64,000 nt of DNA. It comes from Alicyclobacillus kakegawensis NBRC 103104. GTDB lineage: Bacteria; Bacillota; Bacilli; Alicyclobacillales; Alicyclobacillaceae. The stretch lies in the NCBI RefSeq assembly GCF_001552655.1, contig NZ_BCRP01000008.1, positions 62,001 to 126,000 of the forward strand, read 5' to 3'. Positions 1 to 64,000 of the stretch are shown here, piece by piece. The notes under the pieces were generated by a model. The model made no database searches. It was not told where the DNA came from and worked only from the letters and a program-made list of their open reading frames with translations. Within the stretch, counting starts at the first letter, position 1. Every line of letters starts with the position of its first letter. The translations under genes were made by a program, and so were the position numbers.

Positions 1-30
1 AGAACCAAGCAGAGAGCGGGGGTGAAGCGG

Positions 31-172
31 GTGAAAATCGCCAGCATCGAATTGTTTCCGGTACCGCCTCGCTGACTGTTTCTCAAACTGACCCGTGAGG
101 ACGGGATACCGGGGTGGGGGTGAGCCCATTGTCGAATGGCGCGCGCGGACGGTGGAGGCGGCCGGGCGTGAA
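31..172 (+). pseudogene. Relic of D-galactonate dehydratase (enolase superfamily), N-terminal fragment
   Basis: A GTG start at 31 opens a 14-codon frame reading MKIASIELFPVPPR and then TGA. Continuing past the stop, the same frame gives LFLKLTREDGI and GWG, and a one-base shift gives EPIVEWRARTVEAA. Together these match the N-terminus of the galactonate dehydratase (DgoD) group, whose E. coli member reads PPRWMFLKI then GWGEPV and GRARTVEAA. The TGA at 73-75 sits where the family has Trp, so TGG to TGA is the likely lesion. A second lesion is the frameshift in the G-rich run near 113-121. Nothing of the rest of the roughly 380-residue enzyme follows; the sequence runs straight into the transporter ribosome site. 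Read as a degraded remnant of a hexonate dehydratase that once preceded the transporter gene. Confidence 0.75.
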
Positions 173-265
173 AATTTGGCATCGCCGTCCGCAAGCGGCG
201 AATGCGCCTGTAAGCACATGATTTCTTTCTTAGGCTCGTTGCTCAGCCGGTTGGGGGAGGTAGTC

Positions 266-1588
266 ATGAGATCAGCACTGACACCGCATGGACCAAGAAC
301 GAAGACCCGTTGGTTTATTGCCTTTCTCATGTGGGCGGCTATCGCGATCAACTATATTGACCGGAGCAACTTGTCCGCCGCTGCACCCGTGATTCAGCAA
401 CAGCTCCACATTAATTCAGTCGACATGGGGATTGTCATGTCCTCCTTCTTCTGGACCTATGCTTTCTTTCAAATTCCATCAGGATGGTTTGCGGATAGGA
501 TGGGCCACCGAATCAGTTTAGCCTTCGCGGTTGGATGGTGGTCCATAATGACAGCCTTAATGGCGGCTGTGCGGGGATTTGGTTCCCTTGTCGGCATCCG
601 GCTGTTGTTGGGTCTAGGCGAAGCGGGGGCATACCCCAGCAACGCAGGCGTGACCGCCAAGTGGTTTCCCGATCACGAACGGGCGAGAGTCTCTGGCCTC
701 TTTGACAGCGGTTCCAAAGTAGGAACGGCAGTGGCCATGCCTATAATTGTCCTATTGATGTCCCGATTCGGCTGGCAAGTCCCGTTTGTCGTCTCTGGGC
801 TGATAGGACTGCTGTGGGTGGCCGTATGGCTCTGGTACTACCGGGATCCCGAAAAACACCGGTACGCCAATCAAGCGGAACGGATGTACATTCGCGCGGG
901 CCAGCTGAAACAAGAAGGGATGAACGACAGGGCTCCGCTCAAGTGGTACGAACTGTTTCGCTACCGGAATATATGGGCGATGTGTGTTGGTTTCTTCACT
1001 CTCAACTACGCCATTTACTTTTTCATTACCTGGTTCCCCGATTACTTGGTTCACGACCGCGGCATGAAAATGATGACGATGGGCTTTGTGGCGATGATTC
1101 CGCCGCTCGCAGGGCTGGTGGCCGAACTCGTCGCTGGTTGGACGATGGATACGCTGTACAAAAAGGGATTTTCCCTGACGGTCGTCCGAAAAATTCACCT
1201 GGTTGGCGGCATGGTTATTGCTACGGCCATTGCTTTGGCGGGACTGGTGCATTCCGCAGCGTGGGCCGTGGTCTTGTTAGCCGTCTCGTATGCTGGCCTG
1301 GAATTTGCGGCCTGCGCTATTTGGTCCTTGCCCGGTGATGTGGCACCGGTCAACATGACGTCAACGGTCGGCGGGATTCAAAACTGTGCTTCCAACATTG
1401 CAGGAATATTGGGGCCGATAGTGACCGGGGCGATAGTCGCGAGTGCGAAGTCGTTTGTACCCGCGCTCACACTCTCCGGTGCCATGACGCTTTTGGGTGC
1501 GCTCACCTACCTGTTTTGGCTCGGGAAAGTGGAACCGATTCGTCCCCATCTCCATATGGAGGCTTTGGAATCCAGCACACAAGCGTGA
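266..1588 (+). CDS. MFS transporter, anion:cation symporter (ACS) family, probable hexonate/hexuronate permease
   Basis: A 440-residue integral membrane protein. It begins with a short basic N-terminus and the ACS-type first helix containing the INYIDRSNLSAA motif, the loop-2/3 motif GWFADRMGHR and about 12 hydrophobic segments with a cytoplasmic loop in the middle. This family imports galactonate, glucarate, hexuronates and similar sugar acids by proton symport. The ATG at 266 is chosen because GGGGGAGG lies just upstream at about 253-260. An in-frame opening reaching back to 95 only covers the dehydratase relic and is not part of this gene. Its neighbours (dehydratase relic, polyol/hexonate dehydrogenase, UxaA proteins) support sugar-acid uptake. 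The exact substrate cannot be read from sequence. Confidence 0.88.
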   Translation: MRSALTPHGPRTKTRWFIAFLMWAAIAINYIDRSNLSAAAPVIQQQLHINSVDMGIVMSSFFWTYAFFQIPSGWFADRMGHRISLAFAVGWWSIMTALMAAVRGFGSLVGIRLLLGLGEAGAYPSNAGVTAKWFPDHERARVSGLFDSGSKVGTAVAMPIIVLLMSRFGWQVPFVVSGLIGLLWVAVWLWYYRDPEKHRYANQAERMYIRAGQLKQEGMNDRAPLKWYELFRYRNIWAMCVGFFTLNYAIYFFITWFPDYLVHDRGMKMMTMGFVAMIPPLAGLVAELVAGWTMDTLYKKGFSLTVVRKIHLVGGMVIATAIALAGLVHSAAWAVVLLAVSYAGLEFAACAIWSLPGDVAPVNMTSTVGGIQNCASNIAGILGPIVTGAIVASAKSFVPALTLSGAMTLLGALTYLFWLGKVEPIRPHLHMEALESSTQA

Positions 1589-1725
1589 AACCGGTTACAT
1601 AAAGGCGCATTGAGATGGGGGAATGTGTCCTTGTCATACATGATGACTCTCACGACATGGTTGTAAGAAGTTGGTTGACGCTGGCCTGCCGGAGAGCTAT
1701 CTCTTCCGAAACGGATGTGAATTGC

Positions 1726-2729
1726 ATGAAACGCATCGTCTGTTCAGAACCGGGCGTACTGCGAATGGAAGAAACCGACTTTCCCAAGCCGCGTGCAGGA
1801 GAAGCCCTGGTCCGCATTCGACGCGTCGGGGTTTGTGGAACGGACATCCATGCCTACAGAGGTCGTCAACCGTTCTTCACTTATCCACGTGTGTTTGGTC
1901 ATGAGTTGTCCGGGGGAAGGTCAACGGAGACGGTGATTGGGAGCCAGGGGAACCAGTCACTATTCTCCCCTATTTGTACTGCGGCCACTGTGCGGCCTGC
2001 CGGGCGGGCAAACCAAATTGCTGCACGCAGCTGAACACGTTTGGGGTGCATGTAGACGGCGGCATGCAGGAGTACATTACGGTGCCCGCCCAGTACCTGG
2101 TGAAAGGTGGATCGCTCAGCCTGGATCAACTGGCTGTGGTCGAGTGCCTGGCCATCGGAGCGCACGCGGTACGGCGGGCCCGGGTTCGTTCGGGTGAGCA
2201 CGTGTTGGTCCTCGGGGCAGGCCCGATTGGGCTTGGGGTCATGACGTTCGCGAAACTCGCTGGAGCCACGGTTACCGTGGTCGACGTCAACCCATCCCGG
2301 TTGGCGTTCAGCCAGCGGTGGGCGGCCGTGGATCACTCTGTGAGCCTCGGCCCCGATACAAAGGCCCGCATTTTGGAGCTGACCAACGGGGAAAACCCGA
2401 CAGCTGTGTTCGACGCCACGGGCAACATGCAATCCATGGCGTCAGCACTGGGCTACGTCGCCCATGGTGGCCGGCTGGTCTACGTGGGGCTCGTCCGGGA
2501 CAACATCCCCCTGGCCGATCCGGAGTTCCACAAACGAGAGGCGACGCTTCTGGCCTCCCGCAATTCGACACGGGAGGACTTTCGTCAGGTTATGGAAGCT
2601 ATCGCCGGCGGCCAGATTGAGGTATCCTCCTTCATCACCCACCGGGCCGGATTGGACGAAGTCGTGGACCGGTTTGATGTTTGGACCAAGCCCGAGACCG
2701 GCGTCATCAAGGCGATGGTGGAAGTGTGA
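1726..2729 (+). pseudogene. Zinc-dependent alcohol dehydrogenase (RspB/L-galactonate 5-dehydrogenase-like), frameshifted
   Basis: The N-terminal part (ATG at 1726) carries the catalytic zinc motifs GVCGTDIH and FGHELSG. It then loses frame at about 1908-1922 in the run TCCGGGGGAAGG. The frame one base back continues with EPGEPVTILPY, the structural-zinc cysteines CGHCAACRAGKPNCC, the Rossmann motif GAGPIG and a normal C-terminus ending at 2729. Both halves together make about 335 residues, the normal family length, so a single lost base explains the break. The closest family I recognise is the RspB/LgoD group that oxidises hexonates or polyols at the 5-position. It would yield a keto-hexonate for the downstream genes. 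It is either a true frameshift mutation or a base error in the sequence. Confidence 0.8.
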
Positions 2730-2812
2730 ACGTGAGGCAGTAGGGGCAGCAAATCCGTGGTGACGCGGCATCGGTGCCGCAGACTGAACGTGAGGGCGAA
2801 AGGGTGACTGAG

Positions 2813-3595
2813 ATGGCTGGAGAACGATTGCTGGACAAGGTTTGTCTCATCACTGGCGGGGGCAAAGGGATTGGCGCGGCGTCGGCACGAAAATTTGCCG
2901 AAGAAGGGGCCATCGTCGAGATTGGGGATGTGGACGAGCAAAGCGGGCGGGAAACCGCGGCGGCCATTGTCGAACAGGGTGGACGTGCCGATTTCACCCG
3001 GGTCGATGTGACCGACGAGGACTCGGTGCAGAGCTGGGTGGACGACGTGCTCGGCCGGCACGGGCGCATTGATGTCCTGTTCAACAACGCCGGGGTGAGC
3101 GCGGTCGGAGAGTTGCACAACGTATCGCGGGAACTCTGGGATCGGGTGCTGGCCGTCAACGTGACTGGGCCGTACCTAGTTTCGAAAGCGGTGCTGCCTG
3201 TCATGATGCGGCAACGGTCCGGGGCCATCATCAACATGTCCTCGTGCATCGCCGAAATCGGACTGGCGCAACGCGCAGCCTACGCGGCGACGAAAGGAGC
3301 GATGCTGGCGATGACCAAGTCGATGCAGGTCGACTATGCGCCATACGGTATTCGTGTGAACGCCATCTTGCCGGGTACCATCTACACCCCGTTTGTCGAA
3401 GACTATCTCAAGCGTTCCTATACCGATCCGGCCGCCGCTATCGAAAGCCTGAAGCGTCGCCAGCTGGGCGGGGAACTGGGTACACCGGAGGACGTGGCCT
3501 ACGCCGCCGTCTATCTTGCCTCCGACGAATCGAGGTACGTGCTCGGCAGCGGATTGGTCGTGGACGGCGGTGTAACCGGCGGGAAATCGGCATAA
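2813..3595 (+). CDS. SDR-family NAD(P)-dependent oxidoreductase
   Basis: A 260-residue classical short-chain dehydrogenase. TGGGKGIG (14-21) binds the nucleotide, NNAG is at 91-94, Ser143/144, Tyr157 and Lys161 form the catalytic set, and a PG motif follows in INAILPG-like context. ATG 2813 is chosen over in-frame GTG codons at 2774 and 2804 because AAAGGGTGA precedes it at a usable distance and because residue 1 then fits the usual SDR length. It lies 84 bp after the broken zinc dehydrogenase and 20 bp before the UxaA-type gene, so it is probably in the same operon. A 2-keto-3-deoxy-sugar-acid dehydrogenase, as in the L-fuconate and L-rhamnonate pathways, fits the context. That is inference from neighbours only. 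Confidence 0.85.
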   Translation: MAGERLLDKVCLITGGGKGIGAASARKFAEEGAIVEIGDVDEQSGRETAAAIVEQGGRADFTRVDVTDEDSVQSWVDDVLGRHGRIDVLFNNAGVSAVGELHNVSRELWDRVLAVNVTGPYLVSKAVLPVMMRQRSGAIINMSSCIAEIGLAQRAAYAATKGAMLAMTKSMQVDYAPYGIRVNAILPGTIYTPFVEDYLKRSYTDPAAAIESLKRRQLGGELGTPEDVAYAAVYLASDESRYVLGSGLVVDGGVTGGKSA

Positions 3596-3615
3596 CGACC
3601 GGGGAGGTGACAGGC

Positions 3616-4773
3616 ATGCAGGTTCTCGGGTACCGACGCCGGGACGGGCGCGTTGGCGTGCGCAACCACGTGCTGGTGCTGCCGGTGTCCTATGAGGTGA
3701 ACGCGATCGCGGAGCACATCACACGGGCTGTCCCGGAAGCTGTCACGTTTCGCAATCAACACGGTCTGAACCAGTCCGGCGCCGATCTCGTGCAGACGCG
3801 GCGCGTCTACGAAGGGTTTGCCACGCACCCGAATGTGTATGCGGTGCTTCTCCTGGCCTGGGGGAATGAACCGCATGATCTCAAAGGGCTTGTCGAACAG
3901 GCGCGAAGGGCCGGAAAACAGGCGGAACTGATAGCCTTGGAAACGGTCGGCGGGGTGCGCGGCGCGGTCCGTGAGGGAGTGCGCATCGTCCGCAGATGGA
4001 CGGAGGAGCGAGCCGCTGTGGAACGGGTTGAGGTCCCACTCTCTTCCATTATCTTGGGGACCGAATGTGGAGGCTCGGACGCCTGTTCCGGCATCTCGGG
4101 GAACCCGGCGCTGGGAGTGGTCAGCGACTTGCTCGTGGAACAGGGCGGTACGTCGATTTTGGCCGAGACCACCGAGTTGATTGGCGCTGAGCATTTGCTG
4201 GCGGATCGCGCTGCGACGCCGGAAGTCGGTCAGCGCATCCTGCACATCGTCCGCCGGGTGGAGGAGAACGCCATGAAGATGGGGGTGGACATCCGCGGCG
4301 CGCAACCGTCGCCGGGCAACATGGACGGAGGCATTACCACGATTGAGGAGAAAAGCCTCGGCTGCATCTACAAAGGCGGGACAACGCCGATTCGCGAAGT
4401 CGTCGAATACGCAGAGCGGCCGACGGAGAAAGGGTTGGTCATCATGGACACCCCGGGCCACGATATCGAGCAGATCACCGGCATGGTTGCGGGGGGCGCC
4501 CAGATCGTCATTTTCACCACCGGGCGCGGGACCCCGACCGGATCGCCCATCGCGCCGTGCATCAAGGTGGCAACCAACTCGTTTACGTTCCGCAACATGC
4601 GCGACAACATCGATTTCAATGCCGGGGACATCATTGACGGAGAGGCCACGGTGGAGGAGACGGGCAGGCGTCTGTTCGCCCTCATGCTGGATGTGCTGAA
4701 TGGGAAGCAAACCAAGGCGGAGCGGTTGGGGCATCGGGAATTTGGCATCTACCGTGTCGGGCAAAGCCTGTAG
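3616..4773 (+). CDS. UxaA-family dehydratase, large (C-terminal domain) subunit
   Basis: A 385-residue protein corresponding to the second and C-terminal domains of altronate/galactarate dehydratases. The N-terminal GRVGVRNHVLVLP stretch is typical of the family, as are the metal-binding motif ECGGSD (150-155) followed by CSGISGNP, and the SPGNMDGG and TTIEEKSLG segments. The family uses iron or manganese to dehydrate hexonates to 2-keto-3-deoxy acids. The ATG at 3616 follows a strong GGGGAGGTGA site at 3601. The small SAF domain that is usually fused to the N-terminus is instead the next gene, so the enzyme is a two-gene form. The substrate is probably a hexonate or aldonate in view of the upstream transporter and dehydrogenases. 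Confidence 0.88.
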   Translation: MQVLGYRRRDGRVGVRNHVLVLPVSYEVNAIAEHITRAVPEAVTFRNQHGLNQSGADLVQTRRVYEGFATHPNVYAVLLLAWGNEPHDLKGLVEQARRAGKQAELIALETVGGVRGAVREGVRIVRRWTEERAAVERVEVPLSSIILGTECGGSDACSGISGNPALGVVSDLLVEQGGTSILAETTELIGAEHLLADRAATPEVGQRILHIVRRVEENAMKMGVDIRGAQPSPGNMDGGITTIEEKSLGCIYKGGTTPIREVVEYAERPTEKGLVIMDTPGHDIEQITGMVAGGAQIVIFTTGRGTPTGSPIAPCIKVATNSFTFRNMRDNIDFNAGDIIDGEATVEETGRRLFALMLDVLNGKQTKAERLGHREFGIYRVGQSL

Positions 4774-4797
4774 GGGAAAGTTTGGAGGTGAACCGGG

Positions 4798-5121
4798 GTG
4801 AGGACAGGGAAGCGGTGGATTGTTCAGAACCGGTTGGACGATGTGGCGACCGCCCTGGTACCTATGCCGGCCGGAGAGCACATTGTGGACGTGGACCTGG
4901 GCGTACAGTTGCGGCTCTTGCAGGACATCCCATTTGGGCATAAGTTCTCCGTGCGTGAAATCGCCGCGGGGGAGAAGGTGCACAAGTATGGTCAGGTGAT
5001 TGGCCGGGCGACCAAGCCGATTCGTGCTGGCGAGCACGTGCATGTGCACAACCTGGAGAGTTTGCGCGGCCGCGGAGATTTGCAGCGCCTCGCGGACGAG
5101 GTGCGGGAGGGAAAAGCATGA
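4798..5121 (+). CDS. UxaA-family dehydratase, small SAF-domain subunit
   Basis: A 107-residue protein that is a stand-alone SAF domain, the N-terminal module of altronate dehydratase. Recognisable elements are the DDVATAL opening, the IPFGHKFSVREIAAGEKVHKYGQ-type block at about 45-65 (quoted here only by its key residues HK, G, KYG) and the IGRATKPIRAGEHVHVHN end. GTG 4798 is used, with GGAGGTG at about 4785. It lies 24 bp after the large subunit and overlaps the next gene by an ATGA junction, which indicates translational coupling. It presumably pairs with the protein of 3616-4773 and perhaps also with that of 5118-6056 to rebuild the full dehydratase. Confidence 0.85.
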   Translation: MRTGKRWIVQNRLDDVATALVPMPAGEHIVDVDLGVQLRLLQDIPFGHKFSVREIAAGEKVHKYGQVIGRATKPIRAGEHVHVHNLESLRGRGDLQRLADEVREGKA

Positions 5122-6056
5122 GAGGAGTCAGGGTGATGCAACGGGACGACGGCAGCATAGCCGTCCGCAATCATTTGTTCATCCTCCCGGCCGTGGTCTG
5201 CGCCAATCAGGTGGCGATTGACGTGGCTCGGCGCAATCCACAGTGCAAATATATTGAGCACCAGCACGGGTGTGCACAGATCGGCGCGGACCTTGTGCAG
5301 ACGCAGCGCATCTTTTCGAACCTGGCGATAAACCCGAACGTGTTTGCCAGTCTGTTTGTCGGACTTGGCTGTGAAGGCATCCGCACGACCGATTTGTTTC
5401 AAGCCGCGAAATCGCGGACGATCCGCCCGATAGAGTTGGTAATGATACAGGGCAGCGGCGGCACCCTGTCGGCTCAAGCCAAGGTGGAGGCGTGGGTGCA
5501 AGAGCAGGAGGCGGCCATGACCGTCTCGGTGGCCGCGGTAGAGGTCGAGTGGAGCCAACTGACGGTGGGCTTGCTCTATGATGGTTCCAACCAGGAACCG
5601 GCGCCCGAACCGGTCCAGTTGTTCGTGCAGTCTTTGTTGGGCCGTGGCCTGCGCATGGTCGTACCCGATGATGGACCGATTGCGGGCGGTTCGAGTGACG
5701 TTTTTGCTCACATTGATCACGGGGAGTTGGCCACCGTGCCCATCAGCGTGATGAAGAGCGGATCGCACCTGTTGGAGACGGCCACGGGCCTGGCCGCGGC
5801 TGGGGTGCACTTCATCATCCACTTCGCGCGCCAGCCGCACGCCTTCGGCAATCCGCTCGTCCCCCTGATCCGGTTTGCGATGGAGGACGTGGTGCACGAA
5901 AAGTTTCAGGACGACTTTGACGGCCTGCTGGGGCACGGGCAGGACGTGGATCGTGCCCTGGAGCGGATGCAGGAGATTGTCGAGGGCAGGCCGTCTGTCG
6001 CTGAGGAGCTGGGGTTGGACGACTTTGCGCTGTATCGGATTGGTCCGACGGTGTGA
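5118..6056 (+). CDS. Divergent UxaA-family large-subunit paralog
   Basis: A 312-residue protein starting at the ATG that overlaps the SAF gene stop (ATGA at 5118-5121). The N-terminus (DDGSIAVRNHLFILP, then QHGCAQIGADLVQTQR) is plainly homologous to the protein of 3616-4773, which has QHGLNQSGADLVQTRR at the same place. It is about 70 residues shorter. Where the paralog carries ECGGSD this one reads LLYDGSN, so the cysteine of the metal-binding motif is gone, and the SPGNMDGG block is also not recognisable. It could be a catalytically altered subunit, a structural partner, or an enzyme with different chemistry such as a lyase or hydrolase acting on the keto acid. Family membership is sure; the function is not. 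Confidence 0.78.
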   Translation: MRGVRVMQRDDGSIAVRNHLFILPAVVCANQVAIDVARRNPQCKYIEHQHGCAQIGADLVQTQRIFSNLAINPNVFASLFVGLGCEGIRTTDLFQAAKSRTIRPIELVMIQGSGGTLSAQAKVEAWVQEQEAAMTVSVAAVEVEWSQLTVGLLYDGSNQEPAPEPVQLFVQSLLGRGLRMVVPDDGPIAGGSSDVFAHIDHGELATVPISVMKSGSHLLETATGLAAAGVHFIIHFARQPHAFGNPLVPLIRFAMEDVVHEKFQDDFDGLLGHGQDVDRALERMQEIVEGRPSVAEELGLDDFALYRIGPTV

Positions 6057-6084
6057 AAGAAAAAGAAAGCAGGCTTGATGTCGG

Positions 6085-6147
6085 GGTCTGCCCAAATCCG
6101 GGGGTGTCTCTTAGCCGACACCCGGGGCACCGGGGGTTGGGCAGACC
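6085..6147. terminator. Nested inverted repeat, bidirectional terminator
   Basis: GGTCTGCCCAA (6085-6095) pairs perfectly with TTGGGCAGACC (6137-6147). Inside this lies a second perfect stem, GGGTGTC (6102-6108) with GACACCC (6117-6123). It sits between two convergent genes whose stops are at 6056 and 6154, where a shared terminator is expected. Confidence 0.75.
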
Positions 6148-6153
6148 TTCGGG

Positions 6154-8085
6154 TCACCATTGTATGTCTCCAAGGAATAGCAGAGCCTGCAAGGCCTGGT
6201 ATGTGTTGTAGAAGTCGTGCGCCTCGCTGAGTTGAACATGACAGATTTCTTCAATCCTTCGCAGGCGGTATTTGATGGAACCGGCGGACAGGTTCATCTC
6301 CCGGGCCGTTGCCAGCACATTCCCCTTGTGTGCGAAAAAGCAGCCCAGGGTCTTGAGGAGTTCAGCCCGGTGGCGTGCGTCATATTGCACCAACTTGCCC
6401 AACACGGAGAATGCAAAGTGTCGCAATTCTTCCGTGTCTCCATCCTGGGTGAGCCTGGCCAGGAGGCTCAGATCTTCAAAGGAGACAACGGCGGGCTGCG
6501 GTGTCCGTGCGCGGGCCATGGCCAGTGCCCTGCACGCTTCATGGTAGCCGCGTCTGTAATCGGTGACGTGGTGTTGTGGGGAGCTGATGCCGATGCACAC
6601 CTGGCGCCCAGGACACTGTTCGCTCAGATCCCGAGCCAGGATTTGGCCGAATGTGACGGCGGTCATGGACATCTGTTCAAGTCGGTCAGAAGGCACAAGC
6701 AGAATGAGGTTGTCCCGATAAGCGGAGATCAGCGGGGATGCGACGTATTGCTCCACCGCAGGCAGTGCCATTTCAATCATCTGCTGCTGTTGTTCAGAGG
6801 ATAGCTGTCCGTTGCGTAACCAATCTATCGGCCCATCCTTGGCTTCGTCGACCGGATCGCGGATGTCCATGAGATATATCCGGTGCGGACGGTCGGGGGC
6901 ATAACCCCATGCTCTTAACCGGTGTGTCCAACTTTCTGGGTTGCCTGAGTGGATAAGGAGTTCATCCATCAATTGCGTCTTCATACGTTGCTCTGTCCTA
7001 GCAGCGGCACGTTCATTCATAATCGAGATGGTGCAGATGGTGGCCGCTTGCTTCAAACACAATCGTTCCGTCTCGTCGAAGTCCCCTGTTTCCTTGATCA
7101 GCGAGAGATATCCGGCGACTTCGTCGAGTATCACGATGGGGGCCATCAGCCGTTCGTGGGCCCAGCCCACCTCCCGTGGAACGGTCAGACGGATGGTCTG
7201 CTTATCGCGGCGAAGACGCATCCATTGTGCGCGGCGGCTCGCATTGCTTTGAAAAAAATCAGACAGTCTGTGTTCTCGATAGGTGCCGTACGACTCCATG
7301 AGGCGGAAAGAGGTGTCTTCATAGGCGACGCTGACACTCAGGTGCCGCCCAAGAACCGACATGACACTTTGTATCTGCTGTTGTTGAAGCAATGCCTGAG
7401 AAAGTTCCTGATAAATGGCTAGGGCCTGGTGCAGAATTTCTTTCTGGCGTTCCATGCACACGTAGGCTTTGTCCAAATCTATGGCCAGATGCTCTTCACT
7501 GTAGTAGGTTAACTCCCTTTCGATATCGTCTCCCCAATCTTCGACAGGCTTGGCAATCCAGTGGCAGTGTGGGTCCCCTTTACCGACGCACTCGATTTCC
7601 TTGAATATGACGCGTCTTCCGAGGTGTTCGCTGACGTACCCGCCGGCAAAACTGACAAGCGTGAAACACACAGGCTCATGATGAACCCCGAAATGTTTGA
7701 TGTGCTGCTCGGCCTCGTACGAGTGATGCCAAAATCCTTCGGAGTAATACGCTTTGGTCTGTGGATTGAAGTGAAGTGTCGATACCTCAACGCGCACGTT
7801 TCCCGTCATTTCATGAATCTGTGGACCCGCGTACAACCAGTCTGCATCCTTGCCCATCGGTAGAAAGGATTTAAACGTTCGCGCTGAGTTGGTTCCATGA
7901 TTCCAACCATGGCGAAGCAAAAACGCCTTGGCTCGGTCCATGCCCAAAGCGGCTATCAGGTCTCTGCGCAGTGCCCCGAGCGAGTCGGCTTCCATGAGAA
8001 TCACGCGCTTGTCGTTCAGATAAATCTTGCGCGAGTCGGCATCGAACAGCATCAGTTCTTTCACAGGGATGTTCTTCAACATCAC
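6154..8085 (-). CDS. XylR_N-V4R-PucR-type transcriptional activator
   Basis: A 643-residue one-component regulator. The first half matches the XylR/DmpR aromatic-sensing domain (about 15-115, with LRHGWNHGT) followed by a V4R domain (about 120-190, with GYVSEHLGR, FKEIECVGKGDPHCHW). Unlike XylR it has no sigma-54 AAA+ module. The middle is GAF/PucR-like and the C-terminus carries a PucR/CdaR-type helix-turn-helix (TAREMNLSAGSIKYRLRRIEE, about 600-620). Architectures of this kind occur in Firmicutes as effector-responsive activators. It is transcribed away from the cupin gene across a 255-bp spacer and so probably controls it. The effector is likely an aromatic or phenolic compound, by analogy with XylR_N. 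Start ATG 8085; ATG 8082 is equally possible. Confidence 0.85.
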   Translation of the reverse strand: MMLKNIPVKELMLFDADSRKIYLNDKRVILMEADSLGALRRDLIAALGMDRAKAFLLRHGWNHGTNSARTFKSFLPMGKDADWLYAGPQIHEMTGNVRVEVSTLHFNPQTKAYYSEGFWHHSYEAEQHIKHFGVHHEPVCFTLVSFAGGYVSEHLGRRVIFKEIECVGKGDPHCHWIAKPVEDWGDDIERELTYYSEEHLAIDLDKAYVCMERQKEILHQALAIYQELSQALLQQQQIQSVMSVLGRHLSVSVAYEDTSFRLMESYGTYREHRLSDFFQSNASRRAQWMRLRRDKQTIRLTVPREVGWAHERLMAPIVILDEVAGYLSLIKETGDFDETERLCLKQAATICTISIMNERAAARTEQRMKTQLMDELLIHSGNPESWTHRLRAWGYAPDRPHRIYLMDIRDPVDEAKDGPIDWLRNGQLSSEQQQQMIEMALPAVEQYVASPLISAYRDNLILLVPSDRLEQMSMTAVTFGQILARDLSEQCPGRQVCIGISSPQHHVTDYRRGYHEACRALAMARARTPQPAVVSFEDLSLLARLTQDGDTEELRHFAFSVLGKLVQYDARHRAELLKTLGCFFAHKGNVLATAREMNLSAGSIKYRLRRIEEICHVQLSEAHDFYNTYQALQALLFLGDIQW

Positions 8086-8340
8086 GGATACCCTCTATCC
8101 ATTTTGGTGAAAGAATTCTCCTTTGTTTCATGACTATGATCAACAACTCTTCAAGAACAGGCAATTGTATTTTGATAATTTTAATTATACCCATCAGATG
8201 TAATCATGCATATACTTCGGGGTATAGAGGTCTTTGAAGTACCTTGGCATACTTTGATTTACACCTCGTTACAGTCCTCTATGATTCCGCTTTCAAAGAC
8301 AGGGCATACGGCCTTACATATTCACAAAGGGGGAAGCGAG
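8086..8340. promoter_or_regulatory. Divergent promoter region between activator and cupin gene
   Basis: This 255-bp spacer is clearly AT-richer than the flanking genes. It contains a near-perfect palindrome ATAATT-TT-AATTAT at 8175-8188, a plausible operator for the divergently transcribed activator. An AAAGGGGGAAGCGAG ribosome site precedes the cupin ATG at 8341. The -35/-10 elements are not convincing enough to place. Confidence 0.4.
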
Positions 8341-8850
8341 ATGCAACTGGAACTGGAGAACTACGTGCTGGTCGAGAAAAGGCTGGACAAACGGCGTGAT
8401 CAATTTGCACTCTCGGAGGGTTACATCCATGCTTCGGAGGAAGCGTCGCCCTGGGTTCCTTTCGTCGAGAATGTTTGGATACGACATCTGACCTTCGATG
8501 TTCGCAATAATTCGGCAACCAATGTCCTCTGGGTAGCCGCTGGCGGAAAGCTTGGCCGCCATCGGCATCGCGGTCCGGTCAACGGATATACATTGGAGGG
8601 AAGTTGGCGCTATCTCGAATATGACTGGGTGGCACATCCTGGGGATTATGTACGTGAGAGTCCTGGACGTTGTCATACGCTGGTCTCCGAAAGTGGCATG
8701 AAGACCATCTTTCAACTAAACGGCGCCTTGGAATTCCTGGATGAGAACGACAGGATCATCGAGACGGTCGATGTGTTTTGGTTTATCGATCATTATTTAA
8801 GTTACTGCGAAGAACACAATCTCCCAATCAATGAAAGGCTGTTTTTGTAG
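8341..8850 (+). CDS. Cupin protein, 2,4'-dihydroxyacetophenone dioxygenase family
   Basis: A 169-residue single-domain cupin. The conserved segments are VWIRHLTFD, the first metal motif GRHRHRGPVNGYTLEG (two His and a Glu) and the second, HTLVS, after RESPGRC. This is the layout of the non-haem iron enzyme 2,4'-dihydroxyacetophenone dioxygenase and its ChrR-like relatives, which cleave a C-C bond next to an aromatic ketone. ATG 8341 is chosen for its GGGGGAAG site; in-frame codons further upstream would add 45 residues unlike the family. The divergent aromatic-type activator supports a role in degrading a phenolic side chain. A non-enzymatic cupin remains possible. Confidence 0.72.
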   Translation: MQLELENYVLVEKRLDKRRDQFALSEGYIHASEEASPWVPFVENVWIRHLTFDVRNNSATNVLWVAAGGKLGRHRHRGPVNGYTLEGSWRYLEYDWVAHPGDYVRESPGRCHTLVSESGMKTIFQLNGALEFLDENDRIIETVDVFWFIDHYLSYCEEHNLPINERLFL

Positions 8851-8882
8851 CCCAGCTTCTGACCCAAAGCATTCTCGTGCTC

Positions 8883-8932
8883 GCCTCCCCGAGAGGAAAG
8901 GGCTCTTGCACCCTATTTTCGCGCGGGGAGGC
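8883..8932 (+). terminator. Possible terminator hairpin after the cupin gene
   Basis: GCCTCCCCG (8883-8891) is the perfect inverse of CGGGGAGGC (8924-8932) with a 32-base loop that holds a small AGGG/CCCT stem, followed by a T-rich stretch. It lies 33 bp past the stop codon. Confidence 0.45.
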
Positions 8933-8942
8933 TCGTTTCTTT

Positions 8943-9047
8943 GCGACCCATTTCGGATTGGTGGCTCCGCTCGTCATGTCGGCGGTATTCGCCTTAATTG
9001 CGGCAGGCGCCGGGCTGTTGCCGCCCGAAACACTCCAGCCCAGCTGA
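8943..9047 (+). pseudogene. Relic of an MFS transporter C-terminus
   Basis: The frame starting near 8943 and ending in TGA at 9045-9047 reads THFGLVAPLVMSAVF, then ALIAAGAGLLPPETLQPS. It matches the last helix and tail of MFS transporters such as those at 50572 and 59666, which have ADHYGLSAPMF and ADHYGLVAPLW before the final helix and then ETAP. No start codon or upstream MFS sequence is left. It appears to be the 3' scar of a deleted permease gene beside the cupin. Confidence 0.6.
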
Positions 9048-9128
9048 TGCGTATCGAACGAGAGCCCAATCCGCAGTCGGGGCAGAGATAACGTGGATGG
9101 ATTATGTTCTGCCGGGAGGTGAAGCCAC

Positions 9129-10190
9129 GTGAAAGCGGCAATGTGGTTTGGTTTACGCGATGTTCGTATCATGGATACAGATGAGCCTGTGGTCGAAACC
9201 GGGAGGGTGAAGATCAAAATTGAGTGGTGTGGCATTTGCGGGAGTGACCTGCACGAGTTTGTGACAGGTCCAATCACCATTCCCGTTCACACTCCACATC
9301 CTCTGACAGGTGAAGTGGCGCCTGTCATCCTGGGACATGAGTTTTCCGGCACGGTGGTAGAAGTTGGGGACGGGGTGCAGGATATTCAGGTTGGTAATAG
9401 AGTAACTGTCGAGCCGATTCTGTCGTGTGGCAGATGTCCGCAATGCAAAATGGGGCGGTACAACCTATGTTGCAAACGAGGTTTTATTGGAATTACCGGC
9501 GGGGGAGGCGGGTTTGCCGAGTACATCACTGTCCGCTCGGATTTGGTCTACAAATTGCCCGCGGGCGTCTCCTTTGAAGAAGGGGCCATCGTCGAACCGA
9601 CGGCCGTGGCTCTGCACGCCGTTCAGTGCAGTGATCTTCGCCTAGGCTGTTCATGTGCTGTATTTGGTGTGGGACCGATTGGTCTGTTGATCATTCAAGT
9701 CGCCCGCGCGGCAGGGGCTCATCCCATCATTGCGATTGACCTGTCGGAAGAGCGTTTAGCGAAGGCTCTCGAAGTCGGGGCTACGCAGGTGGTCAATCCT
9801 ATGAACCAAAGTGCTGTCGAGGTCATACGTGATGCGACGTCAGGCCAAGGAGTGGACGTGAGTTTCGAGGCGGCCGGTTCGGAAGCCTCATTTCGAGGCG
9901 CTCTTGAGTGTTTAAAACCTCACGGGGAGATGGTCATCGTCAGTCTGTGGGAAAAGCACGTGGCTTTTGACCCCAATTCGCTTGTTCTGGATGAGCGGAG
10001 GATTGTCTCGTCCGCGGCTTATTGCCGGAATTATCCCGAGGTTCTGGCGCTCATGGAGAGTGGCCATATCAACGCTAAAGCCCTGATTACCAAAAAGATT
10101 GCGTTGGAGGATATTGTTGACGAAGGGTTCAATACCTTGCTCGCCGATAAATCGCACGCGAAAATTTTGGTATCGCCAACGGCGAGGTAA
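9129..10190 (+). CDS. Zinc-dependent 2,3-butanediol dehydrogenase-like protein
   Basis: A 353-residue medium-chain dehydrogenase close to (R,R)-butanediol dehydrogenase of Bacillus. Catalytic-zinc motifs are CGICGSDLHEF and ILGHEFSGTVVEVG, the structural zinc cysteines lie in CGRCPQCKMGRYNLCC, then come the group-specific GITGGGGGFAEY and the Rossmann motif GVGPIG. It oxidises acetoin/butanediol or a related vicinal diol with NAD. Start GTG 9129 follows GGGAGGTGAAG. The gene stands alone between the transporter relic and a convergent aldo/keto reductase. The physiological substrate is uncertain because no acetoin genes flank it. Confidence 0.85.
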   Translation: MKAAMWFGLRDVRIMDTDEPVVETGRVKIKIEWCGICGSDLHEFVTGPITIPVHTPHPLTGEVAPVILGHEFSGTVVEVGDGVQDIQVGNRVTVEPILSCGRCPQCKMGRYNLCCKRGFIGITGGGGGFAEYITVRSDLVYKLPAGVSFEEGAIVEPTAVALHAVQCSDLRLGCSCAVFGVGPIGLLIIQVARAAGAHPIIAIDLSEERLAKALEVGATQVVNPMNQSAVEVIRDATSGQGVDVSFEAAGSEASFRGALECLKPHGEMVIVSLWEKHVAFDPNSLVLDERRIVSSAAYCRNYPEVLALMESGHINAKALITKKIALEDIVDEGFNTLLADKSHAKILVSPTAR

Positions 10191-10270
10191 AGAAAATATA
10201 TCCTGAAAGTCGCCGAGTCGGCACTTATAGGTGACGAGACCTACAGGGGACCGAGCCATCGCAGCCGCGG

Positions 10271-10302
10271 CGTACGGTGCGCCATCAAAGGCGCACCATA
10301 CG
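10271..10302. terminator. Bidirectional terminator hairpin
   Basis: CGTA-C-GGTGCGCC (10271-10283) and GGCGCACC-A-TACG (10290-10302) form a 12-bp stem with one mismatch and a six-base ATCAAA loop, between convergent genes ending at 10190 and 10321. Confidence 0.8.
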
Positions 10303-10320
10303 GTGGCGAAACGGGAAAGG

Positions 10321-11277
10321 TTAGTTGGCCAAAACCGCATCAATTTTTTTTAGGATATCGTCGCTCAGTTTGAGACCGGAGGCCTTGACGTTCTCTGTCA
10401 CCTGTTCCGGCCGTGAAGCCCCAATCAAAGCTGAGCTCACACCCGGCACACGCAACACCCAAGCGAGGGCTAACTGGGCCAAGGAGCAGCCGGCCTCATT
10501 GGCAATGCCGATTAATTGTTCCACCTTGTCCAGGTAGGCGTCAGTGAGGTACTTTTGCATGGAACGGTTGACAGCTTCCGTATTGGCCCGGGAGTCGCTG
10601 GGCAATGCACTGCCTTTGCGGTATTTGCCTGTCAACACGCCCTGGGCGAGCGGGGACCAAACGACCTGCCCAATTCCGGCACTGTCACAGACAGGAATCA
10701 CCGCGTGCTCAATCTTCCGATTGAACATGCTGTACTCCGGTTGGCTGACGACAAACTTGTGCAGCCCCAACTCCTTCTGCAGCTGGACGGCTTCCGCGAT
10801 GCGCTCCACCGGCCACTCACTGAAGCCGATGTAGAGAACCTTCCCCTGCCGGACCAGATCATCGAGGGCGCGCAGCGTTTCCTCCAGATCTGTCTCCGGA
10901 TCGAACCGGTGGCAATAAAAGATATCCACATAATCGGTTTCCAGCGCCTTGAGGCTCTGCTCCACCTGGGAGAAAATGTGCTTGCGGCTCAGCCCCCTGT
11001 CGTTGACGCCGGAACCTACCGGCCAAAAGGCCTTGGTCGTCAAAATGTAGCTGTCGCGGGCGTAGGGTTTGAGCGCCTGCGCCAACACCTTTTCTGCCGC
11101 ATGCGGGGTGGCGCCGTACATATTGGCGCAGTCGAAGTGGTTTATTCCCTGCTCATACGCCTCTTTCACACAGGCGATGGCCTTTTCCTGCTCCGTCACG
11201 GTGCCGTATGTCAGCCAGCTGCCGAGCGCAATTTCCGAGACCTTGACACCGCTTTTGCCAAGACGGCGGTATTCCAT
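10321..11277 (-). CDS. Aldo/keto reductase
   Basis: A 318-residue TIM-barrel oxidoreductase of the YghZ/potassium-channel-beta type. The catalytic tetrad is visible as Asp49 and Tyr54 (FDCANMYG), Lys82 (TTKAFWP) and His123 (FYCHRFD), with an NADPH-binding GASRPEQ loop near the C-terminus. Such enzymes reduce aldehydes, methylglyoxal and similar carbonyls. It starts at ATG 11277, with a GGAGGACTGC-type site on the minus strand. It is divergent from an HxlR regulator across 165 bp, a common pairing in Bacilli for carbonyl-stress-inducible reductases. Confidence 0.88.
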   Translation of the reverse strand: MEYRRLGKSGVKVSEIALGSWLTYGTVTEQEKAIACVKEAYEQGINHFDCANMYGATPHAAEKVLAQALKPYARDSYILTTKAFWPVGSGVNDRGLSRKHIFSQVEQSLKALETDYVDIFYCHRFDPETDLEETLRALDDLVRQGKVLYIGFSEWPVERIAEAVQLQKELGLHKFVVSQPEYSMFNRKIEHAVIPVCDSAGIGQVVWSPLAQGVLTGKYRKGSALPSDSRANTEAVNRSMQKYLTDAYLDKVEQLIGIANEAGCSLAQLALAWVLRVPGVSSALIGASRPEQVTENVKASGLKLSDDILKKIDAVLAN

Positions 11278-11442
11278 GTTGCAGTCCTCCTGTCCTGTAG
11301 GGAATGATGGGGTGATGCAACCAATGAAATTATAACGGTTGTGGTTTCAAAGATGAAGAAATCACCTCCAATTGATATTGTTATCATCCATATATAAACT
11401 ATAATCATTGATAGTAACTAACTTTGATTTGGAGGATACAGG
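11278..11442. promoter_or_regulatory. Divergent promoter/operator between reductase and HxlR regulator
   Basis: An AT-rich core at about 11370-11425 carries TTGTTATCA and, about 30 bp on, TGATAGTAAC, an imperfect inverted repeat of the size bound by HxlR dimers. A GGAGG site lies at about 11431. It probably serves both genes. Confidence 0.45.
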
Positions 11443-11775
11443 ATGCAGAGTACGAATCCCAGCCCCAGCAACACGGACTCGATCCCCTGTTCCATTGAGA
11501 AGGCACTGACGATCATTGGCGGGAAGTGGTCGTTTCTTGTGCTCAAGGAGTTGTATACGGGCACGAAGCGGTTCAGTGAGTTGCAACGGGCGCTGCCCGG
11601 TGTGAGTCCCAAGGCTCTGACCGATACCCTGCGTCATCTTGAATCCCAAGGCATTCTGGAACGGCGGGTCTATCCGACCGTGCCTGTAAAGGTGGAATAT
11701 ACTCTAACCGAGAAGGGAAATGACTTCCATGGCGTGCTGTGGGAAATGAAGCGATGGGGAGCTAAGTGGGGATGA
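11443..11775 (+). CDS. HxlR-family transcriptional regulator
   Basis: A 110-residue winged-helix protein with the family hallmarks: CSIEKALTIIGGKWSFLVLKEL, RFSELQRALPGVSPKALTDTLRHLE and the wing VEYTLTEKG. A Cys (Cys17, in SIPCSIEKA) sits at the conserved redox/aldehyde-sensing position. HxlR proteins in Bacillus respond to formaldehyde or other electrophiles. The adjacent reductase suggests that it senses a reactive carbonyl and controls its detoxification. ATG 11443 is preceded by TTGGAGGATACAGG. Confidence 0.9.
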   Translation: MQSTNPSPSNTDSIPCSIEKALTIIGGKWSFLVLKELYTGTKRFSELQRALPGVSPKALTDTLRHLESQGILERRVYPTVPVKVEYTLTEKGNDFHGVLWEMKRWGAKWG

Positions 11776-11804
11776 CCTGCCATCCCCGTGCAGAGACGTC
11801 CGAG

Positions 11805-12725
11805 TTATGCATGCCCATTCTGCAGTACGCGAATCATCTTGAGCAGCATATCGTTTATCGGCGTTGGAACATTGTGCGCGCGTCCCAGCTTGCAAACTGC
11901 CCCGGCCAGATACTCGACCTCCGTGGTGCGCCCGGCCTCAATATCTTGCAGCATGGAGGTCTTTCCGTCCGGGGAGAGGGCGTTCAGCACCGGATGAAAC
12001 CGCTCAATGTCCTCTTCTGTCAGGTTTACACCCACCTTCTTCGACAGCGCCACCACCTCTCGCATCGCGGCGTGCATCACGTCGCGGGCGTCTTTCTGTT
12101 GTTGGAACACCCCATACGGCGCCCGCAAAACCGCGGAGGTCTGATTGATCCCGACGTTAATCATGAACTTCCACCACATCGTGCGCTGCATGTCTTCCGG
12201 AATCTCGTACGGAATTCCCGCACGTTCGAACAGCGACCGCACGGCTTCGACTTTAGGCGAGATCACCTTGTTTGTCTTCTCTCCAAAACACACCCTGCCG
12301 AACGTGCTGTAGGTCACCGACGTGTCTGTCCGCAACGCGTCAATTTCGACACACATGCCGTATAAAACCCGGTGCATCCCAAAAGCCTCACCGAGCATCT
12401 CTTCGCTGGAAATGCCGTTCATCAGAGACAGAATGATGGTGTTGGGGCCAATGTGGCCGCGGAGGCTCTCCATGGCGTCCTCGAGGCCGTCGTACTTGAC
12501 CGCGACCAATACCAAATCGGGCGGATCGACGGGCGTGTCAGGGGTGACATAGTTGAAGTCGTAGCGTGTTCCGTTGACAAAGACACCTTGACGACGATAG
12601 CGCTCAATGCGGGAGGCGTCCGCCAGTACTTGCAGGCATTGATTGTCCATGGCATGCAGTTTGGCCGCATACGCAGAGCCAATGGCGCCAAGCCCGATGA
12701 GGGATACATGTTCAATGGTGCGCAT
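11805..12725 (-). CDS. Ketopantoate reductase family protein (ApbA/PanE)
   Basis: A 306-residue two-domain NADP-dependent reductase. The N-terminal Rossmann motif is GLGAIG (11-16), and the C-terminal helical domain contains WWKFMINVGINQ, typical of the PanE fold, with the conserved Lys/Asn of the active site. ATG 12725 has an excellent AAAGGAGG site. The gene stands alone rather than beside panB or panC, so a biosynthetic role in pantothenate is possible but not shown. Many paralogs act on other 2-keto acids. It lies upstream of, and on the same strand as, the DeoR gene with a 35-bp gap and could be cotranscribed with it. Confidence 0.82.
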   Translation of the reverse strand: MRTIEHVSLIGLGAIGSAYAAKLHAMDNQCLQVLADASRIERYRRQGVFVNGTRYDFNYVTPDTPVDPPDLVLVAVKYDGLEDAMESLRGHIGPNTIILSLMNGISSEEMLGEAFGMHRVLYGMCVEIDALRTDTSVTYSTFGRVCFGEKTNKVISPKVEAVRSLFERAGIPYEIPEDMQRTMWWKFMINVGINQTSAVLRAPYGVFQQQKDARDVMHAAMREVVALSKKVGVNLTEEDIERFHPVLNALSPDGKTSMLQDIEAGRTTEVEYLAGAVCKLGRAHNVPTPINDMLLKMIRVLQNGHA

Positions 12726-12760
12726 GTGGGACCACCTCCTTTACATGGTTGAAAGCGACG

Positions 12761-13528
12761 CTATCGTTTTTCGGCAAGTGCGACCTCCAACGTAGGGATG
12801 CTTTCCTGGTATTGGAGCGCCAGATCCGCTTCACTGATAAGAACCTTTGTATGATATAGGCTTCCAAACGAGGCCACCGAATGCTTGCCGATTTTGGACG
12901 AATCCAGCAGACAGAATCTATCTTCGCTTCGCTCAAACATAACCCTTTTTAATTCTACCTCTTGAAGGTCAAAATCCATAAGCTCACCTTCAGGCGATGC
13001 AGCTCTCGCGGAAAAGAAGAACTTGCTGGCATAAACCTTGTCCAACAATTCTGCACCAAGGGTGCCTTCAAGACTGTTTTGGTTTCTCAGGACACCGCCT
13101 ATAAGAATGGTTCGGATGTTCTGATTGTCTACCAGCGCCTGTGCTGTATAAATGCCGTTTGTCACGACTGTTAAAACCAATTCAGATTTACGCAGTAGTT
13201 TGGCGAGTTCAAGGCACGTGGAACTTGCATCCAGCAAGATGCTGTCATGGTTCTGGATGAACTGCAGGGCTTTCTCGGCAATGGCTTGCTTCTCCTCAAT
13301 ATGCTGCGTGGCCCGGTTTGCAAAGCTTAGGTCGCTGTCCTCATTGGCAATGGCTCCACCACGTGTTCTGAGCAACAAATTTTTTTCTTCTAATCGACGT
13401 AGATCCGATCGGATTGTTGCCTCAGAAACCTGAAAGTGTTTCGCGAGTTCGGAAACAGACACACGAGAGTTCGCTCGCAGGGCTCTGAGTATCAGTGAGC
13501 GTCGTTCTTCTGTATATAATTCCTTCAT
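12761..13528 (-). CDS. DeoR-family transcriptional repressor of the polyol operon
   Basis: A 255-residue sugar-phosphate-sensing repressor. The N-terminal DeoR helix-turn-helix reads RRSLILRALRANSRVSVSELA with VSEATIRSDLRRLEE. The C-terminal sensor has TNGIYTAQAL and IGGVLRNQNSLEGTLGAE. ATG 13528 (MKELYTEERR) follows TAGGAGA on the minus strand; the 50 in-frame codons before it are noncoding. It is divergent from the polyol dehydrogenase gene at 13793. The effector is likely a phosphorylated intermediate of the operon, such as erythrulose phosphate, in keeping with the family's use of sugar phosphates. Confidence 0.92.
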   Translation of the reverse strand: MKELYTEERRSLILRALRANSRVSVSELAKHFQVSEATIRSDLRRLEEKNLLLRTRGGAIANEDSDLSFANRATQHIEEKQAIAEKALQFIQNHDSILLDASSTCLELAKLLRKSELVLTVVTNGIYTAQALVDNQNIRTILIGGVLRNQNSLEGTLGAELLDKVYASKFFFSARAASPEGELMDFDLQEVELKRVMFERSEDRFCLLDSSKIGKHSVASFGSLYHTKVLISEADLALQYQESIPTLEVALAEKR

Positions 13529-13627
13529 GGTCGATTGGTCTCCTACGCAAGTTTTCATATACGCTCTATTGTACCCGATTACACTGCGGTTTGAACCCCA
13601 GTTCGAGGTCATACCCATAACACTTTT

Positions 13628-13686
13628 TCTTTCGTTAGCTATTGACAAAAGAAATGTTTTGAATAAAAATGAAAACAAACGAAAGA
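13628..13686 (+). promoter_or_regulatory. Promoter flanked by paired DeoR-type operator half-sites
   Basis: TCTTTCGTT at 13628-13636 and its exact inverse AACGAAAGA at 13678-13686 bracket a consensus -35 TTGACA (13642-13647) with an AT-rich -10 (about 13664-13669). DeoR-family repressors commonly bind TTTCGTTT-like sequences, so this is the expected site for the adjacent repressor to block the polyol operon. Confidence 0.6.
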
Positions 13687-13792
13687 TAAATGGGTGGATT
13701 CGTTGCGGATTTATACGTTTTCAATTGTCGTGATCCAGAAAAAACGAATCCAACCGAAAACATGTGAGAAGGATGAGTTGGGAGGGGAACCA

Positions 13793-14872
13793 ATGCATAC
13801 GCAACCTCCAGAAAAGATGAAGGCCGTGGTCTGTTATGCACCAGGAGACTATCGGTTGGAAACAGTCAATGTTCCAAGAGCTGGAGACGGTGAAATCGTC
13901 ATCAGGGTCGAAGCCTGCGGAATTTGTGCTGGCGATGTGAAAGCATGGCAGGGAGCCCCGAGTTTCTGGGGAGGTGATGGTCAGCCGCAGTATATTAAGG
14001 CCCCCATGATACCGGGGCACGAATTTGTTGGCGTCATTGTAGAAATGGGTACGGGTGTCAAGGGGGATTTTCAGCTTGGTGACCGGGTCATTTCAGAACA
14101 GATTGTGCCATGCTGGAAGTGCCGATTTTGTCAACGTGGAGAGTATTGGATGTGTGAGAAACACGATGTATACGGTTTCCAAAACAATGTGAACGGTGCT
14201 ATGGCTGAGTATATGAAATTCCCCATCGAGAGCATCAACCACAAAGTGCCGCATGACCTCCCTCTGGAACAGGCAATTCTCATTGAGCCCTATGCCTGTT
14301 CAATGCATGCCGTCAATCGGGCGAATATCCAGTTGGGCGATTTCGTGGTGATCTCTGGAGCTGGCACCCTCGGCCTCGGCATGGTTGGAGCGGCAAAAAT
14401 GCGGGGACCAGGAAAGCTCGTGGTTTTGGATTTGCGGCCCGAGCGGCTGGAGCTCGCCAAGCGGTTTGGTGCGGATGTCGTCATGAATCCAAGAGAAGAA
14501 GATGTGGTCAGCCGAATTAAAGAAATGACGGATGGCTACGGGTGCGATGTCTACATCGAAGCCAGTGGAGCCACAGGCAGTGTCGTGCAGGGATTGCAGG
14601 CCATTCGGAAGCTTGGCAGGTTTGTTGAGTTCAGTGTGTTCAAAGACGCTGTAAGTGTCGATTGGAGCATCATCAGCGACCGCAAAGAATTGGATGTTCT
14701 GGGTTCGCACCTCGGACCATACTGTTATCCACTCGTGATTGATGGTATTGCATCGGGCAAATTGCCAACGGCGGGTGTCGTTACTCATCAACTTCCCCTT
14801 GAACGCTTCCAGGAAGGATTCGAACTCATGAAAAGCGGAATAAATTCCTTAAAAGTCATTTTGATTCCTTAA
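13793..14872 (+). CDS. Zinc-dependent polyol (threitol/erythritol-type) dehydrogenase
   Basis: A 359-residue medium-chain dehydrogenase. It has catalytic-zinc motifs CGICAGDVKAW and IPGHEFVGV, structural cysteines in CWKCRFCQRGEYWMC and the Rossmann motif GAGTLG. It opens the operon, after GGAGGGGAACC, starting at ATG 13793; an in-frame ATG at 13817 (MKAVV) is an alternative. Its place upstream of an SDR, an RpiB-like isomerase, DhaK/DhaL and a polyol permease matches the tetritol pathways described in Mycobacterium smegmatis, where a zinc enzyme oxidises L-threitol to L-erythrulose. The reaction assigned here is inference from that gene set; another polyol is possible. Confidence 0.82.
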   Translation: MHTQPPEKMKAVVCYAPGDYRLETVNVPRAGDGEIVIRVEACGICAGDVKAWQGAPSFWGGDGQPQYIKAPMIPGHEFVGVIVEMGTGVKGDFQLGDRVISEQIVPCWKCRFCQRGEYWMCEKHDVYGFQNNVNGAMAEYMKFPIESINHKVPHDLPLEQAILIEPYACSMHAVNRANIQLGDFVVISGAGTLGLGMVGAAKMRGPGKLVVLDLRPERLELAKRFGADVVMNPREEDVVSRIKEMTDGYGCDVYIEASGATGSVVQGLQAIRKLGRFVEFSVFKDAVSVDWSIISDRKELDVLGSHLGPYCYPLVIDGIASGKLPTAGVVTHQLPLERFQEGFELMKSGINSLKVILIP

Positions 14873-14910
14873 ATATAGACCACCTTCTTTGCATATGGGA
14901 GGTCATCGAA

Positions 14911-15699
14911 GTGTCTACCTGCTTTAATTACAAAGAGATGTTCAGTCTGGATGGAAAAACAGCTCTCATCACTGGGGGCGCCAGAGGTCTCGGCAAGGAA
15001 ATTGCCACCGCCCTGGCGCAAATGGGAAGCCGCATCGTCCTCGCAGACGTCGATGCAAAGCTGGTAGAAGAAGCGGCCAGCGAAATCGCGTCGATGGGCG
15101 TGAAAGCTCTCGGTCTTAGAATGGATGTCACGAATGAGTCTGAAGTCCAGCACGCGATTCGCCAGTGTGAGGAGATGTTCGGGGCTCTGGATGTTGTTGT
15201 AAACAATGCTGGCATCGTGGACCGTGTAGGTATCGAAGATATGTCTCTGGAGCGCTGGAATCGGTTAATGAGCATTAATCTGACAGGAGTTTTTCTGGTT
15301 TCTAAACATTCGGCCCGTTCGATGATCACGCACGGTGTAAGCGGATCAATTATTAACATGGCTTCGATGTCCGGGATGATTGTCAACGTGCCGATGGAAC
15401 AGGCAGCCTACAATACTTCGAAAGCAGCCGTCATCATGCTGACAAAATCCTGTGCAATGGAGTGGGCGGAATACGGAATTCGTGTGAATGCGATAGCTCC
15501 GGGATACATGAAGACGGATATGACCGGACCCGATTTTGAGCCAGGGGGCGTGTATCACCATCTATTGGAACAGATTCCGATGAGACGGCTTGGACTACCT
15601 CGCGAACTGGGTGGGCTGGCGGTTTGGTTGGCTTCCGAGGCTTCGTCCTATGTGACCGGTGCGACAATCCCGATCGACGGCGGCTATACGCTGCCTTGA
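14911..15699 (+). CDS. SDR-family polyol dehydrogenase (threitol dehydrogenase-like)
   Basis: A 262-residue classical SDR with TGGARGLG (21-28), NNAG (98-101), Ser in ASMSG (about 152-154), Tyr167 and Lys171, and the tail GATIPIDGGYTLP. It resembles gluconate 5-dehydrogenase, arabinitol dehydrogenase and D-threitol dehydrogenase. GTG 14911 follows GGGAGGTC. It sits 38 bp after the zinc dehydrogenase, so the operon can oxidise two polyol stereoisomers or two positions. Oxidation of D-threitol to D-erythrulose is the reaction that would feed the kinase and isomerase downstream. This is inferred from context. Confidence 0.82.
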   Translation: MSTCFNYKEMFSLDGKTALITGGARGLGKEIATALAQMGSRIVLADVDAKLVEEAASEIASMGVKALGLRMDVTNESEVQHAIRQCEEMFGALDVVVNNAGIVDRVGIEDMSLERWNRLMSINLTGVFLVSKHSARSMITHGVSGSIINMASMSGMIVNVPMEQAAYNTSKAAVIMLTKSCAMEWAEYGIRVNAIAPGYMKTDMTGPDFEPGGVYHHLLEQIPMRRLGLPRELGGLAVWLASEASSYVTGATIPIDGGYTLP

Positions 15700-15748
15700 G
15701 ACAACGTACCTACAAAAATAGATTTACCTTTGTTAGGAGGAAGAGGCT

Positions 15749-16246
15749 GTGGCTATTGCGATTGGATCGGATGATGCGGGGTTTCACTTAAAGGAAATCT
15801 TGAAAAGCCACCTGACTTCCTTGGGATACGAGTTTGTCGACTTTGGCTGCCACTCGGAAGCCCCGGTTGACTATCCTGACGTGGCGTACCGCGTGGCGAA
15901 GGCAGTACAGGCTCAACAATTTGAACGAGCCGTGTTGATCTGTGGCACAGGTATTGGTGTTGCCATAACGGCGAACAAAGTACGTGGCGTTCGTGCCGCC
16001 ATCTGTCATGACACGTATTCAGCAGAGCGCTCACGCAAAAGCAACAATGCCCAGATTCTCACGATGGGTTCGCGCGTCGTAGGGCCAGAATTGGCGAAGG
16101 TGATTTTGGAGGCCTGGCTGAACAGTGAGTTTCAAGGTGGAAACTCTACTAGAAAGCTGGATAAGATTTCCGAATATGAAGATGTCGAGTGGGAGGACAA
16201 CGGGATTGACCAAAAAGCTCATCAATCATCCGGATCGAGTTGTTGA
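15749..16246 (+). CDS. RpiB/LacB-family sugar-phosphate isomerase (erythrose-4-phosphate isomerase type)
   Basis: A 165-residue RpiB-fold protein with DDAGFHLK, GCHSEAPVDYPDVA, CGTGIG (Cys65) and ICHDTYSAERS. The stretch that is HNDAN-like in true ribose-5-phosphate isomerases reads SNNAQ here (98-102), a feature I associate with the tetrulose-phosphate isomerase branch (DerI/EryI). The predicted reaction is D-erythrulose 4-phosphate to D-erythrose 4-phosphate. GTG 15749 follows TTAGGAGG. The last 41 bases overlap the start of the kinase gene in another frame, and the tail is slightly longer than usual, so translational coupling is likely. Confidence 0.8.
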   Translation: MAIAIGSDDAGFHLKEILKSHLTSLGYEFVDFGCHSEAPVDYPDVAYRVAKAVQAQQFERAVLICGTGIGVAITANKVRGVRAAICHDTYSAERSRKSNNAQILTMGSRVVGPELAKVILEAWLNSEFQGGNSTRKLDKISEYEDVEWEDNGIDQKAHQSSGSSC

Positions 16247-17201
16247 GGATATGCTTGCGGGCTTTCTCCTCGCGCACAGCGATGTGGCACGGCAAAGTGA
16301 GTTAGATCCAAGAGCCATCGTGAGGCGAAATCTGCATCCGGACAAGGTGGGAATTGTTATTGGGGGAGGTTCTGGTCACGAGCCAGCTTTCATCGGTTAC
16401 CTGGGTGACGGGGGTGTAGATGGCGTTGCGGTGGGCAATATCTTCGCATCACCGTCCCCTTACCCAGTTTTGGCGGCTATTAAGGAGACGGATCAAGGTC
16501 AAGGCGTCTTGCTAATATATGGAAATTATTCTGGCGATTGCATGAATTTCTCGATGGCTGTTGAATTGGCGGAAATGGAAGGACATCAGCTTCGGGAAAT
16601 TGTCGTCCATGATGATGTAGCGTCCGCTCCTCGGGGGCACGAAGAAGAACGGCGTGGTATCGCTGGCGAGATCTTGATTTACAAGGTTGCCGGGGTCAAA
16701 GCCAAACAGGGCGCGACATTGGATGAGGTTTACCAAACGACAGAAAAAGCGAATCAGTGGATACGTTCGGTGGGTGTTGGTCTACATCCCGGATCGCTTC
16801 CACAGACGGGAAAGCCAAACTTTGAACTTGCTGACGATGAGATGGAGTTAGGTATGGGGGTTCATGGAGAGCCGGGTATTCAGAGGACAAAAATGGTATC
16901 CGCTCGTGAAGTAGCCCGGCAACTCGTGACGATGATTTGTGACGATTTCGATTACAGTGGGGCTGAGGTAGCGGTCATGCTCAATGGCCTGGGCGCCACG
17001 TCTTTACTTGAACTCTACATCGTGTATGCAGATGTCGTGAAGGAACTGCAGAAACGGCGAGTCAGGGTTTACAAATCTTTTCTCGGCGAGTACATCACTT
17101 CCCAAGAGATGGCTGGTTGCTCATTGACCGTGTTAAAACTCGATGACGAGCTCAAGCATCTGATTGATGTCCATAGCGACATGGCTTGTGCACACTTCTA
17201 G
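16206..17201 (+). CDS. DhaK-type kinase subunit (dihydroxyacetone/erythrulose kinase)
   Basis: A 331-residue DhaK protein. I choose the TTG start at 16206, giving MTKKLINHPDRVVEDMLAGF, because this is where the family begins and GGGAGG stands nine bases upstream inside the isomerase gene. The upstream ATG codons have no ribosome site. Key features are the GGGSGHEPAFIGY loop, GNYSGD and the conserved His of GMGVHGEPGI that binds the ketose covalently. A split kinase with the DhaL gene next door is ATP- or phosphotransfer-dependent. No DhaM or PTS protein is present here, so an ATP-dependent D-erythrulose kinase (DerK-like) is the better guess than a PTS-linked dihydroxyacetone kinase. Confidence 0.87.
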   Translation: MTKKLINHPDRVVEDMLAGFLLAHSDVARQSELDPRAIVRRNLHPDKVGIVIGGGSGHEPAFIGYLGDGGVDGVAVGNIFASPSPYPVLAAIKETDQGQGVLLIYGNYSGDCMNFSMAVELAEMEGHQLREIVVHDDVASAPRGHEEERRGIAGEILIYKVAGVKAKQGATLDEVYQTTEKANQWIRSVGVGLHPGSLPQTGKPNFELADDEMELGMGVHGEPGIQRTKMVSAREVARQLVTMICDDFDYSGAEVAVMLNGLGATSLLELYIVYADVVKELQKRRVRVYKSFLGEYITSQEMAGCSLTVLKLDDELKHLIDVHSDMACAHF

Positions 17202-17221
17202 ACAATGTGGAGGGCAGCCGG

Positions 17222-17926
17222 ATGGCGAATGTGACAAGTCTCTCGAGTCTATTTCGACGTGTGTCAGAGGAAGTCCAGCGCAACCGCGAGGCGTTATGCC
17301 AGCTTGACGGTGCGGTCGGTGACGGCGATCACGGTGTCAGTATGGATATTGGTTGGGCCGCGGTGAGAGATGTGCCCGTCGACGAGACCATGGATTGCGG
17401 CACGTATCTCATCAATTGTTCCAAGAGGTTCATCCAGGCAGTCGGCGCATCCATTGGACCGTTGTATGGGACTGCGTTTCTGCGCGCAGGAAAGTATGTC
17501 ATGGGGAAACACGAGTTGTCTAGCGACGACTGCTTGGAAATGTTTCGACTAGCCGTGGAAGGCATGCAAGAACGCGGCAAGGCGAAAATTGGCGATAAAA
17601 CCTTGATGGATACGCTTCTTCCCTGTCTCGAGACACTTTCGCAGAGTGTTGCGTCGCGACCATTGCCGGAGTCTTTGACACGGGCTCTGGAGGCCGCGCG
17701 TGCTGGCATGGAGTCTACGAAAGACCTTGTTGCCAAGGTTGGACGTTCAAAATTTTTAGGCGAGCGTTCTGCGGGGGTGGTTGATCCCGGTGCAGCCTCG
17801 GCGTACTTGGTTCTCAAGGCTATGTACGATTTTATCCTAAAACATATTGAAACTCCTGGTATGTCGTCAAACAAACCGTCTAACGTGAATGAAAACTGTG
17901 TCTGTGAAGGAGTGCGGACTTCATGA
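17222..17926 (+). CDS. DhaL-type kinase subunit
   Basis: A 234-residue nucleotide-binding partner of DhaK. LDGAVGDGDHG (29-38) carries the aspartates that bind Mg-ADP/ATP, GDKTLMD and FLGERSAGVVDPGA complete the phosphate site. A polar tail of about 20 residues after the last helix is unusual. ATG 17222 is chosen because the DhaL fold begins there. It lies 20 bp after dhaK, and its TGA overlaps the transaldolase ATG (ATGA at 17923-17926), so the whole block is one translationally coupled unit. Confidence 0.88.
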   Translation: MANVTSLSSLFRRVSEEVQRNREALCQLDGAVGDGDHGVSMDIGWAAVRDVPVDETMDCGTYLINCSKRFIQAVGASIGPLYGTAFLRAGKYVMGKHELSSDDCLEMFRLAVEGMQERGKAKIGDKTLMDTLLPCLETLSQSVASRPLPESLTRALEAARAGMESTKDLVAKVGRSKFLGERSAGVVDPGAASAYLVLKAMYDFILKHIETPGMSSNKPSNVNENCVCEGVRTS

Positions 17927-19002
17927 AGGGATTACATCGCCTTCGGGAGCTCGGGCAAAGCGTTTGGTTGGACAACATTGAAAGAGGAATGATAGCATCT
18001 GGACAATTGAAACAGCTTGTGGACTTGGGTGTCTCCGGGGTTACGTCAAATCCAAGCATCTTTGAGCGTGCCATCACACAATCGACAGTGTATAACACAG
18101 CCCTATTGGAAGGTGTCCTAGCAGGAAAAGGACGAGACGAACTGTACGATGAGCTCGTTGTCCATGATATTCGGGACGCGGCCGATATTCTTCGCCCTGT
18201 ATTCGAGCGTACTGAGGGTCAGGACGGGTTCGTCAGCGTCGAGGTGAGTCCGCTGCTGGCTTACGACGAGACGGCCACGGTGGAGGACGCGCTGCGTCTG
18301 TGGGATCTAGTCAACCGGCCGAATGTCATGATCAAAGTGCCTGCAACTGATGAAGGGATTCGAGCTACACGAACACTCATTTACCGAGGAATTCCTGTCA
18401 ACGTCACTTTGATCTTTGGAATCCAGCAGTATCGAAAAGTTATGGATGCGTATGTAACCGCTCTGGCCGATCGCCGGGCAGAAGGTCTTTCAGCCCCTGT
18501 GGCTTCCGTGGCCAGCTTCTTCTTGAGCCGATTGGACGACGCAGTGGATAAAGCAGTCAGTCGGCGCAATTTGGACCACTCTTTGTTGGGCAAGGCTGCC
18601 TTGGCCAACGCGAAAGTAGCCTATGCGATGTTTCATTCCACCTTTCTTTCGGGTGATCAAGAAGGAATGCAACGGATCCTTTGGGCATCCACTGGACCTA
18701 AAAATCCTGCCTATCCCTATCTCATGTATGTCCGTCCTCTCGTTGGAGAAGGAACAGTCAATACCATGCCACCGAGCATTTTGCATCTGTCCATGGAACA
18801 AGACTACTATGAACCTTCGACAGTAACCCAGAATCTTTCACAAGCCCACTCTATTCTTGAAGAGTTGCGTGCAATTGGAATTGATACTGAGTGCATCGCT
18901 CAGGAACTTCTAACATCAGGTCTAAAAACTTTTGAACAGTCGTACTTGCGCTTGTTGCAACATATTGAGGCGAAGGCGTTGCAACTGTCATGCACCGAGT
19001 GA
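17923..19002 (+). CDS. tal: Transaldolase
   Basis: A 359-residue transaldolase of the long bacterial type. VSGVTSNPSIFERAI is the conserved N-terminal barrel motif, EVSPLLAYDE follows, and the Schiff-base lysine is Lys138 in NVMIKVPAT, then GIPVNVTLIFG. It moves a dihydroxyacetone unit between sedoheptulose 7-phosphate/fructose 6-phosphate and erythrose 4-phosphate/glyceraldehyde 3-phosphate. Encoded at the end of a tetritol-type operon, it would dispose of erythrose 4-phosphate into the pentose phosphate pool. That is strong contextual support for a C4 rather than C3 or C5 substrate. It overlaps the DhaL gene by four bases. Confidence 0.92.
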   Translation: MKGLHRLRELGQSVWLDNIERGMIASGQLKQLVDLGVSGVTSNPSIFERAITQSTVYNTALLEGVLAGKGRDELYDELVVHDIRDAADILRPVFERTEGQDGFVSVEVSPLLAYDETATVEDALRLWDLVNRPNVMIKVPATDEGIRATRTLIYRGIPVNVTLIFGIQQYRKVMDAYVTALADRRAEGLSAPVASVASFFLSRLDDAVDKAVSRRNLDHSLLGKAALANAKVAYAMFHSTFLSGDQEGMQRILWASTGPKNPAYPYLMYVRPLVGEGTVNTMPPSILHLSMEQDYYEPSTVTQNLSQAHSILEELRAIGIDTECIAQELLTSGLKTFEQSYLRLLQHIEAKALQLSCTE

Positions 19003-19061
19003 TTCCGGATTGAGAAGATGATAGCACCAATGCTGAGAAGCAGTTGATAGTCCCCATCGAT

Positions 19062-19090
19062 GTGGCTCCCGAGACCTGGGGAGCCGCACC
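19062..19090 (+). terminator. Hairpin between transaldolase and permease genes
   Basis: GGCTCCC (19064-19070) pairs with GGGAGCC (19078-19084), extended by GTG/CAC with a bulge. It is followed by an A-rich rather than T-rich stretch. It may attenuate rather than fully end transcription, leaving less permease than enzyme message. Confidence 0.4.
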
Positions 19091-19243
19091 GAACCGGGAG
19101 AGGATCAAAAAAGCACATAAAATATTCGTTGCGCAGGAATGAAAACGCATACGCCAGTTTTGATTCCATATTACAAGATATACCTATATTATATAAAAAT
19201 TGGTTTCAAAAGTGGAACATTATTTCGGAAGGAGAGAAATTTA

Positions 19244-20530
19244 ATGCGAACAGTTGGCGAAACCAAACAGGTGTTTGGAATGCCAGTCAGCTTGGCGTGG
19301 GGATTTCTTGCCGTCTTTTTATTCATGGTCGGTGACGGAGTAGAGCAGGCATTTCTGTCAAAATATATTGTGCAGCTAGGTTTCTCGGTTGACCAAGCTG
19401 CACTGGTGTTTAGTGTATACGGCATTGTGATTGCCGTCGCGTCATGGTTTTCTGGTGTGTTGGTCGAGCTTTGGGGACCTAGGATAACCATGCTGGTGGG
19501 GTTTCTGGTCTGGGTCTTGTTTGATGTTGGCTTTCTCGTACTTGGTCTTGAGTCGAGAAATTATCCCATGATGCTTGTGATGTACGGACTTCGCGGATTC
19601 GGATTTCCTTTATTTTCGTTCTCGTTCATCGTTTGGATATCCTACGTTTCGGATAAGGGAAGCCTCGGGGCGGCAATGGGGTGGTTCTGGTTTGCATTCG
19701 CGGGAGGACTGGGATTCATCGGTGCATACTATCCTAGCTTTACCATTCCCTTTCTGGGGTACATGGGAACTCTATGGAGCGCATTGGCATGGATAGTGGT
19801 CGGAGGACTGTTGGCCATCTTCCTCATTGGAGACCGGTCTACCACACAATCAAGAGCAAATCGAGATGGTGAGGCGGGGGGCCATGCTTTGCGCGATTTG
19901 TTGGGCGGCATCACGATTCTCGGCAAGAATCCGAAAGTTGCCGTCGGTGGTGTAGTCCGTACTATCAACACATCGGCGCAATATGGGTTCGTCGTCATTC
20001 TACCGATTTTCTTCACGAATTCTTTACACTTCACTACTTCCCAGTGGCTGCAGATCTGGGGGGATATGTCCATCACAAACATGATCTTCAACTTCATATG
20101 GGGCGCTGTCGGGGACAAACTGGGTTGGCGACGAGTTGTACAATGGTTCGGCTGCATTGGCTGCGCCGCGACCTCCCTTCTATTTTATTACGGTCCTCTG
20201 CATGCGGGGCATAATTATGGAATGGCGGTGTTGGTGTCCTGTCTCTTCGGGATTACTTTGGCGGCGTTTGTGCCGTTGTCTGCCATCATGCCTTCTCTAG
20301 AGCCAGAAAATAAAGGCTTTGCCATGTCGATACTCAACCTTGGTGCTGGCTTGAGCACGTTCGTGGGTCCGGCAGTAGTCGGTCTGTTAAACAATCGAGT
20401 TGGAGTGGCGGGGATTGCATGGGCGTTCGCTATTCTCTATATCGTGAGTGCCATTCTCTCACGCTTCCTTGAAGTGCGTACGGATCATCCGATTGCAAAA
20501 GGAGTGGGAAATGCCCAGGAGACTGTTTGA
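19244..20530 (+). CDS. MFS transporter, polyol permease (RbtT/DalT) family
   Basis: A 428-residue membrane protein with about 12 helices. The opening VFGMPVSLAWGFLAVFLFMVGDGVEQAFLSKY (quoted by its keys GMP, WGF, GDG, LSKY), followed by LRGFGFPLFSFSFIVW and YYPSFTIPFLGYMGTLW, matches the ribitol/D-arabinitol permeases of enteric bacteria. ATG 19244 has a CGGAAGGAGAG site. It lies 241 bp after transaldolase on the same strand. It is the import step of the polyol operon. Substrate by family: a linear sugar alcohol; by context: a tetritol. Confidence 0.87.
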   Translation: MRTVGETKQVFGMPVSLAWGFLAVFLFMVGDGVEQAFLSKYIVQLGFSVDQAALVFSVYGIVIAVASWFSGVLVELWGPRITMLVGFLVWVLFDVGFLVLGLESRNYPMMLVMYGLRGFGFPLFSFSFIVWISYVSDKGSLGAAMGWFWFAFAGGLGFIGAYYPSFTIPFLGYMGTLWSALAWIVVGGLLAIFLIGDRSTTQSRANRDGEAGGHALRDLLGGITILGKNPKVAVGGVVRTINTSAQYGFVVILPIFFTNSLHFTTSQWLQIWGDMSITNMIFNFIWGAVGDKLGWRRVVQWFGCIGCAATSLLFYYGPLHAGHNYGMAVLVSCLFGITLAAFVPLSAIMPSLEPENKGFAMSILNLGAGLSTFVGPAVVGLLNNRVGVAGIAWAFAILYIVSAILSRFLEVRTDHPIAKGVGNAQETV

Positions 20531-20558
20531 TCCCCTCTTCATGAACGAGCACCCCACA

Positions 20559-20591
20559 CACAAACCCCGAGTATTGAGCTTGGGGTTTGTG
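20559..20591 (+). terminator. Terminator hairpin after the permease gene
   Basis: CACAAACCCC (20559-20568) and GGGGTTTGTG (20582-20591) form a perfect 10-bp stem, 28 bp past the stop codon. There is no long T tract. Confidence 0.65.
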
Positions 20592-20783
20592 CCTTCACCC
20601 AGCTGCTATGCTCTCTTGCCGTCGATTTCATACCAGATGCACCAATGACAGTGACCCTCATGATACAAACTCGCCGTTACAGCCGGGCGGCAGACCATAT
20701 GGATATTTATTCCTTTCGGCGCGGGGCGGTTCTACGTACACTAGGGACAAGGGGGGTAGCCTGAAAAGGAGGTTCGGAAAATC

Positions 20784-22340
20784 ATGATGATTCGTAGAGT
20801 CCTGTACCCAACCGGTATGGTGGTTCCGAACGGTGGACAAGGCTTTTACCCAGAGGACATCAGGCGGCTGTACAACATTCCGGACAGCTTGGATGGTCAG
20901 GGCCAGACCATTGGGATCCTGGAGTTCTCCAACGGCTACAACCTGCGTGACGCCCAGCAGTTTTGGCGCCTGCACGGCATTTCCGCCCCCCAGGTCGCGT
21001 TTGTTTCCGCCGATGGCACACCCAACGACGGAGGACGGAGCCCCGATGATGAAGAGGCAACGCTGGACCTGCAATGGGCGGGGGCCATCGCCCCGGGTGC
21101 CCGCATCCTTGTGTATGAGGCGGATGCGGGCAACACGTATGACGATTTTGCCAAGGCCATGACGCGCACCTTGCAATACATTCTCAACGACAAGCAGCAT
21201 CAGCCGTCCGTTCTGTCGATCTCATACGGTGACGGCGAGATTTCCTTCAATGCGGACGACATCCGGCAGTGGGCTGATCTTATCGCGCAATTGGATGCAC
21301 AAGGGGTCACGGTGTGCATCGCGTCGGGCGATCAGGGCGCGTACGGTCTTCATGACACGAGTGGCCCCAAGACACGCCACGCGGATGCGCCGGCCAGCGT
21401 GCCCATGGCAATAGCCGTCGGAGGGACGTCCCTGCAGCCGGACGGATCGGAAAGTGCGTGGACATACAACGGACCCGACAATGGCGGGGCGAGTGGCGGC
21501 GGATTCAGTTCCGTGTTCGCGAAGCCGGATTACCAAAGTGGCATCTCCGGCAGTGGTCGCGGGATTCCCGACATTGCCTGCAATGCCGATCCGGCGACCG
21601 GCTATCAAATCGTCTTTCAGGGGCAGACGGTGGTGGTGGGCGGGACGTCTGTGTCCTGCCCGGTGTTCGCGGCGGTGTTGGCCTTGGCCAACCAAGCGCG
21701 TGAACAGCAGGGGCTGCCGCCGCTGTCCGGATTGGCCGATATCCTTTACGAGGACGCGTCAAAGATCGGGTATCGCGACATCATCGCGGGCAACAACTCG
21801 TTCAACGGGGTCGAAGGGTACGACGCTGTTGCCGGGTGGGATGCGTGCACCGGGTTTGGATCGTTTGATGCGGCCAAACTCATCTCGTATTTGGCCAGTG
21901 TGCCCGCAAGAGCGCAGGTGCAACCGCCGCAGCCGACTCCGATACCTGTGCGCGGGATGGAGGGTGCGTTATCACCGCACCATCCCCGCGAGTTCATCGT
22001 GCGCGTTCAGGCGGTCATACAGCGGGTCGAGCCCGATGTTCAACGGGACGGCGCTTACCACCATCACCTCCTGTTGGACGGCATTCAGGTTCTGAAGGTG
22101 TGGAACGGTACGCAGTGGGATGTGGACGATGCCGCGTTTGCGGCGATCCGCTATGGCGATGAACTGGGGCTGTCGGGCCCCATTCCCAATTTGGAACCGG
22201 GTCAGACCATTGAGCTGCAAGGCCGGTACATTCCACGGAATGAAGCGTACCCGAGCGCCGGCAATCCGGGTGACGCGGTCATCGACGAGACGCACCACCC
22301 GTTTGGCTTTGTCGTGTATCAGGGACAGTTGTATCGCTGA
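20784..22340 (+). CDS. Sedolisin (S53, kumamolisin-like) peptidase lacking a prodomain
   Basis: A 518-residue serine-carboxyl peptidase. By comparison with kumamolisin the catalytic triad is Glu91, Asp95 (EEATLDLQWAGA) and Ser289 (VVGGTSVSCP), with the oxyanion Asp183 (IASGDQGAYG). The calcium site residues (RDII at about 332 and AGWDACTGFGS) are present. Sedolisins are acid proteases normally made with a signal peptide and a prodomain of about 190 residues. Here the protein begins almost directly at the mature catalytic domain (FYPEDIRRLYNIP at about 21), with no signal peptide. After about residue 380 there is an extra C-terminal region of about 130 residues with a Pro-rich linker. ATG 20784 has AAAGGAGG upstream. 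It may be cytoplasmic or exported by another route. Confidence 0.88.
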   Translation: MMIRRVLYPTGMVVPNGGQGFYPEDIRRLYNIPDSLDGQGQTIGILEFSNGYNLRDAQQFWRLHGISAPQVAFVSADGTPNDGGRSPDDEEATLDLQWAGAIAPGARILVYEADAGNTYDDFAKAMTRTLQYILNDKQHQPSVLSISYGDGEISFNADDIRQWADLIAQLDAQGVTVCIASGDQGAYGLHDTSGPKTRHADAPASVPMAIAVGGTSLQPDGSESAWTYNGPDNGGASGGGFSSVFAKPDYQSGISGSGRGIPDIACNADPATGYQIVFQGQTVVVGGTSVSCPVFAAVLALANQAREQQGLPPLSGLADILYEDASKIGYRDIIAGNNSFNGVEGYDAVAGWDACTGFGSFDAAKLISYLASVPARAQVQPPQPTPIPVRGMEGALSPHHPREFIVRVQAVIQRVEPDVQRDGAYHHHLLLDGIQVLKVWNGTQWDVDDAAFAAIRYGDELGLSGPIPNLEPGQTIELQGRYIPRNEAYPSAGNPGDAVIDETHHPFGFVVYQGQLYR

Positions 22341-22384
22341 CTTGATCCGTTCGTCTCCGTATGGGGAACTAAAGGTCGCCGTGC

Positions 22385-22435
22385 AGGGATGCCAGCGCGA
22401 GTGGAGGATTTTTCCTGCGCTTGCATGGCATCCCT
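22385..22435. terminator. Bidirectional terminator hairpin
   Basis: AGGGATGCCA (22385-22394) and TGGCATCCCT (22426-22435) pair perfectly, with an inner GGA-TTTTT-TCC stem. It lies between convergent genes ending at 22340 and 22493. Confidence 0.75.
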
Positions 22436-22492
22436 AGCTGCGTACGGTGATCTCCAATGCCGCGAAGACTATGCCGAGCTGTTCAACCGGTC

Positions 22493-23434
22493 TCAGTGGT
22501 GCAGGGTGATCCCCCGATACAACTTTTGTTCCATCCAGGCAAACGGCCGCGTGCGGGCAACCGTGAACAATGCCAGCGAGACCCAGATGAGAATGAACGC
22601 CATCAGGTCCTGCTGGTTGAACGGTTCATGGTACAGGAGTGTCCCGAGGATGAGCATGATGGTCGGAGCGATGTACTGCAAGAACCCCACAAGCGACAGA
22701 GGGATGCGATTGGCCCCACCCGCGAACAGGAGCAACGGCACCGCCGTTACGGCGCCTGATACCAACAGAAGCCACGTAAGACGCGCGTCGTGGAGCGGTA
22801 ACGCATGCCCGCCGACGGTGTAAAAACAGGCCAGGAAGATTACGGCCACGGGGGTCATGATGGACGTTTCAATGGCCAGACCGGTCATGGCTCCAAGGTG
22901 CACTGTCTTCTTGAACAGGCCGTAGACCCCGAAGGATACGGCGAGCACCAGCGAGACCCACGGAAAGGTTCCCGTGTGCAAGGTCAACAGCAGAACGCCC
23001 AAAAAGGCCACCAGCACAGAGACAATTTGCCACATGGACAGCTTCTCTTTGAGAAATATCACGCCCAGCAATACACTGACGAGTGGGTTGATATAATACC
23101 CCAGACTGGACTCAATCACATGTCCGTGGTTGACTGCCCAGATGAATGTGTACCAATTCACCGTAATCAGCACAGATGCGCCGACGATGAGCAGCGCCTT
23201 CCGCGGCATGGCTATCAATTGCCGCACGTCGGCGGTTAGATTTGTGAGGCTGCGCGTCACCAACAACAGTAGCATCATGAAGACGAAAGACCAGAGAATG
23301 CGGTGGGCCAGGATCTCCTCCGGCGTGGCACCCGACAACCATTTCCAATAGATGGGTAGGATTCCCCAAAGCAGGTAGGCGCTTAGCGCCGATGCGGCTC
23401 CGATGACCTGATCATTCGGCTTCGTAGTCGTCAC
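22493..23434 (-). CDS. rarD: RarD protein, EamA/DMT superfamily transporter
   Basis: A 313-residue protein with ten predicted membrane helices in two EamA repeats. RarD signatures are LLWGILPIYWKWL, AHRILWSF, NWYTFIWAVNHGHVIESSLGYYINPL and GFLQYIAPTIMLILG. Family members export small metabolites; E. coli RarD is called a chloramphenicol-sensitive protein without a proven substrate. Start GTG 23434 with GGGAGAGG upstream on the minus strand. It stands alone, and its neighbours give no hint of the substrate. Confidence 0.9.
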   Translation of the reverse strand: MTTTKPNDQVIGAASALSAYLLWGILPIYWKWLSGATPEEILAHRILWSFVFMMLLLLVTRSLTNLTADVRQLIAMPRKALLIVGASVLITVNWYTFIWAVNHGHVIESSLGYYINPLVSVLLGVIFLKEKLSMWQIVSVLVAFLGVLLLTLHTGTFPWVSLVLAVSFGVYGLFKKTVHLGAMTGLAIETSIMTPVAVIFLACFYTVGGHALPLHDARLTWLLLVSGAVTAVPLLLFAGGANRIPLSLVGFLQYIAPTIMLILGTLLYHEPFNQQDLMAFILIWVSLALFTVARTRPFAWMEQKLYRGITLHH

Positions 23435-23565
23435 GCCTCTCCCTCCTCTGTGTACGGCCGCACCACACGCGACCTGGCGCTCTGTGGAAGATCACACAGA
23501 CCCCATTATTGTAGAGAGCCGCGCCGGCAGCTTCAAGGGGGCGGATGGGAACGCCTATCCCCCTC

Positions 23566-24396
23566 TCAGCCCAGGTAGTGTCGCCGGTACTGTTCCGGCG
23601 TGAGTCCTTCGTAGCGGCGAAAGGTGGAAATAAAGTGGCTCGCGTCATAGAAGCCGACGCGTCCAGCAATCTGTTGAATGGAGGCGTCTGTGGTGGACAA
23701 CAGCAACTCTTTCGATTTTACAATTCGCAGCTGCAGCACGTATTGGTACGCACTCACGCCAAACACGTGCTTGAACAGTGTGTTGATGCGCTGCGGACTC
23801 ATACCCAGCAATTGGGACATCCAAGAGAGTCCAATGTCGGGGTTCGCGTATTCTGTCTCCAACGCAATCAAAACCGGCATCAGTTTCTGATGCCACTTGG
23901 AGAACGGGGACTGTCCGCTAGTCCACGCGTACTTGCGCAGGTGAATCAAGAACGCGTAGACCTCCACGCTGCCTGTTAGGCCGGCAAAATCGTAGCCGGG
24001 TTGGCAGTTTGTGTCAAAGTGTTCGTGGATGGATGCCAGCGGCGAGTCGGGCTCCCAGCTCAACAGTATGCCGGTTGGCACTCCGATAGTCGAGACTATG
24101 GCGTGGGACAACGCGCCGTCGAAGGTGAGAAACCAGGTGCTCCAGTTGGGGGTCACCGCTTGATAACTGTGCGGTGTGCCGGGACCAAGGAGAATCCCTC
24201 TGTTTGCGGGCATGCGAACAGTCTTGCCGCAAAGTGTAAATTCTCCAACTCCCTCAATCGTGTGCAGCCAGTGGTAACAGAAGAAGCCGTGTTCGCGAAC
24301 GACCGATTCTTGATGAGGTCGAATTCCTACCGATTGAATGTGCAGCGGGAGACGTTGCTCCCATTCAGAGGTTACCAGGTGATTTCGATCACCCAT
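23566..24396 (-). CDS. AraC-family transcriptional regulator
   Basis: A 276-residue regulator. The N-terminal cupin-like arm is LHTIEGVGEFTL with the PGTPHSYQA motif of sugar-responsive AraC proteins. The C-terminal pair of helix-turn-helix units includes LSWMSQLLGMSPQRINTLFKHVFG and IQQIAGRVGFYDASHFISTFRRYEGLTPEQYRR. I choose ATG 24396 (MGDRNHLV) because GGAGAGG sits six bases upstream; ATG 24420 is in frame but has no site. It is divergent from the isomerase gene at 24535, so it presumably activates the isomerase/dehydrogenase pair in response to a sugar or cyclitol. Confidence 0.9.
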   Translation of the reverse strand: MGDRNHLVTSEWEQRLPLHIQSVGIRPHQESVVREHGFFCYHWLHTIEGVGEFTLCGKTVRMPANRGILLGPGTPHSYQAVTPNWSTWFLTFDGALSHAIVSTIGVPTGILLSWEPDSPLASIHEHFDTNCQPGYDFAGLTGSVEVYAFLIHLRKYAWTSGQSPFSKWHQKLMPVLIALETEYANPDIGLSWMSQLLGMSPQRINTLFKHVFGVSAYQYVLQLRIVKSKELLLSTTDASIQQIAGRVGFYDASHFISTFRRYEGLTPEQYRRHYLG

Positions 24397-24534
24397 TTGT
24401 AAACCTCTCCGCCCTTTCATTTTTTCCTATGTCGGACAGTTTATTTTATATTCTAAGTGAATCCGCTTTCATATACAATAGCCGTGACCCACCAGGCAGG
24501 TTCTGTGGGTCTTTGCCCATAAGGAGGTGCGCCG
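24397..24534. promoter_or_regulatory. Divergent promoter region between AraC gene and sugar operon
   Basis: An AT-rich 138-bp spacer. For the rightward operon a -10 TACAAT at 24474-24479 with TTCTAA 17 bp upstream is a weak-35 promoter, as expected for an activator-dependent gene. AAGGAGG at about 24521 serves the isomerase ATG. Confidence 0.4.
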
Positions 24535-25329
24535 ATGAGGCTCGCTGCGCAGGAAAACTTAGTTCCCGGCAGCACGTTTCAAGAGAAGGTGGACAATCTG
24601 CAATCTTTAGGTTATGACGGCGTGGAACTGCGGGGAGACGGTCTCGCTGGGCGCGTGGGCGAGATCCGCCGGGCGTTGGAGAATTCCGGGGTGTCTGCAA
24701 CGTGTGTCTGCGGTGGCTACAAATTTGGCCTTTTGTTTCCTGACAAAGCGGAGCGCGCCCAGGCGCGCGACCAGATTCGTACCTTGCTCTCGCTGGCCGC
24801 CGAAGTGCGGGCGCAAGGGTTAATTCTTGTACCGATATTCGGACCGCCGCGCCTCCCGGACCTCAGTCCCTGGAGAACCTCCGAACAACTTGAAGAGGAA
24901 CTCCTGGTAGAACAGTTGGGCGAACTCGCCGAATACGCGGGCACCCAGGGCACCCAGTTGATTCTCGAGCCGCTCAATCGCTATGAGACCCACTTCGTGC
25001 GCCGTATAGAGCAGGCTGTTCAACTATGCCAACGCGTGGCTTCACCTCACATGACGGTCTTGGCGGATGTCTTCCACATGAACATCGAAGAAGCTTCCAT
25101 TCTAGATGCTCTGCGCGGCGCAAAGCCGTGGCTTGGATACGTCCACCTGGCGGATTCCAACCGCCTTTTGCCCGGGATGGGGCACACCGATTTTGCGGCG
25201 GTGTTTGCTGCATTGTCCGAGATTGCCTACGGCGGTTGGATGTCGCTTGAATGTGGTGTTCCTGCGGGCGATGGAGAGGCGCTGGGGCAGAGTCTCCGTT
25301 TCATGCAATCCCTGCTGCCCAACGAATGA
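24535..25329 (+). CDS. Sugar phosphate isomerase/epimerase family protein (AP-endonuclease-type TIM barrel)
   Basis: A 264-residue xylose-isomerase-like TIM barrel. Metal-binding and barrel motifs are LGYDGVELR, LILEPLNRYETHF (Glu), LADVFHMNIEE (Asp, His), LGYVHLADSNRLLPGMGHTDF (His, Asp) and the final Glu in WMSLECG. This is the layout of inosose isomerases, tagatose epimerases and similar enzymes acting on ketoses or cyclitols. ATG 24535 has AAGGAGGTG. The next gene, 18 bp on, is a Gfo/Idh dehydrogenase, a pairing typical of small cyclitol or sugar pathways. Confidence 0.85.
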   Translation: MRLAAQENLVPGSTFQEKVDNLQSLGYDGVELRGDGLAGRVGEIRRALENSGVSATCVCGGYKFGLLFPDKAERAQARDQIRTLLSLAAEVRAQGLILVPIFGPPRLPDLSPWRTSEQLEEELLVEQLGELAEYAGTQGTQLILEPLNRYETHFVRRIEQAVQLCQRVASPHMTVLADVFHMNIEEASILDALRGAKPWLGYVHLADSNRLLPGMGHTDFAAVFAALSEIAYGGWMSLECGVPAGDGEALGQSLRFMQSLLPNE

Positions 25330-25347
25330 GAGAAAGGAGAGGTTGCC

Positions 25348-26316
25348 ATGACTCTGCGTATCGGTTTTATCGGCGTCGGCGGTATCGCCGAGGTGCATCT
25401 GCGCAACATTGCTGCGACGGACGGTGCGCAGGTGGCGGCTATGTATGACGTGAATCCCGGGCGTCTGCAGGAAATGGCCCGCAGGTACGAATGTGCCGCG
25501 TACTCCGACATGCAGGAGATGCTGGAGCAGGCGGCCCTCGACGCCGTGTACGTCTGTGTGCCTCCGTTTGCGCATGGGGAGATTGAGTTTTCGGTGTTGG
25601 AGCGCGGCTTGCCCATGTTTGTCGAGAAGCCGATCTCGATAGGCGAAGAGCCGGCCCGCAGGATTCTGGAAACTATCGAATCGAGCCGGTCGATTGTGGC
25701 CGTCGGGTACCACTGGCGCTATTCCCAGGCTGCACAGCGCGCCAAGGAGCGTCTGGCTGGGCGTATTCCGGCGATGGTGCAGGGGTACTGGCTGGGCGGC
25801 ATGCCTATGGTTTCATGGTGGCGGCGAATGGACCAGTCGGGCGGACAATTCGTGGAGCAGACCACCCACATTGTCGATCTCGCCCGCTACCTGATGGGAA
25901 ATGTGCGCGAGGTCTACTCCGTCTTCGCGCAGCGGGGCATGCAGGACATCGTGGAAGGGGTGACGGTTCCGGACGTGGGCTGCATTACCCTCCGCTTTGA
26001 AAACGGAGCTGTTGGCACGATATCGAATACCTGTCTGTTGAATCAGGGCTATACGGTGGGCCTCGATATCCTCACCCGGGATGCGATTCTGGAGATTCGC
26101 GGGGACGGTCTGACCGAGCGCACGACTGCGCAAACGGTCATCTACCGCAATCAGGAGAATCCCTATCTCAGCGAGGATATCGCATTCCTGGACGCTGTTC
26201 GCAGTGGTGACCCCAGTCGACTCTTGTCCACATACAAAGACGCTTTTCTGACGCAGCGGGCGACCGCCGCGTGCAACCGGTCGGCCGCAAGCGGCAGGCC
26301 GGTGTTGTTGGATTAA
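25348..26316 (+). CDS. Gfo/Idh/MocA-family oxidoreductase
   Basis: A 322-residue NAD(P)-dependent dehydrogenase. The N-terminal Rossmann motif is GVGGIAEVH, the family motif EKP is in FVEKPIS at about 92-98, and the C-terminal alpha/beta domain has FVEQTTHIVDLARYL, with the catalytic-type His and Asp. Members act on sugars, inositols and their derivatives. It follows the isomerase with AAAGGAGAGG and is probably cotranscribed. The two together suggest isomerisation plus oxidation of a cyclitol or rare sugar under the AraC regulator. No transporter lies in the set. Confidence 0.88.
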   Translation: MTLRIGFIGVGGIAEVHLRNIAATDGAQVAAMYDVNPGRLQEMARRYECAAYSDMQEMLEQAALDAVYVCVPPFAHGEIEFSVLERGLPMFVEKPISIGEEPARRILETIESSRSIVAVGYHWRYSQAAQRAKERLAGRIPAMVQGYWLGGMPMVSWWRRMDQSGGQFVEQTTHIVDLARYLMGNVREVYSVFAQRGMQDIVEGVTVPDVGCITLRFENGAVGTISNTCLLNQGYTVGLDILTRDAILEIRGDGLTERTTAQTVIYRNQENPYLSEDIAFLDAVRSGDPSRLLSTYKDAFLTQRATAACNRSAASGRPVLLD

Positions 26317-26499
26317 AGCTGCGTCGCGTGCTTGTGAAGGGACTGCCTGTTGATGACAGAGACGCAGGCCACGTATGGCCTTGCTGAATGCAAAAGGGGG
26401 AGTTTCCGCAATCATGCGAATCTATAGCGGTGAAAGCGCGTGCTTCGTGTTACGATTGTAGGGAGTCAAAACTGACGAGAACGAGGAGCGGATGGAGCG

Positions 26500-26940
26500 G
26501 TGAAAGCGTACGAGATGAAACCGGTCATCACCCGGGCGGTGGTCATGAAGATGCTGCAGGCAGCGTGTGACGAGGCGGAAGCGATGGGTATCGCGGTCAA
26601 TGTCGCGGTCATGGACGACGGCGGCAACTTGCGCGGGTTCATCCGCATGGACGGGGCGCCGCTGTTAAGCAGCGAGATTGCCCAGAACAAGGCCTACACC
26701 GCCAGCGCTTTTGGTATTCCCACCCAGCAGTGGTACGCGCGCATTGAGAAAAACCCGGCACTCCTGCACGGCATCGTACACACACCGCGGTTGACCATCT
26801 TTGCGGGCGGATTGCCCCTGTATGTAGAGGAATATCTAGTGGGTGGAATTGGGGTGTCCGGTGGTACGGGGGAACAGGACGAAGCATGCGCGAAACGCGC
26901 GGTCGTTGAGTTTGAACGCCATTTTGCCAATCGGGCTTGA
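26500..26940 (+). CDS. GlcG/HbpS-family protein
   Basis: A 146-residue protein of the haem-degrading/HbpS-like family. Recognisable elements are VNVAVMDDGGNLRGFIRMDGAP, the SEIAQNKAYTASAF block, FAGGLPLY and the closing GGIGVSGGTGEQDEACAKRAV. The E. coli relative lies in the glycolate operon; others bind haem or cobalamin, and many sit in catabolic clusters without a known role. GTG 26500 is used, with ACGAGGAGCGGATGGAGC upstream. It is 183 bp after the dehydrogenase, so it may belong to the same transcript. Its function here is unknown. Confidence 0.82.
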   Translation: MKAYEMKPVITRAVVMKMLQAACDEAEAMGIAVNVAVMDDGGNLRGFIRMDGAPLLSSEIAQNKAYTASAFGIPTQQWYARIEKNPALLHGIVHTPRLTIFAGGLPLYVEEYLVGGIGVSGGTGEQDEACAKRAVVEFERHFANRA

Positions 26941-27186
26941 ACTCTTCCATTGGTTTCAGCTGGCGGTTCAGCGGCGGTTGCCCACTTCGCAGTCTCCGGA
27001 TCGCTGCCGTCAACTGGCCTTCATCGGCAATTGTCAAAGTAGGGTTTCGGCGCCGCGGACATCATTTCCCGGGCCTGTGGCGCCTTTGTTTTCCGCATCG
27101 GCGGAAGATGTATGGGCGTACATGGGGGTACCAAGAGAGCATGGACGGTCAGATTCGTTCCACCTAAAGGACCCGTGGATCGCCAT

Positions 27187-28038
27187 TCAGGAACGAAACC
27201 GAATGGGGCCCAATCCAAATTTCAGAACCAGGTCATTTTCCAGAAGTGTACCGGCGAGTTCATGACCAGCCTGATTGGGGTGCCAGCTGTTTCCATAATA
27301 CATATGATAGGTTTGATGGTGGGCCTGCATGTAGGCTTCCATTTGATGATACACATCCAGAATCACTACGTTCTTATTGTTGAATGAGTCCGCGACACTG
27401 AATAATTTCTTGATAAATACCTCTTGTTTCTCGTGCTCCACTGTGGCAGAAGCCTGCACGACGGGTGGCGTTACGATGAGCACAACGGCATGGACTGCCA
27501 AGGCATCCGCGATTTCGTCGCGGATGGCGTCTCCAAATTGGGTGACCGTCGTTTTGTGCTTGCTCGCAATTGAATTCAAAAGTCCCCAGGCTAAAACCAC
27601 AATCTGAGGACGGTCTTTCTTCAACCACAGTTGAAACTTGCCGCTTTCCTGCATCATGACGGGCGTTTCTCCAACGATTGTATGGTCGACATATTTGTAA
27701 TTTGTGTCGGTACTCATGCTTCGTGCGGAGAAGGCCCGCCTAACGTATGAGTCAGAATGCGGATCTAACCAACCATGCGCCATGGAGCCACCAAATACAT
27801 CGACTGTTTCTGTGCTGAGTGTGGTGTTGAGCTTTATTTCCGTCTGCTTCGCTGGGTTAGAATGCTGAACCGCATATTGAGACGGAGCCGCATGCATACG
27901 ATTGGACCAGTGTATCGCGTAGTCTCGAAATTTCCAACCAGCAACGAACATGACGATGCACAGCGTGATCACCGTGATAGTTTGGATTGCATGACGAACT
28001 GGACGCTTGCTCTGCCGAATCCTCTTGTGCGGGCTCAT
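27187..28038 (-). CDS. Membrane-anchored SGNH-type hydrolase
   Basis: A 283-residue protein with an uncleaved N-terminal membrane anchor (about 18-37, ITVITLCIVMFVAGW after a basic stretch). An extracellular SGNH/GDSL-like domain follows. The nucleophile motif is VFGGSMAHGW at about 82-91, an Asn lies in WGLLNS, and the Asp/His pair is NSWHPNQAGHEL near the C-terminus. Such domains hydrolyse or transfer acyl groups on polysaccharides. It lies 113 bp downstream of an acyltransferase-3 gene on the same strand. This combination is well known for O-acetylation of cell-surface glycans, in fused or split form. ATG 28038 is the first codon before the anchor. Confidence 0.8.
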   Translation of the reverse strand: MSPHKRIRQSKRPVRHAIQTITVITLCIVMFVAGWKFRDYAIHWSNRMHAAPSQYAVQHSNPAKQTEIKLNTTLSTETVDVFGGSMAHGWLDPHSDSYVRRAFSARSMSTDTNYKYVDHTIVGETPVMMQESGKFQLWLKKDRPQIVVLAWGLLNSIASKHKTTVTQFGDAIRDEIADALAVHAVVLIVTPPVVQASATVEHEKQEVFIKKLFSVADSFNNKNVVILDVYHQMEAYMQAHHQTYHMYYGNSWHPNQAGHELAGTLLENDLVLKFGLGPIRFRS

Positions 28039-28151
28039 GAATGATTCCTTTCTTGCTGTTCACTGCTGCCTCAAGGTTTGTGATCTCCACGTAGCCCTCA
28101 TCTACGTAATCCTGGAGTCGAAACAAGTAGGATGGACGCAGTATGCAGATG

Positions 28152-29336
28152 TCAGGCAGTTGCTGACGTGGATTGAACCATTCGGATGTTCACTTTGCGT
28201 CCAACGCAGTACGCGAGACCTGGAACCTTTCCTATTCCATAGGCTACCAGCATAGAAGAAAAGTAAACAAACAGGACCGAGACAGGTATCAAGCTAAAAT
28301 GCACCCAGCTTGGCACTTGAAGATGCTGGACGGTCGTTTCCATGACGTACAACGGAAACGGTTGAATCAAAAAGATGCCGAAGGACGTATCCGAGGCAGT
28401 TTTGATGAAACGACTGAACGGCCGCCAGGCCGGCAATTCACGCCGCTTAGCCCATTGAAACCCGGCATACCCCATGCACGCTATCACGATGAGACTAAAT
28501 GGAACCATGATGGGCTGCAGTACGGTTTCGGATAAACTGCTTCCCTCCATGAGAACCAATTGATCAACGAAGTAGTGCGCAACCACGATGACAACCGCCA
28601 CCCCGAGCGTCGTCCACAACATGCGTGCATGCGTATCCATGAACGACATTATCCGGTCGTAATGGCAGGCTACGACGCCACCAGCGATAAACCAGAATTG
28701 GTAAGTCAATAAAAATGCCTGTCGATGTATATCCAAGTGAGACAAGATCCCCGGCAAACTGGACGGATCCAGATGTGACAATACAAATTTCGTTAAGTAC
28801 ATCAAACCTAATTCCAATATAAAGCTTGCAATGAAGATGTGTGTATGCCAGCGTTCCAGTTTCCGAAGCCCATACAGCAGAACTGGAAACACGACATACA
28901 GCTGCATCGTTACAAGCACATAGTACAGGTAGAACTGATTTCCAACCTCGAGCGAATGCGCCAAGACTCGGATCATTGAACCGAGAGACCAATCATATGT
29001 CCCCTGGGTGATACCGCCGAATACGATGTAGATAATGTTCCAGAAGAGGTAGGGGATTGCAATCAAGGAGAATCGTTTACGCCAGAACTTCAATGTGCTA
29101 AAGTCACGCCGATAGTAAGTGATAAACAGCACCAGACCTGTGATGAACATGAAGGCCTCGCGAGTGAAATGTAAAGGCGTGATGACGGCCCCCAGTATCA
29201 ATAGAGGCGTTGCCGCTTGTTGGGGCTCCATTTCAATGAACCGCGCCAATGTATGTACGGAGATCACACTCAACATGATGAACGCACGCATCAGGTCAAC
29301 TTCATACAGATGCCTCTTTTGTTCCGTGCGCGCCAT
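28152..29336 (-). CDS. Acyltransferase 3 family membrane protein
   Basis: A 394-residue integral membrane protein with about ten helices. VDLMRAFIMLSVISVHTLA is the family's first helix with its Arg and His; RKRFSLIAIPYLFWNIIY is the conserved second block. Members (OafA/YrhL) move acetyl or succinyl groups across the membrane to surface polysaccharides. ATG 29336 is chosen because GGGAGGTTATC precedes it; a frame extension to a TTG at 29561 is not membrane-like and has no site. The SGNH protein downstream probably completes the transfer outside the cell. Confidence 0.88.
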   Translation of the reverse strand: MARTEQKRHLYEVDLMRAFIMLSVISVHTLARFIEMEPQQAATPLLILGAVITPLHFTREAFMFITGLVLFITYYRRDFSTLKFWRKRFSLIAIPYLFWNIIYIVFGGITQGTYDWSLGSMIRVLAHSLEVGNQFYLYYVLVTMQLYVVFPVLLYGLRKLERWHTHIFIASFILELGLMYLTKFVLSHLDPSSLPGILSHLDIHRQAFLLTYQFWFIAGGVVACHYDRIMSFMDTHARMLWTTLGVAVVIVVAHYFVDQLVLMEGSSLSETVLQPIMVPFSLIVIACMGYAGFQWAKRRELPAWRPFSRFIKTASDTSFGIFLIQPFPLYVMETTVQHLQVPSWVHFSLIPVSVLFVYFSSMLVAYGIGKVPGLAYCVGRKVNIRMVQSTSATA

Positions 29337-29812
29337 GATAACCTCCCTGGTGCCAAATTGTGTAGATTGGCTTCTTCGATTTTCCCTGCATCGGGACCGA
29401 AATGTTCTCGTAAAGTGTAAACCTTCATGGGGGTCATTCGGAAGGGGTTTTTTGTAATTCCTTTGATCCCCGCACGGTCCGCAACATGCAATTCCGTTTG
29501 GCCAAAGCCTCTCATGACATTCTAACTCTACAAGACATCGGTCCATAACGTACGAGGACAATCATTCGACATGGCTGGCCCGATTCCTGTCATTTTGTAT
29601 CGGAGATTCGCGGCAAATGGTCGTCCACACCGCGTTTGGTTGACATCTGGATTGTCGCATCTCGCTAATCCAACTCGTTAGCCTTTTGCGACTGTCTCTT
29701 TCGAATGGCGCTATGGTTTATATTTATAATAGTGGTTAATAGTCGAAGTGCGGACAAGGCGGTCACCGGCTCGAATCGACGCCATTGTACCCAACCCTAG
29801 GAGGGATGTGGT
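29337..29812. other. 476-bp intergenic region between divergent genes
   Basis: No convincing gene. An AT-rich stretch at about 29715-29735 includes a TATAAT (29725-29730) that may be the -10 of the rightward operon, but no good -35 lies 16-18 bp upstream. TAGGAGGGATG at about 29800 is the ribosome site of the next gene. Confidence 0.4.
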
Positions 29813-30760
29813 GTGTTGTATTTTGCTCATCGGATGCGGGAGGAGGACAACGCCGCCTTGGTCGCCGGGGTCCATGACCGCGTCGTATTCGGCCCCTTGC
29901 GGGGGGATGGGGGTTACGTACTAGCCCTGCGAGAGGCGGAGATGCTCGTCTGCCCAGGCGGGGCCATCACGGCGGAACTTATCAACCACTGCGCCCAAGT
30001 GCGTTGGATTCACTCCGTTTCGGCGGGGGTGGAGCGGGCTCCGTTTGCCCTTTTGCGCGAGCGCGGCATTCAATTATCGAATTCACGCGGGATCCATGGC
30101 AAGCCGATTGCGGAGCAGGCGCTGGGCATGATGATTGCTTTCTCGCGCGGACTGCACGCGAATTGGCGAAACCAGCGTGAGCGGAAATGGGAGCGTGTCT
30201 ATCCGCTCAGCGAGCTGACGGACAAAACCTTGTGTATCGTCGGCTCTGGCACCATCGGACGCGAGGTGGCGCGCAAGGCGAAGGCGTTTGACCTGCGCGT
30301 CATTGGGGTGAAACGCACCCCCGAATCCCTGCCTGATCACGATAGCGTCGTGGGATTCGAGCAATTGGATGCGGCACTGGAGGCAAGCGACTATGTGTTG
30401 GTGCTCACGCCCTTGACGGAGGCGACGCGTCACCTGTTTGACAGGGCGCGTTTCGGGCGGATGAAGCCATCGGCGGTGTTTCTCAACTTCGCCCGCGGCG
30501 ACGTGGTGGACGAGGAGGCGCTTGTCGAAGCCCTGCAGTCCGGCCAGATTGCCGGCGCGGCACTGGATGTGTTTCACGAGGAGCCGCTCCCTCCCGAGAG
30601 TCCGCTCTGGGCGATGGACCAGGTCCTCATCTCTCCTCACAACGGAGGCTGGACGCCACATCACGACCGGCGGTTGGTGCCAATCATCCTGGACAACTAC
30701 CGTGCCTATCGCGAGGGGCGGCCGCTGCCGACCGGGGTGGACCTGGAACGAGGGTATTGA
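29813..30760 (+). CDS. D-2-hydroxyacid dehydrogenase
   Basis: A 315-residue NAD(P)-dependent dehydrogenase. The nucleotide motif is VGSGTIGREVARKAKAF (about 144-160). The catalytic Arg lies in FLNFARGDVVDE, Glu in DVFHEEPLP and His in ISPHNGGWTP. Members reduce 2-keto acids such as glyoxylate, hydroxypyruvate or phenylpyruvate. GTG 29813 follows TAGGAGG. It is 50 bp upstream of an FAH-family gene in the same direction, which suggests a sugar-acid pathway where it handles a keto or hydroxy acid product. Confidence 0.88.
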   Translation: MLYFAHRMREEDNAALVAGVHDRVVFGPLRGDGGYVLALREAEMLVCPGGAITAELINHCAQVRWIHSVSAGVERAPFALLRERGIQLSNSRGIHGKPIAEQALGMMIAFSRGLHANWRNQRERKWERVYPLSELTDKTLCIVGSGTIGREVARKAKAFDLRVIGVKRTPESLPDHDSVVGFEQLDAALEASDYVLVLTPLTEATRHLFDRARFGRMKPSAVFLNFARGDVVDEEALVEALQSGQIAGAALDVFHEEPLPPESPLWAMDQVLISPHNGGWTPHHDRRLVPIILDNYRAYREGRPLPTGVDLERGY

Positions 30761-30810
30761 TATGTTGCCGCCGTACTACGCACGGCAATGCAGGATAGGG
30801 GGCCATCCAC

Positions 30811-31746
30811 ATGATCCGTACACTTCGCTATCTCGATCCGTCCGATGGCCGCGTTCACCTGGGCCTGCTGGAGGGGGACGACGTCTACAGCATCACTCGG
30901 CAGATTCCCGGGTGGACCTGCCCGGTTGATATGTGGCGTGCGCTCACGGTGTTGGGGGTGAGGCTGGAGTCTGCCGCCAACCGCCTGCAGCACGGCCCTG
31001 CGCTGTCGTTTGCCGATTTGGAGCGGTGCGGTCGTCTGCTGCCACCAGTGGCTTGCCCAGAGGTGTGGGCGAGTGGGGTCACCTACGAACGGAGCCGGGA
31101 CGCCCGCAATGCGGAAACTCAGCTTCAGGACAGTGTCTATGACCGCGTGTATGTCGCTGAACGGCCGGAGTTGTTTTTCAAAGCCACCTATCGGCGCCTA
31201 GTCGCACCCACGCAGCCCCTGTCGCTGCGTTCGGACTCACACTGGATGGTGCCGGAGCCCGAGTTGTCGGTGGTGGTGGGCGAGCGCGGCGAGGTTATCG
31301 GGTGGACCATTGGCAACGACTTGAGTTCGCGTGACATTGAAGGGGAAAACCCGCTCTACCTGCCGCAGGCCAAGGTGTTCGCCAACAGCTGCGCGCTCGG
31401 GCCCGTCCTGCTGTGGAACACAGGCAGGGAGCGGCCCCACGATTGGCGGGTGCGTATGACCATTCACCGCGAGGGGGCCCGTGTGTTCTCGGGGGAGATC
31501 GCGGTCAACCAGCTGCACCGGGGCGTCGACGAGTTGATTGCTTATCTGTTGCGTGACAATCCGATTCTCGACGGAACCGTGTTGATGACCGGCACCGGCA
31601 TCGTTCCGCCGGACGAATTCACCCTGGCGCCCGGTGATGTTGTGGAGATCTCGGTGGACGAAATTGGCACACTGCGCAACCCGGTGCACGGGCCGGCGCG
31701 GCCCGCCCACACGGAACCGGGCAGGACCGCACGGCGGATTCGTTGA
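30811..31746 (+). CDS. FAH-family protein, 2-keto-3-deoxypentonate dehydratase-like
   Basis: A 311-residue fumarylacetoacetate-hydrolase fold protein. Metal ligands are the glutamates and aspartate in WMVPEPELSVVV and TIGNDLSSRDIEGENPLYLPQAKVF. The segments WASGVTYERSRDAR, ELFFKATYRR and SRDIEGENPLYLPQAK are those I associate with 2-dehydro-3-deoxy-D-arabinonate dehydratase, which makes 2-oxoglutarate semialdehyde in oxidative pentose degradation. A diketo-acid hydrolase is the main alternative. Start ATG 30811 with GGGGGCC-type upstream sequence, not a strong site. It ends before a clear hairpin at 31781. Confidence 0.78.
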   Translation: MIRTLRYLDPSDGRVHLGLLEGDDVYSITRQIPGWTCPVDMWRALTVLGVRLESAANRLQHGPALSFADLERCGRLLPPVACPEVWASGVTYERSRDARNAETQLQDSVYDRVYVAERPELFFKATYRRLVAPTQPLSLRSDSHWMVPEPELSVVVGERGEVIGWTIGNDLSSRDIEGENPLYLPQAKVFANSCALGPVLLWNTGRERPHDWRVRMTIHREGARVFSGEIAVNQLHRGVDELIAYLLRDNPILDGTVLMTGTGIVPPDEFTLAPGDVVEISVDEIGTLRNPVHGPARPAHTEPGRTARRIR

Positions 31747-31780
31747 CCTGTCGGGTAGGCGGCCGCGCTGACGCAGCTGT

Positions 31781-31817
31781 ACAACGGCAGCCGCCGAGTG
31801 GCTGCCTGCCGTGTTGT
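31781..31817 (+). terminator. Terminator hairpin
   Basis: GGCAGCC (31786-31792) pairs with GGCTGCC (31800-31806), with outer ACAAC/GTTGT arms at 31781-31785 and 31813-31817, 35 bp after the FAH gene. Confidence 0.6.
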
Positions 31818-31819
31818 CC

Positions 31820-32208
31820 GGCAGTTTAGCTGCCAGGCGGTGTATGCCTGTCAGGAGGCGGTTTTGGGTTTGGGGTATGGGTAGGATTCCCTGGTTAAAT
31901 CGCCTCATGTTCTACCAGCCTTCTTGTGCATTCACTTCACTCTCCCTGTAATCACCCGACACAAGGTTATGAATCTGCTTTCTATGCACGCGCAATCCGG
32001 CTGCTTGCGCGCTCGGCTTTGGTCGCGACGCCGAAGCGAAAGTAGAAAAATGCCGAAAGTCAAGTGGATGTTGTAGGAAATCGAGGCTTCTTGTCGAAGT
32101 CATCTTGTATCCGAGAGGGCAGCTGTTTTCATTGGCACCTGTCGGAACTACTATGATTTCCAGACAGTCACATAGGGTTGTCTGAGTTGCAAGGAGGCGA
32201 GCGCACTG
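31820..32208 (+). other. Leader/intergenic region of the cell-wall hydrolase gene
   Basis: About 390 bp without a supported gene. I looked for a c-di-AMP (ydaO) riboswitch, common before cell-wall hydrolases, and could not recognise one. The only assigned element is AAGGAGG at 32191-32197. Confidence 0.4.
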
Positions 32209-34458
32209 TTGAAGAAACGGACCTATGCCGCCGTGTTGGCTCTGGCCGGAATGGGTGCGGTTACAACCACCGGGGTTGTCGGAGAGGCCCCTATGGTGGC
32301 GTTTGCGGCGAGTTACCCGACCGTCAGCATAGGCTCCCATGGTTCCACCGTCGTGTACCTGCAAAACCGGCTCAACGCGCTGGGTTACAGCTGTGGCAAG
32401 GCGGATGGCATTTTTGGCCCGAAGACGTTGGCTGCCGTGAAGAAATTCCAAAAGGCAAACCACCTGACTGTCGATGGCATAGTAGGACCCAAGACCTGGG
32501 CTGCCCTGACGGGGGCAAAATCCTCAAGCGGGACCTCCGGGAAGTCTTCCTCTTCCCAGTCAGCGAGCAAATCGTCCACCGTCACCATCTCCTCAACCCC
32601 CACTCTGCGCGAGGGCTCTACTGGGTCCGCTGTCAAAACGCTGCAAACCGCGCTGAATCAATTGGGGTATTCATGCGGCACGGTGGACGGTGTGTTTGGT
32701 TCGAAGACGTTGTCGGCTGTTAAAAAGTTCCAGAAAGCCAAGGGGCTCAGTGTGGACGGAATTGTAGGGCCAAAGACCTGGGCCGCTCTGAAATCCGCGT
32801 TGGGAAGCATCGCTTCGCGCGGCGGGACGCCGCCAACCAGCGTAACGACAGGTTCTTCGTCCGGATCGTCAGGTTCCGGTTCATCGGGCTCCACTTCGTC
32901 TGGATCTAGTTCGTCTGGTTCTGGCTCGTCCGGATCGAAGTCGTCCGGCTCTAGCTCGTCCGGTTCTAGCTCATCCGGGTCCAGTTCGTCGAGCCAAGGA
33001 CCGGCCTACCCAGGGACCGTCCTAAAGGTCGGATCCCAGGGAACGGCGGTCAAGGAAGTCCAGCAGAGGCTGAACCAACTCGGGTACTCCTGTGGTACGG
33101 TCGATGGGGATTTTGGTCCTAAGACGGAGAGCGCCGTCAAGGCGTTTCAGAAAGCGAACAAATTGACGGTTGACGGACAAGTTGGACCGGCGACGTGGTC
33201 GGCGCTGTTCAACGTGAAAGTCACGACGTCCAATCCGTACACCAATGTGGATTTGCGCTATTCGGCCCCCAAGTCTGTGACGGCAAGCCAAATTAATCAA
33301 TGGATTGCCTCGTACCACCCCGGCAACATGGAGGGACTGGGTACATACTTCATCGAGGCGCAAAACAAGTACGGCACCGATGCGACGTACCTGTTGGCGC
33401 ACGCGGCGCTAGAAACCGGTTGGGGGGCCAGTTCGCTGGCGATGAACAAAAACAACTGGTTTGGCTACGGGGCGTACGACAGGGACGCCTATGGCTTCGG
33501 CGGCACGTTCCCGTCCAGCGAATACGCCATCCTGTTTGAGGCGTGGGAGGTGCGCCAGAATTACCTGACGCCAGGAGCGTCCAACTATCATGATTCGCCC
33601 ACGCTGGTCGGGATGAACGCCAACTATGCCACCAGTTCGACCTGGGCTGACAGCATTGGCGCCATCATGGGTGAATATGTGTCGGAGACGGGCGGATCGG
33701 CCAGCGATTATGTGCAGTATCAGCCATCCAACAATCCACCGGCGCCCGCGTCGAGCACGGAACCGGTGTACAGAGTGAGCACCGATTCGGTGGCACAAGT
33801 TGCGCCCAACTCGCCGTACAGCTCTCTGCCTGTCTTTTCATCGCTGAGTGACGACGCGGCCGGCTCGTTCTTGTACGGTACCTTATCCCAGACGAGTTCC
33901 TCGGTTTCTTATCCGTCGGTGAAAAAACTGCAGCAAAGACTCAATGATCTTGGTTATTCCTGCGGCCAGGTTGACGGAGAGTTTGGGCCCAAGACCACCA
34001 GCGCCCTAAAACAGTTTCAGGCGTCACATGGTCTCCCGCAAACCGGCGTGTGCGACGATGCCACCTGGGCGAAGCTGTTCCCGGCCACCGGTACGGCCTT
34101 GCAAAAGGGGAAAACATACCATATCGATGAGATGGCCCAGTTTATGACCGACGGTATGGAGGACGGAATCAAACAATTCGTGACCCTCTGGTACCACGTC
34201 GTGGGCTACGGCTGGGTGCCCTCGACCGAAGTGCAGCTGAACAATGTCTATCAGGTCATTCCGGCGCAGGGATACACCTTGAATCTGACCGGATCGGCCG
34301 GTTCCGTGACGCTGCATCGAGGGGATTTCGCCGTGAAAAACTCGTCCGGGCAGCTGGAAGTCTACAATCAGAGCAGCGGCAAGCTGATTGTCGGCAAGCC
34401 GAGCGCTTCGTACACTTTGCAGCAATTCAAGATGCCAGTGGTACACAGCGGCGGTTGA
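32209..34458 (+). CDS. Secreted N-acetylglucosaminidase with four peptidoglycan-binding domains
   Basis: A 749-residue exported autolysin. A signal peptide ends near AFA-AS (about 34). Peptidoglycan-binding type-1 repeats lie at about 36-100, 128-195, 268-335 and 567-625, each with LGYSCG..DG.FG.KT. A Ser/Gly linker (about 215-263) follows the second repeat. The catalytic domain (about 345-505; FIEAQNKYGTDATYLLAHAALETGWG, with the catalytic Glu in ALETGWG, and KNNWFGYGAYD) is a GH73/LytD-type glucosaminidase. The last 110 residues are unassigned. TTG 32209 is used with AAGGAGG 11 bases upstream. It is transcribed alone and is likely involved in cell separation or wall turnover. Confidence 0.9.
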   Translation: MKKRTYAAVLALAGMGAVTTTGVVGEAPMVAFAASYPTVSIGSHGSTVVYLQNRLNALGYSCGKADGIFGPKTLAAVKKFQKANHLTVDGIVGPKTWAALTGAKSSSGTSGKSSSSQSASKSSTVTISSTPTLREGSTGSAVKTLQTALNQLGYSCGTVDGVFGSKTLSAVKKFQKAKGLSVDGIVGPKTWAALKSALGSIASRGGTPPTSVTTGSSSGSSGSGSSGSTSSGSSSSGSGSSGSKSSGSSSSGSSSSGSSSSSQGPAYPGTVLKVGSQGTAVKEVQQRLNQLGYSCGTVDGDFGPKTESAVKAFQKANKLTVDGQVGPATWSALFNVKVTTSNPYTNVDLRYSAPKSVTASQINQWIASYHPGNMEGLGTYFIEAQNKYGTDATYLLAHAALETGWGASSLAMNKNNWFGYGAYDRDAYGFGGTFPSSEYAILFEAWEVRQNYLTPGASNYHDSPTLVGMNANYATSSTWADSIGAIMGEYVSETGGSASDYVQYQPSNNPPAPASSTEPVYRVSTDSVAQVAPNSPYSSLPVFSSLSDDAAGSFLYGTLSQTSSSVSYPSVKKLQQRLNDLGYSCGQVDGEFGPKTTSALKQFQASHGLPQTGVCDDATWAKLFPATGTALQKGKTYHIDEMAQFMTDGMEDGIKQFVTLWYHVVGYGWVPSTEVQLNNVYQVIPAQGYTLNLTGSAGSVTLHRGDFAVKNSSGQLEVYNQSSGKLIVGKPSASYTLQQFKMPVVHSGG
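32851..32996 (+). repeat. Low-complexity Ser/Gly-coding repeat
   Basis: An imperfect tandem array of TCGTCYGGNTCN-type units encodes the Ser/Gly linker between the second and third wall-binding domains. Such arrays change length by slippage, so linker length may vary between strains. Confidence 0.85.
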
Positions 34459-34490
34459 GTGCAGGCCGTCATTGCCGAAACGCCAAGCGT

Positions 34491-34514
34491 CCGTCCCCGC
34501 TCAGGCGGGGACGG
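34491..34514. terminator. Strong terminator hairpin
   Basis: CCGTCCCCGC (34491-34500) and GCGGGGACGG (34505-34514) form a perfect 10-bp GC-rich stem with a four-base TCAG loop, between convergent genes ending at 34458 and 34568. Confidence 0.85.
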
Positions 34515-34567
34515 GTTCCCGTTGATGGGGCTGTGGTGTCCGCTGCCAAAAAGGGAGGGCCACAGGT

Positions 34568-35317
34568 TCACAAGGTGACGCGCGTGTTGCGCCTCGATCT
34601 CACGCGCATCCACGAGCGGCAGGACGCAATCACGACGGCGAAGACAGTGACAATCGGCAGGCAAACGGCTTGCAAGCCAAAATGGCGCACGCACAGCCCA
34701 CAGACCAGCGCGCCGATCCCGTAAAGGACGATGACTGTCATCCATGTCCGTATCGATTGGAGACTGGCGCGCGCAGCACTGCGCTGTTCCGGATTCGTGT
34801 TGCCCCGTTGGATCCAACTCCGCCACTGCCACACCACCGTTTCCACCAGGCCGAGCAGGGTGCTGGTGATGACCACGGTGGTCACGCCGGGAATGCCGAT
34901 GCGGCGGGCACCTGTGCCCTGCAGCCCCATGGCCATCGACAAGGCGACAATTAAGTACAAGTCCAGGTTGGCAATCTGGTTCCGTCCATATGTGGCGAGG
35001 ACGAGAAACGCCAGCAACGCCGCCCATTCACACGCAAGGACGGCGGAGAGCGGGGCGTCCACGCGGCGGGCGGATGCGGTCCGGTTGCGCAAAATCCACG
35101 CGCCCAGGGCCGCTCCCACGATAAACCCTCCAAGCGCTGCGACGTAGCGCATTGCCGCCAGTCCCGGCGCGTGCGCCACAGCCAGGCCGAGCAATACTGT
35201 GTTGCCAGTCATAGCGGCGGTGAACACCTGGCCCAACGAGAGGAAGCTGATGGCGTCGACACAGCCGGAGGTCAGGGTCAGCAAGGCCGCGAGCGTACGG
35301 ATCCCAAGGGAGTTCAC
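34568..35317 (-). CDS. DUF1275 (YoaK) family membrane protein
   Basis: A 249-residue protein with about six hydrophobic segments. The family signature is TSGCVDAISFLSLGQVFTAAMTGNTVLLGLA near the N-terminus (keys GCVDAISF, GNTV), and QGTGARRIGIPGVTTVVITSTL follows in the middle. The family is widespread and its function is not established; transport has been proposed. Start GTG 35317 with AAAGGAGGGG on the minus strand. It stands alone. Confidence 0.88.
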   Translation of the reverse strand: MNSLGIRTLAALLTLTSGCVDAISFLSLGQVFTAAMTGNTVLLGLAVAHAPGLAAMRYVAALGGFIVGAALGAWILRNRTASARRVDAPLSAVLACEWAALLAFLVLATYGRNQIANLDLYLIVALSMAMGLQGTGARRIGIPGVTTVVITSTLLGLVETVVWQWRSWIQRGNTNPEQRSAARASLQSIRTWMTVIVLYGIGALVCGLCVRHFGLQAVCLPIVTVFAVVIASCRSWMRVRSRRNTRVTL

Positions 35318-35481
35318 AGTGTATCCCCTCCTTTCCCCAGCGCATTGGGGCTTGTGGCTGCTGGCGCATCTGGAGACATGATAACAGACGCCAGGTACGG
35401 CGACACGGGGAACACAAGGCCAAGCGCCGGTTGGCCGGGCCCCGTGTTGTATTCACTTTGCCACCGGGTCTCAGGTCGGGC

Positions 35482-37146
35482 TCACCTGGCCATGCCGTAC
35501 CGCTGGAGTTTGCGCACGACGCTGGATTGGCTGATGCCGAGCGCCTTGGCCATGGCGTAGGTGGAAGCATGGGACGATGACACCTGTTCCAAAATGTGCC
35601 GTTCGTATTCTTCCAGCAGTTCCTTGAGGGTCTGGCCCGGCGGGAGTCGCGCAGGCTGCCTCACGCTTGCACCCGGAGGGGGCGCCATCTCCCGCTGGGC
35701 GCCGGCCTCCCATGTCGGCTCCTCCATGGCCTGGCGCACCGCGTGTGGCGTGATGACAGATGAGTCCGACAACAGGACGACTCGCTGGGCGACGTTCTCC
35801 AGCTGGCGGATATTGCCCGGCCAGGGCAAGGATTCAATCCAGCGCAACGCCTCCTGGGTCACCGTCATGGGCGATATGCCAAAGCGGCGGGCGTATCTGT
35901 CCACGGCTTCCCGGAACAACAGCGATGCGTCCTCGCGACGTTCGCGCAGCGGTGGTATCGCAATCGGCAGCACGTTCAACCGGTAATACAGATCAGCGCG
36001 AAACGTTCCCTGGTCGACCATGTTTCTGAGGTTGCGGTTGGTCGCCGCGACAATCCGCGTGTTGACCCGGGCTTGGCGCACACCACCGACACGGGTGAAG
36101 CTCTGTTCCTGTACAAACTCCAACAACTTGGACTGTACAGCGGGCGGTAATTCCGCAATCTCGTCCAGAAACAGTGTGCCCCCGTCCGCCATCTCGACCA
36201 ACCCGGGTTTGCCGCGCCGGCCGGCGCCCGTGAAGGCGCCCGGCTCGTAGCCAAACAACTCACTTTCCAACAGGTTCTCGGGAATCGACGCGCAGTTGAC
36301 ACGCACAAACGGTTGGCCGCTGCGTCGGCTGTGGGCGTGAATGTATTCAGCCAACCGATTTTTCCCGACGCCCGTTTCGCCCAATATCAGCACCGTCACG
36401 TCGGTGGCGGCCGCACGGGCGGCGGTTTTTAACACGGATTGCATGCGCGGGCTCTCGGCCACCAGCGTGGTTGCGGATACCGGCGCAGCGCCCTGCGCAT
36501 CTTGCTGCTGGGCCGTGTTCGGTATCCATGGGGTCAAATCCAATTCGGTCACGTCCTTGGCGCTCGTCACCACCTGCGTGATGTTCCCGTCTGCGTCGAA
36601 GACCGGATTGGCCGAGGCCATCAACCGTCTCCCGGATCGGGTGGTCTGAAGCACCGACACCCGCTTTTTTTCCCGCAACACCATCGAGGTGACAGACGGG
36701 TAGAAGACGCCAGCTTGCTCGAGCTCGTAGACAGATTGGCCAATCAGTTGTTCTCGGGGCATGCCGTACATCTGCGCGGCCGCCTCATTGACGCGAACCG
36801 TGCGTCCATCGGCATCGGTGACGAATACCTCGTCCAGACAAGCATCAAGAATCTGTTCCAATTCCCGGTTTTCCCCGGCCAGGCGCTGAACTTCACGCCA
36901 GAGTTCGTCGCTGGCTTTTGGGATGCACTCCATCAGCATGCCAGCCTGCGTGGTCGCCGTCAGTGGATGCAGCCGGTACGTGTAGCCGTCGGGAAGTTTT
37001 TCCGTGATTTCCTGCCAAGGCCGCCCTGTCGGCGCGGACGCAAACAGGGCATTGGCGGCCGGATTGGCCCATTCCACGTGTTCCTGCGTCACCCACAGCA
37101 GCGGTGTATCGAGCACCGACAACAGGGCTGCCGACTCCATCCGCAT
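35482..37146 (-). CDS. Sigma-54-dependent activator with PAS domains
   Basis: A 554-residue enhancer-binding protein. Two PAS-like sensor domains (about 8-75 and 98-200) precede the AAA+ domain with Walker A GETGVGKN (256-263), the sigma-54 contact loop GAFTGA (303-308), Walker B GGTLFLDEI and an arginine-finger region. The C-terminal Fis-type helix-turn-helix is AKALGISQSSVVRKLQRYG (about 532-550). RocR and BkdR of Bacillus share this plan and control amino-acid degradation. It is divergent from the aminotransferase operon, which has a perfect -24/-12 promoter at 37406. The effector is probably an amino acid, polyamine or their breakdown product. Confidence 0.93.
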   Translation of the reverse strand: MRMESAALLSVLDTPLLWVTQEHVEWANPAANALFASAPTGRPWQEITEKLPDGYTYRLHPLTATTQAGMLMECIPKASDELWREVQRLAGENRELEQILDACLDEVFVTDADGRTVRVNEAAAQMYGMPREQLIGQSVYELEQAGVFYPSVTSMVLREKKRVSVLQTTRSGRRLMASANPVFDADGNITQVVTSAKDVTELDLTPWIPNTAQQQDAQGAAPVSATTLVAESPRMQSVLKTAARAAATDVTVLILGETGVGKNRLAEYIHAHSRRSGQPFVRVNCASIPENLLESELFGYEPGAFTGAGRRGKPGLVEMADGGTLFLDEIAELPPAVQSKLLEFVQEQSFTRVGGVRQARVNTRIVAATNRNLRNMVDQGTFRADLYYRLNVLPIAIPPLRERREDASLLFREAVDRYARRFGISPMTVTQEALRWIESLPWPGNIRQLENVAQRVVLLSDSSVITPHAVRQAMEEPTWEAGAQREMAPPPGASVRQPARLPPGQTLKELLEEYERHILEQVSSSHASTYAMAKALGISQSSVVRKLQRYGMAR

Positions 37147-37405
37147 CGCCTCCTCATTCTATAGGATTTTTCCTTACATAAAGAGAGAATCCGCTGATGC
37201 GCATCTTCCCACGCAATGCATACTTGCATCACAATATGAACCATTTCTGCAGCAAAAGCAAGCTGGTTGCCTGCGTGTGGTCGCCAGCGACGGCGCTCCG
37301 TCCCCGGCGACAGCAGGCGGCTTGGGCGAGATCTTGGCATCGCTTGTGGCTCTTCTCCCCTGGTTCCAGGCCGACCTCCTCACTGTGTGAGATTCTCTGC
37401 AACGT

Positions 37406-37421
37406 TGGCACGATTTTTGCA
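37406..37421 (+). promoter_or_regulatory. Sigma-54 (-24/-12) promoter
   Basis: TGGCAC (37406-37411), five bases and TTGCA (37417-37421) match the sigma-54 consensus TGGCAC-N5-TTGCW exactly. It is 55 bp before the GTG of the aminotransferase gene. The adjacent gene encodes an activator with GAFTGA, so the pair is functionally consistent. Upstream, between 37150 and 37400, an ATGC/GCAT inverted repeat near 37218-37231 is a possible enhancer site. Confidence 0.9.
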
Positions 37422-37475
37422 TTCACCAAGAGGTACGAAAGATAGGATACTTAGGCTACTTAGGAGGAATGCATC

Positions 37476-38813
37476 GTGAGTGTATCCGGATCAACCCCTG
37501 TCAAGACCGACGCCCCTGCCGAGGCCTCGTACCGTCGCTACATCCCCAACGGCGTGAGCGTGCAGAACCCGGTTTGCATCGTCCGCGGTGAGGGCGCCCG
37601 CATGTGGGATGACGCTGGCAATGAGTACTTGGATTTCGCCGGAGGCATTGGCTGCCTGAACATTGGCAGCGCGCACCCGGAGGTCGTGCGGGTGGTGCAG
37701 GAGCAGGCTGCCAAACTGTTTCACACGTGCGTGCATGTGACCCTCAACCAACCTTACCTGGATCTGGCCAAGAAGCTGTGCGAAATCACTCCGATTGCCG
37801 GGCCGAAGAAAGCGCTGTTGCTCAACAGCGGCGCCGAGGCCGTGGAGAATGCGGTCAAGGTGGCCCGCAGCTACACCGGCCGGTCGGCCGTCATTGCGTT
37901 TGAACAGGCGTTCCACGGACGCACCAACCTCACCTTGGCGCTGACGAGCAAGGTGCACCCGTACAAAGCTGGCTTTGGTCCGTTTGTTCCGGAAGTCTAT
38001 CGCTTGCCCTATCCCAATCCGTACCGCCGTCCGGAGGGGCAGAGCGAGCAGGAGTTTGTCGACGAGAGTGTGGCTATGGTCAAACGCGCTTTTGACATGT
38101 ACGTCGACGCCAACAATGTCGCGGCGGTCATTCTCGAGCCTGTGCAGGGCGAGGGCGGGTTTATCGTTCCGCCGGCCGCTTTCCTGTACGAGCTGCGCCG
38201 CTTGTGCCGTGAGCATGGCATCGTCTTCATCGTCGACGAGGTGCAGACCGGATTTGCCCGCACGGGCCGGCTGTTTGCCACGGAGCACTATCCCGGGCTC
38301 AATCCGGACGTCATCACGATGGCCAAGTCGATGGGCGCGGGACTGCCCATCTCCGCCGTCGTAGGTCGCGCGGAGATCCTCGATTCGACAGAGGTCGGCG
38401 GCCTCGGCGGGACGTATGGCGGCAATCCAGTGGCAGCTGCGGCTGCGCTCAAGGTGATTGAAATCATGGAGCGCGACGACTTGCCCGCACGGGCTCGCAG
38501 GATTGGCGAAATCAGCATGGCCCGCCTGCGGGAGCTGCAGAGGGAAGTTCCGTACATCGGCGAGGTGCGCGGACAAGGCGCCATGGTCGCTGTCGAGTTT
38601 GTCCGTGGAGCCGACAAGGCCCCTTATCCAGAACTGGTGGCGGAGATCTCGCGCCGCTGTTTGGAGGAGCGGTTGCTGACCATCAAGGCGGGGGTTTACA
38701 ACAACGTCATTCGCATGTTGAGTCCGCTTGTCATCCAGGACGACGAGCTTGTGGACGGACTTGACCGCCTAAAGCGAGCCATTCTCGGCGCGGTCCAGGC
38801 GCTGCATGGCTAA
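37476..38813 (+). CDS. Class III aminotransferase (4-aminobutyrate/5-aminovalerate type)
   Basis: A 445-residue PLP enzyme. Signatures are NSGAEAVENAVKVAR, FEQAFHGRT, FIVDEVQTGFARTG and the Schiff-base Lys284 in TMAKSMGAGLPISAVVGR, all typical of GabT/DavT. It transfers the omega-amino group of 4-aminobutyrate or 5-aminovalerate to 2-oxoglutarate, giving a semialdehyde. GTG 37476 follows TTAGGAGG. It is first in a sigma-54-driven operon with a permease and a nitrilase-fold amidase. No semialdehyde dehydrogenase gene lies in the operon. Confidence 0.88.
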   Translation: MSVSGSTPVKTDAPAEASYRRYIPNGVSVQNPVCIVRGEGARMWDDAGNEYLDFAGGIGCLNIGSAHPEVVRVVQEQAAKLFHTCVHVTLNQPYLDLAKKLCEITPIAGPKKALLLNSGAEAVENAVKVARSYTGRSAVIAFEQAFHGRTNLTLALTSKVHPYKAGFGPFVPEVYRLPYPNPYRRPEGQSEQEFVDESVAMVKRAFDMYVDANNVAAVILEPVQGEGGFIVPPAAFLYELRRLCREHGIVFIVDEVQTGFARTGRLFATEHYPGLNPDVITMAKSMGAGLPISAVVGRAEILDSTEVGGLGGTYGGNPVAAAAALKVIEIMERDDLPARARRIGEISMARLRELQREVPYIGEVRGQGAMVAVEFVRGADKAPYPELVAEISRRCLEERLLTIKAGVYNNVIRMLSPLVIQDDELVDGLDRLKRAILGAVQALHG

Positions 38814-38829
38814 AGGAGGAGATGCCTAG

Positions 38830-40176
38830 ATGGAGCACGGGTTGCGGCGCACGCTGACCCTCTATCCACTGGTGTTATTCGGATTGGCCTACATGGCCCC
38901 TATGATTGTTTTCGGCACCTTCGGCGTCATGGACCAGACCACGCACGGGTTGGCGGTCACGGCCTATATCATCGCCTCGATTGCCATGCTGTTTACCGCA
39001 TACAGCTACGGGCGAATGGCGAGGGCGTATCCGGTTTCTGGATCTGCGTACACGTACGTGCGGAGGACCATGGGTTCACACCTGGGTTTTATCATCGGCT
39101 GGGTAACCCTGCTGGATTACTTCTTCCTGCCGATGGTCATCTGGTTAATTGGTGGTGTCTATTTGAACGCCGTGCTGCCCGGCGTTCCGACGTGGGTTTG
39201 GATTGTGTTGTTCATACTCGTCACGACCCTCATCAATGTGGTCGGCATCCGCGTCAGCACCAACGTCAACCTGCTTTTGATGATGTTCCAGTTTTTGGTG
39301 ATTGCGATTTTTCTGGCCCTCAGCATCCGGGATGTTGCGCACGGCATGGGAGCGGGGCGCCTTCTGTCGGCGCAGCCTTTCGTGAATCCAGACGTCCCGT
39401 TTGGCTTCGTCATGGCGGGCGCCAGCATTGCCTGCTATTCATTTCTCGGTTTCGATGCCGTCACCACCATGACTGAGGAGACGATCCGTCCGGAGCGCAC
39501 GGTGCCGCGCGCCATCATGCTGATTGTCCTGATAGGCGGAGTGATTTTCATCGCCGCGACGTACTTTACGCAGCTGGTGTACCCGGATTACACCCACTTC
39601 GCGAACGCCGACGCGGGGGCGGTCGAGATTGCCCGGCAGATTGGCGGCAACCTGTTCACGGCCGTGTTCACGGCGGGGCTCATCATCGCGCAGCTTTCCT
39701 CCGGCATTTCCGCCCAGGCCAGCGCCGCCCGCTTGCTGTACGCGATGGGCCGCGACAAGGTGTTGCCGCGCCGCTTCTTCGGCCGCATTCATCCGCGCTT
39801 TCGCACGCCGGATCTGAACATTTTATTGGTTGGGATTTTTGGTTTGCTAGCGCTGTTTTTCAGCGTCGAAACGTCGACCTCGTTCATCAATTTTGGCGCT
39901 TTCACGGCGTTCGCATTCGTCAACTTGGCGGTGATAGTTCACTACTATGTCCAGCAGCGTTTGCGCGGCGGATGGGGCGTTGTCCTGTACGGGTTGCTAC
40001 CGCTGGTTGGCTTTGGCTTCGACGCCTGGTTGTGGCTGAATCTGGATCGCAACGCGATGATTTTGGGCGTCATTTGGCTGGGCGTGGGGCTGATTTATCT
40101 CACGGTGTTGACGCGCGGGTTCCGCATGGCGCCGCCGGAGATACGATTGGATGATTTGACCGCCATGGACGGTTGA
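38830..40176 (+). CDS. APC-family amino acid/polyamine permease
   Basis: A 448-residue membrane protein with about 12 helices. The first helix block LVLFGLAYMAPMIVFGTFG, YPVSGSAYTYVRRTMG and GFDAVTTMTEETIRPERTVPRAI are hallmarks of the APC family, with the closest look to putrescine importers (PuuP-type). It is 16 bp after the aminotransferase with AAAGGAGGAG. Import of putrescine, 4-aminobutyrate or 5-aminovaleramide would match the flanking enzymes. Confidence 0.87.
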   Translation: MEHGLRRTLTLYPLVLFGLAYMAPMIVFGTFGVMDQTTHGLAVTAYIIASIAMLFTAYSYGRMARAYPVSGSAYTYVRRTMGSHLGFIIGWVTLLDYFFLPMVIWLIGGVYLNAVLPGVPTWVWIVLFILVTTLINVVGIRVSTNVNLLLMMFQFLVIAIFLALSIRDVAHGMGAGRLLSAQPFVNPDVPFGFVMAGASIACYSFLGFDAVTTMTEETIRPERTVPRAIMLIVLIGGVIFIAATYFTQLVYPDYTHFANADAGAVEIARQIGGNLFTAVFTAGLIIAQLSSGISAQASAARLLYAMGRDKVLPRRFFGRIHPRFRTPDLNILLVGIFGLLALFFSVETSTSFINFGAFTAFAFVNLAVIVHYYVQQRLRGGWGVVLYGLLPLVGFGFDAWLWLNLDRNAMILGVIWLGVGLIYLTVLTRGFRMAPPEIRLDDLTAMDG

Positions 40177-40203
40177 GACGAGCAGGCACAAGGGGGGATT
40201 GGA

Positions 40204-41052
40204 GTGCGGGTGGCTCTGATACAGGCAACACCGGTGCCCGGCCGGCCGGCTGACAATCTGGCTGCGCTGCGCCGCTGGGTTCACGAGGCCGGGTGCGACG
40301 GACTCGGTGCGGACTGGGTGGTATTCCCGGAGTTATACGTGACCGGGTATGTACCCGAATTGTGGCCAGGCCGCCCCAGCCCGGATGACGTGCAGGACTG
40401 GCTGGACCAGGTGCGCCGGGCGGCTGGCGAGGCCGGCGTATGGGTGGTGGTGGGCCACCCGTCGTATCACGCTGACAACTTGGATTGGCCGACGGCCGAC
40501 GTGGGCGGTCAACCCATCCGCTCCCAGCCGTCTCTGTACAACGCGGTCTCCATCGTTAACGGACAAGGTGTCGTCGCCACGTATGCCAAGGTGCACCTGT
40601 TCGGAGAGGAGCCGGCCACGTTTGCCGCCGGGCTCACGATGCCGGTGTGGGATACGCCCTGGGGGCGCGTTGGGCTGCTTGTATGCTACGACCTGGAATT
40701 TCCCGAGGCAGCGCGAATCCTCGGGCTGCAACGGACCAATTTCATCATCTGTCCCAGCAACAACATGCACCCCTACAGCGATTTCCATCGCGTATTCGCG
40801 ACCGCGCGGGCTATGGAGAACAACCTGTTTGTGATTTACAGCAATCGCCTCGGCGAAGAGCGTGGTATCCATTTTTGCGGCGGATCAGGCGTGGTTGATC
40901 CCCTCGGCCGCTGGCTCGTTGACGCGCGGTCCGAAGAAGGGGTGTTTATAGCCGATATCGAGGTGCGCCAGTGCGGGGAGCTGGATGCAGCGCTAAATTA
41001 CCGGGCGCACCGGCGGCCGCATCTGTACGGACTATTAACGTCGTCCCATTAG
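40204..41052 (+). CDS. Carbon-nitrogen hydrolase (nitrilase superfamily) amidase
   Basis: A 282-residue amidase with the Glu-Lys-Cys triad at Glu43 (FPELYVTGY), Lys129 (YAKVHLFGEE) and Cys161 (LLVCYDLEFPE). Such enzymes include N-carbamoylputrescine amidase and the 5-aminovaleramide amidase of lysine degradation. In this operon either would supply the substrate of the aminotransferase: 5-aminovaleramide to 5-aminovalerate, or a 4-carbon amide to 4-aminobutyrate. Start GTG 40204 after AAGGGGGGATTGGA. It is the last gene before a convergent terminator. Confidence 0.87.
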   Translation: MRVALIQATPVPGRPADNLAALRRWVHEAGCDGLGADWVVFPELYVTGYVPELWPGRPSPDDVQDWLDQVRRAAGEAGVWVVVGHPSYHADNLDWPTADVGGQPIRSQPSLYNAVSIVNGQGVVATYAKVHLFGEEPATFAAGLTMPVWDTPWGRVGLLVCYDLEFPEAARILGLQRTNFIICPSNNMHPYSDFHRVFATARAMENNLFVIYSNRLGEERGIHFCGGSGVVDPLGRWLVDARSEEGVFIADIEVRQCGELDAALNYRAHRRPHLYGLLTSSH

Positions 41053-41106
41053 GAATTGACGCTCCGGCCCAAGCGCCGCATGCCGAATGTGAACGGAGTC
41101 AAAAGT

Positions 41107-41146
41107 GGCCCCGGGCTGTCGACGAGACTCGGTCAAGCCTGGGGCC
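41107..41146. terminator. Bidirectional terminator hairpin
   Basis: GGCCCCGGGCT (41107-41117) and AGCCTGGGGCC (41136-41146) pair over 11 bases with one mismatch. It lies between convergent genes ending at 41052 and 41155. Confidence 0.7.
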
Positions 41147-41154
41147 GCTCGGTG

Positions 41155-42408
41155 TCAGCGCAACTCGGTCCCTTTCGATTCTCCCCACAAGAGCACCAGG
41201 ATGACCATCACGGCCGAGGCGATGGCCACCGCGTACGTCATTGCGTGCCCCAGGCCGCCGACATCGGGAGCGATAGACGAGACCGCCAGCGGGACGAGGG
41301 CGCCGCCGACCGCGGCGCCGAAGTGATAGGTTGTGCCTTGGCCGGTCGACCGGATTGTCGTCCGGAAATGTTCGGCCAGGTAGGTCGGAATGGCCGCCCA
41401 CACGCCTCCGATGGAAAACAGTCCAATCAGGAAAGTAAACACGTTTCGTTCCCAATCGGTCGCGATGGACTGAAAGACAAAAGAGCAGGCGATGGTGCCG
41501 AGCGAGGACAGGATAATGGTCCAGCGTCGACCAATCAGGTCTGATACATATCCACCCGCGAGGTTGCCCACAATGCCGGCGACATTCAGGATAATAATGG
41601 TATCCGCCACCACCTCAGGACTGAAATGGCCCCCTGTCTTGAGCAGAGTTGCGTAGAATACGTTGATAGGGAACGTGATGGCGAATGCCACCAGGGCGAC
41701 GAGGGCGGCGTGCACGGTGCTCCAAGTCTGCCCTCCGGAAAACAGATGGGAAACCGGCACCGCGCGTACGCTGCTGTCCCTGCGTTCTGCCTGCCAACGC
41801 GACGATTCGGGCAGTTGCGCCCATATGTAGATGGCGACCAGGAGGGCCGGGATGCAGGCGATCCAAAATATCGCGTGCCACCCGAGATCACCATACCAAA
41901 CCCGGTAGATGACGGCGGCGAAAATGTAACCGAATGAGAATCCGGATTGCATGATCCCCGAGGCGAATCCGCGCCATTTGGCCGGCATCATCTCCATCAA
42001 CATCGGCGTGCCGTTGGCGTACATGGCGCCCATGCCAATGCCGTATAGGATGCGAACGATGTACAGGATGGTAAAGCCCAGCGAAAATCCGGTCAAGAAT
42101 TCGAACACACTGAACCACACGATGGAGAGGACCAAGCTGACCTTTCGTCCCCAGGCGTCTCCCATCAGCCCCCCCAACAATCCGCCACCCAGACGGGCGA
42201 AGGTCGTGGCAGAGGAAACACCGGCGGCCAAGGTCAACGCGACGCCGTAGTCCTTCATGATGTCGGTGAGGACAAAGGTCAGAATCGAAAAGTCCATGGC
42301 GTCAAACGCCCACGCCAGACCGATGGACACAAGCGCTTTCATGCTGGCGCCGCGCGTGCGTGGTGACGAGGGGACGGGGGCTAGCGACGCGTGGCTTGAG
42401 CTGGACAT
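41155..42408 (-). CDS. MFS transporter, SHS/MHS-type organic acid symporter
   Basis: A 417-residue protein with about 12 helices. WAFDAMDFSILTFVLTDI, the motif GGLMGDAWGRKVSLV and the second-half motif GGYVSDLIGRR with PTYLAEHFRTTIRSTGQG are typical of the sialate/lactate (SHS) and aromatic-acid transporter branches. ATG 42408 is chosen because AGGGAGGTCGATAGC precedes it; ATG 42450 upstream has no site. It stands between the amidase operon and shikimate kinase. The substrate is not evident; lactate, niacin or an aromatic acid are all possible for this branch. Confidence 0.83.
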   Translation of the reverse strand: MSSSSHASLAPVPSSPRTRGASMKALVSIGLAWAFDAMDFSILTFVLTDIMKDYGVALTLAAGVSSATTFARLGGGLLGGLMGDAWGRKVSLVLSIVWFSVFEFLTGFSLGFTILYIVRILYGIGMGAMYANGTPMLMEMMPAKWRGFASGIMQSGFSFGYIFAAVIYRVWYGDLGWHAIFWIACIPALLVAIYIWAQLPESSRWQAERRDSSVRAVPVSHLFSGGQTWSTVHAALVALVAFAITFPINVFYATLLKTGGHFSPEVVADTIIILNVAGIVGNLAGGYVSDLIGRRWTIILSSLGTIACSFVFQSIATDWERNVFTFLIGLFSIGGVWAAIPTYLAEHFRTTIRSTGQGTTYHFGAAVGGALVPLAVSSIAPDVGGLGHAMTYAVAIASAVMVILVLLWGESKGTELR

Positions 42409-42508
42409 GCTATCGACCTCCCTGGGGAATCCAAACATTCGGCGAGCCATTTGGTTGTATCTATGCGCAGCTATATGAGACTAAGTGGAGACCATGGAGA
42501 AAGAGGCG

Positions 42509-43063
42509 CTAGGATGCCTGGGTGAGCATTTGTTCGCAGATCAGTTCTAGGAGCAGGTCCACCGCCTGCTCTGCCGTGGGATAATCCAATTTCAGGCATG
42601 TGTGATAGGCTTGGTAGGCAGCACGGCGGCGCTGAAACAATCGGTGAATCTCCTCCATCTCAAGCTTCTGCAGCAACGGCCGCGAGTCGACAACAAGGTG
42701 ATACCGCTCGTTGACCCAGAACCGCCAGTCTATGTCGAGGTACACGACGATGCACTTGCGCAGGCAGGCCGAACGGATGTCCTCTTGGAGAAACGCTCCA
42801 CCGCCCAGGGAGAGAACGCTACGCGACGCCTCGCAATGGCGGAACACCAAATCGCGTTCACGAGCGCGAAAAGCCGCTTCTCCGTGCGTCTTGAAGATGT
42901 CGGGGATGCTCATGCCGAAATCTTGTTCAATCTTCTCGTCCACATCGACAAATGTGCGTCCCAATCGGTGCGCGACCTCGCGGCCAAGGGTCGTCTTGCC
43001 GGCCCCCATGAAGCCGGTGAAGACAATCGTCTTGTCGATGGCCGCCAGTTTGCCGCTGCTCAC
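42509..43063 (-). CDS. aroK: Shikimate kinase
   Basis: A 184-residue P-loop kinase. Walker A is GFMGAGKTT (17-25), DVDEKIEQ (about 40-47) holds the Mg and substrate aspartate, EAAFRARERD follows with the shikimate-binding Arg, and LSLGGGAF is the substrate glycine motif. It phosphorylates shikimate at the 3-hydroxyl in chorismate synthesis. GTG 43063 is used. No other aro gene is nearby; solitary aroK genes are common in Bacilli. Confidence 0.9.
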   Translation of the reverse strand: MSSGKLAAIDKTIVFTGFMGAGKTTLGREVAHRLGRTFVDVDEKIEQDFGMSIPDIFKTHGEAAFRARERDLVFRHCEASRSVLSLGGGAFLQEDIRSACLRKCIVVYLDIDWRFWVNERYHLVVDSRPLLQKLEMEEIHRLFQRRRAAYQAYHTCLKLDYPTAEQAVDLLLELICEQMLTQAS

Positions 43064-43234
43064 TTTTCACACCCGCCTCGTCTGGACGCCCTGGGCTGCG
43101 CATACCATCGGTAGTCGTCATAAAAATTGTATATGTGTACGGCCGAAGGTGTCAATGACAGGCATCAGCGCCCGGCAGCAACCGCCGCCGAGCGCCTTTG
43201 AGCATCGATGGGGATACACAGGCCGCTGCACACT

Positions 43235-45892
43235 TTACGCAAGTGCGGCCTGGGCGGCGGCCAGTCGGGCCACCGGCACACGGAACGGGGAGCAGCTGAC
43301 ATAGTCCAGGTCCGCGGCGTGGCAGAAGCGGATGGAGGACGGATCGCCCCCGTGTTCCCCGCACACACCGGTCTTCAGGTCGGCTCTGGTGCGTCGTCCG
43401 CGTTCAACTCCCATCGCGATCAACTGCCCGACGCCTTCGTCATCCAGGACGGCGAACGGATTGTGGGGGAGGATACCCTCGTCCACGTACTGGTGCAGGA
43501 ATTTGCCCTCGGCATCGTCGCGGCTGAAGCCAAACGTGGTCTGCGTCAGGTCGTTGGTCCCGAAGGAGAAAAATTCCGCCTCTTCGGCGATCCGGTCTGC
43601 GGTCAGAGCGGCGCGCGGCACCTCGATCATCGTTCCGACGCTGACCGGCATCTCCACGCCCGTCTCCGCCTGTACCGCCCGCGCGGTATCCACCACCAGG
43701 CGCTTGAGGCGGCGCAGTTCCTCCACGTGGCCGACCAGCGGGATCATCACCTCCGGGCGCGGCCGCAGTCCCTCCTGTGTCAGTCGAGCCGCTGCCTGAT
43801 AGATGGCGCGCACCTGCATTTCGTACACCTCCGGGAAGGTGATGCCGAGCCGACAGCCGCGATGGCCGAGCATCGGGTTGAGTTCGTGCAGGGCGCGCAC
43901 CTGGGCCAGCATGCGCTCGACTTCAGCCAATTCCTTCTCCAACTCCGCCAACTCCTGCTTGTCAGCCGTCTCGCGCCGCGTGCGCAGGGCGGCCTGGCGG
44001 GCTACGAGTTGCTCCAGGTTGGGGAGGAACTCGTGCAGGGGCGGATCGAGCAGACGAATGGTGACCGGCAGCCCGTCCATCGCTCTGAGGATGCCGTAGA
44101 AATCCTCCTCCTGCATGGGCAGCAGCTCAAGCAGCGCGCGCTGCCGCTCTTCCTTGGTGGATGCGAGAATCATCGCCTGCACCACCGGCACCCGCTCTGG
44201 ATGCATGAACATGTGCTCGGTGCGACACAGCCCAATCCCCTCTGCCCCCAATTCGCGGGCTCGCAGCGCATCCTCCGGGGTATCGGCGTTGGCGCGTACG
44301 CCCAATCGGCGCGTTTCGTCCGCCCAGGCCAACAATTTTTGGAAATGGGATGAGAGCTTGGGGGCGACGCGCGGCACTTCGCCCATCAGCACCCGGCCGC
44401 TGGCGCCGTCGATGCTCAACACGTCGCCTTCGGCCAGAACGCGGCCGTCCACTTCCAGCGTCCGCTGGCGCTCGTTCACACGCAGCGCGTCGCAGCCGCA
44501 TACGCACGGCTTGCCCATGCCCCGGGCGACCACGGCCGCATGGCTGGTCATGCCGCCGCGGCTGGTCAGAATGCCTTGTGCGGCCAGTATCCCGTGGATG
44601 TCTTCAGGGGTGGTCTCGCTGCGCACGAGGATGACTTTTTCGCCGCGGTGCGCCCATGCCTCGGCATCATCTGCCGTGAAGACAATGCGTCCGCTCGCGA
44701 CTCCGGGCGACGCAGGCAGACCCTTGGCCAGGTCGGTGACGGGTGCGGACGGATCCATCCGTGTATGCAGAAGCTGGCCGAGCGTGGCCGCAGGAATGCG
44801 GCTGAGCGCGGTCCGGCGGTCTATCCGCCCTTCCTCCGCGAGGTCGACGGCTATGCGGACCGCCGCCTCGGGCGTGCGCTTGGCCGAGCGGGTCTGCAAC
44901 AGATACAGGCGCCCGCGCTCCACTGTAAACTCAATGTCCTGCACATCCTGAAAGTGCGCCTCCAACTGGTTGCAAACGTTGAGGAACTGGTCGAAGACGG
45001 CCGGCATTTGTTCAGCCAAGCGGTGAATCGGCTGTGGCGTGCGGATGCCGGCGACAACATCCTCGCCCTGGGCGTTGATCAGGTATTCGCCAAATACGCC
45101 CGGCTCGCCGGTGGATGGGTTGCGTGTAAACGCGACGCCGGTGCCAGAGTCGTCGCCCATGTTGCCGAACACCATGCTCTGCACGTTGACCGCGGTGCCC
45201 AGGGTGTCGGGGATCCCGTTTATCTTTCGATACACCTTCGCGCGCTCGTTGTCCCACGAGGCGTACACAGCGCAGATGGCCAGGCGCAGCTGTTGGCGGG
45301 GATGCAGCGGAAAGGGCTGGCCTGTTTCACGTTCGACGACGTTCAGGTAGGATTGGACCAACTCGGCCAACGCCTGCTCGTCGAGGTCTTGGTCTGTCTG
45401 CACCCGTGCCCGTCTCCGGGCAGCTTCCAGTTGCTGTTCAAACCGATGGTTGGGGACACCGAGCACCACGTCGGCAAACATCTGGATGAAGCGGCGGTAC
45501 GAGTCGAAGGCAAACCGCCGGTTCTGGGTACGCCGGGCCAAGCCTTCCACTGTCTCCGGATTGAGGCCCAGGTTGAGAATGGTATCCATCATCCCCGGCA
45601 TGGAGATGGGCGCACCCGACCGGACGGAAACCAGGAGTGGGTTGTCCGCCCCTCCAAACGTCTTGCCGGTGCGCTGCTCAAGCCACGCAATCGCCTCCTC
45701 GACTTCACGAAACGCGGCCTCTGGCAGGTCGTGGCGCTCTCGATAAATCGGGCACAACTCGGTGGTCAAGGTGAACCCCGGCGGCACTGGGAGTCCGGCC
45801 TGGGTCATTTCCATCAGGTTGGCACCTTTGCCGCCCAAAATCATTTTGTTGGGACGAACGGGATCGTCGAATCGATACACCCATTTGCTCAT
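43235..45892 (-). CDS. ppdK: Pyruvate, phosphate dikinase
   Basis: An 885-residue three-domain enzyme that interconverts pyruvate, ATP and phosphate with phosphoenolpyruvate, AMP and pyrophosphate. The N-terminal ATP-grasp region begins with KMILGGKGANLMEMTQAGLPVPPGF (keys GGKGANL, PPGF) and has SVRSGAPISMPGMMDTILNLG. The phosphohistidine is His451 in GGMTSHAAVVARGMGKPCV. The C-terminal PEP-binding barrel ends with the catalytic Cys844 in GVCGEHGGDP. Length is normal. ATG 45892 follows GGGGGGCC. It would let the cell make PEP from pyruvate during growth on the aromatic and organic acids handled by neighbouring genes. It is divergent from the RidA gene. Confidence 0.95.
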   Translation of the reverse strand: MSKWVYRFDDPVRPNKMILGGKGANLMEMTQAGLPVPPGFTLTTELCPIYRERHDLPEAAFREVEEAIAWLEQRTGKTFGGADNPLLVSVRSGAPISMPGMMDTILNLGLNPETVEGLARRTQNRRFAFDSYRRFIQMFADVVLGVPNHRFEQQLEAARRRARVQTDQDLDEQALAELVQSYLNVVERETGQPFPLHPRQQLRLAICAVYASWDNERAKVYRKINGIPDTLGTAVNVQSMVFGNMGDDSGTGVAFTRNPSTGEPGVFGEYLINAQGEDVVAGIRTPQPIHRLAEQMPAVFDQFLNVCNQLEAHFQDVQDIEFTVERGRLYLLQTRSAKRTPEAAVRIAVDLAEEGRIDRRTALSRIPAATLGQLLHTRMDPSAPVTDLAKGLPASPGVASGRIVFTADDAEAWAHRGEKVILVRSETTPEDIHGILAAQGILTSRGGMTSHAAVVARGMGKPCVCGCDALRVNERQRTLEVDGRVLAEGDVLSIDGASGRVLMGEVPRVAPKLSSHFQKLLAWADETRRLGVRANADTPEDALRARELGAEGIGLCRTEHMFMHPERVPVVQAMILASTKEERQRALLELLPMQEEDFYGILRAMDGLPVTIRLLDPPLHEFLPNLEQLVARQAALRTRRETADKQELAELEKELAEVERMLAQVRALHELNPMLGHRGCRLGITFPEVYEMQVRAIYQAAARLTQEGLRPRPEVMIPLVGHVEELRRLKRLVVDTARAVQAETGVEMPVSVGTMIEVPRAALTADRIAEEAEFFSFGTNDLTQTTFGFSRDDAEGKFLHQYVDEGILPHNPFAVLDDEGVGQLIAMGVERGRRTRADLKTGVCGEHGGDPSSIRFCHAADLDYVSCSPFRVPVARLAAAQAALA

Positions 45893-45953
45893 GGAAGGCC
45901 CCCCAGATCAGGATTGGACATGAAAGGCAAATTAACAGGGCTGAATCTGAAAT

Positions 45954-45988
45954 AAGTATATCATATATAAACGAAATGTGTGATACTT
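45954..45988 (-). promoter_or_regulatory. AT-rich inverted repeat upstream of ppdK
   Basis: AAGTATATCA (45954-45963) and TGATACTT (45981-45988) form an imperfect inverted repeat, flanked by two copies of ATCTGAAA. It is 60-95 bp before the PPDK start and may be its promoter/operator. There is no clear -35/-10 assignment. Confidence 0.35.
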
Positions 45989-46168
45989 AAATCTGAAACA
46001 GGACAAATGGGTGATTCAGAATCGAACTCACTGGCGTTGGTGATGCGGCTGGGGTTCGGCAAAAGGGGAGTCCGCATTCCAGCTCCGGCCTACGTCGTCA
46101 TTGCTATCTTTCCATCTTCGCCAGAAAAAAACCCAATTTTGTTGGTCGGGGTCAGCTGTTGTGCACTG

Positions 46169-46212
46169 TTGACAGACGCCCCATATAGATTATAATCAAG
46201 ATTGTTAACAAT
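46169..46212 (+). promoter_or_regulatory. Consensus sigma-A promoter with palindromic operator at the start site
   Basis: TTGACA (46169-46174), 16 bases and TATAAT (46191-46196) are a perfect -35/-10 pair. A 12-bp perfect palindrome ATTGTTAACAAT (46201-46212) lies at the expected transcription start, so a bound protein would block initiation. The transcript would have a leader of about 215 bases before the RidA ATG at 46422. The palindrome fits the TTGT-N-ACAA pattern of GntR/FCD regulators such as the one encoded at 58627. Confidence 0.75.
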
Positions 46213-46421
46213 TTTGATTTGAGCCCAATGCAACGTCTTGGGAAAACTCGTTGGCGCTCTTGTAATCGCTATCATAGGATCTGAGAGTCGTTGCTTCAAT
46301 CAACCAAGTTTCTACCTTGCGAGAAAGGGGGGCGTGGATGGAACGAAGACGTTGAACAGGGCTGTACGGAGTAGCCAACGAAGGAAAGGACATCTTGATT
46401 TCCGTGGGAGGCGAGGGGACG

Positions 46422-46820
46422 ATGGGTCGTCGACAGAGTATAGAAATTCCAGGCGTGAATCATGGGAGTACACCGATTCCCCAGGGCGCTAAGCTCGACG
46501 GAATCGTCTTTTCGTCAGCGATTTCAGGAGCTGACCCCGAAACCGGGAAAATTCCGGAAGATCCTGAAAGACAGGTTCAACTCGCGTTTGCGAACGTGCG
46601 ACGGTTTATGGAGATTTGCGGTGGGACCACAGAGGACATCGGGCGCGTCACCGTATATCTGGCAGAGGAACGTTATCGTGACTTGGTGAACGTGGAGTGG
46701 GTCAAGATGTTCCCAGATGCCAGCAACCGGCCAGCGCGTCATTCCATTGTGAGTCAGCTGCGGGGTGGCGCGGTAGTACAATTGGAACTTATAGCCGTCT
46801 TGAATTCAGATGAGCGGTAA
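46422..46820 (+). CDS. RidA/YjgF family protein
   Basis: A 132-residue protein of the Rid family with GAKLDGIVFSSAISGADPETG, FANVRRFMEICGGTTEDIGRVTVYL and RHSIVSQLRGGAVVQLELIAV. Classic RidA proteins hydrolyse 2-aminoacrylate; a subset in aromatic clusters are 2-aminomuconate deaminases. The conserved Arg of RidA (in PARHSIV here) is present. ATG 46422 is chosen for GGGAGGCGAGGGG. It opens the aromatic operon and lies 38 bp before the LigB-like gene, so deamination of an amino-muconate or cleanup of a reactive enamine are both possible. Confidence 0.83.
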   Translation: MGRRQSIEIPGVNHGSTPIPQGAKLDGIVFSSAISGADPETGKIPEDPERQVQLAFANVRRFMEICGGTTEDIGRVTVYLAEERYRDLVNVEWVKMFPDASNRPARHSIVSQLRGGAVVQLELIAVLNSDER

Positions 46821-46858
46821 CTTTTGGAGGAAAAAGAATCAGGAAGGTTGATTCCTAT

Positions 46859-47821
46859 ATGGCAGAGATTGTGCTTGGGATTGGTTCGTCCCATAGTCCA
46901 CAGGTCAGCAGCCCGTCGGACATATGGCCATTGCACGTTGAGCGGGACAAGATCTATCTGGGTCCGGAATTCCAAGAGCGGGAACGAGAAATCGCGTCCA
47001 CCATCCAAGATCAGCTGAAGCCGGAGGTATGGCAAAGGAAGTATGAAGCCTGTCAGGCGGCCATCGCCCGTCTTAACGATGCCATTGCGGAAGCCAATCC
47101 AGACATATTGGTGGTCGTCGGCGATGATCAGGAGGAGTTATTCTGGGACGACTCAAAACCGGCATTTGCGCTGTTTTGGGGAACAGAATTGAAAGATTTG
47201 CCGCACCCCTTGGAAGAATTGCATCCATCGCTCAGACCCGTGATTTGGGCTTGGCATACGACAGATGAAATCGACTATTACCCGGTTCAGGATGACCTGG
47301 CCAAGTACATCATCTCCGAGATGATGTGGGAAGGGTTTGATGTGTCCCAAAGCAAGACGCAGCATGAAGGTCGATCCTTGGGCCACGCCTTCACGTTTGT
47401 CAAGAGGCGCCTTATGCCCAAAAAGGATATCCCTATGGTGCCCGTCTTTGTCAACTGTTTCTTCCAACCCAACCAGCCCACGCCGGCTCGGTGTTACGAA
47501 TTCGGCCAGGCCTTGCGCAGAGTGATTGAATCCTGGCAATCGGATAAACGAGTGGCCATCATTGGGTCCGGCGGGTTGAGCCACTTCAAGGTCGATGAGC
47601 GATTGGATGAGCTTGTGATTCGGGGGCTCAAGAACAAGGACCCGGATATCTTAAAGTCGATTCCTCGAGACAAGTTGGAGGGCGCGTCCGGTGAAATTCT
47701 GAATTGGATTGTGGCCGCCGGTGCCTTGGAACACTTGAACATTGATTACTTGGAATACGTGTCTGGATACCGTTCGCCTGCGGGAACTGGTGTTGGCATG
47801 ACCTTTGCCATATGGAGATAA
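46859..47821 (+). CDS. LigB-like (class III extradiol) dioxygenase family protein
   Basis: A 320-residue protein with the LigB fold: IGSSHSPQ with His12 as the first metal ligand and GSGGLSHFKVDERLDELVI with the His used as the catalytic base. In LigB and gallate dioxygenases the second metal His lies in a NDH motif; the matching place here reads GDDQEE (88-93). One ligand therefore seems changed to Gln, although this may be a feature of a subfamily. Substrates of the family include protocatechuate, gallate, 2-aminophenol and homoprotocatechuate. The flanking RidA, hydrolase, GalB and GalC-type genes argue for a ring-cleavage role. There is no separate small alpha subunit nearby. Confidence 0.8.
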   Translation: MAEIVLGIGSSHSPQVSSPSDIWPLHVERDKIYLGPEFQEREREIASTIQDQLKPEVWQRKYEACQAAIARLNDAIAEANPDILVVVGDDQEELFWDDSKPAFALFWGTELKDLPHPLEELHPSLRPVIWAWHTTDEIDYYPVQDDLAKYIISEMMWEGFDVSQSKTQHEGRSLGHAFTFVKRRLMPKKDIPMVPVFVNCFFQPNQPTPARCYEFGQALRRVIESWQSDKRVAIIGSGGLSHFKVDERLDELVIRGLKNKDPDILKSIPRDKLEGASGEILNWIVAAGALEHLNIDYLEYVSGYRSPAGTGVGMTFAIWR

Positions 47822-47870
47822 CCGCTTGGCATTACATCATGTGCACAGCGGAGTGTGGGAGGCAGCCTGC

Positions 47871-48701
47871 GTGAGTGCAGTCGATGTGGAGGAGCGAACC
47901 GTAAGACTGAGCCATGGGCACACGCATTATCTGGAGGCGGGTGACGGAGCGCCGGTCATTCTACTCCATGGGGTTGGATTTTGGCAAGGCGGCGATTATT
48001 GGCTGCCGAACATCCGCTGCCTGGGGACCAAGTACCGGGTCTATGCTCCAGACTTCGTCGGATGGGGCGACGGGGACAGGTTGGACATTGAGTATTCATT
48101 TGCATACCTGGTCGATTTTGTCCGAGAATTCCAAGATGCATTGGGGCTCTCATCCGCCCACATCGTCGGGCACTCCATGGGCGGGTGGGTCGCGGCGCTC
48201 TTGGCCTACGAAAGCCCCAATCGCGTTCGTACACTGACGTTGGTGGACAGTGGAGGCATGGCGGAGCGCACGCTCTCGACCATGACTGCGTTCAGACCGC
48301 CCGAGTTTGAGGATATTTTCAATCACGTGTTGAAAACGACGACCTTGCGGGGCTCCGATGCCAGAAATCTGGCGCAGCGTTGGTACGACAGGACTCACTT
48401 GCCAGGGGCGTTGGAGGCTTATCAAAAGATATTAAATCACATGAATCACCCCACGAATCGGGCGCGATACGGACTTCGTCGCCGCTTGCCGCACATCGGG
48501 TGCCCGGCTCTCATTGTCTGGGGAGCGGATGATGACATCAATGATCTGGAGTTGGGGAAAGATCTGCATTCACTGCTTTCCCATTCAGAATTCACCATAT
48601 TGCCGGGTGGGCATTTCATCCCGAGTGAGACCCCGGACGAATTTAATCGGCGTGTCATGGAGTTCTTAGACAAGCATGCGGCTGAGGGCAGAAGCGCCTA
48701 A
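47871..48701 (+). CDS. Alpha/beta hydrolase, meta-cleavage product hydrolase-like
   Basis: A 276-residue alpha/beta hydrolase. The oxyanion region is LLHGVGFWQGG, the nucleophile Ser102 is in VGHSMGGW, Asp lies in WGADDD, and the His is in LPGGHFIP. It resembles MhpC/XylF-type hydrolases that split the C-C bond of ring-cleavage products. GTG 47871 is selected because GTGGGAGG stands upstream and the family N-terminus begins there; this leaves 49 bp after the dioxygenase gene. Its position between the ring-cleavage and hydratase genes supports a role in the same pathway, although protocatechuate-type routes do not strictly need such a hydrolase. Confidence 0.82.
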   Translation: MSAVDVEERTVRLSHGHTHYLEAGDGAPVILLHGVGFWQGGDYWLPNIRCLGTKYRVYAPDFVGWGDGDRLDIEYSFAYLVDFVREFQDALGLSSAHIVGHSMGGWVAALLAYESPNRVRTLTLVDSGGMAERTLSTMTAFRPPEFEDIFNHVLKTTTLRGSDARNLAQRWYDRTHLPGALEAYQKILNHMNHPTNRARYGLRRRLPHIGCPALIVWGADDDINDLELGKDLHSLLSHSEFTILPGGHFIPSETPDEFNRRVMEFLDKHAAEGRSA

Positions 48702-48722
48702 CGGGAAAATTTTGTCGGTTGG

Positions 48723-48732
48723 CTGTATACAA
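48723..48732 (+). promoter_or_regulatory. Possible FCD-regulator half-palindrome before the GalB-like gene
   Basis: CTGTATACAA differs by one base from TTGTATACAA, a common operator of GntR/FCD regulators. It lies 29 bp before the ATG at 48761 in a 59-bp gap. A single short site could be chance. Confidence 0.3.
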
Positions 48733-48760
48733 TTCGCATCATTGAGGAGAGATACGCACA

Positions 48761-49480
48761 ATGTCGCAAGCGAAGGAGACCATCACTGTCGTCAGTGCTC
48801 ACTCAGCGGATTTCGTATGGCGCGCCGGTGGGGCCATTGCACTCTACCACGATAGGGGCTATCAGGTGCGTGTCCTGTGTTTGTCTTTTGGCGAACGAGG
48901 GGAGTCGGCCCGCCTTTGGAAACTGGGAAAATCATTGGAAGAGATTAAGGCTATCCGCAGACGCGAGGCTGAACGAGCGGCGGAAATCCTTGGAGCGGAC
49001 ATTCGCTTCTTTGACGCGGGCGACTACCCGCTGGATGTGACGAATGAACTTCGCGATGCCATTGTTCAAGAATTTCGGGAACACCGTCCAAAATTCATAC
49101 TCACCCATTCCTTGCAGGACCCCTACAATGTCGATCACGTTCGCACCACGCAACTCGTTCTGGAAAGCCGCATACTTGCCCAAGCGCACGGATACCCGTC
49201 GGAATTCGGCGTCATTGGTGCTCCGCCAGTCTTTTTGTATGAGCCTCATCAAACGGAGCAGTGCAACTTCAGGGTGGATGTCCTGCTGGACATTACTTCT
49301 GTCTTTGAGCGCAAACGGAAGGCCATGGAATGTATGGAGGCCCAGGAGCACCTGTGGGAGTACTATACGGACGTGGCGAAACGCCGGGGTGTACAGGCGG
49401 GGCGCAACTCCGGAGGCACAATCAAGTACGGGGAGGCTTACCAGCGGGTATATCCGTACGTGGGAGGCGAGTTTGTGTGA
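48761..49480 (+). CDS. 4-oxalomesaconate hydratase-like PIG-L deacetylase family protein (GalB type)
   Basis: A 239-residue zinc enzyme of the PIG-L fold. The usual AHPDD motif is replaced by SAHSADFVWRAGGAIA, the form I associate with GalB of the Pseudomonas gallate pathway. RFFDAGDYPL and PYNVDHVRTTQL supply the other conserved Asp/His residues. GalB adds water to 4-oxalomesaconate, giving 4-carboxy-4-hydroxy-2-oxoadipate. The next gene, overlapping by four bases, encodes the aldolase that splits that product. Together they are strong evidence for a gallate or protocatechuate 4,5-cleavage route. ATG 48761 has TTGAGGAGAG upstream. Confidence 0.82.
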   Translation: MSQAKETITVVSAHSADFVWRAGGAIALYHDRGYQVRVLCLSFGERGESARLWKLGKSLEEIKAIRRREAERAAEILGADIRFFDAGDYPLDVTNELRDAIVQEFREHRPKFILTHSLQDPYNVDHVRTTQLVLESRILAQAHGYPSEFGVIGAPPVFLYEPHQTEQCNFRVDVLLDITSVFERKRKAMECMEAQEHLWEYYTDVAKRRGVQAGRNSGGTIKYGEAYQRVYPYVGGEFV

Positions 49481-50154
49481 GCCACCAAATTGTGCGGAAC
49501 ATCGAACGCGCGGACCCCAAAGCGATGCAGGCCCTGAAGGAATTTGGCACCGCCACGCTGCATGAAGCCATGGGACGAAGCGGACTCATGAAACCTTATC
49601 TGCGTCCCATTTACGATACGGCGCGGGTTTGTGGAACCGCGGTCACCGTCTCCTGTCACCCGGGAGACAACCTGATGATACACGCGGCGATTGAGGTATG
49701 CCGGCCTGGGGATGTGCTCGTGGTCACAGTGACTTCAGATTCCACAGACGGCATGTTCGGTGAATTGCTGGCTGTGTCGGCCCGAGCCCATGGGGTTCAG
49801 GGACTTGTGATTGAAGCCGGTGTACGCGACACCGCCGAATTGACCGAGATGCAATTTCCGGTCTGGGCAAGAGCCGTTTCAGCGCAAGGGACCGTAAAAT
49901 CAAGTCCCGGATCTGTGAATGTTCCCGTTGTTTGCGCCGGAGTGATTGTGCACCCAGGAGATGGCATCGTGGGTGACAGGGATGGTGTGGTTGTCGTGCC
50001 CAAGCAACAGGTTAGCGATGTGATTCGGGCGGCAGACGCCCGCAGACGTCGCGAGGACCAGACTCGGAGGCGGTTGGCTCAGGGGGAACTGGGATTGGAT
50101 ATCTATGGACTACGAGAAAAGCTGAACTCGTTGGGAGTCCGATACCAAGACTGA
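49477..50154 (+). CDS. 4-carboxy-4-hydroxy-2-oxoadipate aldolase-like RraA-fold protein (GalC/LigK type)
   Basis: A 225-residue RraA/HMG-CHA aldolase fold protein. The catalytic loop is VIEAGVRDTAELTEM with the Arg and Asp that bind pyruvate and metal, and the C-terminal DGIVGDRDGVVVVP is diagnostic. It would cleave 4-carboxy-4-hydroxy-2-oxoadipate to pyruvate and oxaloacetate, or HMG to two pyruvates. GTG 49477 overlaps the preceding stop by GTGA, so translation is coupled. This is the last gene of the operon that begins at 46422. The products enter central metabolism, and PPDK is encoded just upstream on the other strand. Confidence 0.87.
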   Translation: MSHQIVRNIERADPKAMQALKEFGTATLHEAMGRSGLMKPYLRPIYDTARVCGTAVTVSCHPGDNLMIHAAIEVCRPGDVLVVTVTSDSTDGMFGELLAVSARAHGVQGLVIEAGVRDTAELTEMQFPVWARAVSAQGTVKSSPGSVNVPVVCAGVIVHPGDGIVGDRDGVVVVPKQQVSDVIRAADARRRREDQTRRRLAQGELGLDIYGLREKLNSLGVRYQD

Positions 50155-50185
50155 TATCGAGTCGCCCGTAAAAAGTTCCGTCGCG

Positions 50186-50223
50186 TTCCACACAAAGGAA
50201 CACGGTGGTTCCTATTTGAGGAA
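50186..50223 (+). promoter_or_regulatory. Tandem TTCC-N7-GGAA element, copy 1
   Basis: TTCC-N7-GGAA occurs at 50186-50200 and again at 50209-50223, 23 bp apart. The same arrangement, with the same spacings and about 100 bp of recognisably similar flank (from AAAAGTTC to the AGAG after GAATNCG), lies upstream of the paralogous transporter at 59496-59533. Two inverted-repeat boxes about two helical turns apart look like a cooperative regulator site. Confidence 0.65.
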
Positions 50224-50328
50224 TGCGAAGAATAGTCTATGGAGCAGAGCCAAAAGAGAAGGGGTGGTTCGGCTTATCGTGTGGGTCGAATCGTCTGTGT
50301 CGTCGTGGCGGGAGATTTGAACGATTTT

Positions 50329-50390
50329 GGGTCATCCATATTCCGACAAGGTCGTGCGGCCGCATGCCTTGTCGGCTTGACGGATGACCC
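50329..50390 (+). terminator. Long three-part hairpin between the operator and the transporter gene
   Basis: GGGTCATCC (50329-50337) pairs with GGATGACCC (50382-50390). CCGACAAGG (50343-50351) pairs with CCTTGTCGG (50367-50375). The apex is the palindrome TGCGGCCGCA (50355-50364). This 62-base structure is a strong candidate for a terminator of the upstream operon or, because it lies downstream of the tandem operator and 180 bp before the transporter ATG, an attenuator. There is no T tract. Confidence 0.6.
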
Positions 50391-50571
50391 TGCCGGGCTT
50401 GTGAAGCCGTGGTTTCCTGGCAGTCTTTGAAAGCGCTATCTAGAGCTTGGTGCTGGTCTCTCTTTCGGAATTATGGGTCATGGTCGTACTTCTAGACTAG
50501 TGAGAACAGCCCCCTGCCGACCCTTGGTTGGACAGGAGTTCCAGCAGAACAACCTTCACGGAGGGATGGCC

Positions 50572-51831
50572 ATGCAACAAAGGTCTCGTTTGTGGACATA
50601 CGAAAACGCCATCATTGTAATGATGTTCTTTGCGTTCGGATTGGTGTTCATGGATCGACAGAGCATCACGTATTTGTCTCCATTTTTGATTCCAGATTTA
50701 CACCTGAACAACGCGCAAGTGGGAATGTTCGCATCTGCGCTGTCCGTTGGCTGGGGCATATCCGCTTGGGCCGTGGCCAGTTTCTCGGATTTTTCCGGAA
50801 ACAGAAAGAGAATCTTGATCTTTTTCATCGTGTTGTTCGCCATCGCCTCGGTCCTTTCGGGTGTGGTCGGTTCTTTCCTGGCCATGTTTCTGGTGCGCGG
50901 ATTGATGGGGCTGTCTGAAGGACCGGTGTTTCCCATAGCAGCGGTGGCCGTGAAATCGGCTTCACAACCGGGGCGTCAAGGATTCAACATCGGGTTCACC
51001 CAGAGCGCCTCAGGGCTGATTGGCATGACGATTGCACCCTTGGTTGTTGTCGCGTTAGCCAACGCCTTTGGCTGGCGGTATGCATTCTACTTATTGGGAG
51101 TTCCAGCGCTCGTGCTCGCCATCATTGTCGCAAAGTTTATGCGGGAACCCCAGCTGAGCCCCCAGGAAGGCGCCTCGGAGAGAAAACTGACCTGGGCGGA
51201 CTATAAGGTGATCTTCCAAACCCGAAACACCTGGCTGTGCGTCATATGTTCCATAGGGTTCATCACCTGGCTCATCACGTTCACGACGTTTGCGCCCATA
51301 TTGATGACGGAGGTAGACAAAATCACAGCGACCCAGATGAGCTGGGCCATGAGCGCCTTTGGCTTCGGGTCCTGGGTTTGGGGCTTCTGTGTTCCTTTAA
51401 TTTCTGATTTTCTCGGCAGGAAGCCTTCCATGATTGCGTCAGGCCTGATAGCGACCTTGGCCCCTCTGGCATTGCTGGTGATTCATTCCGGCGTTGGCGT
51501 CTTGATTGTGGTGTTGTTCGTGTTGGCCATCGGCCAAGGTTACGCCGCTGTATGCATGTCGGTCATACCCAGTGAGTCCGTGCCGCCGGCGTTCTCGGCT
51601 TCCGCCATTTCCATCATGATGATGATTGGAGAGATCTTTGGGGGAACCACCGTGCCGACTCTGGCCGGTATAGCCGCTGACCACTACGGTTTGTCCGCGC
51701 CCATGTTCATTGCGGCACTCGGCTCTTTCGTGGTCTTCGTGGTTTCCTTCTGGCTGCGGGAAACGGCTCCAAGAAAGGTGGGCCTCATCAAACCGGAGAC
51801 GACGCAGGTTGCTGGCCAGTACACATCTTGA
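50572..51831 (+). CDS. MFS transporter, probable aromatic acid permease (paralog A)
   Basis: A 419-residue protein with about 12 helices. YENAIIVMMFFAFGLVFMDRQSITYLSPF is the first helix (keys YENA, FGLVFMDR). Then come LMGLSEGPVFPIAAVAV, RQGFNIGFTQSASGLIG and AADHYGLSAPMF near the end. It is clearly a paralog of the protein at 59666 and of the truncated one at 63574. ATG 50572 is used, since CGGAGGG lies seven bases upstream; longer frames to 50473 carry no site. It lies in the aromatic region and probably imports an aromatic carboxylate. Its upstream element is shared with paralog B. Confidence 0.85.
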   Translation: MQQRSRLWTYENAIIVMMFFAFGLVFMDRQSITYLSPFLIPDLHLNNAQVGMFASALSVGWGISAWAVASFSDFSGNRKRILIFFIVLFAIASVLSGVVGSFLAMFLVRGLMGLSEGPVFPIAAVAVKSASQPGRQGFNIGFTQSASGLIGMTIAPLVVVALANAFGWRYAFYLLGVPALVLAIIVAKFMREPQLSPQEGASERKLTWADYKVIFQTRNTWLCVICSIGFITWLITFTTFAPILMTEVDKITATQMSWAMSAFGFGSWVWGFCVPLISDFLGRKPSMIASGLIATLAPLALLVIHSGVGVLIVVLFVLAIGQGYAAVCMSVIPSESVPPAFSASAISIMMMIGEIFGGTTVPTLAGIAADHYGLSAPMFIAALGSFVVFVVSFWLRETAPRKVGLIKPETTQVAGQYTS

Positions 51832-51970
51832 TCTCCGGGGCGTGCGGGCGCTTCGGCTGCAACTACGAAGAGGAACAGTTGGCTTGACTTGATGGGATTG
51901 TTTCGACACCTGTGGTCTATGGGTTCGTGTTGAGGATGGAGTTCGTGGCATGGAAGGAGGATTCTTTACC

Positions 51971-53308
51971 ATGGCATATACGACTGTCGACGCAACGGCA
52001 CTGAAGGACATTAAGGAGAAAATCCACACGGGCGTTTTGCCGCAGTGGGTATTCTCCAATCAGCAGATCTATGAACTGGAGCTGGAGAAGATCTACGCCA
52101 GAACATGGAATTTCATTGGACATGAATCCGAGATCCGCAATCCGGGAGACTTTGTCACACGCTGGATAGTCCACGATCCCGTTCTTCTGTTGCGGGACCA
52201 GGATGGTCAGATCCGAGCGTATCTGAATTCCTGTACACACCGCGGCGCTCAATTGTGTGTTGCGGATTGCGGCAACAAGAAAACGTTCACGTGTCCCTAT
52301 CATGGCTGGACTTTCAACCAAAGAGGGGAATTGATTGGCATTATTGCCGGCAACAAAGTGTACGGGGAGGAACTGGATCGCAGCCAGTGGGCGCTGCGAA
52401 GGATACCTCGAGTGGAGACGTATCAGGGCATGATTTTTGCGTCGCTCAATCCTGACGTGGAACCGCTCGACGAGTTTTTGGGAGGAATGAAATGGTATTT
52501 CGACATTATGCTTGGACGTACCACAAATGGGCTGGAAGTCCGGGGAGTTCCACACCGCTGGCTGATTCGGACCAACTGGAAAATTAGCGCTGACAACTTT
52601 GGCGGCGATCCGTACCATGTCGCGATGAGCCACCGCTCTACTGTCGAACTCGGCATCAGCCCTCAGGATCCCATGTATGCCAGCTACGGATACCAAATCG
52701 TATTGGAAAATGGACACGGCATCAACATCTGTACGACCAAAGACGGCACCACAAGCCGCCCCTATCAGGGACTGCCCGAAGAACTGTGGCCGGAATTCGA
52801 GAAGAACCTGACTGCCGAACAACGAGACATCCTGTATCGTGCCGTTGTGTTCGTGGGAAATTGTTTCCCCAACTTGTCCTTTGTCAGCCCTATGCATGGG
52901 ACAGGAGGCCCTGACGAACCGTTGACCAGCTTCGTCAATTTCCGAACCTGGCGGCCCTTGGCTCCCGATCTCATTGAAGTGTGTTCATGGTGCATGGTGG
53001 ATAAGGACGCGTCGGAGGAGTTCAAAGAGGCCTCATACAGGAGCTATGTGGGTTCCTTTGGTCCGGGAGGAACCCTTGAGCAGGACGATGGGGAAATTTG
53101 GACGCGTGTGGAAGATGCCAGCAAGGGGTTCATGGTTCAAAGCAAGGACGTTCACTACAACAATGTACTCAACTACCTCATGGGCATGGGGAGAGTAGAG
53201 CCGATCGAACAATGGCGTGCACCGGGTACAGCGTATCCCACATGTTGGCTGGACGCCATTTCTCGCTCCTTCTACGAGCACTGGGTGGACCAATTGCTGA
53301 GCGAATGA
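51971..53308 (+). CDS. Rieske-type aromatic ring-hydroxylating dioxygenase, large subunit
   Basis: A 445-residue alpha subunit of the naphthalene/benzoate-dioxygenase class. The Rieske ligands are Cys88, His90 (SCTHRGAQL), Cys108 and His111 (CPYHGWTF). The mononuclear iron site is Asp213, His216 and His221 in NFGGDPYHVAMSH. ATG 51971 follows AAGGAGGA. It is followed 34 bp later by its beta subunit. The enzyme dihydroxylates an aromatic ring with dioxygen and two electrons, but no ferredoxin or reductase gene lies in the window, so electron donors must be encoded elsewhere. With the formaldehyde dehydrogenase downstream, an O-demethylating hydroxylation is also possible. Confidence 0.92.
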   Translation: MAYTTVDATALKDIKEKIHTGVLPQWVFSNQQIYELELEKIYARTWNFIGHESEIRNPGDFVTRWIVHDPVLLLRDQDGQIRAYLNSCTHRGAQLCVADCGNKKTFTCPYHGWTFNQRGELIGIIAGNKVYGEELDRSQWALRRIPRVETYQGMIFASLNPDVEPLDEFLGGMKWYFDIMLGRTTNGLEVRGVPHRWLIRTNWKISADNFGGDPYHVAMSHRSTVELGISPQDPMYASYGYQIVLENGHGINICTTKDGTTSRPYQGLPEELWPEFEKNLTAEQRDILYRAVVFVGNCFPNLSFVSPMHGTGGPDEPLTSFVNFRTWRPLAPDLIEVCSWCMVDKDASEEFKEASYRSYVGSFGPGGTLEQDDGEIWTRVEDASKGFMVQSKDVHYNNVLNYLMGMGRVEPIEQWRAPGTAYPTCWLDAISRSFYEHWVDQLLSE

Positions 53309-53342
53309 ATTGAAGGACAAGTGAGGGAGGGGCTCCTGAACC

Positions 53343-53834
53343 ATGACAATCCGGGATGAAATCGTGAATTTCCTGCATGATGAAGCCTTCTTGCTGGATG
53401 AACGCAGGTTTGACGAGTGGCTGGAGATGCTTGATGACTCGGTCGTGTATCGCATGCCGATGCGCGTGACCAAAGAGAAGGAAGGGGGGGACGACATTGT
53501 CGATGAGATGACTTACCTTGAGGAGACCAAGCAGAGCCTCATCACACGTGTCAATCGGCTGAAGACCACATCCGCATGGGCGGAGGACCCCCCGTCCCGA
53601 ACCCGGCATTTCATCACGAACGTGCGGATCGAGCGCGAGGAACCGGAAGAGGTGCATGTGACCAGCTACTTTCACATGCTTCGCAGTCGCGGCAGCACCA
53701 CGGAAGTGGAGCAGGTATTTGGAAAGCGAAGCGATGTGGTCAAGAAACGAGATGGCAATTGGCGGCTCGTGAGGAGGACCATTTATCCGGACCAGGCCAT
53801 TCTGGGCATGAGAAATATCAGCAACTTCTTTTGA
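53343..53834 (+). CDS. Ring-hydroxylating dioxygenase, small (beta) subunit
   Basis: A 163-residue cone-shaped NTF2-fold beta subunit. Typical segments are FLHDEAFLLDERRFDEWLEMLDDSVVYRMP (keys EAFLLD, WLEML, VVYRMP), SRTRHFITNVRIE and the end WRLVRRTIYPDQ. It has no cofactors and stabilises the alpha3beta3 assembly. ATG 53343 with GGGAGGGGC upstream. It follows the large subunit and precedes the formaldehyde dehydrogenase in the same direction. Confidence 0.9.
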   Translation: MTIRDEIVNFLHDEAFLLDERRFDEWLEMLDDSVVYRMPMRVTKEKEGGDDIVDEMTYLEETKQSLITRVNRLKTTSAWAEDPPSRTRHFITNVRIEREEPEEVHVTSYFHMLRSRGSTTEVEQVFGKRSDVVKKRDGNWRLVRRTIYPDQAILGMRNISNFF

Positions 53835-53906
53835 TGGTTTGGCCATGAGGGGGGCTCGTGGCCCACGTGGAGATGTATGACACTTTGCGATGGGGAGTGA
53901 TGCTGG

Positions 53907-55130
53907 ATGGGCAACCGAGCCGTAGTGTACATGGGACCTGGTCATGTGGAAGTGCAGAATATTGATTATCCGGAACTCGTACTGAAAGACGGCCCTGGAG
54001 TGCATCCGTCGAATGTGGGCAGAAAGTGCGAACACGGCGTCATCATTAAGGTGGTGTCGACCAACATCTGTGGCAGTGATCAGCACATGGTGCGTGGACG
54101 CACCACAGCGCCCGTGGGTCTGGTATTGGGCCATGAGATTACCGGAGAGGTGATAGAGGTCGGACGAGACGTAGAGTTCATCAAAAAGGGCGATTTGGTC
54201 TCGGTGCCCTTTAATATCGCCTGCGGGCGCTGCCGGAATTGTAAGGAGAGAAATACGCACATCTGTTTGAATGTGAATCCCGATCGGCCTGGGGCCGCGT
54301 ACGGGTATGTCGATATGGGCGGTTGGGTCGGTGGGCAAGCGGAATATGTGATGGTTCCTTACGCGGACTTCCAATTATTGAAGTTTCCTGACAAAGATCA
54401 GGCCATGGAGAAGATACTCGATTTAACGATGCTGTCCGACATCTTTCCGACCGGATACCATGGAGCTGTCAGTGCCGGTGTGACCACCGGATCGACGGTG
54501 TACGTGGCCGGGGCCGGACCCGTTGGGCTTGCCGCAGCGCACTCGGCGCAGCTGCTGGGGGCGTCCGTTGTGATTGTCGGGGATTTTAATGAAGAAAGAC
54601 TGGCGCAAGCCAGAAGTTTTGGGTGTGAAACCGTTAACTTGTCCGAACACGATGACGTGGGTGAAATGATCGACGATATCCTGGGTGTGCCTGAGGTGGA
54701 TTGTGCAATCGACTGTGTCGGTTTTGAAGCCCACGGTCATGGCGCCAACCACGAGGAAGCCCCAGCTGCCGTTCTCAACACCATCATGTCCGTGACGAGA
54801 GCCGGTGGAAAATTAGGCATCCCGGGCCTCTATGTGACGGGCGATCCGGGGGCTGTAGACGAAGACGCGAAAATTGGCTCTCTGAAGATCAGGATTGGGC
54901 TCGGTTGGGCGAAGGCACACCATTTTGTCACTGGGCAAACGCCTGTGATGCGCTACCATCGGGAACTCATGATGGCCATACTCAGTGGAAAGGCTCAGAT
55001 TGCGAAAGCGGTGAATGCCACGGTGCTGCCGCTGGAGGAGGCGCCGAGGGGGTACAGAGACTTCGACCGAGGGGCGGCGCGAAAATTTGTCTTAGATCCG
55101 CACGGTCTTCTGAGCAAACATCGTGCGTAG
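53907..55130 (+). CDS. fdhA: Glutathione-independent formaldehyde dehydrogenase
   Basis: A 407-residue zinc-dependent dehydrogenase of the FdhA type of Pseudomonas putida. It starts MGNRAVVYMGPGHVEV, has catalytic zinc residues in NICGSDQHMVRGRT and LGHEITGEV, structural cysteines in CGRCRNCKERNTHIC and the diagnostic ADFQLLKFPDKDQAM. The Rossmann motif is GAGPVG, followed by an enzyme-specific insertion before the C-terminus. It oxidises formaldehyde to formate with NAD and without glutathione. In an aromatic cluster it implies that formaldehyde is released, as in demethylation of methoxy-aromatics. ATG 53907 with GGGGAGTGATG upstream. Confidence 0.9.
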   Translation: MGNRAVVYMGPGHVEVQNIDYPELVLKDGPGVHPSNVGRKCEHGVIIKVVSTNICGSDQHMVRGRTTAPVGLVLGHEITGEVIEVGRDVEFIKKGDLVSVPFNIACGRCRNCKERNTHICLNVNPDRPGAAYGYVDMGGWVGGQAEYVMVPYADFQLLKFPDKDQAMEKILDLTMLSDIFPTGYHGAVSAGVTTGSTVYVAGAGPVGLAAAHSAQLLGASVVIVGDFNEERLAQARSFGCETVNLSEHDDVGEMIDDILGVPEVDCAIDCVGFEAHGHGANHEEAPAAVLNTIMSVTRAGGKLGIPGLYVTGDPGAVDEDAKIGSLKIRIGLGWAKAHHFVTGQTPVMRYHRELMMAILSGKAQIAKAVNATVLPLEEAPRGYRDFDRGAARKFVLDPHGLLSKHRA

Positions 55131-55196
55131 GAACGGGTGGCACGGCAAAAACGTAAGTCACATGGCAACGAGTCATCCGAGAGAAGGTAGATGTGA

Positions 55197-56072
55197 ATGC
55201 GTATTGGATTCATTGGTTTTGGCGAGGCTGCGTCATCCATAGCCACCGGTCTTCATGATGAAGGATTGACGGGCATGCTGGCGTTCGATGTAGCGGACAG
55301 CGAAATCCTCCGTGAACGAGCATCGGCCGCCGAGGTTACTCTGACGGAAAGCCTGAAGGACCTGGCGGAATCCAGCGACGTCGTTCTCTCCATGGTGACG
55401 GCCGCTTCCGCCCTGTCGGTGGCTAAGACCGCGGCCGGCTTCATGCGCCCGGGTACCATCTACGCGGATCTGAATTCATGTTCCCCCCGGACAAAACAGG
55501 AAATCTTCAACGTGGTGGCTGAATCGCGCCGGGACGTTGCGTTCGCCGGCGTGGCCGTGATGTCAGCCGTGCCACCCTGGAAGCATCGGGTGCCGATGGT
55601 CGCTGACGGTCCGGGGGCGCCCCGGTTGCAAGCGTCCCTGAAGCCCTATGGCATGCGTATCGATGTTTTGCCAGGGCCAGTGGGAGCCGCAGCTGCGTTG
55701 AAAATGTGTCGGAGTGCCATTTTGAAGGGCATGGAGGCCCTGTTTTTGGAGGCCCTTTTAGCCGCCGAATCCGTGGGGGTTGGCGAGCAGGTGTTGACGT
55801 CGCTCGACGCGTCCTTTCCGGAGAACCGCCTGTCTGAAATCGTGAAATATCTGCTGGGCAGAAACATGGCTCACGGAATCAGACGCGCCGAAGAGATGGC
55901 GGAGGTGGCTGCGACTTTCCGAGAGTTGGGGATTACTCCATTCGCTGCCGGAGGAGCGGCGGACAGATTGGCCTGGGCGGCGCGCGTCTGTCCGGCGCCG
56001 GAGCGGAGCCAGGTCGGATCGTACGAGGAGTGGTTGCGTATACTTCTCAAATCAGGTCAGGAGTCCATGTAA
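55197..56072 (+). CDS. NAD(P)-dependent oxidoreductase, 6PGDH-like with DUF1932 domain
   Basis: A 291-residue protein. The N-terminal beta-hydroxyacid dehydrogenase domain starts MRIGFIGFGEAASSIA. The region around SVSAVPPWKHRVPMVADG-like (AVMSAVPPW, VPMVADGPG) forms the substrate loop, and the C-terminal DUF1932-type helical domain has LKMCRSAILKGMEAL with the conserved Lys. Related proteins occur in aromatic meta-cleavage clusters, where the exact reaction has often not been shown. It may oxidise a hydroxy acid or semialdehyde hydrate. It lies 66 bp after fdhA and 35 bp before the aldehyde dehydrogenase, so one operon is likely. Confidence 0.82.
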   Translation: MRIGFIGFGEAASSIATGLHDEGLTGMLAFDVADSEILRERASAAEVTLTESLKDLAESSDVVLSMVTAASALSVAKTAAGFMRPGTIYADLNSCSPRTKQEIFNVVAESRRDVAFAGVAVMSAVPPWKHRVPMVADGPGAPRLQASLKPYGMRIDVLPGPVGAAAALKMCRSAILKGMEALFLEALLAAESVGVGEQVLTSLDASFPENRLSEIVKYLLGRNMAHGIRRAEEMAEVAATFRELGITPFAAGGAADRLAWAARVCPAPERSQVGSYEEWLRILLKSGQESM

Positions 56073-56107
56073 TCAGATGCATACGACAAGAGAGGAGTAT
56101 GATTCTG

Positions 56108-57589
56108 ATGGAAGCTACTGAAACCGTTGTGGTAAGCGCAATCATCAATGGGGAACAGGTGTCCACAGAGAATCAATACCCGCGGGAGAATCCTGCGAAT
56201 CCAGACGAAATCGTTGGCTATGGCCCCATGAACACTCGGGAAGACGCCGTTCGGGCTATTGAGGCGGCAGCTGCCGCTTTTCCAGCGTGGTCGCAAACAC
56301 CTGTGCAGGAGCGCATCCGGAGAATGCAGCGGGCGATTGAGGGGCTCAAGGCGGCATCCGACAGGCTCATACCCTTGCTGTGCCGCGAGCACGGCAAGCC
56401 CTTGTACGACGCTGGCGGCGAAATGTTCGTCACAACCATGTGGATGGAGCATGCCTGCTCCATAGCTGAGGAAGCTCTTCGAGAGCAGGTATCCGTTCAT
56501 GAAGCGGGAAAGACCATCATTACACGTGATCCTATCGGGGTGATTTCCGCCATATTTCCATGGAACTACCCACTCGCCCTTTCTACCATAAAAATTGCAC
56601 CTGCCCTCTTGGCTGGCAACACCATCGTTTTGAAGCCGAGTCCCTACGCACCGCTGGCGGTGAGTCAGGCGATTGAGATCATCGCGAACGAGTTCCCTCC
56701 AGGTGTGGTCAACATGGTGCACGGCGGGGCGGACGTGGGAGTGGAGTTGACCACAAATCCATTGGTCTCCAAGGTCGCCTTTACAGGCGGCACCGTGACC
56801 GGTCGTAGCATCATGAAATCGGCTGCCGATACGCTCAAAAATGTCACCTTGGAGTTGGGCGGCAACGACGCGGCCGTCATTCTTCCGGAGTTCAATGTCG
56901 ACGATGAGCGCGCCATGCGTCGTTTGGTCATATCGAATTTCCTGACCGCTGGTCAGATTTGTATGATTGCGAAGAGAATCTATGTCCACCGCTCCATCCA
57001 TGAGAAGTTTATTGATAGATACGTTCAGGCGGCAAACAAGTGGATTCGCGTCGGAAATCCGTTCAATCCAGATGTAACCATTGGGCCCGTGAACAACAAG
57101 CGACAACTGGAATATGTCCAAAGTCTGATTCGGGGCGCCGAGAGTCACGGTGCCAAGGTGATTCCACTTGGACGGATATTGGATCCTGACCTTTTTGAAC
57201 GAGGCTACTTCATGCAACCCACGCTCGTCCTGCCTGTCGACTACGACGATCCGATTGTGGTCGAGGAGCAGTTTGGTCCCACCGTGCCGGTGTTGCCGTA
57301 CGACGACGAGGAACAGGTGATCTCCCTGGTGAACAACAGCATTTATGGACTGACGAGTTCTGTGTGGGGCGATGAAGAACACGCCCTTCAGGTTGCGCGC
57401 CGCATTCAGGCGGGCACCACGATGATTAACACGGCGGCTGTTCAGGGACTGGATGTACGCTTTCCTTTTGGCGGAGTCAAACAGTCAGGCATTGGCCGGG
57501 AGTATGGGGTAGAGGGATTGACAGCCTATACGGAACTGCACGTCATCAATATTCCTGCCCACGGAGAATTGCCAAATATTCCGGAGTGA
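56108..57589 (+). CDS. NAD(P)-dependent aldehyde dehydrogenase
   Basis: A 493-residue class-I/II type ALDH. FPWNYPLALSTIKIAPALLAGNT (keys PWNYP, GNT) and KPSPYAPL bind nucleotide, Glu249 is in LELGGNDA and the nucleophile Cys285 in TAGQICMIAKR. ATG 56108 is preferred to 56099 because GAGAGGAG then has a normal ten-base spacing. Possible substrates in this setting are an aromatic aldehyde such as vanillin, or a muconate semialdehyde from ring cleavage (for example 2-aminomuconate semialdehyde). It lies 45 bp upstream of the VOC dioxygenase gene. Confidence 0.9.
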   Translation: MEATETVVVSAIINGEQVSTENQYPRENPANPDEIVGYGPMNTREDAVRAIEAAAAAFPAWSQTPVQERIRRMQRAIEGLKAASDRLIPLLCREHGKPLYDAGGEMFVTTMWMEHACSIAEEALREQVSVHEAGKTIITRDPIGVISAIFPWNYPLALSTIKIAPALLAGNTIVLKPSPYAPLAVSQAIEIIANEFPPGVVNMVHGGADVGVELTTNPLVSKVAFTGGTVTGRSIMKSAADTLKNVTLELGGNDAAVILPEFNVDDERAMRRLVISNFLTAGQICMIAKRIYVHRSIHEKFIDRYVQAANKWIRVGNPFNPDVTIGPVNNKRQLEYVQSLIRGAESHGAKVIPLGRILDPDLFERGYFMQPTLVLPVDYDDPIVVEEQFGPTVPVLPYDDEEQVISLVNNSIYGLTSSVWGDEEHALQVARRIQAGTTMINTAAVQGLDVRFPFGGVKQSGIGREYGVEGLTAYTELHVINIPAHGELPNIPE

Positions 57590-57634
57590 TGGGCAAGGTA
57601 AGGATTCGTGGGGATAGAAAAGAGGAGGATACTT

Positions 57635-58588
57635 GTGTTGGAACCGATGTTTGAAATCGCCCATCTCGGTCATGTGGAGCTCCTTACGCCGGTCCTGGAG
57701 AAAAGTGTGTGGTTTTTTCGCGACGTGTTGGGCATGGAAGTGGTCGACGAAGACAACGTGTCCGTCTACATGCGTTGTTGGGGGGACTATGAGCGCTATT
57801 CACTGAAGGTGACGCAGTCACCTCAACCTGGTGTAGGCCATACAGCGCTGCGAACGATGAGTCCAGAGGCACTGGACCGCCGGGTTGAAGCCCTCCAAGC
57901 TCGGGGTGTGGACGGGAAATGGGTGGAAGGAGACCACGGGCACGGTCCCGCCTATCAATTCTTTGGGCCCGACGGCCACCTTATGGAACTGTACTATGAA
58001 ACCACTTACTACCAGCCACCGGCGGAGCTTCGTCCGACACTGAAAAATCAACCTCAGAAGTTTACAGGTCGTGGCGCCTCGGTGAAGACTCTCGACCATG
58101 TGAATTACCTGTCTTCCAATCCGGAAGCAGACGGTCAGATGGTTGAGGACGTGTTGGGCCTGCGGCTGACGGAACAGATTGTTCTGGATAATGGCCGCCA
58201 TGCCGGTCTATGGTACCGTGTCGCCAACAAATCGTATGATCTTGTGTATACCCATGATGAAACCGGTGCCAAGGGCCGGCTGCACCACATCGCGTTTCGT
58301 GTGGACAGCAATGAGTCGATCTGGCGCGCCGCCGACCTGTTTGTCGATCATGATATTTACATTGAGTTTGCACCGAGCAAACACGCTATCAACCAAACCC
58401 ATTTTGTCTATGTGTATGAGCCAGGAGGAAATCGTATCGAGGTGTGCTCCGGCGGGTATCTTGTCCTGGCGCCGGATTGGCAACCGATTACGTGGACAGA
58501 GACCGAACGCAAACGCGGGCAGGCCTGGGGCAATCCGACAGTAGCGAGCTTCCATCGCTACGGTACACCTGTGGTCGAGGGGGTATAA
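57635..58588 (+). CDS. Catechol 2,3-dioxygenase-type (VOC) extradiol dioxygenase
   Basis: A 317-residue two-domain type-I extradiol dioxygenase. The iron ligands of the C-terminal domain are His155 (KTLDHVNYL), His218 (RLHHIAF) and Glu269 (GNRIEVCSGG), with the active-site Tyr in YVYEPGGN and GHLMELYYE closing the N-terminal domain. It cleaves catechols next to the hydroxyls to give a semialdehyde. GTG 57635 has AGAGGAGG six bases upstream. It lies directly after the aldehyde dehydrogenase and 38 bp before the GntR gene. It belongs to a different superfamily from the LigB-like protein, so the region encodes two unrelated extradiol enzymes. Confidence 0.92.
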   Translation: MLEPMFEIAHLGHVELLTPVLEKSVWFFRDVLGMEVVDEDNVSVYMRCWGDYERYSLKVTQSPQPGVGHTALRTMSPEALDRRVEALQARGVDGKWVEGDHGHGPAYQFFGPDGHLMELYYETTYYQPPAELRPTLKNQPQKFTGRGASVKTLDHVNYLSSNPEADGQMVEDVLGLRLTEQIVLDNGRHAGLWYRVANKSYDLVYTHDETGAKGRLHHIAFRVDSNESIWRAADLFVDHDIYIEFAPSKHAINQTHFVYVYEPGGNRIEVCSGGYLVLAPDWQPITWTETERKRGQAWGNPTVASFHRYGTPVVEGV

Positions 58589-58626
58589 TAAAGACATCCA
58601 ATAAGTAGAGGATGGGAAGCTTCGCT

Positions 58627-59286
58627 ATGTCGACCATACCGCAGACAGGTTTATTGACGGAAGAAGAGTGCTATCAGCGTCTCCGCAAGGCAATTGTCGA
58701 GGGGACTCTGATGCCGCATCAGCACTTGGTGGAAATGGATTTGGTGAAGTCCATGAATGCCAGTCGCGCCACGGTTCGGACGGTGTTGGCGAGGCTGGAG
58801 CAGGAGGGCCTGGTGGAACGGGAGCGTTACCGCGGTGCGCGTGTACGCATGGTCACCCAAGCCGAGGCCGCAGAGATTTTGGAAGTCAGGGCGGCGTTGG
58901 AAGCACTCATCGCTCGGCACGCCGCGATGCGCGCCACGGACGCAGATGTCACGGTGCTGAAAGAGATCTTGGAGGACATGCGACGCTGTCAGGAGCGCAA
59001 CGACCTCATCAGCTATTCCGAAGGGAATGCTCGGCTGCATCGCAAGTTGGTGGAGATTGCAGGGCATCAGACGGCAGGACGCTTGTTGGACACGTTAAGT
59101 TCGCAAAGTGTGCGCTATCAATACCGCACCATCATGGCTGAAGGACGCCCGGAGAACTCCCTGCGTGAACACAAGGAGATTGTCGACGCCGTGGCCGCAC
59201 GGAATCCTGATGCGGCCGAAGAGGCGATGAAAATCCACTTGGCCCACGTGTGTGAGACCGTGCGGCAGATGAAGCCAGGTTTGTAG
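58627..59286 (+). CDS. GntR-family transcriptional regulator (FCD subfamily)
   Basis: A 219-residue regulator. The N-terminal winged helix has YQRLRKAIVEGTLMP, LVKSMNASRATVRTVLARLEQEGLVER, and the C-terminal FCD domain carries LEVRAALEALIARHAA, NARLHRKLVEIAGH and EHKEIVDAVAARNPDAAEEAMKIHL, with the His and Asp metal-site pattern of FCD proteins. ATG 58627 is used with a GGGAAG site seven bases upstream. It closes the oxygenase operon and probably controls the region through the ATTGTT-type operators at 46201, 59321 and 61804. Its effector may be an aromatic acid or a ring-cleavage product. Confidence 0.9.
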   Translation: MSTIPQTGLLTEEECYQRLRKAIVEGTLMPHQHLVEMDLVKSMNASRATVRTVLARLEQEGLVERERYRGARVRMVTQAEAAEILEVRAALEALIARHAAMRATDADVTVLKEILEDMRRCQERNDLISYSEGNARLHRKLVEIAGHQTAGRLLDTLSSQSVRYQYRTIMAEGRPENSLREHKEIVDAVAARNPDAAEEAMKIHLAHVCETVRQMKPGL

Positions 59287-59309
59287 GAGAGTTAGACGAC
59301 AGGGCTGTT

Positions 59310-59338
59310 TTGACCTCTCAATTGTTAATCATTATGTT
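59310..59338 (+). promoter_or_regulatory. Sigma-A promoter with operator inside the spacer
   Basis: TTGACC (59310-59315), 17 bases and TATGTT (59333-59338) form a good promoter for the transporter at 59666. The spacer contains ATTGTTAATCAT (59321-59332), matching 9 of 12 bases of the palindrome at 46201-46212. The transcript would have a leader of about 320 bases carrying the tandem TTCC-N7-GGAA element. Confidence 0.55.
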
Positions 59339-59495
59339 CACGATATGGATGACTTGAGGAACTGCTGGCCGGCTGTTGGTGGTACTCCCATCGAAGCCGG
59401 CCACCTTCTGCTATGGGTATTTGAGTGGATTCACATGTGGTTGGGCACCTTCATTCCAGGTTTCACGTCGGTGCCACAACAAAAGTTCTCTCATG

Positions 59496-59533
59496 TTCCG
59501 AATGGAGGAACACGGAGATTCCTTTTTGAGGAA
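59496..59533 (+). promoter_or_regulatory. Tandem TTCC-N7-GGAA element, copy 2
   Basis: TTCC-N7-GGAA at 59496-59510 and 59519-59533, with the same 23-bp period as the copy at 50186-50223 and similar flanks. It lies 130-170 bp before the ATG of the paralogous transporter. Conservation at both loci while the spacer bases differ points to function. Confidence 0.65.
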
Positions 59534-59665
59534 TACGGAGGATAGTGTGTTGAACAGAGCGGAAAGGAGGTTGGGCCATTCTTGTGAAAGCGATTACTAG
59601 AGAATGGGGCGGTGGGGCTTCGGTGTTCTTCCAGAATAACTCATGAAGAAGGGATGGTGTGCAGT

Positions 59666-60940
59666 ATGGCGAGCGGATCGAAAAAATCGTTTTTTCGATA
59701 TGAAAACGCTGTCGTTCTGATGATGTTTTTTACCTTCGGCTTTGTCTTTATGGAGCGGCTGAGTGTTTCTTTTCTATTTCCGTTCTTTGGTCCCGAATTG
59801 AAAATGAATAATGCAGACCTCGGATTGATGACTTCCATATTGGCGATTTGCTGGTCCCTGTCCGGATTCGTATTTGGTTCCCTGTCAGACTTGATTGGAT
59901 CGCGTAAGAAAGTACTGCTGCCGATTACATTGGCATTCTCAATTTTCTCCTTTTTAACAGGTATCGCAAGGAGCATCGGCTCAATGCTGGTGATTCGCGG
60001 TCTGATGGGTGTATCCGAAGGCCCGGTTCTTCCGATTGCCCAAGCTTCTGTAGTTGCGGACTCACAGCCGCACCGGCGAGGGTTCAACATGGGCTTTGTG
60101 CAAAGTTCTTTGGGTTTGATTGGCTCTGCGGTCGCACCGCTGGTTTTGACCTATGTGGCCACAAAGTATTCATGGCATGCGGGTTTTTACCTGGCCGGTG
60201 TACCGGGATTAATCATGTTCTTTGTTCTGCTCTTTTGGATGAAAGAGCCCAATCGTAGGATGTCGAAAGAACAGTTGGCGAAACATGAACATCGGCTTCG
60301 CCGTGAGGATTACCCGGTTGTCTTCCGCACGAGGAACGTCTGGATTACCATGTTTATTGCTGTATTTATGATGACGTGGCTCTTCGCATTTACCACGTTC
60401 GCACCGACCTTCCTAACTGAACACGACAAATTCTCCGGCACCCAGATGGGCGTTATCACAGCATTTATGGGCCTTGGCACCTTCTTTTGGGGATTCGTTG
60501 GCCCCTGGATCTCTGACAAATGGGGACGTAAGCCGACGCTGATTTTGTTCTCGTTTATCGCAGTGCTTTCACCGGTATGTTTGGCCCTCGTTCACGGGTC
60601 AGTCGCGGTAATGAGCATTATCGGATTTTTGACCTGTGTCGGTCAGGCGTGCTTCCCACTGTTCATGGTTGTTGTTCCGAGCGAATCCCTGTCTCCGAAG
60701 TATGTCGGTACCGCCGTCGGTTTAGTTCAGTTGGTTGGTGAATTGATAGGCGGAACAGCAGTACCGACTATCGGCGGGATTGCGGCAGACCATTATGGAT
60801 TGGTTGCGCCGTTGTGGATTGCGGCTGGCGGCGCGTTTATAAGCGCTTTAATTGCGTTTGCCATCAAGGAGACCGCCCCGGTGAAAAACCGCTGGTCAAA
60901 CCGCAATGTCGGCGAGGGAGTGTCCACGCCGCTTCTGTGA
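59666..60940 (+). CDS. MFS transporter, probable aromatic acid permease (paralog B)
   Basis: A 424-residue protein with about 12 helices. It shares YENAVVLMMFFTFGFVFMERLS, LMGVSEGPVLPIAQAS, RRGFNMGFVQSSLGLIG and AADHYGLVAPLW with the paralog at 50572. ATG 59666 (MASGSKK) aligns with the start of that paralog; ATG 59654 is in frame but too close to AAGAAGGG. It lies between the GntR gene and an isochorismatase-fold gene. It most likely imports a second aromatic carboxylate, or the same one under a different condition. Confidence 0.85.
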   Translation: MASGSKKSFFRYENAVVLMMFFTFGFVFMERLSVSFLFPFFGPELKMNNADLGLMTSILAICWSLSGFVFGSLSDLIGSRKKVLLPITLAFSIFSFLTGIARSIGSMLVIRGLMGVSEGPVLPIAQASVVADSQPHRRGFNMGFVQSSLGLIGSAVAPLVLTYVATKYSWHAGFYLAGVPGLIMFFVLLFWMKEPNRRMSKEQLAKHEHRLRREDYPVVFRTRNVWITMFIAVFMMTWLFAFTTFAPTFLTEHDKFSGTQMGVITAFMGLGTFFWGFVGPWISDKWGRKPTLILFSFIAVLSPVCLALVHGSVAVMSIIGFLTCVGQACFPLFMVVVPSESLSPKYVGTAVGLVQLVGELIGGTAVPTIGGIAADHYGLVAPLWIAAGGAFISALIAFAIKETAPVKNRWSNRNVGEGVSTPLL

Positions 60941-61034
60941 TAAACGGGAAAGCATACTGAACGACGGTGCCGTTCTGGATTATCGTCGCTCATCATGTTG
61001 ATGATTGTGTTGACAGAGAGATTGAGTTGGGGGA

Positions 61035-61673
61035 ATGCACGTGGTTCCATACACAAGTGAGTCGATTTGGCGGGTGGATCCGCTGCGGACGGCGTTGTTG
61101 GTGATTGACATGCAAAATGACTTTGTCCGTCCAGGGGCTCCCATGGAGGTCCCTATGGCGCGTCGATTCCTTCCCAATATGCAACGGATTCTCCGCGCTT
61201 GCCGCAGTCATGGCGTACCTGTGATTTTTACTCAACACATTCTCTATGATCACGTGAATGTCTCCCCTCTGGAGCTACGCATCCAGCCGCACTTGCAACG
61301 CGCGGGCATCCGTTACGGCACGGAAGGCGTTGACATCGTTTCGGAATTACAGCCCCTAGCCGAGGAGTTTGTGGTGCCCAAGCACCGTTATGACGCGTTT
61401 TACAATACCCAACTCGAGACGCTTATCCGTACCGCGCGTGGCCCTGGGCAGGTTGACACGGTCATCATCACAGGGACGGTGACCAGCATTTGCTGTGAGA
61501 GCACAGCGCGCAGCGCCTATATGCGGGACTTGAAGGTGGTCTTTGTCAGCGATGCCAACGGTGGATTCGATGAGGCGTCCCAGCAGGCGACGCTGGAAAC
61601 GATCCGGCGTGCCTTCGGACGTGTGACCGATACGGACACTGTCGTGGCCGAGATGGACGCCAGCGAATCATGA
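61035..61673 (+). CDS. Isochorismatase-family cysteine hydrolase
   Basis: A 212-residue hydrolase with the Asp-Lys-Cys triad: Asp in VIDMQNDFVRPG, Lys in VPKHRYDAFYNT and Cys in GTVTSICCESTAR. It resembles ureidoacrylate hydrolase (RutB), N-carbamoylsarcosine amidase and related amidases. It therefore cleaves an amide or carbamoyl group. ATG 61035 follows GTTGGGGGA. The link to aromatic metabolism is only positional; it could release the acid from an aromatic amide brought in by the adjacent transporter. Confidence 0.85.
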   Translation: MHVVPYTSESIWRVDPLRTALLVIDMQNDFVRPGAPMEVPMARRFLPNMQRILRACRSHGVPVIFTQHILYDHVNVSPLELRIQPHLQRAGIRYGTEGVDIVSELQPLAEEFVVPKHRYDAFYNTQLETLIRTARGPGQVDTVIITGTVTSICCESTARSAYMRDLKVVFVSDANGGFDEASQQATLETIRRAFGRVTDTDTVVAEMDASES

Positions 61674-61689
61674 ACGCTGCAGCCCACGG

Positions 61690-61718
61690 GAGGCTGAGAA
61701 GGATTTCGTCTCAGCCTC
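61690..61718 (+). terminator. Terminator hairpin after the hydrolase gene
   Basis: GAGGCTGAGA (61690-61699) and TCTCAGCCTC (61709-61718) form a perfect 10-bp stem with a nine-base loop, 16 bp past the stop codon. Confidence 0.75.
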
Positions 61719-61758
61719 TCCTGCCGGGCTTTCAGTACAAACGATTCATAATACGTCA

Positions 61759-61824
61759 TTGACGTAGACCTGAATAATCTGTATACTCTATTTAAATTCA
61801 AAATTGTTCAACATAATTGTTGAT
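61759..61824 (+). promoter_or_regulatory. Sigma-A promoter and palindromic operator before the second Rieske gene
   Basis: TTGACG (61759-61764), 17 bases and TATACT (61782-61787) form a strong promoter. Downstream ATTGTTCAACAT (61804-61815) overlaps a perfect inverted repeat TCAACA-N4-TGTTGA (61809-61824). The site is at about +17 to +37, a position suited to repression, and shares the ATTGTT core with 46201 and 59321. Confidence 0.65.
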
Positions 61825-61925
61825 GCATATCCGTTCATCTGACGCGACCACAATCCTCTTCCATGCAGGCATGGCGATCACACGCAAATGGGTAATCTGG
61901 TCATGAAGTCGAAGGAGGGGACATC

Positions 61926-63260
61926 ATGTTAAGTCATGAAGACAATGAGATGCTTTGTCGTGTCGGACCGGGGACCCCAATGGGCAATCTCATGCGACAG
62001 TACTGGATACCTGCCTTGCTGTCATCTGAACTTCCGGATCCAGACTGTGATCCTGTCCGTGTGATGTTGCTAGGGGAAAAACTAATAGCTTTTCGAGACA
62101 GTTTGGGACGCGTTGGTCTGATACAAAACCATTGTCCCCATCGAGGTGCCAGTTTGTTCTTTGGACGCAACAGTGAGTGCGGTCTACGGTGTGTCTACCA
62201 TGGGTGGCAATTCGATGTGTACGGAAATTGTATCGACATGCCTAACGAACCTCCAGAAAGTGATTTTAAAAACAAGGTGAAAGCGGTGGCATACCCATGC
62301 GTGGAGCGTGGCGGGCTGGTGTGGGCTTATATGGGGCCACGCAAGACCCCGCCCCCTCTACCAGACATTGAGGTCAACCAGTTGCCGGATGGTGAGTGTC
62401 TGATTCAACCGAGCCTTGCAGAATGCAACTGGATGCAAGCGCTTGAGGGCGAAATCGATACGAGTCATGCTGGATTCTTGCATTTTGGTTCTATTATGCC
62501 GGAAGATACTCAAGAAGGCACATTTCTGCATTACACGGTGAAGGATAGGGCTCCGCGCTACGCAGTGGTAGACACGGAATATGGGGCTATGTATGGAGCG
62601 TACCGTCCGGCAAAACCCGGTTATGTATACTGGCGTATCGCCCATTTCGCGTTTCCATTCTATACTCAACCCCCTGAGGGGGTACTGGGCCACAGTGTGA
62701 TTACGAATGCCTGGGTTCCCATGGATGATAACCATACCATGGCTTACATCATGATTCGCAAGAATAAAGATGAAACTGGAAGGCCGAGCCGTTTGCCAAT
62801 CCAGGGCACATCCCATAAATATCCGAGCATGCAGGTGCCGATGTTGCCGAATACGACAGATTGGTTTGGGCGATTTCGGCCAGCAGTGAATGCGGGCAAT
62901 GATTACCTGATTGACCGTGATGTGCAGCGTGGTCAGGACAACTACTCAGGAATTAAGTATTTAGCCACCCAGGACAGGGCCGTTCAGGAAAGCATGGGTC
63001 CCATCTATGACCGTAGCCAAGAACATCTGGCGAGTTCCGATACCATGGTCATTCGTGTCCGCAGGCGTCTGCTGGCTGCCGCACGAGCCCTGCTGGAAAA
63101 GGGGACGGTTCCGCCCGGTGTCGATCAGCCCGAAGTTTACCGCAACCGTTCAGGCGGAGTCTTGTTGCCGGAAGGGGCCGATTGGATCCGTGACACAGAG
63201 GAGTTACGCAAGGCGTTCGTTGAACATCCTGAGATTCCTCTACAACAGCCACAACCATGA
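61926..63260 (+). CDS. Rieske non-haem iron oxygenase, phthalate 4,5-dioxygenase/O-demethylase type
   Basis: A 444-residue single-component oxygenase subunit. The Rieske ligands are Cys70, His72 (HCPHRGASLFFG), Cys89 and His92 (RCVYHGW). The iron site is Asp178, His181 and His186 in EIDTSHAGFLH. The N-terminus (MLSHEDNEMLCRVGPGTPMGNLMRQYW; keys RVGPGTPMG, RQYW) is that of the phthalate dioxygenase group, which also includes many O-demethylases for methoxybenzoates. It needs a separate reductase, not found here. ATG 61926 follows GAAGGAGGGG. With a formaldehyde dehydrogenase nearby, demethylation of a methoxylated aromatic acid is an attractive but unproven role. Confidence 0.88.
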   Translation: MLSHEDNEMLCRVGPGTPMGNLMRQYWIPALLSSELPDPDCDPVRVMLLGEKLIAFRDSLGRVGLIQNHCPHRGASLFFGRNSECGLRCVYHGWQFDVYGNCIDMPNEPPESDFKNKVKAVAYPCVERGGLVWAYMGPRKTPPPLPDIEVNQLPDGECLIQPSLAECNWMQALEGEIDTSHAGFLHFGSIMPEDTQEGTFLHYTVKDRAPRYAVVDTEYGAMYGAYRPAKPGYVYWRIAHFAFPFYTQPPEGVLGHSVITNAWVPMDDNHTMAYIMIRKNKDETGRPSRLPIQGTSHKYPSMQVPMLPNTTDWFGRFRPAVNAGNDYLIDRDVQRGQDNYSGIKYLATQDRAVQESMGPIYDRSQEHLASSDTMVIRVRRRLLAAARALLEKGTVPPGVDQPEVYRNRSGGVLLPEGADWIRDTEELRKAFVEHPEIPLQQPQP

Positions 63261-63320
63261 TGGCACGAGACGAGATTCGACAATATGATTCACGGATTGG
63301 GTTCACATAAAGCGATACGA

Positions 63321-63428
63321 TCAGCTGACATCTTGGGCGCCGACATCCTCGCTCCGGATGCCGGCGACTTTCTCCCCTTTTGTTTCACCAAAGATCCAGA
63401 TGAGTGCTAGTGACGCAATGCCGGATGG
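63321..63428 (-). pseudogene. Possible relic of an MFS C-terminus on the minus strand
   Basis: The minus-strand frame ending at 63321 reads IASLALIWIFGETKGEKV followed by a short polar tail. This resembles the last helix and ETKG tail of many MFS transporters. Upstream codons in the same frame are not membrane-like. It may be the scar of another permease gene beside the truncated plus-strand one, or a coincidence. Confidence 0.3.
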
Positions 63429-63573
63429 GGAGCAATAGGAGATTCCCGAAGCATGGACATGGTTTGATTCCCCGTATGAGAAGAGGCATAAAGAAGTCGA
63501 CATCAATGGCTTGACTGAGATGGATGCTGGTATCGCGGAGTTGGTCAAAGGCAGACATCACTCCGTATCTCAT

Positions 63574-64000
63574 ATGCAGCCAGTCTCCTCTTTTATTGTT
63601 GGAGCGATTCTCGCTTTTTCGCTACTCTCTTTTCTTTCCGGCGTGGCTGCGACTTTTATTATGCTCCTGGGGATTCGGGCCATCATGGGGCTTACAGAAG
63701 GCCCGGTATTACCAGTAATGCAGTCCATCATGGCGGTGGAATCTTCTGAATCACGCCGGGGGTTTAACATGACTGTGTTGCAGAGTGTTTCAGGCACATT
63801 AATTGCTACAGTGATTGCACCACCCATCTTGGTAGGATTGGCAAATGCGTACAATTGGAGAGTAGCATTCTTCCTGACACTTGTCCCGGGGCTCATCATT
63901 TCTATCTTTCTGGCCAAATTTTTGAGAGAACCGAAAAACATAGAGATTCCACATTCCGTTGTTCGACAGAGGTCTAAGGGACGTATAAATTATGGGGAGC
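63574..64000 (+). pseudogene. 5'-truncated third MFS paralog, running off the window
   Basis: From about 63574 the frame reads hydrophobic MFS sequence: FLSGVAATFIMLLGIRAIMGLTEGPVLPV (keys RAIMGLTEGPVLPV), RRGFNMTVLQSVSGTLIA and FLAKFLREPKN, homologous to residues about 90-210 of the transporters at 50572 and 59666. The first two helices with the YENA..FG..FM motif are absent. The same frame stays open upstream to 63439, but encodes a polar stretch (EIPEAWTWFDSPYEKRHKEVD) unlike a transporter N-terminus. It therefore looks like a truncated copy fused to foreign sequence. The 3' end lies outside the window, so a functional C-terminal part cannot be excluded. Confidence 0.6.

Follow-up and report, generated by a model that had tools for sequence, protein, structure and literature searches.

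Gene content of the cluster

The window (the whole 64-kb stretch of DNA analyzed here) carries on its forward strand a gene set whose probable role is to open the ring of a methoxylated aromatic acid derived from lignin and to channel the product into central metabolism. The set starts with a RidA/Rid family protein (46422..46820; PF01042, 40 bits, cut-off 27.3), followed by a LigB-family (class III) extradiol ring-cleavage dioxygenase of 320 aa (46859..47821; PF02900, 70.9 bits, cut-off 26.3), an alpha/beta hydrolase of 276 aa proposed to act on the ring-cleavage product (47871..48701), a GalB-type hydratase with a PIG-L fold (48761..49480), and a GalC/LigK-type 4-carboxy-4-hydroxy-2-oxoadipate aldolase (49477..50154; TIGR02798, 315.7 bits, cut-off 304.5), the last two reading frames sharing 4 bases (GTGA). 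The GTG start of the hydrolase at 47871 was chosen from the ribosome-binding site and ortholog length; our queries began at 47859 and were thus 4 residues too long. The order continues with the MFS transporter MFS1 (50473..51831, starting at 50473 or 50563), the alpha (51965..53308; PF00355/PF00848) and beta (53343..53834; PF00866, 134.8 bits) subunits of a Rieske ring-hydroxylating oxygenase, and a glutathione-independent formaldehyde dehydrogenase, FdhA (53907..55130; TIGR02819, 771.8 bits, cut-off 636.95). Downstream lie an NAD-binding/DUF1932 dehydrogenase (55197..56072) that is near GalB/GalC in several relatives, an aldehyde dehydrogenase (56093..57589) below the cut-off for all 25 NCBIfam models among the matches listed, a VOC-type catechol 2,3-dioxygenase-like protein (C23O; 57641..58588; TIGR03211, 328.3 bits, cut-off 320.2), a GntR/FCD regulator (58612..59286), the transporter MFS2 (59654..60940), and a LigXa-type Rieske oxygenase (61926..63260; PF00355/PF19301). 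An isochorismatase-fold protein at 61035 matched RutB and biuret amidohydrolase weakly.

A sequence-only reading had named RidA, the alpha/beta hydrolase, GalB, and GalC, all four of which are borne out by profile and PDB matches. It described a lower pathway spanning 46422-50154; GalB and GalC do form such a part, but the LigB gene at 46859-47821 had been overlooked. Since this gene sits between RidA and the hydrolase, the cluster combines ring cleavage with a lower pathway, and it also extends past 50154 with MFS1, the Rieske pair, and FdhA. The best PDB match of GalB was 5cgz, a solved 4-oxalomesaconate hydratase, with 275.9 bits (next match, 51.1 bits). Together with the TIGR02798 score of GalC, this match supports both the GalB/GalC assignment and the earlier suggestion of a carboxylated ring as the substrate. 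We take GalD to belong to PF04303, a family with 0 matches in the same genome; among the 24 genomes with GalB, 7 have a member of this family, located on a different contig or more than 100 kb from GalB. A SnoaL fold like that of MgaD was matched, among the window proteins scanned with Pfam, solely by the Rieske beta subunit (PF13577, 46 bits).

Naphthalene and phthalate dioxygenases, and not known O-demethylases, are the enzymes most similar to the Rieske alpha subunit; its closest solved relative is the Rhodococcus naphthalene dioxygenase 2b1x. A vanillate-demethylase model was not among the Pfam or NCBIfam matches of either Rieske protein, and no VanB-type reductase was found among the proteins scanned.

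Conserved gene order and a shared operator

We found the whole order from RidA to FdhA in one relative (G008), with parts of it recurring in others, which makes the cluster more than a chance assembly. In two relatives (G004 and G014), the set is split into a LigB-hydrolase-GalB-GalC operon and a RidA-MFS1-Rieske pair-FdhA operon. A genome from another family (G178) has the order GntR-LigB-hydrolase-GalB-GalC-SDR-FdhA (SDR named by eye), and in G006 a relative of the LigXa-type oxygenase (78%) directly follows RidA-LigB-hydrolase. Of the 9 examined loci with a close Rieske pair (the window included), 5 have FdhA immediately after the Rieske beta gene and 4 have no FdhA next to the Rieske genes; it is likewise missing there in 3/3 loci with a more distant Rieske alpha (L032, L033, and L092).

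Among 41 genomes of the family, LigB was found in 10 and RidA (at least 60% identity) in 10, with both in 9; a close Rieske alpha gene was present in 10/10 LigB genomes. GalB occurred in 20/20 C23O genomes, and LigB in 10/24 GalB genomes. Being tied more widely to C23O than to LigB, GalB and GalC may mainly serve another product. RidA was not found at the threshold used in 11/24 GalB genomes, and where relatives lack RidA, GalB is preceded by DUF6282. Either RidA or DUF6282 was present in all 23 GalB genomes besides G034, which is 62% complete (P 0.007, assuming independent genomes and with phylogeny not controlled). We considered the two proteins as mutual replacements, but the pattern is confounded by phylogeny and is kept as an idea only.

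Upstream of RidA, we identified a promoter-like site, TTGACA-N16-TATAAT (46169..46196, forward strand), that matches the sigma-70 consensus at 12/12 positions. The end of its -10 box is overlapped by a palindromic operator-like site, AATCAAGATTGTTAACAATTTTGATT (46194..46219; core ATTGTTAACAAT), with arms of 13 nt that are 92% complementary. Across 40 loci, we counted 21 copies of the operator core ATTGTNNACAAT where 0.73 would be expected, and 18 of these copies lie just upstream of pathway genes; in G004 and G014, both separate operons carry the same palindromic operator. Within the window, it was found solely before RidA, and not before MFS1, GntR, MFS2, the isochorismatase-fold gene, or the LigXa-type gene. 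Relatives of the GntR/FCD regulator (59%) immediately precede RidA-LigB in G006 and LigB in G178, and the window protein is a candidate for this operator: a GntR-family repressor would bind ATTGTNNACAAT beside the -10 box and control the cluster.

Dioxygenase, hydrolase, and RidA

The dioxygenase was assigned to the LigB family by PF02900 homology and a fold match. We take the iron ligands of LigAB to be His12, His61, and Glu242. The LigB-family protein keeps His12 and Glu279, and the position of LigAB His61 is occupied by Gln91 in 18/18 aligned sequences, the window protein included; by this alignment, the two-His-one-Glu ligand set would be incomplete, and dioxygenase activity itself is not assured. 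A profile search with the dioxygenase matched only LigB, the gallate dioxygenase DesB, and MhpB (4 distinct sequences), with 2-aminophenol dioxygenases of the AmnAB type absent from these matches, and the gallate dioxygenase model scored 53.4 of the 412 bits required. In a fold search with a weak model (mean pLDDT 64.5, built from 5 sequences), LigAB came first (E 1.1e-9, TM 0.43-0.46), with aminophenol dioxygenases close behind (E 3.1e-8). The active-site loops of this model (11-23, 91-100, and 238-245) are under pLDDT 50, making the metal site unreadable, so the fold match alone was used. The dioxygenase is a single LigB-family protein, and a Pfam scan of 15 window proteins gave no match to the LigA subunit. 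A second LigB-family gene was found on another contig of the same genome.

The nearest solved relatives of the alpha/beta hydrolase are the C-C-cleaving meta-cleavage-product hydrolases 2d0d and 1iun, in keeping with the earlier label of C-C hydrolase as far as this likeness goes; other hydrolases score close (6i8w, 77 bits; a mono-ethylhexylphthalate hydrolase, 74.7 bits), and score does not separate C-C from other hydrolases. Naming the enzyme as C-C- or ester-cleaving from PDB matches was dropped, as both kinds score alike. All matches in a plasmid search with the hydrolase were under 60% identity, the 25 matches listed being at about 32%. The hydrolase gene directly follows LigB in 9 of 11 LigB copies, the other two being at a contig end and in a decayed locus, which makes a passenger role for the hydrolase implausible. 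This arrangement speaks against plain cleavage of protocatechuate or gallate in which neither the hydrolase nor RidA takes part, a reading we consider quite unlikely although GalB and GalC are canonical. The cluster shares GalB and GalC with the galABCD gallate pathway of Pseudomonas putida but differs from it in having no gallate dioxygenase above cut-off and no GalD, and in its additional hydrolase, Rieske genes, and FdhA.

The hydrolase relatives also fit a route resembling that of 5,5'-dehydrodivanillate. LigB would open a ring of the protocatechuate type that bears a carbon substituent, the hydrolase would cut a C-C bond to give RCOOH and 4-carboxy-2-hydroxypentadienoate, and GalB would hydrate the latter for GalC to yield two pyruvates. 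LigB paralogs (43-52% identity) adjoin LigY-like proteins: in G022, the neighboring LigY-like protein scores 383.9 bits to 6e6i versus 229.5 to 4-oxalomesaconate hydratase, and in G032, a LigXa-type Rieske gene comes after the same two genes. With the LigX-LigZ-LigY system of Sphingobium SYK-6, the cluster has in common a LigXa-type Rieske protein, a ring-cleavage dioxygenase, a hydrolase, and a LigK-type aldolase; it differs in its GalB and alpha/beta hydrolase, the SYK-6 hydrolase being the amidohydrolase LigY, and we saw no LigW. In a description of the SYK-6 pathway, the hydration step is given as unidentified, with an RraA-family-annotated aldolase after it (PMC12673573), and GalB is a candidate for that step. 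We nevertheless regard this route, the chief alternative to the pathway proposed below, as improbable: the scores do not set C-C hydrolases apart, the operon has no LigY-like gene (the genome's own copy is on another contig), and FdhA together with GalB/GalC suits methanol or formaldehyde better.

In RidA, the Arg and Glu of the imine-hydrolase site are retained and Tyr is replaced by Ile; R106 is invariant in 7/7 aligned RidA sequences, six of which have Ile at the Tyr position and one Val. Replacement of Tyr by Ile with Arg and Glu kept is the rule given for Rid3 (PMC4433059), a pattern that the window protein would fit by its residues. The same article, in its 2015 account, called the in vivo substrates of Rid1-3 unknown, and Rid1-3 proteins are described as hydrolyzing many imines (PMC5619798). 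This breadth would suit a RidA that acts as a repair enzyme only, hydrolyzing imines formed from ring-cleavage products and ammonia, and the 11 GalB genomes in which RidA was not found at the threshold used point the same way. By contrast, the presence of RidA or DUF6282 in every GalB genome but G034 suggests a needed step, and RidA is tied to LigB in 9/10 genomes. We hold the repair role, which can be combined with any other reading, to be possible but somewhat doubtful.

The sequence-only reading had suggested a possible hybrid route for an amino-hydroxybenzoate or another carboxylated ring, with RidA deaminating a 2-aminomuconate-type product before GalB/GalC. The retained Arg and Glu allow this, the weak-model fold search lists aminophenol dioxygenases (above), and the isochorismatase-fold protein could be read in the same sense. 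A Rid protein beside a LigB-fold dioxygenase is also a feature of the 2-aminophenol pathway with its 2-aminomuconate deaminase AmnE. On plasmids of Roseateles and Sulfitobacter, Rid genes are located beside aldolase/citrate-lyase family genes and amidohydrolases unlike LigY; as a guess, these loci could be aminomuconate routes. Six amidohydrolases from gene neighborhoods were left unnamed by NCBIfam, and PDB searches named two of them. However, the window dioxygenase belongs by sequence to another subfamily than the aminophenol enzymes, and the hydrolase and the GalB/GalC lower part set the cluster further apart from that pathway. RidA is found together with Rieske, FdhA, and GalB/GalC genes and heads Rieske-FdhA operons, and none of the 25 solved Rid relatives listed carries the name aminomuconate deaminase. 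G007 has a second Rid gene after C23O-GntR-GalB-GalC, and we saw no nitrogen-handling gene there. An amino-bearing ring is therefore not favored, and we rate its chances as slim.

A candidate syringate/3-O-methylgallate pathway

We propose, by analogy and with about even confidence, that the cluster is a Bacilli counterpart of the linear syringate/3-O-methylgallate (3MGA) pathway published in 2025 for Pseudomonas sp. NGC7 (PMC12314914). Syringate, our preferred substrate, was already among the growth substrates named in the sequence-only reading. The parts described there are the O-demethylase VanA1B1, the LigAB-like MgaAB, the alpha/beta hydrolase MgaC, the isomerase MgaD, and GalD-GalB-GalC; fdhA2 sits in the galBCD operon, the decisive site of the GntR repressor VanR2 is directly downstream of the -10 box, and MgaD is not strictly needed (PMC12314914).

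From the observed gene content, families, synteny, and shared operator, we infer the substrates, the sequence of reactions, the function of RidA, the demethylating Rieske protein, and the binding regulator. An MFS transporter would import a methoxylated aromatic acid, which one of the Rieske oxygenases (either the two-subunit enzyme or the LigXa-type one) would O-demethylate, releasing formaldehyde for oxidation by FdhA. The LigB-family dioxygenase would cleave the ring of 3MGA, giving the methyl ester CHMOD, which the alpha/beta hydrolase would convert into methanol and carboxy-hydroxymuconate. In place of MgaD/GalD, RidA may isomerize or tautomerize the latter to a form acceptable to GalB, which would hydrate it for GalC to split into pyruvate and oxaloacetate.

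This proposal draws on the gene-by-gene parallel with NGC7, the operator on both split operons of G004 and G014, the co-occurrence of LigB, RidA, and Rieske genes, and the absence of the GalD family; we also count as support that Alicyclobacillus genomes appear among those 13C-enriched from lignin in PMC9296663. With NGC7, the cluster shares GalB, GalC, FdhA, a GntR-family regulator, an operator beside the -10 box, and, as proposed, the order of the chemistry; its alpha/beta hydrolase occupies the place expected for MgaC and may correspond to it. It differs in its host, its other Rieske classes with no match of the VanA1B1 O-demethylase type, its single LigB-subfamily protein versus the two-subunit MgaAB, RidA versus MgaD and GalD, and the operator, ATTGTNNACAAT versus GGGATCCC. 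Against the syringate reading stand the Rieske class, the loci lacking FdhA, the C-C-type hydrolase relatives, the LigB paralogs near LigY-like proteins, Gln in place of His61, the GalB-C23O tie, the operator solely before RidA within the window, the lack of VanB and LigA among the proteins scanned, the fact that MgaD is not strictly needed in NGC7, and PF04303 in 7/24 GalB genomes. We also know of no Rid protein acting as a tautomerase.

A more specific version, in which Bacilli have a syringate/3MGA pathway with a His-Gln-Glu dioxygenase, a Rid protein replacing MgaD and GalD as muconate/oxalomesaconate tautomerase, and DUF6282 as a second, unrelated replacement at this step, strikes us as unlikely; we found no earlier report of a pathway of such kind. 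The open-licence literature searched placed no RidA protein in the 3MGA or gallate pathway and described no syringate pathway for Alicyclobacillus; a Bacillus licheniformis was reportedly tested on syringate among other phenolics (PMC7022639). The NGC7 survey began from VanA1B1 homologues, so an operon of the present kind was out of its reach, and the nine classes named in its account do not include Bacilli (PMC12314914).

Syringyl lignin acids are abundant, and Alicyclobacillaceae hold heat- and acid-tolerant species. In the descriptions consulted, the pathway genes come from sphingomonads and Pseudomonas, and a Bacilli version from such a family would, if real, add enzymes for lignin use. 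The cluster also suggests a function other than deamination that could be tested for a Rid protein, and the Gln-for-His swap in the dioxygenase subfamily provides a test of how strict the extradiol iron site is.

Gene content and order of the RidA-LigB operon

In the source genome (G000, 3.42 Mb), where the window spans G000:C8:62001-126000, the five co-directional genes of the operon run from 46422 onward, encoding RidA (46422-46820), a LigB-family dioxygenase (46859-47821), an alpha/beta hydrolase (47871-48701), GalB (48761-49480), and GalC (49477-50154). The sequence-only reading had named four of the five and overlooked the LigB-family ring-cleavage dioxygenase. The GalB-like hydratase that it reported is firmly assigned, scoring 275.9 bits against 5cgz, a hydratase of solved structure, and 51.1 bits against the next match, and its GalC/LigK-like aldolase exceeds the LigK equivalog cut-off. 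The claim of a C-C hydrolase held in part: the alpha/beta hydrolase is closest to meta-cleavage-product hydrolases (80.6 bits), but other hydrolases come near (77 and 74.7 bits).

The same strand carries, 3' of the operon, an MFS transporter (MFS1), a Rieske alpha/beta pair, FdhA (771.8 bits, cut-off 636.95), a DUF1932 dehydrogenase, and an aldehyde dehydrogenase, followed further 3' by a VOC-type catechol 2,3-dioxygenase-like protein (C23O; 328.3, cut-off 320.2), a GntR/FCD regulator, a second MFS transporter (MFS2), an isochorismatase-fold protein, and a LigXa-type Rieske protein. Upstream of the operon, on the opposite strand, lies a pyruvate phosphate dikinase gene (ppdK, named by eye from its sequence). 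The isochorismatase-fold protein (61035-61673, between MFS2 and the LigXa-type gene) matched RutB and biuret amidohydrolase, both below cut-off. G000 has 11 Rieske-domain matches in total, among them a second LigXa-type oxygenase near a contig end (G000:C6:199818-201155; L053 7819-9156), with 81% identity to the one at 61926.

We found LigB (at least 66% identity) in 10 of the 41 family genomes, with a total of 11 copies that includes one fragment. RidA lies immediately 5' of LigB in 8 of the 11 copies and the hydrolase directly after it in 9; the two without it are the G033 copy, which lies at the end of a contig, and the G012 copy, whose locus has decayed. GalB-GalC directly follows the hydrolase in five of these nine (G000, G004, G014, G008, and the first G006 copy) and is located elsewhere in G005, G010, and G007, while the second G006 copy reads RidA-LigB-hydrolase-LigXa-type Rieske-MFS-second LigXa-type-shortened GalB-GalC. 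G004 and G014 have a split set, with LigB-hydrolase-GalB-GalC 78 to 94 kb apart from RidA-MFS1-Rieske alpha/beta-FdhA. The Rieske alpha gene (at least 68% identity) is present in all 10 LigB genomes and in three without LigB. Among nine loci examined at this identity, FdhA follows Rieske beta in five (G000, G004, G007, G008, and G014) and not in G005, G006, G010, and G012; it does so in none of three loci with Rieske alpha at 54 to 56%.

A shared operator

Upstream of RidA, a promoter-like TTGACA-N16-TATAAT (12/12) overlaps a 26-base palindrome. Of 40 loci totalling 723,853 bases, 18 contain ATTGTNNACAAT, with 21 matches in all where a first-order Markov model predicts 0.73. Of these 21, 18 fall no more than 300 bp 5' of a gene of the pathway (RidA, LigB, GalB, C23O, DUF6282, or MFS2), a space covering about 7.7% of the sequence. 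Since the loci were picked for lying near the pathway, or near Rieske and amidohydrolase genes of G000, the fair comparisons are the expected number and the remainder of the same loci. The three unassigned matches are in L037, before a decayed LigB, and in the own-genome loci L050 and L057. Both split operons carry the site in G004 and in G014, and in G178, a genome of another family outside this count, the 12-mer precedes both operons.

Speaking against a common regulon, in the window the site was found only before RidA, and not before MFS1, GntR, MFS2, the isochorismatase gene, or the LigXa-type gene. ATTGTNNACAAT was not found in L080, L081, L082, and L084, which contain C23O-GalB modules. 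No shorter core TTGTNNACAA was found 5' of RidA in G033. In G006 neither RidA gene has it immediately 5', and in one copy it precedes the GntR gene located before RidA. In G012 (L037 8448-9176), only a fragment of LigB is present, with RidA and the hydrolase missing or disrupted; an operator site persists upstream.

RidA, DUF6282, and the C23O-GalB module

GalB is present in all 20 C23O genomes among the 41, and LigB in 10 of the 24 GalB genomes. Many family genomes without LigB have the order C23O-GntR-DUF6282-GalB-GalC, several with DUF1932 and ppdK close by; this conserved Alicyclobacillaceae module occurs at 55197-59286 of the window and in L080, L081, L082, L084, L085, and L088. As a guess, the module may encode a pathway of the protocatechuate 4,5 type in which unrelated enzymes carry out ring cleavage, dehydrogenation, and pyrone hydrolysis.

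RidA or DUF6282 accompanies GalB in 23 of 24 genomes, the exception (G034) being 62% complete: RidA in 13 (including second-type copies, 43 to 47%), DUF6282 in 16, and both in six. In the 17 genomes without GalB, RidA was found in none and DUF6282 in five. This distribution, over clades that are not independent, suggests that RidA and DUF6282 are exchanged at one step.

The proposed pathway and its relatives

PMC12314914 describes a linear route in Pseudomonas NGC7, from syringate through 3-O-methylgallate (3MGA), its methyl-ester ring-cleavage product CHMOD, and carboxy-hydroxymuconate to oxalomesaconate, followed by GalD, GalB, and GalC. The route includes an alpha/beta hydrolase, MgaC, and an isomerase, MgaD, whose functions are there called putative; a formaldehyde dehydrogenase lies inside the galBCD operon, and the repressor is of the GntR type (PMC12314914). 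The window shares this pathway logic, but its Rieske proteins differ, its LigB belongs to another subfamily, and RidA stands in place of MgaD and GalD, at whose step it would act. PF04303, the GalD family, has no match in G000 and is present in 7 of the 24 GalB genomes. Given the NGC7-like logic and this absence, we read the operon as a syringate/3MGA-type pathway, a reading we hold at even chances. The pathway would work like that of NGC7, yet is no member by homology, because three of the defining genes were looked for and not found (a VanA1B1-type O-demethylase among the family matches of the two Rieske proteins, a two-subunit LigAB-like dioxygenase among the 15 window proteins compared with Pfam, and GalD in G000).

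Across 18 aligned LigB sequences (the window and 17 relatives), Gln91 invariably occupies the position of LigAB His61, and catalytic His242 and Glu279 are conserved; His12 is kept in all but one, whose start had been cut short in the alignment (His61 and His12 in LigAB numbering). In the window RidA, Arg106 is conserved and the Tyr is replaced by Ile, the pattern given for Rid3 in PMC4433059. That RidA is merely an imine repair enzyme is possible but somewhat doubtful; this concerns RidA only and is compatible with any pathway reading. An amino-group substrate for the operon, such as the amino-hydroxybenzoate suggested by the sequence-only reading, appears improbable.

In a sample of 299 genomes of the class, LigB matches with an E-value of 1e-30 or lower were found in 11. 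G178 carries RidA-Rieske alpha and, separately, GntR-LigB-hydrolase-GalB-GalC-SDR-FdhA. A paralogous LigB branch (43 to 52% identity) is accompanied by LigY-like amidohydrolases: the G022 protein scores 383.9 bits to 6e6i, its G032 counterpart shares 86% identity with it, and the proteins of G054, G197, and G116 share 64 to 66% identity with the own-genome LigY-like protein. Because of these LigY-linked paralogs, a C-C hydrolase route yielding two pyruvates stays the main rival to the syringate/3MGA-type reading, albeit an unlikely one. The own-genome LigY-like gene (G000:C11:52199-53209; L050 9200-10210), 63% identical to the one adjoining the LigB paralog in G022, adjoins an MFS gene and CoA-type genes, distant from the window operon; L050 has a ATTGTTAACAAT site at 19450.

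More distant LigB relatives (32 to 40% identity) lie on named plasmids. In Rhodococcus koreensis and Bradyrhizobium sp. CB82 their neighbors are RraA, RidA, and amidohydrolases, whereas R. opacus has PIG-L and CHA aldolase beside them; the stretches read of the Polymorphobacter, Aminobacter, and Diaphorobacter plasmid loci have no annotated RidA. Five Rid proteins on Rhodococcus, Bradyrhizobium, Novosphingobium, and Sulfitobacter plasmids (L022 15460-15849, L023 8192-8587, L062 6998-7390, L063 6995-7390, and L064 7001-7387) are 36 to 46% identical to the window RidA, and their genes lie within aromatic lower-pathway groups beside amidohydrolases, with RraA-type genes in four of the five.
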